A stretch of DNA of 64,000 nucleotides. Source: Panorpa germanica. Lineage: Eukaryota > Arthropoda > Insecta > Mecoptera > Panorpidae. The notes below the pieces were generated by a model. It was not told where the DNA came from. It ran no database searches and worked only from the letters and a program-made list of their open reading frames with translations. A program made the translations under genes and the position numbers. The stretch spans positions 11,594,001 to 11,658,000 of the forward strand of contig OY783209.1 of NCBI GenBank assembly GCA_963678705.1, written 5' to 3'. This document shows, piece after piece, positions 1-64,000 of this stretch. Positions within the stretch are counted from its first letter, which is position 1. Every line of letters starts with the position of its first letter.

Positions 1-504
1 TCTTCGAAACCTTCAGATTTTTATTTCAAGAATTTATACAATCAAAGCTCCAAACCTTGCAAATGGTTTGCTTCTGTAAATGTCATTAGCCTTCGCTTAT
101 GCAAAAATAATTACTCCTAAATGCGTACAACAAATGTTTTTCAACATAAAAGACGTACTTATGTACACAAATCATTCATATGTATAAAGATTCTCATTGG
201 TCTGACAGAAACAAATTGTCTATAATTTGAAACTCGTATGAATATCTTGTCCACTAAAACCCAATGAAGAGTAAAGGATTAACACCAATTATTTTTATCA
301 GACATAAGCGATAGTATAGATATATTTTGAAATGCTATCCCGTTGTAGAGAAGAGCGAAGCACTAACCTACAACAAGCCAATTGATTCTGTTTGATAAAT
401 TAAAATAAGAAAATTGTTGTACCAGTAAATTTATTGTTATAAAATTTCAATTTACAATTATAAATATGCATTAAACATCTGAAAAAAAAAAAATTTGATT
501 TCAG

Positions 505-3500
505 TCCAGATGCACTTAGTAAAAACCAAGCTTTGGAATTTGAACGTAACAAAGAACGGTTCACATTTTTAAAATGGGGTGCAAAAGCTTTTAACAATAT
601 GTTGATCGTTCCACCTGGATCTGGAATCTGTCACCAAGTCAATCTAGAGTACCTTGCAAGGGTTGTTTTCAGTGAATCACCAGAAGGGGTTAGTGAGACA
701 TTTGAGGGTTTATTTATCCTTAACAATATTTTGAGGTTTGCTATGTTTGCAGAGAAAAGTTCTATATCCTGACAGCGTAGTAGGAACAGATTCTCACACT
801 ACGATGATTAATGGTCTTGGAGTTGTAGGATGGGGTGTAGGAGGTAACAAATTTTGAATTCTTACTGTAAAACTAGTAAAAGAATTTATTCATTTATTCA
901 ATTTGTGATTAAAATTCAATAAAATATGTCTTAGGCATCGAGGCTGAAGCAGTCATGTTGGGGCAGGCCATCTCCATGTTATTACCAGAAGTTATTGGCT
1001 ACAAGTTGGAAGGAGAATTAAATCCTTTAGTCACTTCCACAGATTTAGTATTGACAATTACAAAGGTAATTAAAATTAAGTGAAGAAATAACTTACAATA
1101 CTTAATATATACTTAATAATAATTTGATATTTTCCTTCATGATTTAGAAATTAAGGCATTCTCCAAATTCTGTTGGATTTAAACATTTACAATACCATAC
1201 AAATATAATTTTTTTCAATTATTTAGTTTTTATTAATGAAAGAACATAATTGTTTAAGGTGTATAAAGTATAAATAAAGCTGAGGAACTCTTTTTGACTG
1301 TTCTTTTGTAAATCCAGATAGGACTGTTTGCAAGTAACATTTTTTGTTTATCATTTGCAGAATTTGAGAGCTCTAGGAGTTGTTGGTAAATTCGTTGAAT
1401 TCTACGGGCCTGGTGTTGCTGCATTAAGTATTGCTGATCGTGCAACAGTTAGTAACATGTGCCCAGAATACGGGGCCACTGTAGGACACTTCCCCGTGGA
1501 CGAAATGACGCTAACATACCTAAGGCAAACAAGTAAGGTCTCCTAAAAACTATAAATACAAACCCTGCAGTTATTTATAGATACATCAATAAAAAAATAT
1601 GCACCAAAACTACATTTTTATCTGCAGAAGAATTCGCAGAAAATAGAAAGTAAACGGCAATTATTTAATGAAAAAGTATTGTGTAATGATATAAAAGTAC
1701 ACTACACCCCACTTCATCATTCATAGTTTCCCATTTTTTGAGTTATACTTTAATGACCTATGCCGCAAATAAAAATGAAGAATAGAACGCAATTTTCAAA
1801 AAAAAATTACTGTGATATGGTTTTAAAAATACATCACACAGTAGTTTTTTTCTAATAATCACCATTCGTACTAGTGTTTCCAATATTTAAGTTGCCGTTT
1901 TAAATAATGAAGATTGTAAATGTATCAATTAAAGCAATCGTAGAAGTGAAATATTTTATTTTCGGTAATTGTAATTGACGAAATTATCAATTACAATTAC
2001 TGAGAATAACACATTTCTATCGTACATATTTGTAAAAGAAAAATAATATTTTCCGAAGGATGCGTATACCTAAATCCGTAGAAGTGAAATATTTTATTTT
2101 CGGTAATTGTAATTGACGAAATTATCAATTACAATTACTGAGAATAACACATTTCTATCGTACATATTTGTAAAAGAAAAATAATATTTTCCGAAGGATG
2201 CGTATATCCTAAATCCGTAGAAGTGAAATATTTTATTTTCGGTAATTGTAATTGACGAAATTATCAATTACAATTACTGAAAATAACACATTTCTATCGT
2301 ACATATTTGTAAAAGAAAAATAATATTTTCCGAAGGATGCGTATACCTAAATCCGTAGAAGTGAAATATTTTATTTTCGGTAATTGTAATTGACGAAATT
2401 ATCAATTACAATTACTGAAAATAACACATTTCTATCGTACATATTTGTAAAAGAAAAATAATATTTTCCGAAGGATGCGTATACCTAAATCCGTAGAAGT
2501 GAAATATTTTATTTTCGGTAATTGTAATTGACGAAATTATCAATTACAATTACTGAAAATAACACATTTCTATCGTACATATTTGTAAAAGAAAAATAAT
2601 ATTTTCCGAAGGATGCGTATACCTAAATCCGTAGAAGTGAAATATTTTATTTTCGGTAATTGTAATTGACGAAATTATCAATTACAATTACTGAAAATAA
2701 CACATTTCTATCGTACATATTTGTAAAAGAAAAATAATATTTTCCGAAGGATGCGTATACCTAAATCCGTAGAAGTGAAATATTTTATTTTCGGTAATTG
2801 TAATTGACGAAATTATCAATTACAATTACTGAAAATAACACATTTCTATCGTACATATTTGTAAAAGAAAAATAATATTTTCCGAAGGATGCGTATACCT
2901 AAATCCGTAGAAGTGAAATATTTTATTTTCGGTAATTGTAATTGACGAAATTATCAATTACAATTACTGAAAATAACACATTTCTATCGTACATATTTGT
3001 AAAAGAAAAATAATATTTTCCGAAGGATGCGTATACCTAAATCCGTAGAAGTGAAATATTTTATTTTCGGTAATTGTAATTGACGAAATTATCAATTACA
3101 ATTACTGAGAATAACACATTTCTATCGTACATATTTGTAAAAGAAAAATAATATTTTCCGAAGGATGCGTATACCTAAATCCGTAGAAGTGAAATATTTT
3201 ATTTTCGGTAATTGTAATTGACGAAATTATCAATTACAATTACTGAAAATAACACATTTCTATCGTACATATTTGTAAAAGAAAAATAATATTTTCCGAA
3301 GGATGCGTATACCTAAATCCGTAGAAGTGAAATATTTTATTTTCGGTAATTGTAATTGACGAAATTATCAATTACAATTACTGAAAATAACACATTTCTA
3401 TCGTACATATTTGTAAAAGAAAAATAATATTTTCCGAAGGATGCGTATACCTAAATCCGTAGAAGTGAAATATTTTATTTTCGGTAATTGTAATTGACGA

Positions 3501-6500
3501 AATTATCAATTACAATTACTGAAAATAACACATTTCTATCGTACATATTTGTAAAAGAAAAATAATATTTTCCGAAGGATGCGTATACCTAAATCCGTAG
3601 AAGTGAAATATTTTATTTTCGGTAATTGTAATTGACGAAATTATCAATTACAATTACTGAAAATAACACATTTCTATCGTACATATTTGTAAAAGAAAAA
3701 TAATATTTTCCGAAGGATGCGTATATCCTAAATCCTCCCAAGATATGCTAAACCCAGTGATGCATCTGATATTTCATCAACCTGGGAATAACATGTCTTG
3801 CAAGATTAGAATGTTTAGCTGCATTTGTTCTCCTATATTAACCTGTATATGACATAAAAGATAAGATAAAAGGGACATAATGTGAAATGTCCGTATCTTC
3901 CCTTAAGCTAGTTAAACCCAGTGATGCTTTAAATGTTTCCACCAAACTGAGAATAACCAGCCCAGCAAAGATAAGATTTAGTTTGGGTGCGTCTCAATTG
4001 CAGCACTGTAGAAGAACATAAAAATACAAGAAAGAAAAATATATAACATGAGCATATTTTTTAAAATAATAATTGCTGTTGTGGAAATAACAGACAGTTT
4101 TAAAAGTACAAATACTGTGATATGAATATAGCAACAAATCACAGCAAATGTTCCTTCAAAACGATCTGCCAACACCAGAAGAGTGGTTTAACATGTTATT
4201 TAATTTATAAAATCCAGTGATGAATAAATAATCATCAAAACTAAACTTTATAAACTACATAAAAGATTAAATTTCTTTTCTTTATTTTCAAAGGTCGTAG
4301 TGATGAGAAAATCGCCATTGTACAAGAATATCTAAAAGCTACAAAGCAGCTTCGAAACTATGCAGATGTATCGCAAGATCCCATCTTTACAAAGACTGTT
4401 ACGTTAGATCTTTCAACAGTTGTTTCCTGCGTTTCGGGACCAAAAAGACCACATGATAAAGTTCCGGTTTCAGATATGAAAAAAGATTTCACAGATTGTT
4501 TAACAAATAAGGTATGTATACATAGTTAAAACCTATAAGAGTAGCAAATTGATGTTCTGTAAGTTATACGACAAACTATGCCCAGTGATGTTTTATTACT
4601 AACATCAACTGATACATGTTTATCAAACAAATCACAAATCCTTTTGCAAGTTTCGAAGATATTTGGTTCATGTTATGAATAAACGTGTAAATGATTTTGC
4701 ATACATTCATTTATGAAGGCGAAACATAATTTTTAACTTGAGACAATTCAGAATTTTTATCACTGCAGATAGTAAAGTCAGATGTTAGAACAAAAGTACT
4801 GTGATATGACTTAAATTTGCATTGCACAGCAGTCTTACTCTCACACCAAACTCTTTAAAAATAGCACAAGCTAAAATTGTTTCATTCTCAGGTTCATGTC
4901 TTAGATTAACTTATCGAATAAAGACAGTGTTATCGTATAAACTTAATGGTGTAATATCTTTAACTTTTTTGACTTAATTAAACCCAGTGATGTTCCAAAA
5001 ATCCACCAACTGCGAATAATAAGCCGAAAAAGAAAAAAATGTATTGTAATCTTTTATAGTTACAACTTATGACGCAAATAGAGCAGCGCCACAGCAAACA
5101 TTTTATAATAAGTTACAAATAAGCTAAATACACATAAAGCACAGTACATATTCTATTCACTGTACATTTCAAAATATAAAGATTAAAATCTGCATTATCA
5201 ACAATTTTATTTATAGTTTTAAAAAATGAAAACTTCTGAAGAAAGGTACTGTGATATGATTTTTAAAATTACATAACCAACAGTACTTTTCTCCTAGAAG
5301 TAAATCTTTTCTATATAAATAAAATTTTGTTATTTCTGTGGAAGTTCGTAAACAACGAATTGATAGGATAACTGCAACTGTGATATGAATCTGAAATCTA
5401 CAAATCAGAGCCACAGTTCCTTGCAATTAATTATTTTATTTCGGTAACTAGTTTCTTCCTGTTGAATAGTGGAACTACGTCGCTTTGATGATCTAGCTTT
5501 ATGATGTTAGTACTACTCAGAAGGTAGATCATCATAGCGACGTAACTGTTTTTGTGATTGTTTTTGTTGTTATTTTGTATTTTTAAAAGCGAGTGTTCAG
5601 TCTAGTCACTCATATTTACACAGTGTACTAGACCAACACCCGCTTTTATTGATACACAATTAACCATGTGTAACCTGTTGCTAATTTATGAGATTCGAAC
5701 TGAGCAGTCAAATGGGCTGAATTGTAATCATGTCAACGATCTGTAACTAAGGAATAAAATTCTCGACTGTAGAACTGTGAGCGACCTCAGGTCTCCAATT
5801 TAGGATTTCGGTACTCTGTCTTACTGAACTATACTGCTTCAATGTTCCAAAGTTATAATCGAAGACAAGAACATTGTTTAAAATTCTGAACTGTTCAGTC
5901 AGACAATGGAATAGTTCAATGAAAGGCTGCTAAAGAGGCAAATTTAACATTGAATTATCTTTTATCAAATATTAAAACAGAATACTTCTAAACAATGCCT
6001 TGAATGAAAGAACCCGGTGAGAATTTAGAATGTTTGTCCCAACCAAAGCGTTTCATCCTATGCATTGTTAAGATTTTTACAGAGTAGCTAATGAATAAAA
6101 CATATTGAAAATATATGATGAATAAAGAAAAATAATTTAGAAAGCTTTGAAATATTTGGGCAATGGAAGTTCTGATGATAGTACTAGTACAACTGTACAA
6201 ATTGTAAGAATTCAAAAACATTCCATTGAACTGTTGATTAAGTTAAATATTATTTGTAAGATTTTTAAAGTCTGTTGCATTTATTTATTTAATGACAAAA
6301 CTTTGGTAAATAGAAAATGGTATGTTGGAATTGTAAAGGTATAAAATTAACAGATTAGATTAATTTGAAAATAAAATAAAATATTTTAGAATTCATATAA
6401 AAAGTAATCATGCTAGTAAAATGTGAAAATTCAACTGAGTAATTAATAAGAATATAAGAACATTTTGTTCGAAAATTGAGTTAAATTTTAAAGTTATATT

Positions 6501-9500
6501 TTATTATGAAAAAATTAAAGGTAAAAATTTTAAGTTTTCAAGTTATGATTTGAAAAGTTAGAAAATTTTATATTTTTTAAAAAGAAAATTTATCAAAGGG
6601 TGAATAAATATATGACTTACTTCTTTAGTTGATGTTTTCGAGTCTTGATTTGTTATTTTGAAATAGTAGATTCTTCTTTGCTTTCGTTTGATAGGCACTG
6701 GCACTGGTCACTAACAAATAAATTGTGACCCTTTCTTTCAAAATCACGTCTTTTATACCCTGAACCTGACTCAAAATTAGAAGTGGGGATAATATTTAGG
6801 GGGTGGGGTCTGGATATACAGGTAAACGAATCACTGTGAATGCACACACCTACGTAAACTGCATAACTCAACGGTAAAGGTGCTTGCACACTTCCACTAA
6901 CATGATTTTTACTAGTGATACTTTTGCAATAATTTAATTCAGTCTTGTACGCTATGTTTGCGATTAAACGCTTCAATTTATTTGGGGCTCTTTTATCATC
7001 GGGGTTTTTAGTAACACATAGTTTCTTTTATTCATTTGTCATACTGTAAAGAGGGCTCGAAAAACCCGGAGTCCTACTTCAGCTAAAGATTTATAATGAG
7101 CTAGTTATTCAGAACATTGATGACGTTGACACTAGTATTTTCGGGAACGATGATATATTCAAATTTTAAATATGATCAATATCAATAAAGAGTAGTAATC
7201 ACAGTCAAATTAACTTTTGAGAGAGCCATCATTTTACTATCGATTCTTTGAAAAACATTTGTTTTTATCAGTTGTTATTTTATAATTCTATTTCGCTTTC
7301 TTTTACTGATCCCACACTAAATTAAAATTTTCAGTTTAATTTGAGTAAATAATTATAAATACTCATATAAACGGTATTTTTGAATTTAGCATGATAAATT
7401 AAATACGGATGTTATTTTTAATTGTTTAATAGCTCAATTCCTTGAAAACGGAATGCATTTTTATAAACAATTAACACCACAAATGAATAATCAAAAATAA
7501 ATTTTAAAACACATTTTTCAAACATTAGTTAGACAGGATAAAACATGTAAAATTTGCTAATGAAAGTTAAATTTAATGTTAACGATATGAGATATGTACA
7601 TAACGAGAAAATATTATTGAAATGATTTAAAAAATAGAATCAATATTATTAATTTTGTTTAAGCACCTTTGTTTGTTTCCATGATTCATACTGTATACGC
7701 AGACTATCTGAAGACAGTCTTATCTTGTCAGTTATAGTCTACAAATTTAATTCTATCTATTGTAAATTAGTGATTCATACAAAAGATGTTTTTTTTATTG
7801 CAACTCTTAAATTAAATTACATCTGATATTAATTTTGAAGGTTTAAAACCCTTAAGAGTAGGGTCTCTTCCTGAGCCCCGAAAGATAGGCGTCTTAGAGT
7901 TAGTACTTTATTTGTTTATCTGCTCAGTCATTTCGTTTGTCCAAATAGAAGTACAATTCTATTGTATATGTAAAATTCTGTGAAAATGAACAATTGTTTG
8001 ATATCATTTTATTTTCATAGTTTCAGTGAGTCTACTCACTCATACAAATAAACTGGATATTATCCTGAAATATATAACTTTGTAAATATATTACCGCTTC
8101 CAGTTCAAAGAGAATTTGCTTTTCCTAAATATTTAAGTAGTTGGTAAATTATTTGGAAAAGCTGGAAAGTAAATAATCCATTAAATGAAATAGTCATGAA
8201 TCCTAAAAGTATATTGGTTGAATATTTTAATTATCATTTTTACTTTATTTTGGATAATAGCCCACTGGTTTAACTACATTCCTGTACATTTCTATACTTA
8301 TTGAATTGCAAAGTACATTTTATTGCCTGTGTCATAATGGTTATTTTTACAATGATTGTTATTGTTTAATTTCTTAATCATCTTTCAATAATGTTGTTAT
8401 TTATTATTTGTTGATGGATGACAGCTAAATCGGATGGTGGATGTTTTATTTTTTACTTTTCATGTAGGCGAATTATAATGATAAGACCAACTGCATGTTT
8501 AGAATTAAAATTTTTTTTTGTATATTATTAATAACAAATATTTTAAAGGAATTTTATACACGTTGTTTTTGAATATTCTATGATAACAATAATTGACACG
8601 AAATGGTAGGTGGTGTTATAAGAAATATTGCATGCAAATATTTAAATGCCAACCTTATTTTAAATATCTTATTTTAGCCCTTTTTTTGCTCCCAGTTAAA
8701 TTTCAAAACTCATAAGTCATATTCTTAGATCATCATTCTTTTTGTAACTTGTTAATAAGTTTCAAAAATTGAATCGAAACGTATAGCAGCCTAGAGTTAA
8801 CATTTAATGTTCTTAACAGTTTTATATATTCCAGGAGACTTATACAATTGCGATAAGACTGAATTTAGACAAAATTATTAACTTGGTTCAACGTGTTAAC
8901 ATTCTGGTGCAATTTTTCTACCATGTAATAAAAACAAAAGCCGACGCTTCAATTACAAGGCACTATTTGTAAAAACGTGTTTTATTACCTGCATAAATTT
9001 TATTATTTGCATATTTATTTTCGTAAAAATTTCACACTCACATTAAGAGGCGCCCGACATAAACCTAAGCACTTAAATTGCTGTTAAATTTAAATATTCT
9101 TGGAAGGTTGTTAAAATTTCTATTATTCACAAAACCTAAGGTAAATACTAAAGTAATATTTGTAATCTTTCAATATTACCCACCGAACTATTTATATTTG
9201 CCGAGGCCATTACAAATGCATTAAGCCGTTCAATTCTTAAAAATTAAGACGTTGCTTAAATTTACTGATGACAACCAATTTTGATAACTGCTGATGTTTA
9301 TTATTATTTACTTTTGTCTTAATAATTGTCCAGACATTTTATATTTATTATTTTTGTGATTAATATTTTACTTATTAAACATTTAAAATTTGTAATTTGA
9401 TTTCAATTTTTGTCAGTGTTTAAGTTCAGTCAAAGTTGGCAAACACAAACTTTTCTGACTAATGGGCTTGTGTCCTATGTCTTAATTTCTATAAAAGGGT

Positions 9501-12500
9501 ACTATATATTGATAAAGTTGGTTACTAGAACCTCAAATGTTCCATTATTTTTTAATAACTCCTAATATGTTAATAGATTAAGAGAACAATTAAAAAAGTC
9601 ATTTTGTCTCTTTAATTATTAAAGGGATTCAACGTTGTATACATTCCAAGTGCATGTGACATCACAATCCTTGTGTAAGTTTACCAACCTTACAGATCAT
9701 AAATCTCTGCTATATGTATTTATATATCAAAATATCAAATATTATTTACAGCTATTTCAAGGAACAATAAAATTTCAATATTATGCCTGCCTTAGCAGGA
9801 TTAAATAAAATAAAAACTTATTATTCTTTGATTTTACTTGATTATTTGACTACCAACAGCTATAGAACATTACCACAGCACTGACCTACTCAACAAATAA
9901 CTGACGTTAAAATGCATTTCACGTCATACAAATATGGCCGACCATTTGTAGCGCTAAAACTACAATTCAAACTTTTAATTGCTATATCTCCGTCAACGTT
10001 TAGATATTTAATAAAATAGACACGCCAATACACATTTATTAACATCAATTTCAATCAACAATTGAAAAATCGACTGCTAAAAAATGAGGACACAAGCCCA
10101 TTTGCTTGCAATCAATTTTGACTAAAATAATATTTGACGTATTCATAGTATTGCCATCTCTTTTGCACTCTGTTGTGTAACAGAGATGGAATTTGATAGT
10201 AAGGATAGAAGGTTCATAAATACGCAAGGCAAGTAATTAATAAATTTAAAGTGATTTGATTTATACAATATGTTGTCTGTCATTTTCTGTACAAAAATGT
10301 TATAAACAGGAAAACACAGCTCGTGTTTATTAAATATTAAAAATGGTTAACAAGTGAATTCGATTAAACAGGAAGATAGCTTCTACTGTTTTGATAACAA
10401 AAGCTGCTTTGGTAAACACTTGACTATAAACTATGGTACATATGCAGGTTCTTCTAAGTCGGCAGTGTGTTAACATTTTTCGGTTGCCATATTTTTCTAA
10501 AAATGATTTCATTGTATTTTTGACATTTTATCATTTGCGTAATTTATTGAAAAACAATAATTACTTATTTTAATGATTACTTCTAAAATTTGATGTTGAA
10601 AATTCAATGGTAATATGTATTTAATATGTAATATGAATTTACGTTTTGTGTTTCGATATAAAAATGTCTATAGTGTTCGCTATCTGTCAGACAAATCTAT
10701 CTTAAGACAGTCAGATACTCGTGTATTTATTATGCAAGTATTCTAACAAAACAGTCCAGCATACCAAAATTAAATTAAATGATGTCGTCGCTGTAGATGA
10801 CAATAAAGATAGAGGTTAGGTTACTTTCTGTGCAAAAATAATAACAAAACACTTTGAAATTATCTTTTATTAAATCAAAAAAAAAATGGGCACCATTAAA
10901 AATTGCGGAAGTAGTTAGGAATAGGGTCTTGAGGGATATCCTTTTGATAATGCGAACTTTATGTTTAAAAAGTTGGCTTTGATTTACCATGAAATTAATG
11001 AAAATATGTTCGTTAGATATCGCAATTTAAATGATCGTGGTGGCCCCTATTTTAAATCTTCCATAAAACAGGTATGGGGGAATATTTAAGTGGTTTGACA
11101 TATAAAATTTATCTACTTATTCAACTCTTTCATTATACCAAATTTAACATTTGTCTCTCTATTATACATACTATACCCGGATGCGCGGCTCCCACTCTCA
11201 GCGCTATATCTCGGGAAGGGTTGATTTTATAAAAAAATACATACCCAGTAAACAATTTGGTGAAGTGTCCTATTTGGTGAAGTTCGAGTCACTCGTACAA
11301 TTCTATTCTAACGCTTTACAAGTTCTCTACCTGTCACAGATTTTGTGTTAGTTTTTCATAATAATATTCTTTCTTTTTCCAACATCATTCATTAAGTATT
11401 TCTGTTTCTTTCCCACATGGGTATATTTTTATTATCCGGTCATAAATCATAAACCTACTCCGCTTTTAATTCAGCAGTGAACCGTCGTTGCAATGTCTGT
11501 AGCTCATAAAAAGGACCTTTCCTTTGAACGACTGAATAGAAAACGAACACGTTCCAGACAAAAACTTCATGATACGTAATAGAAATTAAGTAGAATTTAC
11601 TCCAAAATGTTTACTGGGATATAAGAAGAATTTTTGCGGTTTATTTTGCAGATATCTTGTTTCGTATGCTCTAAATGATATTTAGAGATATTAGTGAAGT
11701 TGTAGCGCATAAAATTCTCTACAAATTTGATATTACCCAGTAAACATTTTGGAGTAAATTCTACTTAATTTCTATTACGTATCATGAAGTTTTTGTCTGG
11801 AACGTGTTCGTTTTCTATTCAGTCGTTCAAAGGAAAGGTCCTTTTTATGAGCTACAGACATTGCAACGACGGTTCACTGCTGAATTAAAAGCGGAGTAGG
11901 TTTATGATTTATGACCGGATAATAAAAATATACCCATGTGGGAAAGAAACAGAAATACTTAATGAATGATGTTGGAAAAAGAAAGAATATTATTATGAAA
12001 AACTAACACAAAATCTGTGACAGGTAGAGAACTTGTAAAGCGTTAGAATAGAATTGTACGAGTGACTCGAACTTCACCAAATAGGACACTTCACCAAATT
12101 GTTTACTGGGATATTATATAATATCCAGTTAAATAATCAAATGATGGTGAATCTACTTAATAAGTTAAGTTTGAACATAAGACATAAGTAACCATTGAGT
12201 AAGATATTATCAAAACATAACTTTTAAAATATTCTTGGTTAATTTTAAATACTAACTGTTATGCATATTAAAATTCTTCGAAAAGAAATCGATGGCAAAT
12301 TACTTTTAGACAAATTTATTGCAATATTTTAACTTTTGAATATTTTTTTTGATTTTAGATTAAAATGACCAGATGTTTTTTTGTTAAATTGTGAGACTTA
12401 TGCTTGGCATGTGGCAATTTTCTAGTTAAACGAATACTATTTATTTTTGGTTGACCCCCTCCCCATCGTCGGATCGTGACTTTGTACCTAGGATAAATTT

Positions 12501-15494
12501 TACTTTTCGCCACCGTGGCTCCATGCTTGTTTACGACCGTTGGGAATCAGGGATTTCAATGATTCTCAACGGTCTGGCGCTTCATGTTTTGTTTATTAAA
12601 TAACAATTTTTAACAAGTTTTTCGAAAGGGTTAAATACAATGGATCCTAAATTTCTAAGTCTTTATTTGAAATAGACAGCTCTCTCTATTTCAAAGCTAT
12701 ATTCAAATTTTATTGCTTGTCTAAGATATTTGCAAAGATTGCTATTTATTTTTACAATACCTTGTAAAAGTATTTGCTGGAATCATTAAAATTTAAAATA
12801 AAGTGTCCAAAAATGTATATTTAATTCTCCAAAATATTATTGTCGGTCGTTTTCAACGTTAACAACGTTATTTATAATTTTATGACTTTTGTCAATTTGA
12901 ATATTTAAAAATTTAAATATCATTTAAAAGTAATTTTTGCAAAAATTCTTGTGCTATTGAAAGACAATAATCCCCATACATTAACTATCATAAAATATTT
13001 TATTACAGGTTGGTTTTAAAGGATTTGGAATTCCAAAGGATAAGCTGGAATCCTGTTGTTCGTTTACAGGACCAGATGGGGAGACATACACCCTAAAGCA
13101 CGGATCCGTTGCCATCGCTGCAATCACTAGCTGCACCAACACTAGCAATCCGAGTGTTATGTTAGGCGCTGGTATGCTCCAATATATTTTATGTTTTTAA
13201 ATAAATATGGCCCCCTTTTTTACAACGATTTTTTCCAGGTTTGTTGGCTAAGAAAGCAGTGGCGGCCGGCCTCAGAGTAGCACCCTACATTAAGACTTCT
13301 CTATCACCCGGATCTGGAGTTGTAACATATTATTTAAGAGAATCCGGGGTCGTTCCAGCCCTGGAGAAACTTGGTTTTAATATTGTTGGATACGGATGCA
13401 TGACATGTATTGGTAATAGTGGGCCTATTGATGAAACTGTTGCAGCAACAATTGAGCAGGTATTCATTTTATTTCAAAATAAAGTGGTGCCATCTTTATT
13501 TTAAATCATTCACTACTTGTACTAGTTCATGTACTGAACGATAGGTGTCGGTACAATTTCTAAGCAAAAATATAATAAGTTTTTCAATATTAGAAAGAAA
13601 ATTGAAGAAAATGTAAAATATGCATATTGAGATGCTTAAAACGAAAAATTTTGAATTTCAAAATACATCTACTAACCTTAATGAATAATTTTATGGCATA
13701 GTTATATTATTCAAGAGCTATAACAATGTTTTTTTATATTATAAATTATTTTAGAATGACTTAGTTTGCTGCGGTGTTCTTTCTGGAAACAGAAATTTTG
13801 AAGGGCGTATACATCCACTTACAAGGGCTAACTATTTGGCCAGTCCACCCCTGGTTATTGCTTACGCCATTGCAGGAACCGTGGATATAGATTTTGAAAA
13901 AGAACCTTTAGGTATATATCTTTCTATAATGATTTTTTTTAAATTAAAAGTTACAATGAACTTTGTGCCGCTCATGAATTTATTGGATCATTAAAATATA
14001 TATTTTTAAAACAGGTAAACGTGCCGATGGATCGCCAATATTTTTGAGAGAAATTTGGCCAACGCGAGCTGAAATTCAAGAAGTTGAACAAAAATATGTT
14101 ATTCCAGCTATGTTTAAAGAAGTAAGTGGAATGCTTTTATAGTTTAGCAATTTTGAGACAAATTTTTAATTAAAATCGTCGATTTACAATTTCTACATAT
14201 ATTTTTAGGTTTACAGTCAAATTGCAATGGGATCGGACGATTGGCAGAAATTGGAAGCACCGACTGGAAAGCTTTATCCTTGGGATGATGCTTCTACTTA
14301 CATTAAGCATCCTCCATTCTTCCATGAGATGACTAAAGTAAATACATAGACTATAGATTTAGAAACCTGCGAGATTAAAAGGCAGTTTAGATAAGTTATT
14401 TTTTCTTTTTAGGTACTTCCACAAATTAAGCCAATCGCGAATGCGCGCGTTTTATTAAATCTTGGAGATTCTGTAACGACTGATCACATTTCGCCAGCTG
14501 GAAGCATTGCGAGAAACAGCCCAGCGGCACGGTATCTAGGAGAGAGAAAGTAAGTCATTTAAAAATACTAATAATAAAACAAATGTAACAATTACGAAGC
14601 AGCAATATATTGTTATTTCAGAATAACACCAAGAGATTTCAATTCATATGGAGCCCGTAGAGGACATGATGCTATAATGGCAAGAGGTACCTTTGCAAAC
14701 ATTCGACTCGTTAACAAATTCGTCAGCAAACCTGGACCCAGGACGAAGCACATTCCAAGCGGTGATGAAATGGACATATTTGACTGTGCTGAAAGGTACG
14801 ATTTTGATTTTCCATTTGATTTTCTTCTACCTTATATTGCCTGGAAACTGTCTTTGGTTATGTATATGTATATTATTTTTTTATACTAATTTAGGTACAG
14901 AAAAGATAACGTTCCTCTCATAGCATTAGCTGGAAAAGATTATGGAAGCGGTTCCAGCAGGGATTGGGCTGCCAAGGGACCATTTCTATTGGTAATTTTT
15001 TTAGATTATTTTTTTGCTACTGTTACTTCTATATACATTCGCATTGCATGAATTTGCACTGCTGGAATCGCTGTAATAACCCGGTAAATGACTTTTATTA
15101 TTGCAGGGTCTTCGTGCGGTCATTGCCGAAACTTATGAACGTATTCACCGTTCAAATTTAGTCGGAATGGGAGTTGCACCGCTGCAATATATCGAAGGAC
15201 AAAATGCAGAAAGTTTGCAACTAACTGGAAATGAGGCTTTCAGTATAGAAATTCCTGCAGACTGTAAGCCTTTACAAAAGATTACAGTTAATGTAAGAAG
15301 AAAACTATACTCTTAATAATAGATTTTTGAATGTTTACTTTGTTCAATTAAATTTGTGATAAAATATATAATTGTTACAGATTGATGATGGGCGTACATT
15401 TGAAGTGATTGCTCGGTTTGACACCGAAGTAGATCTCGCTTACTACAAAAATGGTGGAATTCTTAATTACATGGTTCGAAAGATGCTAGATTAA
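505..15494 (+). CDS. ACO1: Cytosolic aconitase / iron regulatory protein 1, C-terminal 759 residues (5' end outside window)
   Basis: Bifunctional 4Fe-4S protein: with its cluster it isomerises citrate to isocitrate in the cytosol; without it, IRP1 binds iron-responsive elements in mRNAs. Exons read from the sequence: 505-688, 753-843, 935-1065, 1361-1532, 4294-4511, 13009-13171, 13239-13459, 13755-13911, 14015-14121, 14209-14337, 14413-14549, 14622-14795, 14895-14991, 15107-15292, 15381-15494. All introns are GT-AG and the joined frame stays open to TAA. The first codon is split, so roughly 140 N-terminal residues and the promoter lie to the left; 1-504 is intron. Visible motifs: [32 protein letters not shown], cluster-ligand cysteines in SCTNTSNPS and [36 protein letters not shown], and the C-terminus [18 protein letters not shown] and the C-terminus favour insect IRP1 over mitochondrial aconitase. 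The 64-bp intron 689-752 is the least certain junction. Introns 4 and 5 host antisense microRNA hairpins. Confidence 0.96.
1794..1857 (-). ncRNA. miR-2944/miR-6-like hairpin A (last of the cluster)
   Basis: On the minus strand a stem-loop whose 3' arm carries CATATCACAGTAA. UATCACAG at the 5' end of the mature RNA (about 1796-1817) is the miR-2/6/2944 seed. The 5' arm contains CTACTGTGTGATG, which pairs with it (ACTGTG..CACAGT). The tail of the mature part is a U run, so this copy may be decayed. Antisense in ACO1 intron 4, separated from the other hairpins by the 13-copy array. Confidence 0.55.
1939..3735. repeat. 13-copy tandem array of a 138-bp unit, each with a 23-bp-stem hairpin
   Basis: Copies start at 1939, 2077, 2216, 2354, 2492, 2630, 2768, 2906, 3044, 3182, 3320, 3458 and 3596; period 138 (139 for the second). 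Copies are nearly identical. Known variants: CTGAG versus CTGAA in the 3' arm (G in copies 1, 2 and 9), and a one-base change TATATCCT at the ends of copies 2 and 13. Each unit holds an inverted repeat, in copy 1 arms 1956-1978 and 1987-2009 around an 8-base loop CGAAATTA; the inner core GTAATTGTAATTGA pairs perfectly. The array lies inside the antisense microRNA cluster in ACO1 intron 4. It could be a microRNA-like or hpRNA locus, or simply a minisatellite. Confidence 0.97.
3735..3804 (-). ncRNA. miR-3/309-like hairpin a
   Basis: Minus-strand stem-loop. The 3' arm begins GCATCACTGGGTTTAGC (mature about 3739-3760, seed CACTGGG, as in the miR-3/309/318 family). The 5' arm CAAGACATGTTATTCCCAGG pairs with it along most of its length. 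It directly abuts the end of the 13-copy array. Structure and seed are seen; the family name is from known insect miRNAs. Confidence 0.8.
3900..3965 (-). ncRNA. miR-3/309-like hairpin b
   Basis: Minus-strand stem-loop with 3' arm GCATCACTGGGTTTAACTAG (mature about 3903-3924, seed CACTGGG). The 5' arm GCTGGTTATTCTCAGTTTGG pairs with it. The first 14 mature bases match hairpins a and e, so these three look like recent duplicates that diverged in the 3' half. Confidence 0.8.
4094..4166 (-). ncRNA. miR-2944/miR-5/miR-6-like hairpin B
   Basis: Minus-strand stem-loop, about 18 of 25 positions paired. 3' arm CATATCACAGTATTTGTAC (mature about 4101-4122, miR-2/6 seed). 5' arm GAAGGAACATTTGCTGTG (about 4135-4156) carries the AAGGAAC start typical of miR-5 and miR-2944-5p. 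Having both arms match makes this the best 2944-type member. Confidence 0.85.
4194..4262 (-). ncRNA. Diverged miR-3/309-like hairpin c
   Basis: Minus-strand stem-loop with 3' arm TTCATCACTGGATTTTATAA (mature about 4199-4220). The seed is CACTGGA instead of CACTGGG. The 5' arm TTTATAAAGTTTAGTTTTGA pairs well (TTTATAAA and TGATGA on both sides). It lies 32 bp upstream, in + coordinates, of ACO1 exon 5. A seed change suggests altered targeting or decay. Confidence 0.65.
4560..4630 (-). ncRNA. mir-309: miR-3/309-like hairpin d (most canonical)
   Basis: Minus-strand stem-loop with 3' arm TCACTGGGCATAGTTTGTCG (mature about 4567-4588). It resembles fly miR-3/309 over most of its length, not only in the seed (CACTGGG, then an A/T-rich step, then AGTTTGTC). 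The 5' arm, TTTGATAAACATGTATCAG, pairs with it. It lies just downstream of ACO1 exon 5 in + coordinates. Confidence 0.9.
4783..4850 (-). ncRNA. miR-2944/miR-6-like hairpin C
   Basis: Minus-strand stem-loop; 3' arm CATATCACAGTACTTTTGTT (mature about 4785-4806). The 5' arm GAGAGTAAGACTGCTGTGC pairs with it. Antisense in ACO1 intron 5, between the 3/309-like hairpins d and e. Confidence 0.8.
4962..5036 (-). ncRNA. miR-3/309-like hairpin e
   Basis: Minus-strand stem-loop; 3' arm ACATCACTGGGTTTAATTAA (mature about 4969-4990, seed CACTGGG). The 5' arm GGCTTATTATTCGCAGTTGG pairs with it. Mature start is identical to hairpins a and b. Confidence 0.8.
5233..5300 (-). ncRNA. miR-2944/miR-6-like hairpin D
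   Basis: Minus-strand stem-loop with a long stem: 5' arm GGAGAAAAGTACTGTTGG, 3' arm CATATCACAGTACCTTTCTT (mature about 5235-5256). CTTCT and AGAAG extend the base of the stem. miR-2/6/2944 seed ATCACAG. Confidence 0.85.
5360..5430 (-). ncRNA. miR-2944/miR-5/miR-6-like hairpin E
   Basis: Minus-strand stem-loop; 3' arm CATATCACAGTTGCAGTTAT (mature about 5364-5385). 5' arm AAGGAACTGTGGCTCTG (about 5401-5422) again has the miR-5/2944-5p start AAGGAAC. Pairing includes ACTGTG/CACAGT and TAATTGCA/TGCAGTTA. Confidence 0.82.
5470..5548 (-). ncRNA. miR-4/miR-9/79-like hairpin
   Basis: A near-perfect stem-loop, ACTACGTCGCT..AGCGACGTAACT with GATGATCTA/TAGATCATC inside. On the minus strand the 3' arm is ATAAAGCTAGATCATCAAAG (mature about 5481-5502). 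ATAAAGCTAGA is the start of miR-4-3p and miR-79. In flies mir-4 is a member of the mir-309~6 cluster, so the position fits. The long perfect stem is stronger than in a typical fly mir-4. Confidence 0.85.
5581..5649 (-). ncRNA. mir-286: miR-286 precursor (first of the cluster)
   Basis: Minus-strand stem-loop: 5' arm AAAAGCGGGTGTTGGTCTAG, 3' arm TGACTAGACTGAACACTCGC (mature about 5587-5608). From memory the 3' arm differs from fly miR-286 at one base in the first 19. Seed GACTAGA. This is the most upstream hairpin in the minus-strand direction and anchors the cluster identification. Confidence 0.93.
5650..9460. other. ACO1 intron 5, AT-rich stretch
   Basis: Apart from the promoter candidate at 6.7 kb, no gene or known repeat is recognised. 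Weak short inverted repeats occur near 5840-5877 (CAATGTTC/GAACATTG) and 6160-6227. A motif near 7697 (ATCTGAAGACAGTC) recurs in inverted form near 10.69 kb and near 52.3 kb and may be a MITE end. Confidence 0.5.
6720..6830 (-). promoter_or_regulatory. Candidate TATA/Inr promoter of the microRNA cluster
   Basis: On the minus strand GGGTATAAAAG (TATAAAA at 6757 down to 6751) is followed 31 bases later by an initiator-like TCACA (A at 6726). That is textbook TATA-Inr spacing. CAGGTAA, a Zelda/TAGteam-type heptamer, sits at 6819-6825, about 60 bp farther upstream. The site is about 1.1 kb before mir-286 and inside ACO1 intron 5. The motifs are seen; promoter function is inferred. Confidence 0.45.
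9461..10102. mobile_element. MITE family M1, copy 1
   Basis: Non-autonomous DNA transposon, about 640 bp, bounded by terminal inverted repeats ATGGGCTTGTGTCC and GGACACAAGCCCAT. No coding capacity. Interior shares long stretches with copies at 18.5, 35.5, 37.7, 39.0, 45.7 and 50.7 kb, such as GCTATATCTCCGTCAACG and CACAGCACTGACCTACTCAA. Inserted in ACO1 intron 5. The superfamily is not clear because no obvious target-site duplication was found. Confidence 0.85.
11244..12110. mobile_element. Foldback element with 375-bp inverted arms
   Basis: Arms 11244-11618 and 11736-12110 are each 375 bp and appear to be exact reverse complements by eye; the spacer is 117 bp. Ends are CCCAGTAAAC..GTTTACTGGG. 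A related, diverged element with the same ends (CCCAGCAAACATTTTGG and CACTTCACCAAATTGTTTAC) lies at 45003-45238, which supports a MITE/foldback family. In the ACO1 pre-mRNA it would form a long dsRNA hairpin. An assembly palindrome is the alternative. Confidence 0.9.
12535..12574. other. Short 15-bp stem-loop
   Basis: GACCGTTGGGAATCA and TGATTCTCAACGGTC pair over 15 positions (one G-T) around a 10-base loop. It is GC-richer than its AT-rich surroundings in ACO1 intron 5. Function unknown; it may be part of a transposon end. Confidence 0.6.
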
Positions 15495-16090
15495 CTTGAA
15501 AAAAGAAAATTTAAACGGAAATTTAAATGAAACTAACGCATATTATAAGAAATTATTTACAAATATATAATATATACACTACAGTTATTTTTATATTTAT
15601 ATCAACAGTTCTATCACGCTTTGCCAAATTTTTTTACTTAATTTTTTATAATAAATATAATTTTTTACTTTGCAGTTACTTATTTTACATGACAATATGA
15701 GGCACGTTATTATTTCTAGTAGTCTTTACTTACTTTTTGTGTACTGTGTAAGCATGTAGGTAAAAGGAGACTTTAGAATTTTAATGATATACTCAACATA
15801 CAACTTGTTCAAATAATATAAATAGATATTATCGGATTAAAATCAATTTGTTTTGGGTTTGGGGAAAATTTAGTTGGAAGATTATTTATTTTTTAAAAAT
15901 TGGTATTATTCTTTTTTAGTTGATAAGTGTCACAAAATTATATTGACTGATTTTTTATTTGGTTTTTAATTTCATTTCGGTGTATATGGTAATTTCCGTT
16001 CAAATTGTTTGTTTGATATTATGGGTATATACTTAAATGTTGTAATATTTTTATACATACTGTTAAATATCTAATAAAATGTTTAAAAAG
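15495..16090 (+). other. Probable 3' UTR of ACO1/IRP1
   Basis: AT-rich sequence after the ACO1 stop with no ORF. A canonical AATAAA at 16073-16078 could end the transcript. The next gene, cyclin T-like, is convergent and starts its coding end at 16773; 16091-16772 shows nothing recognisable. Confidence 0.5.
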
Positions 16091-16772
16091 GGACAACATA
16101 CCTGTTTTATTTCACTGTGTGCCATTTTCACGCATGCGCATAGAGGTCAAATAGGAACATATACCTACCTCTCTCACACACATTTTGGACACATTTTTTT
16201 ACCTGTTATTTTAAGACTGTCTATGGACCTGAGAAGCTATTAAAATCATAAATGAAATTACATTTTTTATTTTCTTGATTCCTCAACCTTACTATTTCCA
16301 AAAACAAAACATAAAAGTTCTAATGAACGAGGTTGTATACTTATATTTTATTGAAAAATTTCTTATATATATAAATAACAATAAAGTACAAAAAGTATCA
16401 ATTATTATTAAAATATTTAAGAGATGTCAAAAGCTATTAAATACTTACTATAAATTAAATTACTTTACAATTACATTACATTAATATAACATAAAAATTG
16501 TAGATCATCACAATTTTTTTTAAAATAAAGGCTATGAATTCAGCCCTCAGAAATTGATGTACCTGATGGTCATGGTGAACAATGTCCTTCAGCTTAAATA
16601 ATGTTACTTAGGTATTTAAAGTTGCAGTTACTTCTTCTACAGTTAGTTAGAATATTTAAAATATTGAATTGGCTATAACCATATTACATAACATCTTTGA
16701 GCTTTATATGTGTTTAGTCAGTTTAAATTAGCAAATGTCGAGGTTTTGAAAAAGGACATTCAATTAACAATA

Positions 16773-17477
16773 TTAAATGTTACGAAGATAAAAAAAATAA
16801 TAGTGTTCAAGCTTTTCTGTAAATTCTAAACTTAAATTTTCCACTTCTTCTGCAGTTATGTTCGAATCAATAAGGTTGTACAAAATATATAAACCTTCTT
16901 TAGAGAGTGATAATAAGTGACGCCTTGCTTTGGCACTTATATGAATTAAAATACAGGCCGCCATTGTTGGTTTGTATTGTAGAGGAAGGGTGGTGCGTCT
17001 ATAACTGTATGTTGCCAAATAATGAGTTATTTTGCACAAATCATTGTATTGTCTATGCTCTCCATTCCAAAGATTTGCTGTTATATACGTATGAGGATGT
17101 GTCACGGTCAAATCAAATCCTAAGGTTGAGATCAGAAAATTTTCATTTTCTAAAATTATCTTTATTTCAGCGTTATTTTTACAGAATTGTCTAAGTTCTT
17201 TAGGACGCTCTTCCACTTTACATGCTAAATACAAACAGGCCGCTGCTAGGTCATCTTTGCTTAATACTGTGACAGGATGGACCATGTAGAATCTCCAGAC
17301 ATAAACCATTGCAGTTAACTTAATAATTGTTTTCACACGTAGACGCAGTCCTAACTGAACTATGCATTCTATGCTCTCTTCGCGAATCAAATTTTCTTGT
17401 TCTTGACTTATTCCTCTTTCTCTACTCGGCGAGTTTTCCAATTTATCTTTCGATAAATACCAGCGTTCTTGATTCAT
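16773..17477 (-). CDS. Cyclin T-like protein, intronless
   Basis: 234-residue single-exon ORF. Cyclin T is the regulatory subunit of P-TEFb, which with CDK9 phosphorylates RNA polymerase II. The start WYLSKDKLENSPS matches the cyclin T/K N-terminus. First cyclin box: VYVWRFYMVHP (about residue 58) and AAACLYLACKVEERPKE. Then LGFDLTVTHPHTYI and the second box TTLPLQYKPTMAACILIHIS; LQYKPT favours cyclin T over cyclin K. It is only the cyclin-box part; fly cyclin T has a very long C-terminal tail. The basic LK region and KVEE are kept but several family positions differ. Lack of introns and the short length suggest a retrocopy that kept an open frame; it may be functional and diverged. Convergent with ACO1. 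Confidence 0.8.
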   Translation of the reverse strand: MNQERWYLSKDKLENSPSRERGISQEQENLIREESIECIVQLGLRLRVKTIIKLTAMVYVWRFYMVHPVTVLSKDDLAAACLYLACKVEERPKELRQFCKNNAEIKIILENENFLISTLGFDLTVTHPHTYITANLWNGEHRQYNDLCKITHYLATYSYRRTTLPLQYKPTMAACILIHISAKARRHLLSLSKEGLYILYNLIDSNITAEEVENLSLEFTEKLEHYYFFYLRNI

Positions 17478-18481
17478 TTCTCAATATATGGTAATAAACT
17501 TAATCGTTCAGGAACACGCGGCCTCAGTATATGGTTGAAATATTTGTATAAATGTAAAATGATATTTAACATATAAATAAAAGCTATATAATTTAAAATT
17601 TGCTTTAGAGATGCTCACGTCTATAGATACTTATTGGTATTAACTAAAATAAATATTTGCTGATTTTTAAAATTCATAATTAACTATTGTTGCCGTTGTT
17701 AGATATACAACCTGTTTTATTGAATATTGAATAGTGACATTGTGCTGCAATATCCTTTGTTGTGGCTTTTTAGTTTTAGTTTCTTCTTGTTCCAATGAAG
17801 CTGGCGCTCTTCCGCCGAATCAAAGAAAGGCGTTAAAACGAACGAAATGGAATACGGCGACAGAGTGCCATTGTTTGATAACTGGGCTTTCATTATATTT
17901 TAAACTAGCACACGACTTACCTTATGACTTTAGCACAACACGACTATATGAAGAAACTGACTCAGTATACTTTAAATCCGGGACCATAATTTTTTTTTGT
18001 AAGATTTAAAAGTTAACCCCTTGTTAAATTTTTTACCGAAAGAAAAAAGTTCTCTTTTTAATTTTTAAAGATGCATTTGGACGTAGAATTTTCCACTGAT
18101 TCCAAAACTGGTAGCCGTTTTGAAATCGGTCCATAATTTGAACTATGAAATGCCGATAACTCGAAAACCGGCGGTCAAAGAAAAAATGAATTGCAGATTC
18201 GGAATCAGCGTTGAATTTTACTATAGGATCCGTTTGAATTTTTTAAATCGGAGACACTTAATTTTTTGTAAAATTTAAAAGTTAACCCCTTGTTAAATTT
18301 TTTATCAAGAAAAGAAAACGTTCTTTTTTTAATTTTTAAATGTGTATTTGGACGTAGAATTTTTCGCTGATTCCAAAACTGGCAGCTATTTTGAAGAGAC
18401 AAACTCTTACGCCTGTCTCGACAAGAATGAACTGCCGGCATTATTATACATGTATCTATTTAAGTTGCAAACCATTCTGAG
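17478..18481. repeat. Intergenic, with a direct repeat at 17998-18400
   Basis: TTTAAAAGTTAACCCCTTGT occurs at about 18006 and again about 267 bp later at 18270, followed in both by TTTGGACGTAGAATTTT and GATTCCAAAACTGG. So about 130 bp is duplicated in tandem with divergence. The rest, 17478-17990, shows nothing I can name. Confidence 0.6.
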
Positions 18482-19015
18482 TGGGCTTGTGTCCTCATTT
18501 TTTAGTGGTCGATTTTTCAATTGAAGCATTGATTTAGCAATTAAAAGTTTGAATTGTAGTTTTAGCGCTAGAAATGGTAGGCCATATTTGTATGACGTGA
18601 AATGCTTTTTAACGTCAGTTATTTGTTGAGTAGGTCAGTGCTGTGGTAATGTTCTGCAGCTGTTGGTAGTCAAATAATCAAGTCAAATCAAATAATAATA
18701 AGTTTTTATTTTATTTAACCCTGCTAAAGCAGACATAATATTGAACTTTTATTGTTCCTTGAAATAGCTGTAATAATATTTAATATTTTGATATATAAAT
18801 ACATATAGCAGAGATTTATGATCTGTAAGGTTGGTAAACTTACACAAGGAATCCCTTTGATAATTAAAGAGACAAAATGACTTTTTTAATTGTTAATATC
18901 TCTTAACATATAAGGAGTTATTAAAAAATGATTGAACATTTGAGGTTCTAGTAACGCACTTTAACAATAGATAGTACACTTTTATAGAAATTAATACATA
19001 GGACACAAGTCCATT
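18482..19015. mobile_element. MITE family M1, copy 2
   Basis: Ends GTGGGCTTGTGTCC and GGACACAAGTCCAT; interior in the opposite orientation to copy 1 and somewhat shorter (534 bp). Flanked by plain AT-rich sequence (19016-19406). Confidence 0.85.
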
Positions 19016-19406
19016 ATGCCCAAACATGATTTTAGAAATCAATTATAAAAATAAAATTGCTATATTAATAAAATTAACATATACTTTATTGATTTATTTT
19101 GGTTTCATTCAATTTTGTATTTTATAAATATATTTACTTATAAATTACATATACAGTAAACAGGTAACAATGAAATGAATATAAATATTTCTATCAAAAA
19201 TCACAATCATGTTCACAATTTGATTATGTTTTCCGTAAGAATATATGACTTATTCATTAATTAAGATTTAGTATTATTTTTATCTATTCGAAATTCCAGA
19301 GTGTTTACAAGACAAGCACAAAACGTTTTTCATCAAATACTAATTATCTAGCCAAATTATAAAATTAATTTATAACCATTCCACCTCAGAATCATTATCG
19401 TTACAA

Positions 19407-20094
19407 CCATAGAGATATAAGACTAGAGTACGCAAAGTGTACAGCCGCGTGTAAGAGGAAGCGATATATGCAAAGAGAGAGATACCTTATCGAGGTTCCT
19501 ATCTGTTTTTTCGTAGCCTCGTACGTTTATCTGTAGCATACGTACGTAAGGTAAGGAGTAAACAAGCCTGCCGGCTTGGTTGATTGCCGGTATGTTAGGG
19601 GGTAAACAAGCAAGCAGCCGCTAGTTAAAATAAAAATAAAGATTAGTATATATATATACAAAGAATTTTAACGTCCAGATAATGAATAAAGACACCGACA
19701 CCCCCCACTCTGACTATACCTTCACTCATTGCTATATTTTCGTTACCGCCGCAGTCAATCACAGTACTCGGCTCGAAAGAGAGACAGAGAGGATTTCGAG
19801 GTTATCTCTGTCTTTGCCTTGATTACAGTATTTAGCCTCTTGCACACTCTATTCTTATATAGTTCAAATTGGTTCAAATTACGAGAGTTCGGCGGCGACT
19901 CATTCTTAAAACAAGTTGTGCGGTATAAACTGCCAATATAACTAAAAAGCACTGACTCACTTATTTTTCTATAGTGTATATAGAAACGAATAAGATAAAA
20001 TTCATTATTGTATTACAGATTTAGACCGCTCTTATAACCTCTTTTAAGTATAAGTCGCCGCCGAACTATCGTGATTTGGACTATATCTCTATGG
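19407..20094. mobile_element. 688-bp MITE with TTACAA target-site duplication
   Basis: Terminal inverted repeats CCATAGAGATATA and TATATCTCTATGG, flanked on both sides by TTACAA (19401-19406 and 20095-20100). Interior has internal duplications (GAGTTCGGCGGCGACTC and GTCGCCGCCGAAC in inverted order). A fragment of the same family is at 38606-38835. No transposase. Confidence 0.75.
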
Positions 20095-20100
20095 TTACAA

Positions 20101-22228
20101 TATACAATATACCGTACAGATTTTTGCCGTAATGTTCAATTATGTTTAGAACAGATTTTAATCCGGAGCAATGACAGATATTTATTAAACAAGTAATTTT
20201 TATTAAATTAGATTAACTATTATTACAGCATAAGTTGTAACATCTTCTGAGCTTAAATGGTTAGCCTATTTTACAATGTACTGCTATTACAATACTTAAG
20301 TACAATTAATAAAATTATATTTAATTAACCAGATTTCGCATTGCACATAATTTATTCTTTAAAAATATATAATATTCCCAATGTAGCAAACCATGAAATT
20401 AAATAATTATTTTTATAAAAGTATTTTTATTGTGTAGGACGACGGTAAAAACAAGAAAAAAAAAACATATAATATTTGTATATGAAACTACACATTCTTT
20501 AGTTCACTTAACAGTAACCTAAACCATTGAAAATATTATATAATTAATGTAAAACTATTATCACAACAATTTAATTTTATAAAATAGCTGGCAATGAAAC
20601 TTAACACAAAAAATAAATTACATTTCATAAAAAAGTTGAATATATTCGTATAATCTTTTTTAAATTAATTGCAATCATTCCACAAAATTATTGTATTTAT
20701 TATACGTAATATAAAATAGAATAAATGCAGCTTATAAAAAAATGTGCTTGGTATCAATCTTGCAATACATTATTTTTAGATTCTTTCAAATTTAGTTAAC
20801 ACCTTTTACATAGCAAGAAAAAATCGTTCTTTACATTAATAATTCGTTCATAATAATAATTTTGTACATAAAACAGTAAAAAGTGTGTACCGTTTTATAT
20901 TTAAATTGTATACAAATAACTTATGTCGCGTGAATAATTTCTTAGAATAGATAAAACAAAATTTGAAATTAAAAGGACCCGTTTAAATTAGTTGCGATTT
21001 GTTCTTGACTATTACCATATGTACTTTGAAGTCAGTTTTATTTAGCTGAGTGTTTTAACAATATGGCTGATCTTAATCAATTGTAAACAAATAATTTGAG
21101 CATTTATAAATATATTTTAGTGCTTATAAATTAGTAAATATAATATGTATAGGACTGAGTCAAACAAATTAGCTCACTAAATAAATAAAATTAAACTAAC
21201 TACATAAACAAAATTAGACTAGTATATCGATCATTCGGTTGAGTAGACAGATACCTCCGAATACTGTGTTTTGAGATAACAACGAACAAATATTCGAGTT
21301 TTGAGCGTTTATGCTTCATAATTTTGTCTCTTAGCATTTATGAGGTGTTTGAATATTGAATCTGATTTTCGGAGATGCCTGACTAATTAACTGAACGATT
21401 GATGTGTTTACTTTAAATATCAATACATCAACAGTTTTTAAAACTGAATATTGATTTTATTTCAAATATATTATTTGTAAAATATCTTTCCTGTATTTGC
21501 CCTTAATAATTAGACATGTATGTGAAATTTATTTTTTAAGAAATCATTGAAATGAACAGATCATTGCTACTATCATGACTTGTACATGCTCTTAATTATT
21601 ACATAGATTGATGCATCTTAGGTGCATTGACTACAGACTACATGGACTATAGTCCGGTGTAGTAATATACGCTTACAACCTTTGAACAGCTATTTGGAGC
21701 ACTTCCCATCTTTTAGTAAAAGGAGTTTATAGTATACAAGAGACTATATACTTTTCACAACATATCTCAATATTATACAAATATTTTTACAATTATAAAA
21801 TCAAAATTACATTTAAAGGTACACGAGTGTTTCCTGATCTACTGGCTATAACCTGGTAATTTAAATTAAATTGGTAACTTTATACTGAAATTCGTCCGTT
21901 TCTTTTAAACTTTAGTAACCAACTACACATAGAACTGTTACTTACAGGATTTTTTTTAAAATTAAACAAATCAAAATTATTAGCAGTAATTAAATAAATA
22001 AAAAATATATATTTTATAAAATTTTCTAAATATAAATGTTTTAAACTTAAAAACATTGTAATTATTCTAACGTTCATGTTTCGCAGCCGATTCGATGATG
22101 TTTCGGTAGGCAACGCAAATTGTGATTATGTTTTCATCAAGATTCTAAAAAAAAAAATCAACTATCAAGTCAAGTATCATACAATTTTATGTATATAATT
22201 AAAGTAATTATTATAATTACATTATTGA
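20101..22228. other. AT-rich intergenic DNA
   Basis: No ORF, repeat family or RNA gene recognised. The part next to 22229 should include the 3' UTR of the SLC25A44-like gene. Confidence 0.5.
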
Positions 22229-23609
22229 TCACCAACGAACGAATTCTTTATATTGCTCATTTACGGCAAGCCTTTTTATGGTTTCGTATCCTAGGATGAT
22301 GCTGAAAGAGAAGCACGCTGATTGTACTAACCGGGCTGACAGACCCTTGGTGAACATAAACAAACGTTCTTCATTCCATAGTTCTTGGAATGCCTCACGC
22401 ATAGAACCTAATCGTTGAACCTGTAAACAGCATTCGTTAATGATCATGTTTTAAAATAATGGACTGATGTAACCATGAAAAAGCGAACGAGATATAGAAT
22501 TCATCATCATATCGCACTATCATACGATATCCCTTATAAAAGGAAATAAAAGTCTATATTCTATATTTATTCTTTAGAGTTTATATTTGTAAGTTTCCAT
22601 CATATGCCTTACCTGCAACCTCGTCCTGACGATATCTAATGGATTGGTAATTAGCGTCGTAGTGAAACCTCCGATTGTACCTGCGACACATTGGATGAAA
22701 AGATGCGACACCCAGAGCGGCAGAATTTTATGTAGTTCGTCTGTAACAAAAAACATGGATTAACTATTTCATATTTTGAAGATTATGACTGGCTAAAAGG
22801 AATGAAATACCTTGATACAGATGATAAAATGCCCACCACATTGCGGAATTTGGTACGTACGACATCAATGATGCTCCATAGCCTCGGTAAAAACCTAACA
22901 CACCGTCACGACGATAAATTTGACGACCAATTTCCATCGTAACATGTAGACGGCTAAATCTACCTTTGGTTTTTATTGTTACCCCTAAAGGATTCATGCT
23001 GCCCTTAAATATAAAATGATTAACATGTAAGTTATATACCTGATTTTGTACTTATGCAAATTATTATTTGGATGTTTCACCTTTCCAGTGGCAGAGCCCA
23101 TTCCAAGTACCATAGCATGTTGCGATAATACATCAAATGGCACGATAATGGTTTGTCCTACTAGAGAGGCACAAGCACCTCCTATTAGAGCTTTTGGACG
23201 ACCTTCTATGCCATTTTGAGATAGTAAATGTCTGACTCCTTCGTACGTACTGATGTAAAAGACACCCGACACGATTTGAACCTGCATGTACAAAATGTTC
23301 AATATAACCGTTCGGTTATGAGATTATTTATTTTAGAAGACATACTGATGATATCCAGAACCCTCTGTAGAGACCTGGGACACCTTCATTCTTGTAGATT
23401 TTCGTCCCAGCATCAAACATTCCTTTGTAGAGATCATTTCTATGTTGTACTTGTAGTTGTGTTTTTATAACGGTTAGTGGATACAACGCACACCGAACGG
23501 AAAAAGAACTTAGCATAGACAAAGGGAAAAATTTTCCTTTATCCAGCATTTCCCATTCTATAGTCCGTATAAACTGCGGTGACGGTGACTCCACTACCGT
23601 AGTGGCCAT
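22229..23609 (-). CDS. Mitochondrial carrier, SLC25A44-like
   Basis: Inner-mitochondrial-membrane carrier of the SLC25 family; mammalian SLC25A44 imports branched-chain amino acids. Five exons on the minus strand: 23609-23346, 23281-23081, 23003-22811, 22740-22613, 22420-22229; all GT-AG, joined frame 325 residues, close to the usual 310-330. Three carrier repeats are visible, with signatures [12 protein letters not shown] (repeat 1), PFDVLSQH (repeat 2) and [11 protein letters not shown] (repeat 3). Other family marks: [11 protein letters not shown] near the N-terminus, [22 protein letters not shown] and [11 protein letters not shown]. No substrate can be read from sequence alone. The 23081 donor was chosen because it keeps the frame with the next exon; reading on would add about 15 unlikely residues. 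Confidence 0.92.
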
Positions 23610-24894
23610 TTCTTTCGATGGTTCAGAAATTTTGAACTTTTATTTAAGGTTATATACATTTAATTGTTACTGAGTAAATTTCTTTATATTATTCTCACGT
23701 TAAAAACATTATATTATCGGTGGTATTTCTTGATGTTGCTTTAACAACACTTTTGCTATTTCATAAATCATTTTTATAACTTTTTAAATTTTAAAGGTTA
23801 TATTTTTATTTATATCATATTGTAATTTTTTTGCAGTTGTAGATTACTACATAAATTTTGTACAAATATTCAATTTTTTTACTTTAATTTTACACTTATA
23901 CAACAAAATTTGAGATACATTTTGTACCTTCCAAACAACCTTGATATTTGTAATAGGAATTAAATTGTTCTTTTGTTGAATTATAATATCAACAGTAAGG
24001 AGACGTCATTTGGATTTTTTAAATTAGTTGCAGTTTTATATCATTTATTCATCTACAGATGAAAACTGATGTAATACACCGTAAGATAAATGTAATAAAT
24101 GGATTATTTTGATTTAAATAAAAGCTATTACACGTAGCCTTCTTTTATTGCTTATTACAAATATGGTTTAATATTATATAAGTTAAATAAGAAAACAAAG
24201 TTCATAAAGAAATCATGTCAAAAGAAACTTGAATATGTTATAATTGTTTTACCAACACATTATAATAAAAGATGAATTGGTAGACTTATGAATATAACCA
24301 TCATAATTGAACCTTTATCGATTTTCAGTAATGTAAAATAAAAGTCAAAGTTAAGCTATAAGAAAAGTATACTTGCATTTTGAGGTTAAATTTTGTCACA
24401 TAATGTAATGAATTATTGCAATCTGTTCATAATCAACACCAATCTACACTATTTATTTTTAGGCAAGTTATTAAAAATATGCCTAAATAAACACATTTTG
24501 TTAATATTTTAATAACTGTAGCACTAACTATCTTTACGTAAACTAATGGAGTTAAGCAAATCACACATTTTGTTACGTCATGTACAATATACAATATAAA
24601 GGAGCTGTATCATAGTTATAGAGATAAAAAGATAAAATCCGTACTTGGAACTTTAATCAACAAGACAATTATAGATAATGGAAACATGATAATTATGAAT
24701 AAGTCTAATCAAATTTGTCTAGGTCAACTTCAACTTGTCAAGTTGTATTCTTTCTACACCACCAGATGCCACCTGTTTACCTTCACACACCCACATACCA
24801 CGACTAGTGTCGACATCTTTGGTGCAGGCCAAAGACTAGCGTCTACTAGTACGAAGTTATCTCTGGTACGAAGTGTGATAATGCCACACAGTTA
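23610..24894. other. Intergenic region between divergent genes
   Basis: Lies between the SLC25A44-like gene (-) and the first RRM gene copy (+), so it should contain both promoters. Nothing else was recognised. Confidence 0.5.
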
Positions 24895-25017
24895 AGGTTA
24901 GGTGATTTACGCAGAAGATTGTTGAACACGTTTTCTTTAAACAGTGTTAGTCGTGCTCGCTAAAATTATAGCAAGAAAATAACGTATTTTATTTCCAAAT
25001 AATTATTTTGTGTAACA

Positions 25018-25982
25018 ATGACTAAATCAAATGTAATAGCAGAACCAAAAAAGGTTAAGTTAAATAAGAAGAAAGAGATGTCCAAAGCGCTCAAGGTATT
25101 TTTTGTATATGCAATGCAATAAGAGCATGTTGTTTTATTATTTAGACACCACATTTACTCTGTATCTCTGATATTTACTGATAAACGAATGATTATGCTT
25201 ATTAATTAATGATATGCTAATGTTATGTTATTATTTATTAATTTTTATTACATCTATTTATTATCGATGACCGATTTTGAAGTCTTATGTACATTTTGTA
25301 TATTAATATATATTCTACTAAGAGTCGTCAACGGCGCCGGTTACTTGTTGTATGATTATTATTTGATGCCACTGTTTTATAATATTAATTTCTCGCAATT
25401 TACTTTACAGCCTGCAAAGCCATTGAAAGATGTTGTTGGTAAACCTAACCGTAAGGCCAAAGCAGCAGTCGTCCGTATATCTAAATTAGCGAAGGACATT
25501 ACTGAAAGGCAAATTTCTGATTATTTTCATCAGAATTTTCCGACCTCTAAATTTTCGTGTGTGAAACTTGTGACAGATATAACTGGTGAGAGTACAGGTG
25601 TTGCTCATATAAACTTCAAGAACGCCAAGTCTGCAACAACTCTTGTTTCTAAGACAATTACTTTCTTAAATGAAAAGCCATTATGCGGTAATTATTATAA
25701 TGTGATAAATGTAAATTATTTAATAATAAGATATACCTATTTAATAATAATATACATTATTTTCTATTGTCAGCCGAAATCGTACCTCCAACGCAGGCCG
25801 GAGGCTTATTTATTACAAAGAAGAGTCCAGAAGAAAAGAAGCAGTTACTTACTAAGAAAAGTATAACCTCAAATAAAAAGACAAAATCCAAGGCACGTGC
25901 TCTTAAAAAACCTGTAGCAAAAGAAACTTCAGATGAAGAGGATTCTGATGATATGGACGTTTCTTTTGATAACAGTTCGTAG
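25018..25982 (+). CDS. RRM-domain protein, tandem copy 1 (C-terminally truncated)
   Basis: Three exons: 25018-25095, 25411-25687, 25774-25982; 187 residues. Lysine-rich N-terminus (PKKVKLNKKK), one RRM at about residues 45-115 with RNP2-like VVRISKLA and degenerate RNP1-like GVAHINFKN, then a basic/acidic tail ending SDEEDSDDMDVSFDNSS. The RRM implies RNA binding; the lysine-rich and acidic runs suggest a nuclear or nucleolar protein (inference). Compared with copy 3 it lacks the last exon: the exon-3 donor GTAAGT reads GTAGAT here, giving TAG at once. It lacks the KISAEK insert of copies 2 and 3. The family could not be named. Confidence 0.75.
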
Positions 25983-27510
25983 ATTCAGCTACTGTAGTTA
26001 ACTCTTTAAAATTAATCAATAAATCATTTTTTATCATCTGAACAATTTAATGTTTTAGTATGTGTTGTTAATTTATGAATTAGACATACTTCTAAGGAAC
26101 TAATGAACTGATTGCACATGGGCATAGGTATATAGGTAGGTATGGGCCTGGTAGAGATCTCCAATTTGACGCTTTTGTCCAAATAATTTTTCTATAGGAT
26201 CTTAGTTTAAAGATCTCTGAGGAAACTCGTATATTCCTCTACTGTTAAAATATTCAGGAACTTATGCTCTTCAAAGCATCAACCCATCATTTTCTTTCCA
26301 GATATTTCAACTTTCGGGTTTTCCATAATATGTTAAGCATTTACAGTAATGCAGATAATTGTTGTATAACTTTAGTCATGTCAAACACAAACAAATATAC
26401 CTGCTGCATTAATATTCCATATTGACGATAATACTGACGATGAAGATATTGAAGATGCCCTGTTGTATCTGTTTCTGTGTAAAATGTATACATGAGTCAA
26501 TACATAAAATACATTTCTAAAAATACAAACAAATAACGAAACGAACCTGTGGAGATAGTATTTCGTATTAAAGGCATTTTAGAGCACCCCAACAAATTAA
26601 TTGTATTCGATTGTGATGAAGCTTGAATTGGTGATAGGTTTAAGTTTGGGATTGCGGTGTAAAGCAATACCTTTCGTAAACCAGAATCATTTCTTTAGAA
26701 AAATGATCTTCGCATACATATTTCAAAGATCCTCTTGTTGCTAATGTATCTATGCCAATAGCTATTCCCCATGTTCCAAGACTTTCTGTCTATAGTAAAA
26801 TGTATTGTATATCGTCTCGTAGCTTTGCCATTGAAGTGACATATGATGAATTCTGCAATACAAAATTTTAATTTAAGATAATAAGCATATTGGTTATTAT
26901 ATTGTTTTGTAATAATAAAAATAAGATCTGATCCCATTCTACAATATCCTTGCTATTTCTGAATGGAAAAATTATTCGCAGTACTGCTGCTTGGAGTCTC
27001 AGTACTCTCCTTGGAGTTATTTTGATTTATCTCTGCATTCAATTCTACAGTATAAATAAAAACAGACGAATTAATTATTCTGATAATAAATAAGTTTTAT
27101 AACCTGAAAATTATTTTGCTGTAATTACTGTAAAGCAATTATACTTACTGTATTTAAAAATTAAAACTAACACCATAAACAAACAGGCACTCAAGGCACA
27201 AGCTTTTAATAATGATGTTTTAATAATAAATAATTAAGAAATATAATAATTAATTATAAATTTATTAAGAAATATAATAAATAATTGTAAAATAAAAGTA
27301 ATTCCGTATTTAAAACACTTTATTTGACGTTTAGTATAGTTAGATTAAGCAAAACAAAAGGGCACAGCTGGCTAAATTTCTTTTATTTCAAATTGCCGCT
27401 TAAAATTATTTTGTTGCCTATCTTTGACCTAGTTGGACCTGGTGTTAACTAAAGACTAATGTTAACCAAAGACGTGACGCTGGTCGTGTTAATCTAGATT
27501 TGGTGGAAAC
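25983..27510. repeat. Duplicated 1.5-kb block, copy 1
   Basis: Sequence after the stop of RRM copy 1 that is repeated with small changes at about 29485-31040. Shared landmarks: CACATGGGCATAGGTATATA, GTAGAGATCTCCAATTTGAC, GTGACGCTGGTCGTGTTAAT. No convincing ORF; contents unknown. Copy 3 has no such block; its exon 4 follows instead. Confidence 0.85.
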
Positions 27511-27637
27511 TTTGTGGTTAGGTGTTTTACGCAGAAGTTTGTTGAACACGTTTTCTTTAAACAGTGTTTGTTGTGCTCGCTAAAATTATAGCAAGAAAAT
27601 AACGTATTTTATTTCCAAATAATTATTTTGTGTAACA

Positions 27638-28614
27638 ATGGCAAAATCAAAAGGAGCACCAAAAAAGGTTAAGTTAAATAAGAAGAAAAAGATGTCCAAA
27701 GCGCTCAAGGTATTTTTTGTATATGCAATGCAATAAGAGCATGTGGTTTTATTATTTAGACACCACATTTACTCTGTATCTCTGATATTTACTGATAAAC
27801 GAATCATTATGCTTATTAATGAATGATATGTTAATATTATGTTATTATTTATTAATTTTTATTACATTTATTTATGATCGATGACCGATTTCGAAGTCTT
27901 ATGTACATTTTGTATATTAATATATATTCTACTAAGAGTCGTCAACGGCGCCGGTTACTTGTTGTATGATTATTATTTGATGCCACTGTTTTATAATATT
28001 AATTTCTCGCAATTTACTTTACAGCCTGCAAAGCAATTGAAAGGTGTTGTTGGTAAACCTAACCGTAAGGCCAAAGCAGCAGTCGTCCGCATATCTAAAT
28101 TAGCGAAGGACATTACTGAAAGGCAAATTTCTGATTATTTTCGTCAGAATTTTCCGACCTCTAAATTTTCGTGTGTGAAACTTGTGAAAGATAAAACTGG
28201 TGAGAGTACAGGTGTTGCTCATATAAACTTTAGGTACGCCAAGTCTGCAACAAGTCTTCTTTCCAAGAAAATTACTTTCTTAAATGAAAAGCCATTATGC
28301 GGTAATTATTATAATGTGATAAATGTAAATTATTTAATAATAAGATATACCTATTTAATAATAATATATATTATTTTTTATTATCAGCCGAAATCGTACC
28401 CCCAGCGCAGACCGGAGGCTTATTTATTACAAAGAAAAGTCCAGAAGAAAAGAAAATTTCAGCAGAAAAGAAGCAGTTACTTACTAAGAAAAGTATAACC
28501 TCAAATAAAAAGACAAAATCCAAGGCACGTGCTCCTAAAAAACCTGTAGCAAAAGAAACTTCAGATGAAGAGGATTCTGATGATATGGACGTTTCTTTTG
28601 ATGACAGTTCGTAG
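27638..28614 (+). CDS. RRM-domain protein, tandem copy 2 (C-terminally truncated)
   Basis: Exons 27638-27709, 28025-28301, 28388-28614; 191 residues. Starts ATGGCAAAATC rather than ATGACTAAATC. RRM as in copy 1, with KDKTGEST as in copy 3. Keeps the KISAEK insert in the tail. Ends at the same mutated donor (AGTTCGTAG). Promoter region and 5' UTR (GTTGAACACGTTTTCTTTAA) are duplicated with the gene. Introns are nearly identical to copies 1 and 3, so the duplication is recent. Confidence 0.75.
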
Positions 28615-28635
28615 ATTCAACTACTATAGTTACTT

Positions 28636-28870
28636 TGAGATCCCTATGTATATCGCTATTGCGGACATACCATGGTGCATTCACTATATTCTTCAGAGCT
28701 TTATTTTGGATTGTCTGAATGCATATGATGTTGCATTTCTTAGTACAGCCCCATAGCTGGATTACAAATGTCCAAACTGGTTTCAATATTTGCTTATACA
28801 GCATTAGCTTGTTATGTATGGATAAGGTGGATTTGCGTCCCATTAGCCAGTACATTTTCTTATATCTTAT
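28636..28870 (-). mobile_element. Jockey-type LINE reverse transcriptase fragment
   Basis: Minus-strand peptide with YKQILKPVWTF, IQLWGCTKK, QNKALKNIVNAPWYVRNSD: the C-terminal end of a jockey-clade reverse transcriptase. It sits at the very end of RRM copy 2, where similarity to copy 1 breaks off, and opens an about 850-bp insertion (28636-29484). Confidence 0.8.
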
Positions 28871-29311
28871 TTATAATAAGATAAAAGAAAATTGAATATG
28901 TAATAAGATATAAGTAAATTAATTTATTAATGTAACATTTATTAATCTTTTCATTATATACAAATAAATACATTATATACAAAAATACAATTCAATATTT
29001 CATATTTTTATTACTAAATTTTACAGTTTATACTTATCTATATTTATAATTAATCATTAACATCTGAAGAGTTAATCCAATTTGTTTAAAAGGCAGCCGG
29101 CCATATTCTAAAATATTTAGAAGAAATTGCAAATAAATTTGATAATAGTCTTTAATTTAATCAACTGCAGATCGATTTAAGGATAAATTACTCAAAACAT
29201 TCAAAATCGGTTAAGGCCATAATTGAAGATTGAACATTAGCTATTTGGATTAATGACTTTTGCAAAAATAAACGTAATGAAAATATTAAATTATATATAT
29301 AAATAGATACG

Positions 29312-29509
29312 TTAATGATTCAAAAGTTTTGCAATGAAACCTGCTACATAGGCATATCCTACCTTCTCGAAATAAGCAGTGAAATCTTCCTCATTAATTT
29401 TAAAATCACCAAAATTGTATACAGTTGTATTTAATTCTGGTAACATTTCTTCCAAAGACTTATAATTAGTACTTATACCTCCCAGAATGAATTCTTTTAA
29501 ATTAATCAA
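29312..29509 (-). pseudogene. DNA transposase C-terminal remnant (possibly P-element/THAP type)
   Basis: 65-residue minus-strand ORF ending DFTAYFEKVGYAYVAGFIAK. The motif YVAGFIAK is common near the end of P-element/THAP9-like transposases. It is the right part of the insertion after RRM copy 2. The family is uncertain. 28871-29311 between the two fragments is plain AT-rich DNA. Confidence 0.4.
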
Positions 29510-31040
29510 ATCATTTTTATCATCTGAACAATTTACTGTTTTAGTATGTGTTGTTAAATTTATGAATTAGACATACTTTTAAGGAACTAATGAACTGATT
29601 GCACATGGGCATAGGTATATAGGTAGGTATGGGCCTGGTAGAGATCTCCAATTTGACGATTTTGTCCAAATAATTTTTCTATGGGATCTTGGTTTAAAGA
29701 TCTCTGAGGAAACTCGTATATTCCTCTACTGTTAAAATATTCAGAAACTTGATTCATGCTCTTCAAAGCATCAACCCATCATTTTCTTTCCAGATATTTC
29801 AACTTTCGGGTTTTCCATAATATGTTAAGCATTTACAGTAATGCAGATAATTGTTGTATAACTTTAGTCATGTCAAACACAAACAAATATACCTGCTGCA
29901 TTAATATTCCATATTGACGATAATACTGACGATGAAGATATTGAAGATGCCCTAGTTGTATCTGTTTCTGTGTAAAATGTATACATGAGTCAATACATAA
30001 AATACATTTCTAAAAATACAAACAAATAACGAAACGAACCTGTGGAGATAGTATTTCGCATTAAAGGCATTTTAGAGCACCCCAACAAATTAATTGTATT
30101 CGATTGTGATGAAGCTTGAATTGGTGATAGGCTTAAGTTTGGGATTGCGGTGTAAAGCAATACCTTTCGTAAACCAGAATCATTTCTTTAGAAAAATGAT
30201 CTTCGCATACATATTTCAAAGATCCTCTTGTTGCTAATGTATATATGCCAATAGCTATTCCCCATGTTCTAAGACTTTCTGTCTCTATAGTAAAATGTAT
30301 TGTATATTGTCTCGTAGCTTTGCCATTGAAGTAACATATATATGATGAATTCTGTAATACAAAATTTTAATTTGAGATAATAAGCATATTGGTTATTATA
30401 TTGTTTTGTAATAATAAAAATAAGATCTGATCCCATTCTACAATATCCTTGCTATTTCTGAATGGAAAAATTATTCTCAGTACTGCTGCTTGGAGTCTCA
30501 GTACTCTCCTTGGAGTTAATTTGATTTACTCTGTATCTCTGCATCCAATTCTACAGTATAAATAAAAACGGACGAATTAATTATTCTGATAATAAATAAG
30601 TTTTATAACCTCAAATGTATTTTGCTGTAATTACTGTAAAGCAATTATACTTACTGTATTTAAAAATTAAAACTAACACCATAAACAAACAGGCAGTTAA
30701 GGCACAAGCTTTTAATAATGATGTTTTAATAATAAATAATTAAGAAATATAATAAATAATTATAAATTTATTAAGAAATATAATAAATAATTGTAAAATA
30801 AAAGTAAGTCCGTATTTAAAACACTTTATTTAACGTTTAGCAACGTTTAGTATAGTTGGATTAAGCAAAACAAAAGGGCCACTAGCTGGCTAAATTTCTT
30901 TTATTTCAAATTGCCGCTTAAAATTATTTTGTTGCCTATTTTTGACCTAGTTGGACTGGTGTTAACGGTGTTAACTAAAGACTAATGTTAACCAAAGACG
31001 TGACGCTGGTCGTGTTAATCAAGATTTGGTGGTAACACTG
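29485..31040. repeat. Duplicated 1.5-kb block, copy 2
   Basis: Second copy of the block at 25983-27510, with small indels. Ends near GTGTTAATCAAGATTTGGTGG; then about 90 bp unique sequence leads to the 5' region of RRM copy 3. Confidence 0.85.
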
Positions 31041-31264
31041 TTTGCGAAAAAACAGTTAAAAAAAAGTGTTGTCGTTCTTAGCTTAGTTCTTATTATCTCT
31101 GGTTCTTAGCTCTAGTTTGTTTCGACAGTTAAGGTGAGTTAAGGTTAGCTGTTTTACGCAGAAGATTGTTGAACACGTTTTCTTTAAACAGTGTTAGTCG
31201 TGCTCGCTAAAATTATAGCAAGAAAATAACGTATTTTATTTCCAAATAATTATTTTGTGTAACA

Positions 31265-33051
31265 ATGACTAAATCAAATGTTATAGCAGAACCAAAAAAG
31301 GTTAAGTTAAATAAGAAGAAAAAGATGTCCAAAGCGCTCAAGGTATTTTTTGTATATGCAATGCATGTGGCTTTATTATTGAGACAGCACATTTACTCTG
31401 TATCTGTGATATTTACTGATAAATCAATGATTATGCTTATGTTTGTTATTATTTATTAATTTTTGTGCATGAGCATGTGGCTTTATTATTTAGTCACCAC
31501 ATTTACTCTGTATCTCTTATATTTACTGATAAATGAATGATGCTTATGTTGGTTATTATTTATGTATTTTTATTACATTTACTTATGATCGATAACCGAT
31601 TTCGAAGTCTTTTATGTACATTTTGTATATTAATATATATTCTACTAAGAGTCGTCAACGGCGCCGGTTACTTGTTGTATGATTATGATTTGATGCCACT
31701 GTTTTATAATATTAATTTCTCGCAATTTACTTTACAGCCTGCAAAGCCATTGAAAGATGTTGTTGGTAAACCTAACCGTAAGGCCAAAGCAGCAGTCGTC
31801 CGCATATCTAAATTAGCGAAGGACATTACTGAAAGGCAAATTTCTGATTATTTTCATCAGAATTTTCCGACCTTTAAATTTTCGTGTGTGAAACTTGTGA
31901 AAGATAAAACTGGTGAGAGTACAGGTGTTGCTCATATAAACTTTAGGTACGCCAAGTCTGCAACAAGTCTTCTTTCCAAGAAGGTTACTTTCTTAAATGA
32001 AAATCCATTATGCGGTAATTATTATAATGTGATAAATGTAAATTATTTAATAATAAGATATACCTACTTAATAATAATATACATTATTTTCTATTATCAG
32101 CGGAAATCGTACCCCCATCGCAGGCCGGAGGCTTATTTATTACAAAGAAAAGTCCAGAAGAAAAGAAAATTTCAGCAGAAAAGAGAGGTTTGGAAGAAAA
32201 GACCTCAAATAAAAAGACAAAGTCCAAAGAACGTGCTCTTAAAAAACCTGTAGCAAAAGAAACTTCAGATGAAGAAGAGGATTCCAACAATTCTGATGAT
32301 ATGGACGTTTCTATTGATAACAGTTCGTAAGTATAATCAGTTTTAACAAAATACATGCGGTTGAAATATTATATCACCAAAGATAATGTTCTGTATAAAA
32401 TTTGAAATGAAATGAAGCTCTCAAGTCATCTAGTAAATTCTAAACATAAATTAAGCATATAAAAGAATCGTGAGGTAATATTTGTATCTATTTCACTGTT
32501 CGTAAAATATTTTGAACGTAAATTTATATTAATAACCTATTTTCGTTACAAATAATAATACGGTGTAGAACAAGAACAAGAAGCTCCAAGGAACCTTTTA
32601 TCATTATTACAGCAAGAATATCCAAATTAAAAGTGTGTGTAGGGTTAAAATCAAAATGTTCTAACTGATAACTAAAATAAAAGTAATAAAATTTTAATGG
32701 AGAGTGGATCACCTCAAACTATAAAAAGTGCCACTGTTTGAAAAAGTTGTAGTCATTCTACAATTATAGAAACAATTATAGTTATAGTCGACATTTTTAA
32801 TATATGTACTTCCATTTATAAATTTACTTTGTTATAGATCAACGGATGACGAACCAACTCCAAAAAAACAAACAGGAAAAAAGAACCTCACCGATAAGAA
32901 GAAGGGAGGAGGAGTACAGAAGAAGGTTGCTAAGAAAAATAAAAAAGGAGGTCCAGTCGTTAGCAATGCTGATAAACTGAAAATGGCTGCTGCTGAAGTT
33001 ATGAAAGTGCAACAAGTTCCAAAAGTAAAAAAGAACAGAAAATTAAAATAG
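31265..33051 (+). CDS. RRM-domain protein, full-length copy 3
   Basis: Four exons: 31265-31342, 31738-32014, 32101-32326, 32838-33051; 264 residues, frame verified across all junctions. Lysine-rich N-terminus, RRM at about 45-115, an acidic serine stretch (SDEEEDSNNSDDMD), then a strongly basic exon-4 tail (DKKKGGGVQKKVAKKNKKGG). The exon-3 donor is a normal GTAAGT. Introns 1 and 2 match copies 1 and 2. A poly(A) signal AATAAA is at 33273-33278. This is probably the parental gene. RNA binding is implied by the RRM; the role and orthologue are unknown to me. Confidence 0.85.
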
Positions 33052-33363
33052 AATCTGGATTCTTTTTTTAATAGGGATTGCTAAATGTATTTGTAACTTT
33101 TTTTTATTAATCTATTAGAACTCTTGTTGTACATTAATTTAAGTGTATACTATATACATATTGTTACATTTGTTTTATAGTACTAGTTAATAATTCTAGT
33201 TACATAAACTTTTTTTTGGAAATCTCTGTTAAATATTTGATTTTATATTATGTATGTAATTTTAGGATCTAAAATAAATTTTATCAAATATAAAATTGTT
33301 TCATAAAACAACTTTGGGTTTTTCTTACACTAGAACTGAGTACATGTGACACCGACTATTTCT

Positions 33364-33802
33364 GTAGGGAGTTGTTGGAGTTGAAGTTGTTTTTGAAGTT
33401 GTTTTGCTTTAGCACACAACGTAAGATGAAGTTTCTACTTTAATGTTTATCCATAAACCATGGCACCTAATGAAATAGTTAACACTAAGGCAACCGCGTG
33501 TATTATGTAGGAAGTTGTACGTTTACAAGCAAGTTCGGATACGACACACCCGTAGAAACTATAGACTTGAAATACTGATTACAAATTTGCTACTACCATT
33601 AAGATCTGCATCGATGGCGTAGCTCCAGGTAGCATCACGACCTTTTACTTATAATAATTATAACGTCAGTTATATATATACTTCCCGATTGTCTCTTAAG
33701 TATAGGCATAATGCTTCGACACAGTGGACTATTCATAAACATTTTAGTAGAAACTTTCTCTCATGATAAATTTTTCTAATGCAACTACACCCTACTGAAA
33801 AA
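33364..33802. mobile_element. MITE-like inverted-repeat element
   Basis: Left part GAAGTTTCTACTTTAATG and right part (reversed) GAAAGTTTCTACTAAAATG are imperfect inverted repeats of about 70 bp, with outer GTAGGG/CCCTAC. Related ends occur near 44.9-45.7 kb and 63.0 kb. Confidence 0.45.
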
Positions 33803-34030
33803 AAGCGCCGTAACTAGTTTGTTGCACTTTGGCAGTACCCTTATAGTGATTAAGTACGTATAACATTCTGTCAATTAAAAAATATCTAATTTGTGCGTTA
33901 ATTATTTTCTTAAGTTGTCTTTCTCATAGACTTGATTATTTAATCAAGCTCTGGTTTGGTTTTATGATATGTAGAATTGCATTTATGCTTATTTTTGGTT
34001 TAATATTATTTTATAGTTTTTTGTTATTAT

Positions 34031-37000
34031 TTACTCGTTCAAAGAAGAATCCGCTAGGTCTCCATTTGGGGTTCCCTTAATAGGCTGGTTGTTTCCTTTG
34101 GTTCTTTTCCATTTCATGCGTCTGTTTTGGAACCACACTTTGACCTGAAACAGTAAGTATATATAAAATACAGTTCCTCTTTTAGTTTATTTTAAAAATT
34201 GTTATTTAAAAAGTTTTATATTGTTATTTTGTAGCAATAGCCATTATAATCTTGTCACAATTCTCTTAGTGAATGAAACCTTCGAACCGCGAGGTTTAAA
34301 TTAAGTAGGCCAACAGGATAATCCAGGACTAAATACAAATTTTTACGTTCCACCAATGTAAGGTGTATATATAATGATATCCAGGGGCAGCCTTAGCTAC
34401 TGCGAGGCCCCGGGCGGCAGATCTTTGCGAGGCTCCGGGCAGCAGAACTTTCCGAGGACCCGGGGTGGCAGATCTTTGCGAGGCTCTTGTTCTTTGTGTT
34501 GTTTATGTAAATTGGAAGTAAGTATCTTTGATAATGATTGACGAGAAATGCAAAAGATTTAAATAAATAAATGTAGAGTTGTAAAATTTATATTGGAAGA
34601 TTTATAAAAGTTAACAAGCACAAAGACGACAAATATTAATAATGAAAAACTAAGGTACATGAGTGTCTTAAAAGATATACGCAGCGATTCAAGTGATTTC
34701 TAAAGAGCGAGATTTAAATACATATATAGTTATGAATTTTTCTACTTTTTCCGAGAGGATGCGGGGCCCCAAGAAGAGCGAGGTTCCGGGCGGTTGCCCA
34801 GCTTGCCACCCTCTAATGCCGTTTCTGTTGATATCAATATGCCAGTTCGTTGTAAATTTTTTTGTCTAAAATCTTTTCCTAAATAAAACGTTGTGAAGAA
34901 GTAGTTGCAGAATATCAGGCGTCATATTTTTCATTTAAAATATTACATTTGAAATTTAGGAAATTTCGATTTATATAAAATACCTGTCGTTCTGTAAGAT
35001 CCAGGGCAACGGCTATTTCATATCGACGTAATCTCGTGAGGTAGTTGGAATGTTTGAATTCATTTTCAAGCTGTTTTATTTGTGACTTAGTAAATGCTGT
35101 TCTCTCCTTCCTGCACGATGGGTTTTTGTTCGTCATATCAATCGCTACTGAAATATTTATAGATCCAATTAATGTATAAGAAAAGATAATGATTATATTA
35201 TTAATTAATTCCACGTGCCAGTTTGGTACCAGTCGTGATAGTTTATGATTAAAAATTGAATAATAAGTTGCACTTGGTTTTGTTTAATTAAAAACACAAA
35301 ACATGTTAGATGTTAGATGAAGAATGCTACATTGTCGCTATCGTGGTTGAGATCGTTAAGGCGATCGTGTTGTAGCTGGGGCAAAGTGTTTGTATTGTAC
35401 ATTATTAACAGGCATTTATAATATTAGGCTGTTTTAGACTTTTTCAGTGAGGTGTATTCGAGTAAAATAATAGTCTTAATGCGGCACTGCGTGTCGGACA
35501 ATGGGCTTGTGTCCTCATTTTTTAGTGGTCGATTTTTCAATTGTTGATTGAACTTGATGTTAATAAATATGTATTGGCGTGTCTATTTTATTAAATATCT
35601 AAATATCTAAATGTTGACGGAGATATAGCAATTAAAAATTTTAATTGTATGACGTGAAACGCATTTTAACGTCACTTATTTCTTGAGTAGGTCAGTGCTG
35701 TGGTAATGTTTTGTAGCTGTTGGTAGTCGTAATAATCAAGTCAAGTCAAAGAATAAGAAGTTTTTATTTTATTTAACCCTGCTAAGGCAGACATAATATT
35801 GGATTTTATTGTTCCTTGAAATAGCTGTAAATAATATTTGATATTTTGATATATAAATACATATAGAAGAGATTTATGAGCTGTAAGGTTGGCAGCGGTT
35901 GTGATGTCAGAAGCATTTGGAATGTGTACAACGTTGAATTGCTTTAATAATAAAAGAAACAAAATGACATTTTTAATTGTAAATATTTTTAACTCTTAAC
36001 ATATAAGGAGTTATTAAAAAATAATTGAACATTTGAGATTCTAGTAACGCACTTTAACAATATACGAGTATAGTACACTTTTATAGAAATTAAGACATAG
36101 GACACAAGCCCATTATGTTCCAGTGCCACGGGTTCTCCATAACTGATATATAGTAAATATATTTTGTATGAATCATATTTTGAGACAAGTAATATAATAA
36201 AAAAAACATTTTAAAAAACTGCCGAATGCCCGCTTGCCGTCGAGTAAAAATGATGACTAAGAAGGATAAAAAAAACATTGGTGCTGTTAGCACACATGTC
36301 CATCTACTAAATAAGTTAGTAATATCCGAATTCCGAAAGCCAAATAAGCAAAAATTTTTTTTATGCGCGGTCTCGGTTTTTTAAAAATGCAATGTTTAAA
36401 AGCATGCCTTGTAATAATTCTTTGTTATAAGATTGTCATTACCTGCGTCATCGATAAATTCATCCATAACTAAGTCTTCATTTTGCGGCGTAATCTTTCG
36501 ATTTTCTATTCCACCATGTTTCGTCCATTGCGGTTCATCTTCTGAACGCCGTGATGATTGTGTTGCTACCGTCGCTAAGTGGCTGTACTCCTCAAAATCA
36601 TGTGAAATATTTCTCTCTTCCGACGCATCTCTAGCCATATACTGCAAGTGGTAATGTTCCTCCAAATCTTCATTTCTGTCAAAGTCTTCCGTAGGAGAGT
36701 CTCTTGAATTTATTATATTTTCGTACATCAAATTATTTTGAATTTCGGCAGCAATAGGCGGCGAAACATTGGGTGTGAGGCTAGACTTACAAAACTCAGA
36801 ATTTAACGCACTGTTATAATCTTGACAAAACGAATTAATAGGGCTTGAATTTGGTGATTCAAACACATTATTTTTTGTATCAAAATCTTGTCTCTCATCT
36901 AATCCTCGAAAATGATAACTACCTGGACTTGGGTTTAATGATTTAGAATATTGTTCTAATTGCCATTTGAAATTCCCGCCATTTTCATCAGGTTTGTTGT

Positions 37001-37232
37001 AAATTGAATTTAAAAGCAAGGATTGCATTTCGCAGTCGTCTGCATTACACTGTTGTTGAAAATCATAGTTATTTAAATAAATGTTGTTATTATCAATTAG
37101 TTTTGAATTATTATAAATTGAATATTGGTTATTTAAATATGACGTGTAAAAAGCGCCATTTTGTAATAGTTGTTGATAATAATAAAATGGAGTCTGCTGA
37201 TTTGTTGATGAAACTAATTGTTCTGCATTCAT
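34031..37232 (-). CDS. btn: Homeobox protein buttonless / Meox
   Basis: Homeodomain transcription factor; buttonless specifies dorsal median cells in flies and Meox genes act in vertebrate somites. Exons on the minus strand: 37232-36443, 35147-34984, 34144-34031; GT-AG junctions, 355 residues. The homeodomain is about residues 275-334: [39 protein letters not shown], then in exon 3 [17 protein letters not shown] with Asn51 of FQN present. [12 protein letters not shown] is diagnostic of Meox. The splice inside the recognition-helix side (ERQ/VKVWF) is typical. The N-terminus is Gln/Asn/Tyr-rich ([19 protein letters not shown]) and low complexity, as in many activators. The C-terminus after the homeodomain is only about 21 residues. 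Intron 1 holds MITE M1 copy 3. Confidence 0.95.
34381..34825. mobile_element. GC-rich repeat element in btn intron 2
   Basis: Starts with about four imperfect ~30-bp units around GCGAGGCCCCGGGCGGCAGA, GCGAGGCTCCGGGCAGCAGA, CCGAGGACCCGGGGTGGCAG; ends with GAGGTTCCGGGCGGTTGCCC. The GC content stands out sharply from the AT-rich intron. It resembles the GGGCCCC-rich ends of the hAT relics in this window but is not proven to be one. Confidence 0.5.
35500..36114. mobile_element. MITE family M1, copy 3 (btn intron 1)
   Basis: Ends AATGGGCTTGTGTCC and GGACACAAGCCCATT. Interior inverted relative to copy 1. Intact ends; 615 bp. Confidence 0.88.
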
Positions 37233-37727
37233 ATTTATGCTTTAATTATTACTTATTTTTATAAACCTAATAACTTTGTGGTAATTAACACTTTTTTAAC
37301 ACAAATTAATTAAGACACGGTACATAGATTCACAAAACACAGAACCCAGCCTCTATAATGCGTGAAATACTTGTGACAACTGAATTAAAACTATTCCTGA
37401 TTCCGTTTACAATATTTGTGATCTTAACTAAATGTTTTTGGTACATCGGGAGGCTGGGTGCATCTGGTATTTGTAGCCAATAAGATTTTCTTAAATTTAA
37501 GTTAGTAGTCATAGTGGGCGGAACATCTTAGCTTGCAACATGTCATTGGATCAAGAATTTCTTGAAATTATATCTTAAAAAATGCGTGTGTTGATTTATT
37601 TAAGATTTAGTTATTATATTTACTCTCTGTGATATGCAATTTGTGTTCTATTTAATATCAGTGGCGTACGAACTGTAGCGCAGGTGGCCTACCGATGAAG
37701 GCAAATCGATACAAATGAATTTGATAC

Positions 37728-38350
37728 AATGGGCTTGTGTGCTATGTCTTAATTTCTATAAAAGTGTACTATATATTGATAAAGTGGGTTACTAGAACCT
37801 CAAATGTTCAATTATTTTTTAATAACTCCTTATATGTTAAGAGTTAAGAATATTTACAATTAAAAAAGTCATTTTGTCTCTTTAATTATTAAAGGGATTC
37901 AACGTTGTACAACATTCCAAATGCATGTGACCTCACAAACGCACAACCGTAAAAGAAATATATTCTTGACAGAACTTTACCAACCTTACAGCTCATAAAT
38001 CTCTGCTATATGTATTTATATATCAAAATATCAAATATTATTTACAGCTATTTCAAGGAACAATCAAATTTCAATATTATGTCTGCCGTAACAGGGTTAA
38101 ATAAAATAAAAACTTATTATTCATTGACTTGATTATTTTGACTACCAACAGCTACAAAACATTACCACAGCACTGACCTACTCAACAAATAACTGACGTA
38201 TAAAATGCATTTCACGTCATACAAATGGGCGGCATCTCTAGCGCTAAAACTACAATTCAAACTTTTCATTGCTATATTTCCGTCAATATTTAGATATTTA
38301 ATAAAATAGGCACGCTAATATACACTAAAAAAGGAGTACACAAGCCCATA
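37728..38350. mobile_element. MITE family M1, copy 4
   Basis: Ends AATGGGCTTGTGTGC and TACACAAGCCCAT, same orientation as copy 1. About 500 bp upstream of the btn start codon. Confidence 0.88.
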
Positions 38351-38605
38351 GTGATACAATTAATGTGACTCGATACAATTAATTATTTAGCGCCAGGCCT
38401 ACAATAAGATAAATGCGGCCCTATTTATGCTATATAAACAGACATCGTTCGGAGTTTTTATATTGTTAAGAAATACGGGATCGTCTTTTAAACTTTAAAA
38501 GACTTTTAAATTTACTAACACTGTAGTGTGTGTACATTGATAATAAAGCTGGCTACTATAATTCTGTTATGTCAAAAATACGGCCAAAAAGAAATTTAAT
38601 AATAA

Positions 38606-38835
38606 GCGATGTATAGTCCAAATCACGTTAGTTCGGCTGTGACTTATACTTAAAAGAGGTTATAAGAGCGGCATAAATCTATAATACGATAATGACTTTT
38701 ATCTTATTCGTTTCTGTATACAGTATAGAAACATAAGGGAGTCAGTGCTTTTTAGTTATATCGGCAGGTTTATACCTCACAACTTGTTTTAAGTATGAGT
38801 CGCCGCCGAACTCTCGTAATTTGAACTATAACATA
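38606..38835. mobile_element. Fragment of the TTACAA-type MITE
   Basis: Matches the right part of the 19407-20094 element in reverse orientation, for example GAGTCGCCGCCGAACTCTCG and AAGAGGTTATAAGAGCGG. Confidence 0.7.
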
Positions 38836-38970
38836 AATTTAAATTTTAAATAGCTATATCTTCGTTAACTTTTGTGTATTTAAAGAAATAAAAAAGCCAA
38901 TCGAAATATATTTCAATAAAATTAAACATTCCAACTATTAAACAGGGGTCATCCATAAATGACGCCACAC

Positions 38971-39403
38971 AATGGGCTTGTGTCCTCATTTTTCAGTGGT
39001 CGATTTTTCAAGTGTTCAGTGTTGATTTAAATTGATGTTAATAAATGTATATTGGCGTTTATATTTTAATAAATATCTAAATGTTGACGCAGATATGGCA
39101 ATTAAAAATTTGGATTGTAGTTTTAGCGCTGTGAGATGTTCGGCCATATTTATGACGTAACATGTCTGTACTATTAAGGGTGGGTCAGTTATTTTTTCTA
39201 TGGATAAGAGTTCTGTGTTGAATATGCTATCTCTTTTATGCTCTGTTGTATAAAAGAGATAGTAACTTAGCGAACGTGATGTCACATGTCTTGGAGTGTT
39301 CTATAACGTTGAATCCCTTTAATAATTAAAGCGACAAAATGACTTGTTTAATTGTAGTATCTCCTAACATATAAGGAGTTATTACATAGGGCACAAGCCA
39401 ATT
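38971..39403. mobile_element. MITE family M1, copy 5 (internally deleted)
   Basis: Ends AATGGGCTTGTGTCC and GGCACAAGCCAATT; 433 bp. Contains the internal palindrome TCTCTTTTATGCTCTGTTGT..AAAAGAGAT also seen in copies 1, 7 and 8. Confidence 0.82.
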
Positions 39404-40493
39404 GTGACGTCATAACTTTGAAAAACGATTTATTTCTTTAGTGTTATATTGTTTTTTGAGTTTTTTGGAATGGAATAAGGTAAGATTCCATTGTACTCAG
39501 TACAAATTTTTGGCAAATTCCATTTCTTTCAACAAATTTATAACAGTTTCCAGTCAATTTAGATTAAGATTTAATATCACTGGTCGGAAGTACGATCTCG
39601 GAAAACTTCAGAAGCCGGCAAGCTGGCTTAATGATAGGCTTCATTTGCTTTCGATGGAAGATAACTTTGTGGTAAAGGAAGATTAAGAAAACCGCTGCCG
39701 CAGCTATAGAGATGCTACCGTGAAATTACGCCGATCTGACTTGTTGACCTACTGGTTCTAATTCTTTGTGAGAACTGTAATTATCATGTAAGGGTGAGCG
39801 CACACTGGAGACAGGACTGTCTTGAGAAACAATATAACGCAATTAAAAATATAGCCCTTACAGAGAGATATTTTGTGATATGATGAAAGGATAGTTACTA
39901 TTTTCGGAAATACGTTTTAGGATTCCAGCAGAGCTATAGTAAAAATAATTCAGTATATTTTGCTGAGCAATATTTTATTACACACACGAAAGCCTAACCT
40001 TGAACATCAAATACAGACTACCGAAATACACAATTCACGTTTTCTACGTTCTCTAGGGCTCTAAATTCGGCTCCATTTGAAGGATAACCTGGCTTATATT
40101 TTGCAAAGTGTTAATTTATAGTTTCCTTTAAATGACAAATCAATAATATCAATGTGTTGTGTTTTTTAAGAAATGTACAAACATTTAAACGACCCACACC
40201 AGGGTGCGAAGGTACCCTTCTTTTGAATGAACCGGATATGCACTTGTCAATGACTGAACGTAAAAAACTTGTGTCGGTGAAAAGAAGAAGCTCTTTGAAG
40301 ATTAAAATAAATTAGTCAGAACATAAGAAAGTCATTTGCGTTTAACTTGGGCGGTGTTCTGCGGTGGGGTGACGGGCCCTGGCAGGTCGCGGCGGGTGCT
40401 GAGCCATTTGTTGTCAATTAGCCAGATCAGTCGCACAATTACAAAGGAAGGCAATTTGTCAGCTAATTAGTTATTAATATAGTTAATATGTTT
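39404..40493. other. Unassigned intergenic DNA
   Basis: Nothing recognised; a small open frame at 39441-39686 has no family features. GCGCACACTGG..GGACTGTCTTGAG near 39795 resembles the motif near 52.3 kb and may be a MITE end. Confidence 0.4.
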
Positions 40494-40509
40494 AACTATA
40501 CGGTTTCAT

Positions 40510-41137
40510 GGAATGGCGACAGAGAAGGCAGAGAGAAGAAGAGAAGAAGGCACAAGTGTGGAAGAGGAACTAAGGAGAAGAGACAGGAAGATACAACAAC
40601 AGGAAAGAATGGAAAAAATTGAGAAGAGCATTTATAATAAAAGATATAAAAGAATTGGGGAGAGAGATATACCACAATACTTAAGACAAAAATAAACAAA
40701 AAACATGAGGATTGCCAGATTTAGAATGGGAAACGAGCAGAAAGGAAACAGATACTGGGCAAATGGCAAGGAAAGAAGAGCAGAATGTGCGGAACGAAGA
40801 TAGAAACATTGGAGCACAATAAGTTTTCATGTGAGAAAAAGGTAATAAGCGAAAAGAATATTGGGCAGTTATTAAAGGAAGGTAGTGAAGGGAAGAGGTG
40901 GATGGCGGAGATAGAGAAAAGGAACGAGGAAAGAGAAGGAATGGCAGAGTAGAAACAGGAGGGAGTGTAGCAGGAGGAGCGAAGCAGTAGGAGTAGCAGT
41001 TTTGTTTTTATTTTTATAAGGATCAAAATTGAATTAAGCACAATGACATGTAAATAAATGAGTTAAGGCACAAGAATGTATTTGGCACATTAGTGCCAAA
41101 TGGCAAAAATATTAAAAAATATAACAATAATAATAAT
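40510..41137 (+). mobile_element. 5'-truncated LINE insertion with 16-bp target-site duplication
   Basis: AACTATACGGTTTCAT occurs exactly at 40494-40509 and 41138-41153. Between them lies a LINE 3' end: coiled basic peptide (EKAERRREEGTSVEEEL), broken frame then RIARFRMGNEQKGNRYWANG, ending in an AATAATAATAAT tail. The RFRxGNExxGNRYW..CRxCG..ETLEH pattern is the C-terminal end of a non-LTR reverse transcriptase ORF. Confidence 0.9.
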
Positions 41138-41153
41138 AACTATACGGTTTCAT

Positions 41154-42186
41154 CAAAAACTTAAAGTAAAATGATATTTTGTTTATTTTTCTATGACAAT
41201 GTTGCATTTGTCTTGATGCAGTTGGGACTTCGGAGTTCTACCACCTTAAATCGATAGCAAAAGACATTTTTGCATGCAGAGGCGTAGCGAGACTAATGGG
41301 AGCCTTCTTTTTGCTAGCACACGAATTTAATTTGGACTCACAATTGTCTTCCGGCGTATCTGAAATTATCTTTGCCTTTTAGGTCACATAATCAATTGTA
41401 TATAGTCATAATAGAACCAAGTTCTTAGGGGCATACGTTACAACATTTAGTATAGCGTACCGCTAAATTATTTTAGAGGAAACCCCACCTGATGTGCCTG
41501 ATGCGACCACAACTCTTATAACAAATCAGTAGTAGTAATAACTGTTTCAAGCAACATATACAATTTTGATGTTATAAAGATGGTAAACAAGAATAAATAA
41601 GAACGAAAAAGGTGATAATAAATTAAGGAAAGTGAAGCCATCAATTTATAAACAAGAGTTACCGGTCGGACTAAATAGAAGTCTGGAAGTAGTAATATGT
41701 AGGTAGGCTCATGATAGATCATACAAATCTTACTCATACCTACGTATTCAAAAGTGATCCACAAGCAATATGTGAACAATGCAACAGCCCACTAACAGTA
41801 AAGCATATTATTCTTCAATGCTCAAGGTACTCATCGCACAGACAAGGCTGTGATATGTTTGAGGCAGTTTATAAATAAAACCAATTTAATCTCTTTATTT
41901 TAAGTATGTTTATAAGTTACAAATTATGTATTACAAATGTTTATAAATGTATATATTGTTTTAAGTGCTAATAACTTATGGAAGTTGATGCACTGAAATA
42001 AATATTAAAAAAAGAATAAATAAATAAAATAGATTACAGACTTGTGTTTTTGTAGATACAGATAAGTGTTATTTGGCACCACAGGGCTGACATTATGCAG
42101 AGGATTCATTAGATATGCTAATTCGGAACTTATGGACCACAGGACTCGTATTTGAGGACAATTGTTGGACATGGCGAACAGTTAGG
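41154..42186. other. Unassigned intergenic DNA
   Basis: No gene or repeat family recognised. Confidence 0.4.
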
Positions 42187-42589
42187 GCGTCCGCACACGA
42201 GGCTGATTGCAAACCTTAGCCCCGAATCTGCACGAACCGAATGAGAAGCCCAACTGTGTTGTTAGTGAGAGAACACACACGGCACGAACGAAACTAAACT
42301 CATTTGAAATTGGTTTAGAGCACGTTTTGAGCGACTATGTTTCTTGGTCGCAGGGCAATTATGTTGCATGCTTTTGATGGTGATGTGGACAAATACTATT
42401 CAAAAGTATTTAAATACATACATTCATACAAATATCTTATAATACGACCCAATAACATCCCCTATTATGCTATTGTTAAAAATTCTATGGAGTCACGAAA
42501 CACGGCTCGACATGGCTCGTTTTTCGTTTTCGTTGGAAACTTCGTTGCGCGACTAGTTTGCAATCAGTCGAGCCGTGTACAGACGGCCT
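42186..42589. mobile_element. MITE with TTA flanks (Harbinger-like), copy 1
   Basis: Terminal inverted repeats GGGCGTCCGCACACG..GATTGCAAAC and GTTTGCAATC..CGTGTACAGACGGCC; TTA on both outer sides fits a 3-bp Harbinger-type duplication. A second copy runs off the right end of the window. Confidence 0.6.
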
Positions 42590-43466
42590 TAACGTTTCGG
42601 CATTGGAAGAGCTTTGGAACTTAAGCACATACAGATCAATTAAGAAACCTGACAATATACATGTTTGATTGGAACTGATTATTAATAAATGAATATTGAT
42701 TATGTAACGTCAAAATATGGCTAAAACTTAACCGGTAAACCAGAAATTAAAATTTTAAATAGCTATATCTTCGTCAACTTTTCGGTGTTTTTTTAAAAAA
42801 AAAAGCCAATAGATATAGATTAGCATATGTGTTAATACAAAATTTGATAACTCGGTTGAGTTGTCGAGCACACCAATTACTTAGGAATTGTTCATAATCC
42901 AGTATCGTAACAAATTCTTTGGGTGACAGATTTTACAAAAAAGAAAACGTTAATAGTATAATTGCGACGGCTAAAGATCTCACTAATTAGTTATCAGATG
43001 TTTTATGTTAACAGAAAGATGTAACAAATGTAGCGACTTGCAGGATGCCGTGAGCAACACCACACAGACGAATCAAGACAAGTCAATACTTGCTCGAAGA
43101 CCCGGAGCTGGCTGCCAGATCATTAGTAGCAGTAGGATTGATGAACGCCATGGTGATGAAAGTATTTTGACAGATGGTTAAACAAACATGAGTGCCAAAT
43201 TAGTGAGCTGTCACTCTGTCAATCACAATTTCGTTTATAATATTAAAAATAATTTAATATGTGATTGTAATAAGATTTTTTCGATATAAATGGCTGTCAT
43301 ACGGCTCACATAAGTGGATTATAGTATGAGGCCCGCGAATGAAGCAGCAAAAAAGTGCAATTGCCAAAGTCTGCAAACCAATATCTGTGATAAATTTACA
43401 TTGGATAGAAAGGAATGGGTTAATAGTTGGTATATAAGATTACGTCATTTCAAGAGATAACCTAGC
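42590..43466. other. Unassigned intergenic DNA
   Basis: Nothing definite. TTTTAAATAGCTATATCTTC near 42.75 kb recurs near 38.84 and 57.5 kb, so a degraded repeat family is present. Confidence 0.4.
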
Positions 43467-43620
43467 AATGGGCTTGTAAACCATCAGCTCTCAGCACCTC
43501 AAATGTCCAATTATTTTTCAATAAGTCGTAATATTATAAAAAAATAAGGCTCCGATATCACACCCGATGAATAAGTATCTCTTTTATACAACAGAGCGTG
43601 AAAGAGATGCTACTCTGCCT
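43467..43620. mobile_element. MITE family M1, fragment (copy 8)
   Basis: Starts AATGGGCTTGT, contains CACCTCAAATGTCCAATTAT and the internal palindrome CTCTTTTATACAACAGAGCG; the rest is missing. It is followed at 43641 by a hAT element. Confidence 0.65.
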
Positions 43621-43640
43621 TTAAAATTTAGCTGTGACAG

Positions 43641-44529
43641 CAGTGGCGTAGCGTGCCTTAGACGGACTCTGTATCAAAATTTATTGGGGCGCCCAAATGA
43701 TAGGTAAAATTTTCCACAAGAGGAACAGAAACGCTCGCATTGAATTAAAATAATTATATATTGACTATACGTTATTACTTACAATTAATACTCCTAGGAA
43801 TTAAGCTAGCCAAACAATTCACATCAAATATAAACTTTTCGTGCCTTTTGTTAGGCTAACTTATTTATTAAATCATTCATAGCTGAAGACGATTTCAGTT
43901 TTTCTAAATTTTCTGCCTCTATAGATAATTGTGACAAGTCTGATTGCTTTTCCTGTCCCATAGAAGTGTTTAGATAATTTTTTATCAGTTTTAATTTCGA
44001 AAAACTTCTTTCAGCCGTTGCACTTGTAACCGGAAGGTTCAAGAATAGAAAGCATGCTGTTATTATCTCCGGAAAACTGGATGCAAGACTACTGAATTTT
44101 ATCAGCAATAATTCCATTAGTTCCTTAATGAAATGAATTTTCTGGATTTCAGGTTTTAAGCATGTTTTCAAAGCAATTAATTATTCATAAAGATCAACTG
44201 ACATGTCTTTACTGTATTTAGCAGACTGTTTTCCGGCATACTTTTTTATTATTTCGTTTGAAAATAAGAGTTTTTCCGGTTGTAATACTTCGAACATATT
44301 ACTTAGGTCACAGAGGCTCTTTAGCAATCGTACACATTGACTCCGAATCTGAAATTCTCTCATTTTCTGATAGCTTTCTGTAAGTCATTAATTTCATGCT
44401 GTAGAGCTTTAGAAACAGGATTAATGATTTCAAACAGTGAAGAAAGAATTTTTGCTTACACCCCGTTACTTACTTTTGCAGAGGCTCCATATGATTGATA
44501 CGGCAAATACGGCGATAACTACGGCACTG
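43641..44529 (-). mobile_element. hAT transposon relic with perfect 8-bp target-site duplication
   Basis: TGTGACAG occurs at 43633-43640 and 44530-44537. Ends CAGTGGCGTAGC and TACGGCACTG. The minus strand encodes pieces of a hAT transposase: FPEIITACFLFLNLPVTSAT then AERSFSKLKLIKN, the hAT dimerisation domain, and FEVLQPEKLLFSNE upstream in another frame. Internally deleted (889 bp) and frame-broken, so non-autonomous. Confidence 0.92.
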
Positions 44530-44911
44530 TGTGACAGATAAAGAAATATATTTTACTTCCGCATCTGGCAACACTGGTGAAGCAGTATTAAATCATTTGA
44601 TTTGTATCGAAGTTCTGTTATTCACTCATTGCATGCGCTGGTAGTAAATCTTGTTGCGTAATTTTAATATGAAGAACTTAAGTGGGAGGATATCTTTGCT
44701 GAAATTGAAGTTGTCTAAAACTGAGTCATATTTATTATAAATCATTTTCTATTGCGAGCAGACAAGATGTCTCTGACGATGGGCTTTGTATTACGGCTTG
44801 TATAAAAGTTTGCGACTAGAATTGAATTTAGAGAGAGATCATATTAAACAAAACTCATAGGGTGTTCGCATAGTGGAACAGACCACATGCAATCTACGTT
44901 TTTTGCAGTGG

Positions 44912-45697
44912 GATATATTGAAGTTTTTTGTGTTGAAGCATTTGTCACATTTTGTCATGAGAGAAAGCTTATACTTTAATGTTTGTCAATACACCACTCC
45001 CAGCAAACATTTTGGAGTCACTTCGCCATCATATTGAAGATGCTTATGATTTTATTGTCATGAAAGAGTTCATTTATTTAGGAATTCATATGAAATGTAT
45101 ATTTTATCGCCTACAAATGGCGAAACCACTCCACCTATCAGAATACAAATGCAGATAAAGTTGATGCGAACTATAATTGAACTTCAATAGTGATAGAAAC
45201 GTCACGAAGCAGGACACTTCACCAAATTGTTTACCTGACTGTGTTGAAAGTAATTAAAATGTATATATTATTTTTTATTTATATTTATATGTATCGTTTT
45301 CCCCTCTGACAATCCGCTGTTCATGATATGGTTAACAGAAAGAGGACCTCATATATGATGGCATGTAGATGGTGGCACAATTGATAAATATGATTTTTAG
45401 ATAGTACTAACCTTCAAACGATATGTGTCAAAATTTCATAATATTCCAATCCTTAGTTAACGACTTATAGTGGTTTTAGTGACACTAGTTTTGTAATTTT
45501 TAAAACAATTGAGAAATCTGAATTCCGTATAGAACGTAAGGTACTTTGATTTACATACTTAAATACGGACGCACGAACTACAGATATTTTCAATACAGTG
45601 GTGGTGCATTAACAAACATTAAAGAAGAAAATTTCTTTCATAATAGAATGTACTCTTATGTGAAACAACTCGACAACATCCTACTGGGACACTAACT
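44912..45697. mobile_element. Composite MITE region with a nested foldback relative
   Basis: Outer ends CAGTGGGATATATTGAAG and (reverse) CAGTAGGATGTTGTCGAG, with TTTAATGTTTGT near both, resemble the element at 33364-33802. Inside, 45003-45238 has the ends CCCAGCAAACATTTTGG and CACTTCACCAAATTGTTTAC of the 375-bp-arm foldback element. Confidence 0.5.
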
Positions 45698-45704
45698 AAG
45701 ATTA

Positions 45705-46192
45705 ATGTATCATTTTGTCTCTTTAATTATTAAAGGGATTCAACGTTGTACACATTCCAAATGCATGTGACATCACAACCGCTGCCAACCTTACAGCTCA
45801 TAAATCTCTGCTATATGTATTTATATATCAAAATATCAAATATTATTTACAGCTTTTTCAAGGAACAATCAAATTCTAATATTATGTCTGCCTTATAAAA
45901 GTAAAGCTTATTATTCTTTGATTTGACTTGATTATTTGACTACCAACAGCTACAGAACATTACCACAACACTGACCTACTCAACAAATAACTGACGTTAA
46001 AATGCATTTCACGTCATACAAATATGGTCGACCATTTCTAGAGCTAAAACTATAATTCAAACTTTTAGTTGCTATATCTCCGTCTATATTTAGATATTTA
46101 ATAAAATAGATACACCAATACACATTTATTAACATCAATTTCAATCAACAATTGAAAAATCGTCCACTAAAAAATGAGGACTCAAGCCCATT
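45705..46192. mobile_element. MITE family M1, copy 6 (one end lost)
   Basis: Begins inside the element at ATTTTGTCTCTTTAATTATT and ends GGACTCAAGCCCATT. Same orientation as copy 1. Confidence 0.82.
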
Positions 46193-47002
46193 AAATGAAG
46201 TAGAAATATGTATCTAGTTTAAACGAATATATTTATCAAGCCAGTGTAGCTTGCTACTTTGCTATAAGCTAATTTCGAAATAAATTTTGTACTTCTCATA
46301 AAGGAATTGTCTTGCAATGTCTAGCTTACCACAACAAATAAACTAGAAAATAAAACGTAACTCATTACCATACAAATTTAAATGTTGTTTATCTGTTACG
46401 GCAAGTACAGTTACAAATAATTTTATTCATGAATCGATCATTGACTTAATCGCACCGACGGTACGTCCCCAATCTCACTAGACCTGACCTGTCCTGTCTA
46501 ATTTCAAAGATGTTGTGTTAAATGACTAGTAACAGTTTGGCATGTTGTTGATCATTGAGTATTTACAATATTGTGTTTTCGTGGCCACAGATAACTTATT
46601 ATCATAATCTAAGAGAAGAGTTTTGAGGTTAAATACGTAATAAATTATAATCCAGCCAACACTATAACATTTTTTTAATGATTTTTCATAAAACTTTATT
46701 AATCTATTGTAATTTCTAATATATAATCTTAGTTTTCTCTTGTTTTATATCTTGAGTATTTTATATCTGATTCAACACTCAGACAACTCATTAATGCAAC
46801 CAAACAAAATTATAATGTAGTCAAAACTCAGTTTTCAGAGATGTCTCACTTATAAACTGGACGCTCGGTTTCTACTGGTTCATTAAATGAAACAGCTCTA
46901 AAAAGAAATAGCACTGGTTCAAGAATTGATCGTCCCAATTTTTGAAAAATAATTGTTTGCGTTCTCATTTATGTTTACGCTTATCTCAAAATTTCGGTAA
47001 AT
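46193..47002. other. Unassigned intergenic DNA
   Basis: AT-rich; nothing recognised. Confidence 0.4.
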
Positions 47003-47018
47003 AATGTAATCCGGAAAT

Positions 47019-47583
47019 CAACAACAGGAAACAATGGAAAAAATTGAGAAGAGCAATTGTAACAAAAGATATAAAAGGATTTGGGAGAGAGAGATACCAC
47101 AACACTTAAAAGAAAAAGACACAAAAAACATAAGAAGGATTGCCAGGTTCAGATTGGGAAACGAGGAGAAAGGAAACAGATACTGGGCAAATGGCAAGGA
47201 AAGGATGTGCAGGGTGTGCGGAATGGAGATAGAAACATTGGAGCACATTAAGTTCTCATGTGAGAAAAACGTAATAAGCGAAAAGAATATTGTGTAGTTA
47301 TTAAAGGGAGGCAGTGAAGGGAAGAGGTGGATGGCGGATATAGAGAAAAGGAACGAGGAAAGAGAAGAAATTGCAGAGTAAAAACAGGAGGGACAGTAGC
47401 AGGAGGAGCAGAGCAGTAGCAGTAGCAGTTTTGTTTTTATTTTAATAAGGATATTTTTTTTCTTTTTGAAGGAGTGAGAATGTTAAGATATTATAAGGAT
47501 CAAAATTGAATTAAGCACAATGATATGTAAATAAATGAATTAAGGCACAATAATGTCAAAAACAATAAAAAAAATTAAAATAA
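47019..47583 (+). mobile_element. LINE 3' end with near-perfect target-site duplication
   Basis: AATGTAATCCGGAAAT at 47003-47018 and AATGTAATCAGGAAAT at 47584-47599 flank it. Encodes RIARFRLGNEEKGNRYWANG then ERMCRVCGMEIETLEHI, the C-terminal Cys-rich end of a non-LTR element ORF. Same family as 40510-41137. Confidence 0.85.
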
Positions 47584-47599
47584 AATGTAATCAGGAAAT

Positions 47600-48771
47600 T
47601 AGGTTTTAATCGTAGTTTGAAAATGTACTTCTTAAGGTAAGCATCTACATGTCTCGCATCAGATACATTGGATGATCGTATTAAACATGGAACGGAAGGT
47701 AAGCAAGAGGAAGTGTTTATATAAATATAACGTATGCTTGACCTGAACATTTATCAATTATGTCGGTTCTTTTCGGATTGATAATGTGAGATAAGGACAG
47801 ATATATTAGTGCGACAAAGATATGCATGAATTCAGGTCCAATTACGAACACATATAATATTAATCTTCTACTAATTGCTTAAAAATTTACAATTTGCAAT
47901 CGCAAGTTATACTCAAAAATAAAAACATTTTTAACCGCATTTCCTGGACTACAATCAAATCAGCATTTTGTTTGTGTTGTTTAAAACCAGGCAAACGTAT
48001 TGCCTGTCTGTCACTCCAGTATTGCCAACTGTTTAGTATTCTTTCAAACTTCGTTGTTTAAACATAAAAATTACAACACACCAACGCTACGGTAAGTCTA
48101 TTGTTTTTATTAACACATAAATTTAAAGTTATTTGATATTTTTGTAAAAATTGGTTCTGCCCCTTTTTTATTTTTATTATTTTGGAAATATAAATCTGTC
48201 AACGTATGTTAAAGGTTTGGTAATATTAGTAGAGGGTTTTCTGGAGACATACTGTCTGCAAAATTAGAAATAAGAAATGTTAAATTTGAATATATATTAT
48301 TACAAAATAAGATTCTTAAGTGTACGAGCGATATATCTGGGATGTTTAACGGTGGTGCAACCCATCAAGCTTTACTTTTTAACTAGTTAAATCTATATTT
48401 CAATCTACATTAGAAAAAGGCCATATTTCTTCTGTATTAATCTCATATATATATATATTTAATTAATTTATATAACGTCGGCTTATTTCCGAGTATTTTT
48501 GATGTCGTGGCCCCATATACACCGCAGCATAAGACTTTATGTTTATGTATGTACATAATCAGTTTAACTTGATAACAACCAAACCCAGAAAATATAACTA
48601 ATAAAACAAAGGCACAGTTGTCAGCTTTAAGCGACAATATTTTATAATTTTGAAAATTTCTATAGATACGGAATCCTGCTTCTAGAAATTATTTAAAATT
48701 TCGAAAATGCCATTAGTTTTAATATTAAGAAATAGATCTTGAAAATGAAGTTGAAGATACAGGTCCCTAGA
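47600..48771. other. Unassigned intergenic DNA
   Basis: AT-rich; nothing recognised. Confidence 0.4.
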
Positions 48772-49240
48772 AGAGAAAGCCGGGCCTGTTTGTTCTGTTG
48801 CAGATATATTAAATTGTGCTAAACGCTTCCCCCCTTTTCTTACGTGCAGTGGCATAGCTACCGAAGAACTAGACAGTGCTGTTCACTGGGGCCCCCAAGC
48901 TCAGCGGGCCCTGGGACCCTGACCAGCAAACCTCAGTTTGAACTCCCACTTTTGGAAAGGAAATAAAATAAATTGCAACACGACTTTTAGGTAGTACTGC
49001 CGGTCAGAAAGTTACCGTTTAAAATTTAGTCATGAGCAGGACCACCCTCTGGTGCCCGCTTATCGTTGAATATTGGGACACCCTGTATATTTACATTTTG
49101 ACTTGATAAAACCTAAACAGTTTAGTAGGGGCCAAGGTTTTTTTTGAAAGGCACCAGGGCTTTTGGTTACCTAGCTACGCCACTGAGAAAGCCGGGCCTG
49201 TTTGTTCTGTTGTAGTTATCTTTCTTACGTGCAGAATATT
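48772..49240. mobile_element. hAT-like non-autonomous element (48847-49185) between direct repeats
   Basis: Ends CAGTGGCATAGCTACCG and CCTAGCTACGCCACTG, with GGGGCCCCCAAGCTC inside, match the local hAT relics. It is not flanked by an 8-bp duplication; instead AGAAAGCCGGGCCTGTTTGT..TTCTTACGTG occurs on both sides (48775-48846 and 49186-49237). Confidence 0.65.
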
Positions 49241-49536
49241 TGACATGCCACACAGGGTGTGCGGTTTCTGAACTTTGACACCGCTGCATGCTGACTGAAC
49301 CCCACCCCACGTGTTTGCGGATCGTCGAGGGTCAGGATTTCTTGTTTAGGGTCGGATGTTTTTTCCTAAGCTATTGACACCCAATTAAAAAGATATATTG
49401 TTTTGGGATGTTCAGTTGACTATTTTATATTATTTAGTTAAAGTTAAACAAATACACATATTTAGAAAAACGACAAAAGAATTTATAAAATACGATTTTG
49501 TAGTTTATGCGTTCGAAATCTCATTTCAAATAACAA

Positions 49537-50310
49537 ATTATATTATTATTTATTATATTAATTGTGTGTCTTTCGGCTTTACAATCTACATTATAATATT
49601 TCTTAATGCATTTCATATAAATTCAAAGTTAAAACTAAACTTAAACTATTCTAGACTATTACTACTTCGAATAGTACTTTCTGTTTCTTCTTTTCTTGTT
49701 CCTCTCTCTTCATGTCCCCTACTCCTCCTTTATTCACACCGTTTCCTGCTTCGCCTTCCTTATTGTCTGTATCTTCATTTATCACCTCTTGCCTTCCTTG
49801 TCTCCTCTCGACAAATCCTCTATTATCTTTTCACTATCCATCCTGCCTTCTCTCTTCGTTTTCACTTCTCCACTTATGTCTATTACAGGCATAAACAATC
49901 TATCTTTACTATTTCCTCTTGACTCTCTTACTTTACTATTTCTTCTTGACTCTCTTCCTTTACTATTTTATTATTGTCTCTATCTCCGTCATCCACCGCT
50001 TGTCCTTATCTCCTTTCTGCAAATCCTTTATTTTTCTGGACTGAAGTTTAACTGTTTCCTCGCTACTTCTTTCTTTCTCCTGCTTCCCTTCACTGCCTTT
50101 TTTAGTACTTCCTTTCTCTTCATGTTCCTTATGCAACCTAGCTACGAGCTTATTTATTGCCCTGCTTTTTCTTTCCTTTTTTCTATTTCCGCCATCCACC
50201 TCTTTCCTTCACTGCCTCCCTTTAATAGCTGGCCAATATTCATTTCGCTCACTACTTTTTCCTTACAATAGAACTTAATGTGCTCCAGTGTTTTCTCCTC
50301 CAAATTACAA
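49537..50310 (-). mobile_element. LINE 3' end, minus strand
   Basis: Minus-strand purine-rich sequence (AAGGAAAGAG type, Lys/Glu-rich peptide such as KLVARLHKEHEEKG) with a 3' tail AATGTAGATTGTAAAG shared with the element at 56570-57293. Plus-strand ORFs here are shadows of it. Confidence 0.6.
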
Positions 50311-50346
50311 ATATATATTAAACAAGTTTTTTAGTGGATTGTTATT

Positions 50347-50641
50347 TTAGTATTATTATTTTTATTGCAATGTTTTTGCCATTAGGCACTACATTCTTCC
50401 GCCTTATATCATTAAATTATATATCATTGTGCCCATACTTAATCTATTCATTTTCATTCCTTCCAAAAGAAACAATAAAAATACAAACAAAACAGAAAAA
50501 TTTAAACCCCTATTGCTTCTCTCTTCCTGCTACTCACTCTACAGTTTCTACTCTACCCTTCCTACTCTTTCCTCGCTCATTCTCTCTATCTCCGCTATCC
50601 ACCGCTTCTTTTTACTTTTTACACTTTTCTCACATGAATAC
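50347..50641 (-). mobile_element. Short LINE 3' end with target-site duplication
   Basis: TTAGTGGATTGTTATT (50331-50346) and TTAGTGGATTATTATT (50642-50657) flank it. Interior is the reverse complement of the tail of the 40.5/47.0-kb LINE family. Confidence 0.7.
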
Positions 50642-50741
50642 TTAGTGGATTATTATTGCACTAGATTGCATTGTCATAGATAATGAAATGATTATGTTAA
50701 ATATGAGGCTGCGGGGTTCGAAATGTGTGACAAGACGTGAC

Positions 50742-51424
50742 AATGGGCTTGTGTCCTCATTTTTTAATAGTCGATTTTTTAATTGTTGATTGAAATTGAT
50801 GTTAATAAATGTGTATTGGTGTGTCTATTTTGCTAAATATCTAAATGTTGACGGAGATATAGCAATTAAAAATTTGAATTGTAGTTTTAGCGCTAGAAAT
50901 GGCCCGCCATATTTGTATGACGTGATTGCATTTTATACAACAATTATTTGTTGTATAGGTCAGTGCTATGGTAAAGTTTTGTAGCAGTCGAAATAATCAA
51001 GTCAAGTCAAAGAATAATAAGTTTTTATTTTATTAAACCCTGCTAAGGCAGACATAATATTGAAATTTGATTGTTCCTTGAAATAGCTGTAAATAATATT
51101 TGATATTTTGATATATAAATACATATAGCAGAGATTTATGAGCTGTAAGGTTGGTAATCTGTAAACTTGTCAGAGTTCTGTCAAAAATATATCTCTTTTA
51201 CGCTCTGTTGTATAAAAGAGATAGCAACTAACGGTTGTGAGGTCACATGCATTTGGAATGTTGAACAATAATTAAAGAGGCAAAATGACTTTTTTAATTG
51301 TTAATATCTCCTAACATATAAGGAGTTAGTAAAAAAATAATTGAACATTTGAGGTTCTAGTAACCCACTTTATCAATATATAGTACACTTTTATAGAAAT
51401 TAAGACATATGACATAACCCCATT
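50742..51424. mobile_element. MITE family M1, copy 7 (longest)
   Basis: Ends AATGGGCTTGTGTCC and TGACATAACCCCATT; 683 bp. Includes the palindrome ATCTCTTTTACGCTCTGTTG..TAAAAGAGAT at about 51188-51222. Inverted relative to copy 1. Confidence 0.87.
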
Positions 51425-54400
51425 AGGATGGGGATTTATAGATGACCTGTAATTCCCTTTTTATAACTTCTTTAGTCATTAGAAATTATGTCATTAGTCT
51501 TTAGTCATTTTATTATGATTCTACTATTTTAAAAATGATGTTTGATCATTCTATTAATCAGAGAAAGATCATCTTATGATTCTATTAGCAATAAAAAAGG
51601 GTTGTATTTAGATGAACGTTAAATACATATGTTTAGATGTATAGTTGCATTGTTTGTTCTCATATATTCAAACTAGTGGAGCCGGCGCTTTCGTTATGTT
51701 TTTACGAAATAAATAACATAATCAATATTCGGTGAATGTCAAAAGACTCGTTTTTATTTTCCCTTTAACATTTGTTTGGTGTTTTTGTTAACACTTCCAA
51801 AACATTCCACATTTTATTCATAATTTATCGACTTTGTCTAAAATCTCACACATTTATAATGTTGTGACAACTGTATCCAGAAATACCAACAGAAGAACTA
51901 CAAAAACAAACTCCGCTGTGCTCCATTCACAAACTTGTTGATGCTTCTGAATGGGATAGAGATGGGATAATTTTCCTAGCTGGTGATTGGTCTATTCCAG
52001 CCTCCAAATCTTGAATCATGGAGCCATCGAGGCTGCCGCTGCTTCGCGACGTCGTATATCTGCCGGCTCGTATTTATTTTGTCATAAATCTCTTCGACTA
52101 ACACTTTCGTTGCGCTGATGAGAATTGCAGACATCGACTTGGTGCTGGTGACCGAAGAGTTCTCATGGAAAATTATGAATCAGTTGGACGACAAAAAATA
52201 ACGAGTTAAAAAAACGATTGTAGTGACTTATTTATTTGTGTATTAGTAATTAATATAGGACATTAAATTGTGCAATGAGGAACTGGCAGATATTTAGGCT
52301 TAGCGCACACTAATGATATGACGGACTGTCTTAAGATAGTTTTATAGTCAGATGTCTTACGATATTCTAATCGAATCGTATGACCTTTTAATAAATTATT
52401 TATGATTAAATATTTAAAATATGTTTTAAAAAAATGTAATGTATTCTATCAATTATTTAAACCCGTATATTTACTGTATAAAACTACTGCCTAAGAGATG
52501 GCGCATCAAACCGGAGATATATTTGTATTGAGTTACCAATCTTTTTCCAAGAAGTTACTACGTATTTTAAATTGAGAAATGTCAAATCTATAACGTAGTG
52601 ATTTTAAATTTAATTTAAATAACTTTGGTAATGTTTGCAAAGGTATAAACTATTTAAAATATATCAATAAATTAATAAAAAGTTAGTTTTAATCAAGCTT
52701 AGTTTAAATAACCACTTGTTGTTTTATAAACTCTTTCATGAACACTTGTCAATTTTACTAGTACATACCTAACCTTACAAAAACTTTTTTTTTAATATCA
52801 ATTGTGTTCTTTATAAATATCAACAATGTAGTGCATTCCTTATAATTTATTCTAGGTGTAATAATATCATATATGTTTGTTGTGTTTGTGTTTTTACTGC
52901 AGTGGTTTATTCAATTGGGATTGCACAAGAACTTTGAAGATGTTTCAAATAAACAACACTCTTGTCTAGGTAAGTGTCTGAGCATGACTTGACTTTTTAT
53001 ACGTATTTACACTTGCAATTAATATGTACATAACGGTTTCTAATATAAGAGAATAGTGGAATCTAGAATCTAATTCATTTTTACTATAAAATAATACTGT
53101 CATATAAAATCTCTTACATACTGAACATACTTTTTTTTATAAATTACCTGAACGTCTTGTGTACTTTTATGTTAAAATAGTTTTGTTTTCATTTCCACTG
53201 ACATATTATATTTATTACATGTTAGTTAGTTATTCAAGAAATTAATACATACATTTTGACACGATTGAATTTTATTTACTGGATTTATATGGGAGTAAGA
53301 AGGATATACAAAAAATTGATTTAGAACTTTTGCGAAATCAATTGTATGTAGTCAATCGTTCTTATTTTGGCGTGTCACAAATTTTAGGTCTTCTGCGAAA
53401 ATGAATTATATCTAGTCAAACCGTTATCAATTGAATCGAGTTGTAATCATTGGCGTGCAAAGTTAAGACAATCCTCATCGATTTACGATTCTCAGACGTA
53501 TGTCTTATTTGTATATTTGATAATGCGGAGCTATGCGGGACGTATCATGCATTTCAGGACGCTTGGATTACTAGAATTCTATCTAGTATCAAATTGGGAA
53601 TCTTAGAAATTCGCTTATATACGACGTGTCCCAAAATTCAACGATAAGCGGGTACCAGAGGGTGGATTTGCTCATGAAAAAAAATGTATCTCATTTTTGT
53701 TTTAAAATTACAAAAAAAAAATCAAAATCTTTTGAAAATTGACACCCGTTAAAATGTTTTTAACTACCATGACCACAATTTTTCAAATATTTTTTTAATT
53801 TTTTTATGCATACTGCATTAACAATCTCAGAATGCCTGTAGTTTTTACACAAAAATCAGTCCAAATTATTTTTTTTTCCCCTAAATTTTTGAAAGATTTT
53901 TACTTTCAGTCCACTTTCACTCATCGTGGTGTAAAAAAAGGTATGAACACTACCATGGCAAGTTTTTTTAAAAATTGACGCACCTATCCAAGATTCCAAA
54001 ATGGTATAATACTTTAGGAAAACTAGCTACAAAAAGAATAATGCATACTATTTCTAAACAAGAATCAAATTTCATAATTTGTTGTTGTTGATACTAATCA
54101 CTTTTATAATACCTAAAATAGGTTTTGTGTTGTTAAAAAATGTTGAATGAATTAAAACAAAGGGTACAAACAATTCTTCATTTATTTTATAAATTTATTA
54201 CATTATTTGCATTACAGTTAATGTTTAAATTGTTTGCCATCGATATTAATAAAGGAAGGACATCGTCTTAAAAAAGATTGTATACATATATATATTCATA
54301 TCTTCCTAGACATTCGTATTTAGTTGTTTGTAAATTAAAATTGAAAGAACTTTCTGAAATAGCTACTATATTTTATCAAATGTCAAACGCCTAGTGCGTA

Positions 54401-55328
54401 TGCAATTATAATAACTGACGTGAAGAAATGTTTGCATACGTTCCGGCTGAATCTACTAAACATACAAAGTATATTTGAAATATTACGAAAGAAACTGTGC
54501 GTGTAAATATAAAATGAGTACAATCGAGTTATGCAAATTATACCAGCCATTAACTCTAGCAATATTCATAATTAAAGGCTGTCAAATAATAGCATATTAT
54601 TTACGATAATAGCGTTCGTATGTTAATTAATATGGTTTTCGTTTTCGTGTCGTTGAACAACACAGCACGGCACATTTATTGAATTTAAAGTGGCCCAAGT
54701 AATTAAAATGATTAAGTTGTTTTCCTTTAATGTTTATAATTAAGTAGGCAGTTTAACTCTTAAAGTAAGATTGTATAACAAAAGCTAGTAATTTTATTTT
54801 ACATAAGAAAATGTTTTTATAACATAATTGTGTTTATAAGTTAGGACAGGGGTAGGCAACCTGATTTAGTCGTTTTGTAGTTTTGTGTAAACTCAAATCC
54901 GTTATCAAGTTAATGAAATAAGAAAATATTTTGCTCCAGCTACAACACTGTCGGTCCACAATGAAAGATTGTCACCCAATAGTGACAATGTAACGTATAT
55001 AATTTTTTGAAACTTCTATTTTTTGTGTTTTTAAACCTGAGTTTAAAACTCAGTTTCGCATAAGCACTTTTTATCATGAGATGAAGTTATACGTCCGTCT
55101 TCATAATATAGTTCATACGTACGTTGATCAAAGTACCGCCCTAATCTGTGATATATAATCTGTATGAAGCTAATAAATAATGTTTCTGCGCCTGGACTGG
55201 CTGCAACTTAAGTTACATTATGTAAAAGTCTAGGTTTCTGTTTTAATATTTTCACTGTACGGTATTATTCATTGCATTTATAACGAGTTTAAGTTATAAA
55301 TTTTGCGTGGTGCAATTCGTCCGGCTAA
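51425..55328. other. Unassigned AT-rich DNA
   Basis: No gene recognised over about 3.9 kb. GACGGACTGTCTTAAGATAG near 52.32 kb is a possible MITE end. TCAACGATAAGCGGGTACCA near 53.64 kb is the reverse of sequence near 49.06 kb next to GGGACACCCTGTATAT, another repeat family. Confidence 0.4.
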
Positions 55329-55897
55329 GGGTGCGTTCCACTAAGTGTTCACAGCGCCCAAAATACTCTTTCTGCCGTTCCACATGGCAACCAGGGTCGT
55401 TATGGTCGCGGCGAAAACGTCGCTAACTACGTCATTAATTTCGCTCACGCCTAGCTTACAACGACCCATCTGAGAAGTTTGGTCGTAGTGGTCTTTGTTG
55501 AGCAAAACTTAAAGGTGACGGTAACAGAAAAAATTACTTTATATGATTCGGAAAGAGATATTTTATTTGATAATATATAACTATTTTAAATAAGCTAATA
55601 AAATAAATTTTAATTCATATTTGACTGCCATTTATACATTTTTCCTCATACCATAACCTAACTTAATAAATAAACAATGTTCATTATCATTTAGAATATA
55701 TTTCATTTATGACAAATTTATTTTGTTTGTAGATATAGCTTTTGCTACAAAGCTATTTAATCAACTATCACAATCCTTATTTTTTTCAACGCTCAAAACG
55801 CTCTATAATTCATTCCACTTGAGTGTATACAAGGCTGTATATAGTGCTTACAAGGGTTTTGAGCGTGATTGTTGTGAACGCTTAGTGGAACGCACTC
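55329..55897. mobile_element. MITE with TAA flanks (Harbinger-like)
   Basis: Inverted ends GGGTGCGTTCCACTAAGTG and CTTAGTGGAACGCACTC, with TAA on each outer side. 569 bp, no transposase. Confidence 0.75.
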
Positions 55898-56569
55898 TAA
55901 GTACAACGAATGAAACTGCGGGAAATTTGAAACCCAAATTTGTTGTTGTTGTTAGCGAGCTTTGTTTCCTGTGCCATTATTTTTTTTCTACAGTTTTTAC
56001 TGAACCTATACTTCAGCGGTTTATAATGTTTACTATCTCTGAATTTAAAAGTGGTGTTCCTTAGAAAAAAGGTTCTCAACCGTTGGCTTACAATGAATAT
56101 AATATCTGACGTAAATCTGCGCCAAAATTATAAAAAGGTTATTAACCTGATATTGTTTTAGTAAAGCGAAATGTTTCTTACAACCAGTTAACGTGTAACA
56201 CTGTTTATTTTCACTGTAAACAACTGCCAAGGAATCCGTATTGTTTCTATCATGATTAACATTAGTTTGCGTTTCATTTACCTGATGGTGCTTGTGCTCT
56301 TTAGTCTTTGAAGTTATTTATATCGAAAAGTATTATCGTATGTTACATGACACTGAAAAATAATACGAATTTTATTTATGTAATATTTTTATCTTTACCT
56401 TTTAACCGGATTAATATTTTAGTGTCCATTTTTAAAACTTGTTCAGCATCGAAAGCATTTCACGCATTCAGAAGAATTGCTTTTTGAACCAATCTACACT
56501 AAAATGCTTTGCAGAACGCGTTTATATGAATAAACACAAAGTTAAGACTCTGTTGGTTTTCTCTTCTAC

Positions 56570-57293
56570 GTTTCATTCAAGAATGGAATGGAGAGAAAGA
56601 GGGCGGCAGGAAGAAGGGTAGAAGAGGAGCTAAGAATCAGAGATAGACAGGTGCAACAGCAGGAAAGAATGAGCCAAATTGATAGCAGCAGATAAAATGC
56701 CATGTATAGAAAATTATGGGAAAGTGGGATGACAGAGTATATGAGGAGATACTGGGTGGACGGAGAAGAAAGGAAGTGTAGGGTGTTCAAAGGAGAGGTG
56801 GAAACACTCGAGCACATAAGGGATGAGTGTGTGGACAGGGTGGCCAGCAGTAGGAAGGTGGAGCAGCTATTAAAAAAAGAAAAAGGAAGGGAACAAATGT
56901 AGAAATAATTAGAAGGAGGAAGTGAAAAACGAGAGGGATTTTGTCTGAACAGAGTGATAGAGGTAAAAGGCAGGAAAGGGAAAATGAAGTCTGAAAGAAA
57001 GAAAGATAGAATAGTACAAAGATAATAGAGGGTTTGTCGAGATAGGTGAGAGAAGGAGGTACAGGCAAAAAGGAAGGAGAAGTAAGAAACGATGAGAAGG
57101 AAGATGGTGTAAGGAACACGAAGAGAGAAGGTCAAGAGAAGAAGAACTAGAAAGTACTTTTGGAAATAGAAAGGTCTAGAATGGTTTAAGTTTAATTTTA
57201 AGTTGAAGTTCTGTGAAATGTTTTAAAAAATATATTAATGTAGATTGTAAAGTCGGGAGGTACACAATTAATATAATGATAATAATAATAGTT
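56570..57293 (+). mobile_element. LINE 3' end, plus strand
   Basis: Plus-strand peptides RRYWVDGEERKCRVFKGEVE and ETLEHIRDECVD are the C-terminal end of a non-LTR element ORF, followed by purine-rich DNA and an (ATAATA)n tail. The tail AATGTAGATTGTAAAG links it to 49537-50310. Confidence 0.75.
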
Positions 57294-58161
57294 GACACGT
57301 ACTCCAAAAGAAATGTGCAAGACATACTGAACGCCAGTTACTACATACAGTTGTCTCAAGTAACACATAAAGGTTTGGTATTATGAATGTGTTAAAGAAG
57401 AATAAAAAAAATCAATTTCTTATCATATTTTTTACATACATTAATACTAATCGTGTGACGTTAAAATGTATCTAAAAACAAAACGACAAATTAGAAATAC
57501 AAATTTTAAATAGCTATATCTCTGTGAAACTTTTGGATATATAATTCAATAAATATTTAAAAGATCCGACCATAAAAAAGTAGTTCACACACGCATTTAT
57601 TTATCACCTCGAGAATGTTTACAAATGAATATTCATCAGATTCTATTCTTAAGTATTTTTAATGTCACATTTATTTATAACTCAAACTATTCAAAATAGA
57701 ACTAGTTTAACATTCGCAGTGAAGTGGTTCATATTAGTCATTGTCAGTTTTGTTCATAATTTATACATTTTATATTACATTTACATAAAATTACATAATC
57801 CTTTCGACAATATATTACAGCTAGATGTTTTCTATCGGTTCCCCTCTACTGCTATCAGTGCCACTGCCGTCCGGTGGCCAATAAATCAACTTGTTGTGTT
57901 TGCGTGTTTTAAATATTCTTGTTTTTTCCTAGTGGCCAACTAAATTACTTTCTTTCTATAAATATTTTATATAAAAGAAAACGTGTTCTAATAATTTTTT
58001 AGGTTAGTTAGTCATCGATTTATTTTAGGTTCTTTATTAATTGAAATTCTCAATAAAATGACAGTTGCGACGCCTGGTCTGAACAAGTCTTTTATCTCTA
58101 CAAATATCCCAGCGGTACTCAAACTATTTATCATATTAGAAATATTTTAAACCAGACTGCG
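57294..58161. other. Unassigned intergenic DNA
   Basis: Only the degraded repeat TTTTAAATAGCTATATCTCT near 57.5 kb. Confidence 0.4.
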
Positions 58162-58735
58162 GCCTGTCCCACACTGCAAGCGTTTTTATGCGTTGTTACG
58201 CTTTACCTATACAATAAATAATGCATAAAATAATGAAATAAAATATCTGGTAAATGTAATGAATCCTCGGACACTGCAAGCGTACCTCTTATATTGGAAT
58301 CGAATTTCAGCGAATTTTATCGAAACGTATACAGGCTACAACGCTAAACCTATCACTACCTTGTAAATGCCTTGGAAAAGAAAGGGAAAGTGGTGTATCG
58401 ATAAAAATTAAAGTAACAGTTGGTTTTCATGGTAGATTATGTTGGTGCAAAACAACTCCAATACACCCTGCAATACACAAATTTGACTGGGCGTTAGGGC
58501 TTCACACAACACGAGATATGGCGAGAGTTTCAAAAATCTCGCCTTGTTGTCGTTAGATTAGAGAAAAGGTATAGGTATCGTTATAAAGGTAAAGATAAAG
58601 GTAAAGGTATCGTTTTAGTCTCGGACTCGTCTCGTCTCGTCACATCTCGTTATTGTGAGAACTTACTCCTAAGATAATCCTGATTTACGCCCGAATTCGC
58701 CGTCGCTTAAATACGCTTGCAGTGTGCGACAGGTC
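58162..58735. mobile_element. MITE with 28-bp inverted ends
   Basis: Left GGCCTGTCCCACACTGCAAG and right (reverse) GACCTGTCGCACACTGCAAG, both followed by CGT. 574 bp. An internal CACTGCAAGCG at 58274 suggests a nested end. Confidence 0.78.
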
Positions 58736-59632
58736 TAAAGAAATTATTATCTCGCACATATACAATGTCTCGCTACTATAATAACCACCAAAAGAGTAGG
58801 AGATTGTCGGTGCTAGGATGGTGATACGATGTTAAATAAAATAAATTAATTAAAGTAGAAATATTTTGTCAATAATTTCAAAATCTTGTCACTTTTCTCT
58901 GTTTGTTTCTTCGCGTCTCACAGCTTGTGCACCATTCGATAGACTATCATATTTAAGTCGGGAAAACTCGCCAAATATGCAAGATGAGCACTAGAATGAT
59001 CATCAAAGACGTGTCACCCATGCCCAGAAGGAAGTCCGAGTCCGAGCTACCAGGACCAGGACTGCAAACATCTGGGACAAGAACCGTCATGTTTCTTAAT
59101 AATCTGCAGTAAAACTATCAAAGGCTGCGGCTAGTAATATAAATGATGAAGTAATGGGCGATTTGCACATCGTGCCGCTGCTGTGGTCACTATTAAGCTG
59201 GGGGGCTTTCTGGAATGGACTTGTATATTATAAAAAAGAATTAAGCACCAAGGGTTAATAATACATTTTACAAAATTACTTTTTAAACATTTAAAATTTT
59301 AACGACGATACTATAAAAAATTGTAGTAAATAAAAATAACACGTAGTATTCTAGAAAGAATTAATTCATTTTTTTTTCAAATATGAAATTTTCTTTTGAA
59401 TTGTCTAAAGGAGTTGCATATCAAGAAAACACAGTCCAAATATTATGACGAAATTGCAAAAATTGGCAAAGTCACGGAGATTTTAAACTAAGCGCTGTAA
59501 ACGTTCTAAATCAATACCGTTTGCACAAGTAAAAAATTGTCTTGCAGTGTAAGGTTCTTACTTACTAGCTTTCCACAAGCTAAACCATTGTTCATGTTCT
59601 ACCTGGGTGTCTTACCGGGGGACCGTCATCCC
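58736..59632. other. Unassigned intergenic DNA
   Basis: Nothing recognised. Confidence 0.4.
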
Positions 59633-60292
59633 GGTGGTCTAGAATTTTCAAAAAATCGATTTTTGTTTTTTTTTATATTTCGAAAGTATAGTCTTTTAAG
59701 AATATACTGGTAAATTTTTGTAAGCATATTGCCAATAACTTCGCTTCTGCAGCCGCTTCAGCATATAGCCATAGCATACTTAAAACTTTAATCTCATTGA
59801 TTTCAAAACTACTTTTTTCGGCATGATGTTGTAGAAAAAAAAACTATTCAACCGAATCGTCTGAAATTCACAACATCTATAGCTATTGTTGGAACTAGAA
59901 TCATTTTTACGTATTTTTTTCATTAAATAACTTGTAAAAAAAACCTAGTTTTTAGAATTTCAAAAGCGCACCATTTTGTCAATTTTTCATATTTTTTGTT
60001 CCTCTCTAGTTCGGACCATAACTGTACTCATACTAATTAATAATTTTCTTGGTTTTTATTTCTCAGATAAATAAAAGAGCCAAAATCGGCAACGCTGTCC
60101 AGGTACGATTTTTTGACAGAGTCTACCGGCGTCATTTTAAACATATTTAACAATATTATTAAATTTCAAAAAAGATTTTTTGTATGTAGAATAAGTGTAA
60201 TAATAAGCCTAAAAAGAAATATCGTTTCTCATTATTTTTGTAATAAAAATACAATTCTCAAAATACCTTAAATTATCGAGCTCTAGACCACC
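59633..60292. mobile_element. MITE-like element with GGTGGTCTAGA ends
   Basis: GGTGGTCTAGA at the left and TCTAGACCACC at the right; 660 bp, AT-rich, no ORF. Only 11 bp of clear inverted repeat. Confidence 0.55.
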
Positions 60293-60972
60293 ATCTCCTC
60301 TTAAGTCTATCTTAAGATGACATTGCTAACGTGGTCTCTATTTGCACGTGTTCATATAATATTGTCACTATCTTTCTTCGATAAAAACAAAATTATTTCA
60401 AGACAGTCGTGTCTTCTGGGGCTGCTTTAATCCAATTAAAGGTTGGGCCGAAAACAGCTTGTTGACCCCGACTACCGTTCATAAGTTGATGTCAACTCAA
60501 ATTAAAAATCTATAAATCATCGCAACAATATATCATTAATCTTTAAATAGCAGTTTCATGATAATTTATGGGTATGCTTATGCATGCCTTTGTAATAATC
60601 GCGCCTGGCATCATTGTTTTACGAACGCACCCACACTCAGCCGCACTTTGCCAAATTACCGTTTTACCACGGTTCCTGGAGGCGCCAAGCTATGCGCGGT
60701 AATGACGGCACTTTAATTTCTATCTGTTTGATCAGAGGTGTTTGCTATTTGTTGAACGATCGGCAAAGGATGATTCATTTTATTTTTAAACTCATTCTGA
60801 ATCGTGAGTCATGTGATCTGAATAGACAGAGCAATTGCTGAGCAAATAGCAATCATAATAAAAAACCGTGATATATTGATGTTAACCTCAAAAGTATAAA
60901 CATACTTCGTCATTGGCAGGTTGTCCTTTTACATCACTGGGTTGTGAATCATAACTGAGTTTATATAAAACT
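60293..60972. other. Unassigned intergenic DNA
   Basis: Nothing recognised; a 75-codon frame at 60614-60841 has no family features. Confidence 0.4.
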
Positions 60973-61976
60973 CAGTGCCGTAGCTATCGCCGTATCAATG
61001 ATACGGGGCCCCCGGGATACAGGGGCCCCAAACGTGTCTAAGCAAAAATTCGCCTCATTCGAAATCATTAATCCTGTTTCTAAAGCTCTACAGCATGAAA
61101 TTAATGACTTATAGAAAGCTAGCATTTTACTAAATGTTCTTTTGAATTGACTGAGCGAAATAAGAAATTAAAATGCATTCCATGGTTTGCTGAACGAGTC
61201 CAGAGATCTACCAAAGAGTGGGAAGTAGCAACTATTTTCAAAAATAAAAGAAAGAAGATAACGAAACGTTTTTTTGATGAGTTATCAGAAGATGAGAGAA
61301 TTTCAGACCTGGAGTCGTACTTCAAAGCCAATGTGTACTACTGCTGTTTAGATATATTAATTTCTCAAACTATACAAAGATTTTAGAGCCTGTGTGACCT
61401 AAGTAATATGTTCGAAGTATTACAACCGGAGAAACTCATATCTGTTTCAAACGAAATAATAAAAAATAATGTCGGAAAACTGTCTGCTAAATACAGTAAA
61501 GACATGTCAGTTGATCTTTATGAACAATTAATTGGTTTGAAAACAAGTTTAAAATCTGAAATTCAGAAAATTCATTCTATTAAGGAAGTCATGAAATTAT
61601 TGCTGATAAAATTCAATAGCCTTGCATCCAGTTTTCCGGAGGTAGTAACAGCATACTTTGTATTCTTGACATTTCCGGTTACTACTGCAGCAGCTGAAAG
61701 AAGTTTTTCGAAGTTAAAACTGATTAAAATTATCTAAGAACTTCTATGACACAGGAAAGGCTATCAGAGTTATCACTATTTTCTATATAGGCAGAAAATT
61801 TAGAAAAATTGAAATCGTCTTCAGCTATGAATGATTTAATAAATAAGTTCGCCGGGTAAAAGGCAAAAAAAGTCAATGCGAGCGTTTTTGTTCTTTTTGT
61901 GAAAAAGTTTTACACATCATTTGGGCCCCCCAACAAATTTTGATACAGGGCTCGTCTAAGGCACACTACGTCACTG
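60973..61976 (+). mobile_element. hAT transposon relic, second copy
   Basis: Flanked by ATAAAACT (60965-60972) and ATAAAATT (61977-61984), an 8-bp duplication with one change. Ends CAGTGCCGTAGCTA and TACGTCACTG. Encodes FERTKEWEVATIF-type sequence, FEVLQPEKLISVSNE and FPEVVTAYFVFL..AERSFSKLKLIKI on the plus strand, with stops between. Same family as 43641-44529 but longer. Confidence 0.88.
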
Positions 61977-62446
61977 ATAAAATTGCACTGTATATTGATA
62001 AAATTGGCTATCAGAATCGATGCCAACTATTTTTATTCAAATCGCAATATTGCAGAAGTTATTAACGATTGAAATAGTTATTTTTTTGACCCTTTAATAA
62101 TGAAAGGAGTAAAAATTTATGAAACATGATTGAGCGGTTTCATTCATTCCCAACAACCATCGCTGTTAAGGGGGGTGGGGGGCTTAGTTCAAATCGATAA
62201 AACAAGCATATTTTTGATAATGTTTTTTGACGACACAGTTAATATATAATTATTTCTATAATTACTACATGATGAAATAACATTTGAAGAATACAGTGCG
62301 AAATTTTCGTAAATAAATATCAAGGAAAAGCGAATCTCCGCAGACATCACAAAAAAAGTAACATTGCCGTGCCACTCATAACTCATCACTGCATTTACGG
62401 AAATTGAAAAACCAAAATGATTTCATTAGTTGATAAGTTTCTGCAG

Positions 62447-62597
62447 GTAACCCTGTCGAGTTTATTTTTAATTGTGTTCTCAATTTTTTATAGCACTTAA
62501 AAGAGAAAATATCGATTTTTCATGAAAAAGAAATAGAAACTTTGTTATTTTAAACACGTTAAAATTAAAAAGAAAGAAAAAAACTCGACAGCGTTAC
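62447..62597. repeat. Short inverted-repeat element
   Basis: GTAACCCTGTCGAGTTT at the left pairs with AAACTCGACAGCGTTAC at the right over about 17 bp plus A/T tracts; 151 bp in all. Probably a small MITE. Confidence 0.6.
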
Positions 62598-63660
62598 GTC
62601 GGCATTTATGTAAAGAAAGAGTGTGCAAAATTTCAAAAGGTTAAGTAGATTTTGAGGTATGTGTGAGAGCGGTAAGATCAGACCAGAGAGGTAAAGGCTT
62701 AAAACACTATATCTCCGTCAGTTTTACTCCAATCGACTTCAAATTTTCACGCAATAAACTCAATATGTTCTTAAACAAGAGAAGTGTAAAAGATACAGAA
62801 TCAAAGATCATAGTACTAGCAGCTGTCGAGGCAACCCATAAATTATTATTTAATGACGTGGTATATAACGATAAATAAATTCGATTACTTATTATATTCA
62901 ACAGACTTTGTAACATCAAAAATATTAAGCGTTAAAACGAAATTGAAACTTTAAATAGAGTAATACTTTAGTAGTGCATTGATAATCATTAAAAGTAGAA
63001 GCATCGTCTCATGATAAAATTTGCTAAAGCGACTACTCACTATTAAGTGCCAGGTACACAGGTCCAGAGCCACAGCTTTTAAAGAACAAAATACTGTTAA
63101 CAATTATGTTTTATTTATAAGTTGCACTTAGTGGAGTCTGTGGGTTGCACTATAAACAAAAATTGATTTTTCCAATACAATTTATTGCATGAATATTTTG
63201 CAGGTTATGTTTTCTATAATTTCCTTGTAGCTATATTCTCTAATATTGGCTCTCAATACAACATATTTGCTACTGTGTAAATTTATTATTCTCTATATTT
63301 ATGCATGAATAGTTTCTAAATCCTTTATGTTGAGTAGTCTATTAGCATTAACACACATTCCGCATAATTCTACAATTTATTTTATAGCTGCCCGCCATTA
63401 AGTTATTTTCAGATTTCGCGTATCGTACGTACGTATTACATATTTATTATTACTTCCTTATTTCTTGTTTTTACTTAATTTTTGAGGACATGTTATTAGA
63501 CTACAGTTACTCTATTTCCTGTAGAATATTAATAGGAATATCTTAGTGCCTATTTCCCATAAGTCAGTTAAACTACAGAAACAGATTGTATTAAGAAACG
63601 TTTATAATAACCAACAGTTACCTGACTATTAAAAAATGAACTCTTAATGGAACTGTATTG
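62598..63660. other. Unassigned intergenic DNA
   Basis: CTATATCTCCGTCAG near 62.71 kb and ATCGTCTCATGATAAAATTT near 63.0 kb link it to degraded repeat families seen elsewhere in the window. Confidence 0.4.
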
Positions 63661-64000
63661 TTAGTGAGAGAACGAACGTGTATACGGGTGCGATAAAACA
63701 CACGGCATGAACGTAACTAAACTGATTTTAGGCATATATTCAGCGACTATATTTCTCGGTCGCAGGGCACTCTTGGTGCAACAGAAATGTTTACGAATAC
63801 TATTGAAAAGTGTTTAAATACATACATACAATCAAATATAACATAATAGAATCCCCTGTTTTGCTATTATTAAAAATTCTATAGAGTCACGATACACGGC
63901 TCGACTACCAGTTTAGTTTCGTTCGTGCCGTGTGTTTTATCTTATTCGTATACACGTTCGTTCTCTCACTAACGGTTCGGACAGATTCGGGGCTAAGGAT
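63661..64000. mobile_element. Harbinger-like MITE, copy 2 (cut by window end)
   Basis: Inner inverted repeats of about 68 bp: 63661-63728 (GTTAGTGAGAGAACGAACG..) and 63913-63980. GATTCGGGGCTAAGGAT at the end is the reverse of CCTTAGCCCCGAATCTG in the 42.2-kb copy. Confidence 0.65.

Follow-up and report, generated by a model that had tools for sequence, protein, structure and literature searches.

A Panorpa germanica microRNA cluster, probably orthologous to the aconitase-antisense clusters of other insects, has twelve hairpins and encloses a 13-copy tandem array

We analysed a 64-kb stretch of Panorpa germanica DNA (the window), in which a sequence-only reading had placed twelve microRNA hairpins antisense to the IRP1 (cytosolic aconitase) gene. 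We found the host gene is IRP1 (2b3x match, E 3.6e-32; exons in order on the plus strand). All twelve hairpins were found at the places claimed, and the antisense arrangement was confirmed, with exons on the plus strand around the cluster and hairpins on the minus strand. Using a human ACO1 sequence as the tblastn query, we located a coding exon inside the cluster, which occupies two IRP1 introns with one exon between them; H8 ends 30 nt from an IRP1 3' splice site. Neither this exon nor a 13-copy tandem array was part of the earlier reading. The features are listed below, with Rfam E values and with z for folding against shuffles.

6750..6757, minus strand: TATAAAAG, a speculative core-promoter candidate that lies some 1.1 kb 5' of H1
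5574..5658, minus strand: H1, miR-286/279-like, predicted 3p start TGACTAGACTGAACACTCG; z -9.1; Rfam mir-279 (3.8e-8) and mir-286 (2.3e-4), both below gathering
5473..5547, minus strand: H2, miR-9/79/4-like, predicted 3p start ATAAAGCTAGATCATC; z -7.0 on minus, -8.1 on plus; Rfam mir-9 8.4e-6 on minus versus 0.0026 on plus
5349..5437, minus strand: H3, miR-2944, 5p arm AAGGAAC, 3p TATCACAG; Rfam mir-2944 2e-4; z -4.2
5227..5305, minus strand: H4, miR-2944/6-like; z -5.8; family alignment; best Rfam match mir-965, 0.0012
4964..5032, minus strand: H5, miR-3/309-like, TCACTGGG; z -5.0; family alignment; Rfam mir-3 0.87
4774..4854, minus strand: H6, miR-2944/6-like; z -3.3, the weakest by eye-set borders, and -0.3 on plus; Rfam mir-2944 6
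4558..4636, minus strand: H7, miR-3-like, TCACTGGGCATAGTTTGTC; Rfam mir-3 8.4e-5; z -5.0
4294..4511, plus strand: IRP1/cytosolic aconitase coding exon, between H7 and H8; tblastn, GT and AG borders
4195..4263, minus strand: H8, miR-3/309-like, TCACTGGA; z -6.4; Rfam mir-318 0.0025
4089..4170, minus strand: H9, miR-2944, conserved in both arms; Rfam mir-2944 59.4 bits, 8.4e-12; z -7.9
3896..3971, minus strand: H10, miR-3/309-like; z -5.5; best Rfam match mir-2733, 0.54
3727..3810, minus strand: H11, miR-3/309-like, basal stem adjoining the tandem array; z -4.9; best Rfam match mir-2733, 0.011
1939..3735, minus strand (strand uncertain): H12, tandem array of 13 units of 138-139 bp, each with one hairpin
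1787..1864, minus strand: H13, miR-2944/6-like, the last of the cluster; Rfam mir-2944 0.005; z -5.1
1652..1736, minus strand: H14, candidate hairpin without a known seed; z -5.1, with 1 of 1000 shuffles as low

On the minus strand, we found TCACTGGG four times (3753, 3917, 4581 and 4983), its miR-3/309 variant TCACTGGA at 4214, TATCACAG five times (1810, 4115, 4799, 5249 and 5378), TGACTAGAC at 5600 and ATAAAGCTAGA at 5492. Based on 2000 dinucleotide shuffles of the cluster sequence minus the array, the observed 4 copies of TCACTGGG compare with 0.0165 expected, the 5 of TATCACAG with 0.037, and the single copies of TGACTAGAC and ATAAAGCTAGA with 0.007 and 0.001, respectively. Outside the cluster, the 64 kb hold shorter seed words at TCACTGG (three on plus), TATCACAG (five on minus) and TGACTAGA (one on minus). 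When folded so that the seed would fall in the 3' arm, the twelve cluster sites had z of -3.14 to -8.23 and the other nine had -1.21 to +0.59; the fold is significant, with the seed word in its 3' arm, in 12/12 cases in the cluster and in 0/9 elsewhere in the window. Seeds and folds together bear out the family membership that had been claimed: five miR-3/309, five miR-2944/6, one miR-286/279 and one miR-9/79/4.

The stable minus-strand fold presumed by the sequence-only reading is a significant hairpin in all twelve cases. In a second test, with borders set by eye and 1000 shuffles, z lay between -3.3 and -9.1; no shuffle folded as well as 11 of the 12, and 3/1000 did for H6 (4774-4854). A control scan at a threshold of -22 kcal/mol gave 11 non-array single hairpins on the minus strand of 1640-5700, where the remainder of the window has 1.56 per 4 kb; on the plus strand the figures are 4 non-array hairpins versus 1.90 per 4 kb. 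The 11 minus-strand hairpins are ten of the twelve cluster members, H3 and H8 being below the filter, plus the candidate H14, whose best Rfam match (mir-982 at 5.7) is at chance level. Free energy is lower on the minus strand than on the plus in 11/12 cluster hairpins, and their minus-strand folds contain 47 G-U pairs versus 8 in the plus-strand folds; z is better on minus in just 9/12, the exceptions being H2, H4 and H13.

Comparison with family models showed that only H9, as mir-2944, reaches the Rfam gathering score, and the other 11 fall short. H1, H2, H7 and H3 have the sub-gathering matches listed above; for the remaining seven the best E values run from 0.0012 to 6, sometimes to an unexpected family (H4 to mir-965). 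The miR-286 label of H1 stands for its 3' arm, where 21 nt compared with the Rfam mir-286 consensus differ at a single position; the whole hairpin fits mir-279 better (48.9 versus 34.2 bits). Distance from the Rfam models in several hairpins, and the missing eighth (last) seed base of H8, would be expected if the twelve were decayed relics without function. We consider this very unlikely, since the seed blocks are invariant within strongly diverged stems, the stems carry compensatory changes and G-U pairs are commoner on the minus strand. In both five-member families the stems diverge and the 3'-arm start is kept: the start is invariant in alignments whose mean column identity is 65-66%, and for 11/27 and 11/21 predicted stem pairs one member or more has changes in both partners. 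H4 and H13 share 79% identity over 58 bp.

Elsewhere in the genome, we found no second mir-2944 cluster among the 59 of 61110 candidates scored, in a search that can miss weak relatives, as H4 and H6 of the cluster itself are missing from its list. The sole mir-2944 match at another place (C9, E 0.037) proved to be a mir-11~mir-998 locus, with Rfam mir-11 at 1e-7, which passes the gathering score, and mir-998 at 3e-5, which does not; we therefore discarded it as a second cluster. With 57 of 55541 candidates scored, mir-279-like hairpins were found at three other loci, four in all (C20, C4 and two at C7), and C4 has an additional weak one. The flanks of these loci, about 5 kb each way, gave no mir-2944, mir-309 or mir-9 match at E up to 1; one stray TCACTGG, in L031, did not fold (z -0.4). 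The coleoptericin family, which is typical of beetles, gave 7 hits above the cut-off, of which 3 are free of stops over the matched part. A search for telomere repeats gave two short TTAGG runs, which say little about the insect order.

The sequence-only reading took the position antisense to IRP1 to be undescribed. It is already in print for Drosophila, Tribolium and Apis: Ninova et al. 2014 (PMC3923130) describe the antisense aconitase clusters mir-994~318, mir-9d~309b (mir-9d~3791 in the 2016 paper) and mir-9c~318, respectively, which are located in a predicted aconitase intron or close to one and are judged likely orthologous by position and order. The cluster here joins this set, two of whose hallmarks we found at the locus: it is antisense in an aconitase intron and has mir-9/4, mir-2944 and mir-309/3/318 homologues. 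It differs from the three in having mir-286/279 in the same cluster, in its five 309-family and five 2944-family members, and in the 13-copy private array and the IRP1 exon inside it. Tribolium has three homologous clusters (PMC4691753).

The claimed likeness to the Drosophila mir-309~6 cluster holds for content: all four seed families are common to both, and the copy number is, as claimed, above that of the fly cluster, with fly membership taken from PMC3923130. It probably does not extend to position. According to the same source, mir-309~6 derives from a rearranged copy, with content and organisation found in drosophilids only; it is probably not the positional orthologue, whereas the cluster here is aconitase-linked and matches the aconitase-linked set in position. 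We conclude that the locus, with twelve hairpins (array excluded), is very probably orthologous to the aconitase-antisense microRNA clusters of other insects.

That the cluster is transcribed as a single unit and processed is inferred, as are its timing and targets. A single minus-strand primary transcript would start in the 8.5-kb IRP1 intron, run from H1 to H13, pass one IRP1 exon on the opposite strand and yield microRNAs of four seed groups (CACUGG, AUCACA, GACUAG and UAAAGC). By analogy with its relatives, the cluster may have an early-zygotic role; in Tribolium these seed families are early-expressed and their targets enriched (PMC4691753).

For the start of such a transcript, the TATA at 6750 paired with CAGGTAA at 6819 (plus strand) is only a candidate. 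On the minus strand, the TATAAAAG motif occurs once in 5600-13100 and 8 times in the whole window. CAGGTAA is a Zelda-like motif. CAGGTAG/CAGGTAA occur 17 times in the 64 kb and 4 times in 5600-13100, versus about 2 expected from length alone; two of these four (11327 and 12021) are inside a palindromic element, and enrichment near the cluster is not convincing.

The units of the array each fold into a stable, single stem of microRNA length (about 32 positions). Its arms, predicted by hand on the minus strand, are TTTTCAGTAATTGTAATTGATA (5p) and TCAATTACAATTACCGAAAATA (3p). For three of the 13 units, z against shuffles was -7.3 to -7.8 on minus and -8.3 to -8.5 on plus; the folds reach -32.4 on plus versus -32.3 on minus, and -32.5 versus -27.2 for unit 1. 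A minus-strand preference sought in z and free energy was not found, the plus strand being equal or better, which argues against a microRNA reading. The units are near-identical, with two variable sites across the 13 in mosaic (units 1, 2 and 9; units 2 and 13), and are too similar for a selection test. Their best Rfam match, to plant MIR774 on five units (E 1.4), was rejected as chance level. Searching the 464-Mb genome, with very common words skipped, we found no other copy of the unit: 13/13 full-length matches lie within the array, which does not fit a dispersed satellite or transposon. Searched in the genome outside the array, the 23-nt 3p arm matched at 6 places, each with 3 mismatches, and the reversed control at 13.

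The likeliest reading of the array, to which we give about an even chance, is a neutral, locus-private minisatellite, which arose when an intronic palindrome underwent unequal crossing over and which gives rise to no small RNA. Its near-perfect homogeneity, with two variable sites in mosaic, is the pattern of unequal exchange, and neither a known seed nor a minus-strand bias is seen. Less expected of a minisatellite are the well-formed hairpin of the unit, with its stem of about 32 positions and its z in the three units folded, the lack of other copies found in the genome, and the setting inside a microRNA cluster with a 138-nt spacing that falls within the 98-368 nt of its neighbours (the array-bearing gap excluded).

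Next comes a young microRNA, tandemly amplified within the polycistron, which is possible but doubtful. Hairpin shape and location suggest it, and Tribolium has lineage-specific hairpins within conserved early clusters as well as separate multicopy microRNA clusters (PMC4691753). Against it, neither strand is preferred, the seed is not a known one, none of the early beetle families has the seeds predicted for the array, and the copies have no divergence to test. Lineage-specific amplification among early-embryo microRNAs is seen with Tribolium mir-3851/mir-3836, including one X-linked cluster with 40 genes (PMC4691753); those copies are reported to be divergent and apart from conserved microRNAs, whereas the array here is near-identical and inside a conserved cluster.

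It is improbable that the array is an hpRNA locus of the hp-CG4068 kind, the source of siRNAs made by Dicer-2 for slicing a target to which they are nearly complementary. The 45-nt arms are 78-80% complementary, as this reading would have it, but their stems are short for hpRNAs, and no near-complementary site was found elsewhere in the genome with the whole unit and one arm as patterns. Drosophila hp-CG4068 is likewise a tandem hairpin array of fluctuating copy number (D. melanogaster 20 copies, D. simulans 9), according to PMC10317233.

A bolder proposal, which we put forward tentatively and think rather unlikely, is that the array is a newborn microRNA with a new seed, present in 13 copies in an ancient early-zygotic polycistron and released in a burst at zygotic genome activation; the exon-crossing antisense transcript may also silence IRP1 in the early embryo. 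If true, it would have evolved independently of the large mir-430 cluster of zebrafish, to which it would be a parallel. Unprocessed, the array would mean that the cluster tolerates a hairpin-rich 1.8-kb repeat. If processed, it would be a new microRNA caught during dosage amplification in an established early-embryo cluster, and would test whether maternal mRNA clearance can take up new seeds. The cluster itself is an expanded, rearranged addition to the small set of aconitase-antisense clusters, and its combination of all four maternal-clearance seed families in a single locus bears on the content of the ancestral cluster.

The IRP1 gene (iron regulatory protein 1/cytosolic aconitase) occupies, on the plus strand, the left end of the window (11594001-11658000 within a 464-Mb genome). 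Its exons were located with a human ACO1 sequence as query (upstream exons from query residue 34), and translated 13238-13459 matched IRP1 (2b3x) with an E-value of 3.6e-32. The borders of the parts that hold the microRNA cluster come from the human ACO1 match:

1533-4293, plus strand, IRP1 intron holding part of the cluster
4294-4511, plus strand, IRP1 coding exon between the two introns
4512 to about 13011, plus strand, IRP1 intron holding part of the cluster

Upstream of the cluster, the large intron also contains an almost perfect 867-bp palindrome (11244-12110, 94% self-complementary), a fold-back element. Directly downstream of IRP1 is an open ORF of 234 aa (16773-17477, minus strand) with Cyclin_N and CycT2-like_C domains (Pfam), which looks like cyclin C.

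The sequence-only reading had claimed twelve minus-strand stem-loops, and we found all of them (12/12). From 5' to 3', they run miR-286/279, miR-9/79, 2944, 2944/6, 309, 2944/6, 3, 309 (with A), 2944, 309, 309, then a tandem hairpin array, and 2944/6. The stable minus-strand fold proposed as a check was borne out, with 11/12 folding better than all 1000 dinucleotide shuffles and the sixth (H6) better than 997. As a control, nine further occurrences of the cluster words in the window (3 TCACTGG, 5 TATCACAG and 1 TGACTAGA) were folded identically; all 12 cluster words gave a significant hairpin (z -3.14 to -8.23), each with the seed paired as 3' arm, and none of the nine others in the window did (z -1.21 to +0.59). 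Directly 3' of the cluster, H14 (1652-1736, minus strand) is a stable hairpin with no known seed (z -5.1), possibly an additional member.

The Rfam gathering score was reached by one hairpin of the twelve (mir-2944). In E-value mode, we found matches to mir-279 (3.8e-8), mir-9 (8.4e-6), mir-3 (8.4e-5) and mir-286 (2.3e-4), and a second mir-2944 hairpin (2e-4). For seven hairpins the best E-values were 0.0012 to 6; their assignment rests on seed, fold and neighbourhood.

All members of each expanded family share one 3'-arm start (CATATCACAGT; CATCACTGG), while the mean column identity over the alignments is 65-66%. Of the predicted stem pairs, 11/27 and 11/21 have both bases substituted in one or more members with pairing kept, a count of modest power, with five sequences per family and some pairs broken in one or two members. 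Minus-strand folds contained 47 G-U pairs versus 8 in plus-strand folds, free energy was lower on the minus strand in 11/12 hairpins (the exception being H2, the second), and z-scores favoured it for 9/12. These results favour a functional minus strand.

In the genome as a whole, we found one mir-2944 cluster, the present one (59 of 61110 candidates scored); the other mir-2944 match, considered as a second cluster, was rejected, as it is the mir-11~998 locus, a useful positive control. Other mir-279 loci had no mir-2944, mir-309 or mir-9 match within about 5 kb (57 of 55541 candidates scored). Since few candidates were scored, a diverged second cluster may exist. The genome also gave seven matches above the cut-off to the coleoptericin family, a beetle marker, and on this basis was taken as probably that of a beetle.

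Loci elsewhere in the genome and dispersed repeat copies (at least six, aligned stretches about 300-660 bp, 80-91% identical) in the window
L020 4943-5652, mir-11~mir-998 pair, mir-11 above the Rfam gathering score and mir-998 below
L029 4738-5091, neighbouring mir-279-like hairpin pair, separate from the mixed cluster
L030 4886-5260, neighbouring mir-279-like hairpin pair, second weak (E 0.024), separate from the mixed cluster
Window 9460-10102, 18531-19018, 35500-36117, 37728-38324, 45710-46192 and 50739-51424, dispersed repeat copies

The window also has three tandem copies (24890-32329; 89-95% identical; spaced about 2.6-3.7 kb), all of which contain an ORF of >200 aa; the middle copy, the only one scanned, has an RRM domain (PF00076, E 5.5e-6).

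Overlooked by the sequence-only reading, 13 tandem units of 138-139 bp each (1939-3735) lie between H11 and H13. The majority unit forms a minus-strand hairpin of 15, 8 and 7 stacked pairs split by single mismatches, with a 6-nt loop; pairing continues at the foot, the 45-nt arms being 78-80% complementary in 12/13 units, with a 31-nt pair instead in the first. Only two sites vary, a stem G/A (in units 1, 2 and 9) and TATACC/TATATCC (in units 2 and 13); the array is hence either young or homogenised.

Searching the whole genome with one unit, we found 13 full-length matches, all within the array, and 13 partial opposite-strand matches, which are the palindrome itself. The array 3p arm (up to 3 mismatches) had 6 genome matches beyond the array, every one with 3 mismatches; its reversed control pattern had 13 in all. 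Full-length matches being confined to the array, a dispersed satellite or transposon is rejected, and, judged on this arm and unit, so is a hairpin RNA whose target would be nearly complementary; we regard a hairpin RNA as improbable. A private minisatellite has about an even chance of being correct. That the array is a microRNA is possible though less likely. The plus-strand fold, equal to or better than the minus-strand one, counts against a minus-strand microRNA. Cut sites were placed by hand at the usual Drosha distance. Neither predicted seed (TTTCAGT, CAATTAC) is among the early beetle microRNA seed families named in the accessible text of PMC4691753.

For transcription, processing, timing and targets, we propose that a minus-strand transcript would begin in the 8.5-kb IRP1 intron, where candidate start signals are a single TATAAAAG at 6750 and CAGGTAA at 6819. 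This one transcript would carry every hairpin and, in antisense, one IRP1 exon. Drosha and Dicer-1 would then cut out 3p microRNAs in four seed groups, and these, by analogy, may repress maternal mRNAs at zygotic activation.

The sequence-only reading had held the position antisense in aconitase introns to be undescribed; given the Ninova et al. reports (PMC3923130, which places Drosophila mir-994~318, Tribolium mir-9d~309b and Apis mir-9c~318 antisense in or near aconitase introns, and PMC4691753), this claim falls. According to those texts, fly mir-309~6 arose by rearrangement and expansion of a copy (Ninova et al. 2014, PMC3923130), and in Tribolium three clusters homologous to these yield the most strongly expressed early microRNAs, sites matching these seed families are over-represented in maternal mRNAs down-regulated zygotically, the blastoderm activates lineage-specific multicopy clusters, and two of the three early clusters have Tribolium-specific hairpins (Ninova et al. 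2016, PMC4691753). There, mir-279e is in another cluster, whereas here mir-286/279 sits with the rest. The anatomy, strand signal, families and synteny are shown here, and the cluster is a further case of a known insect kind. The accessible text of PMC4691753, PMC3923130, PMC9170749, PMC3562263 and PMC10317233 mentions no array of this kind within the cluster. Only the array is possibly new in its type of event, in that a new hairpin could have been amplified in dosage within the cluster.
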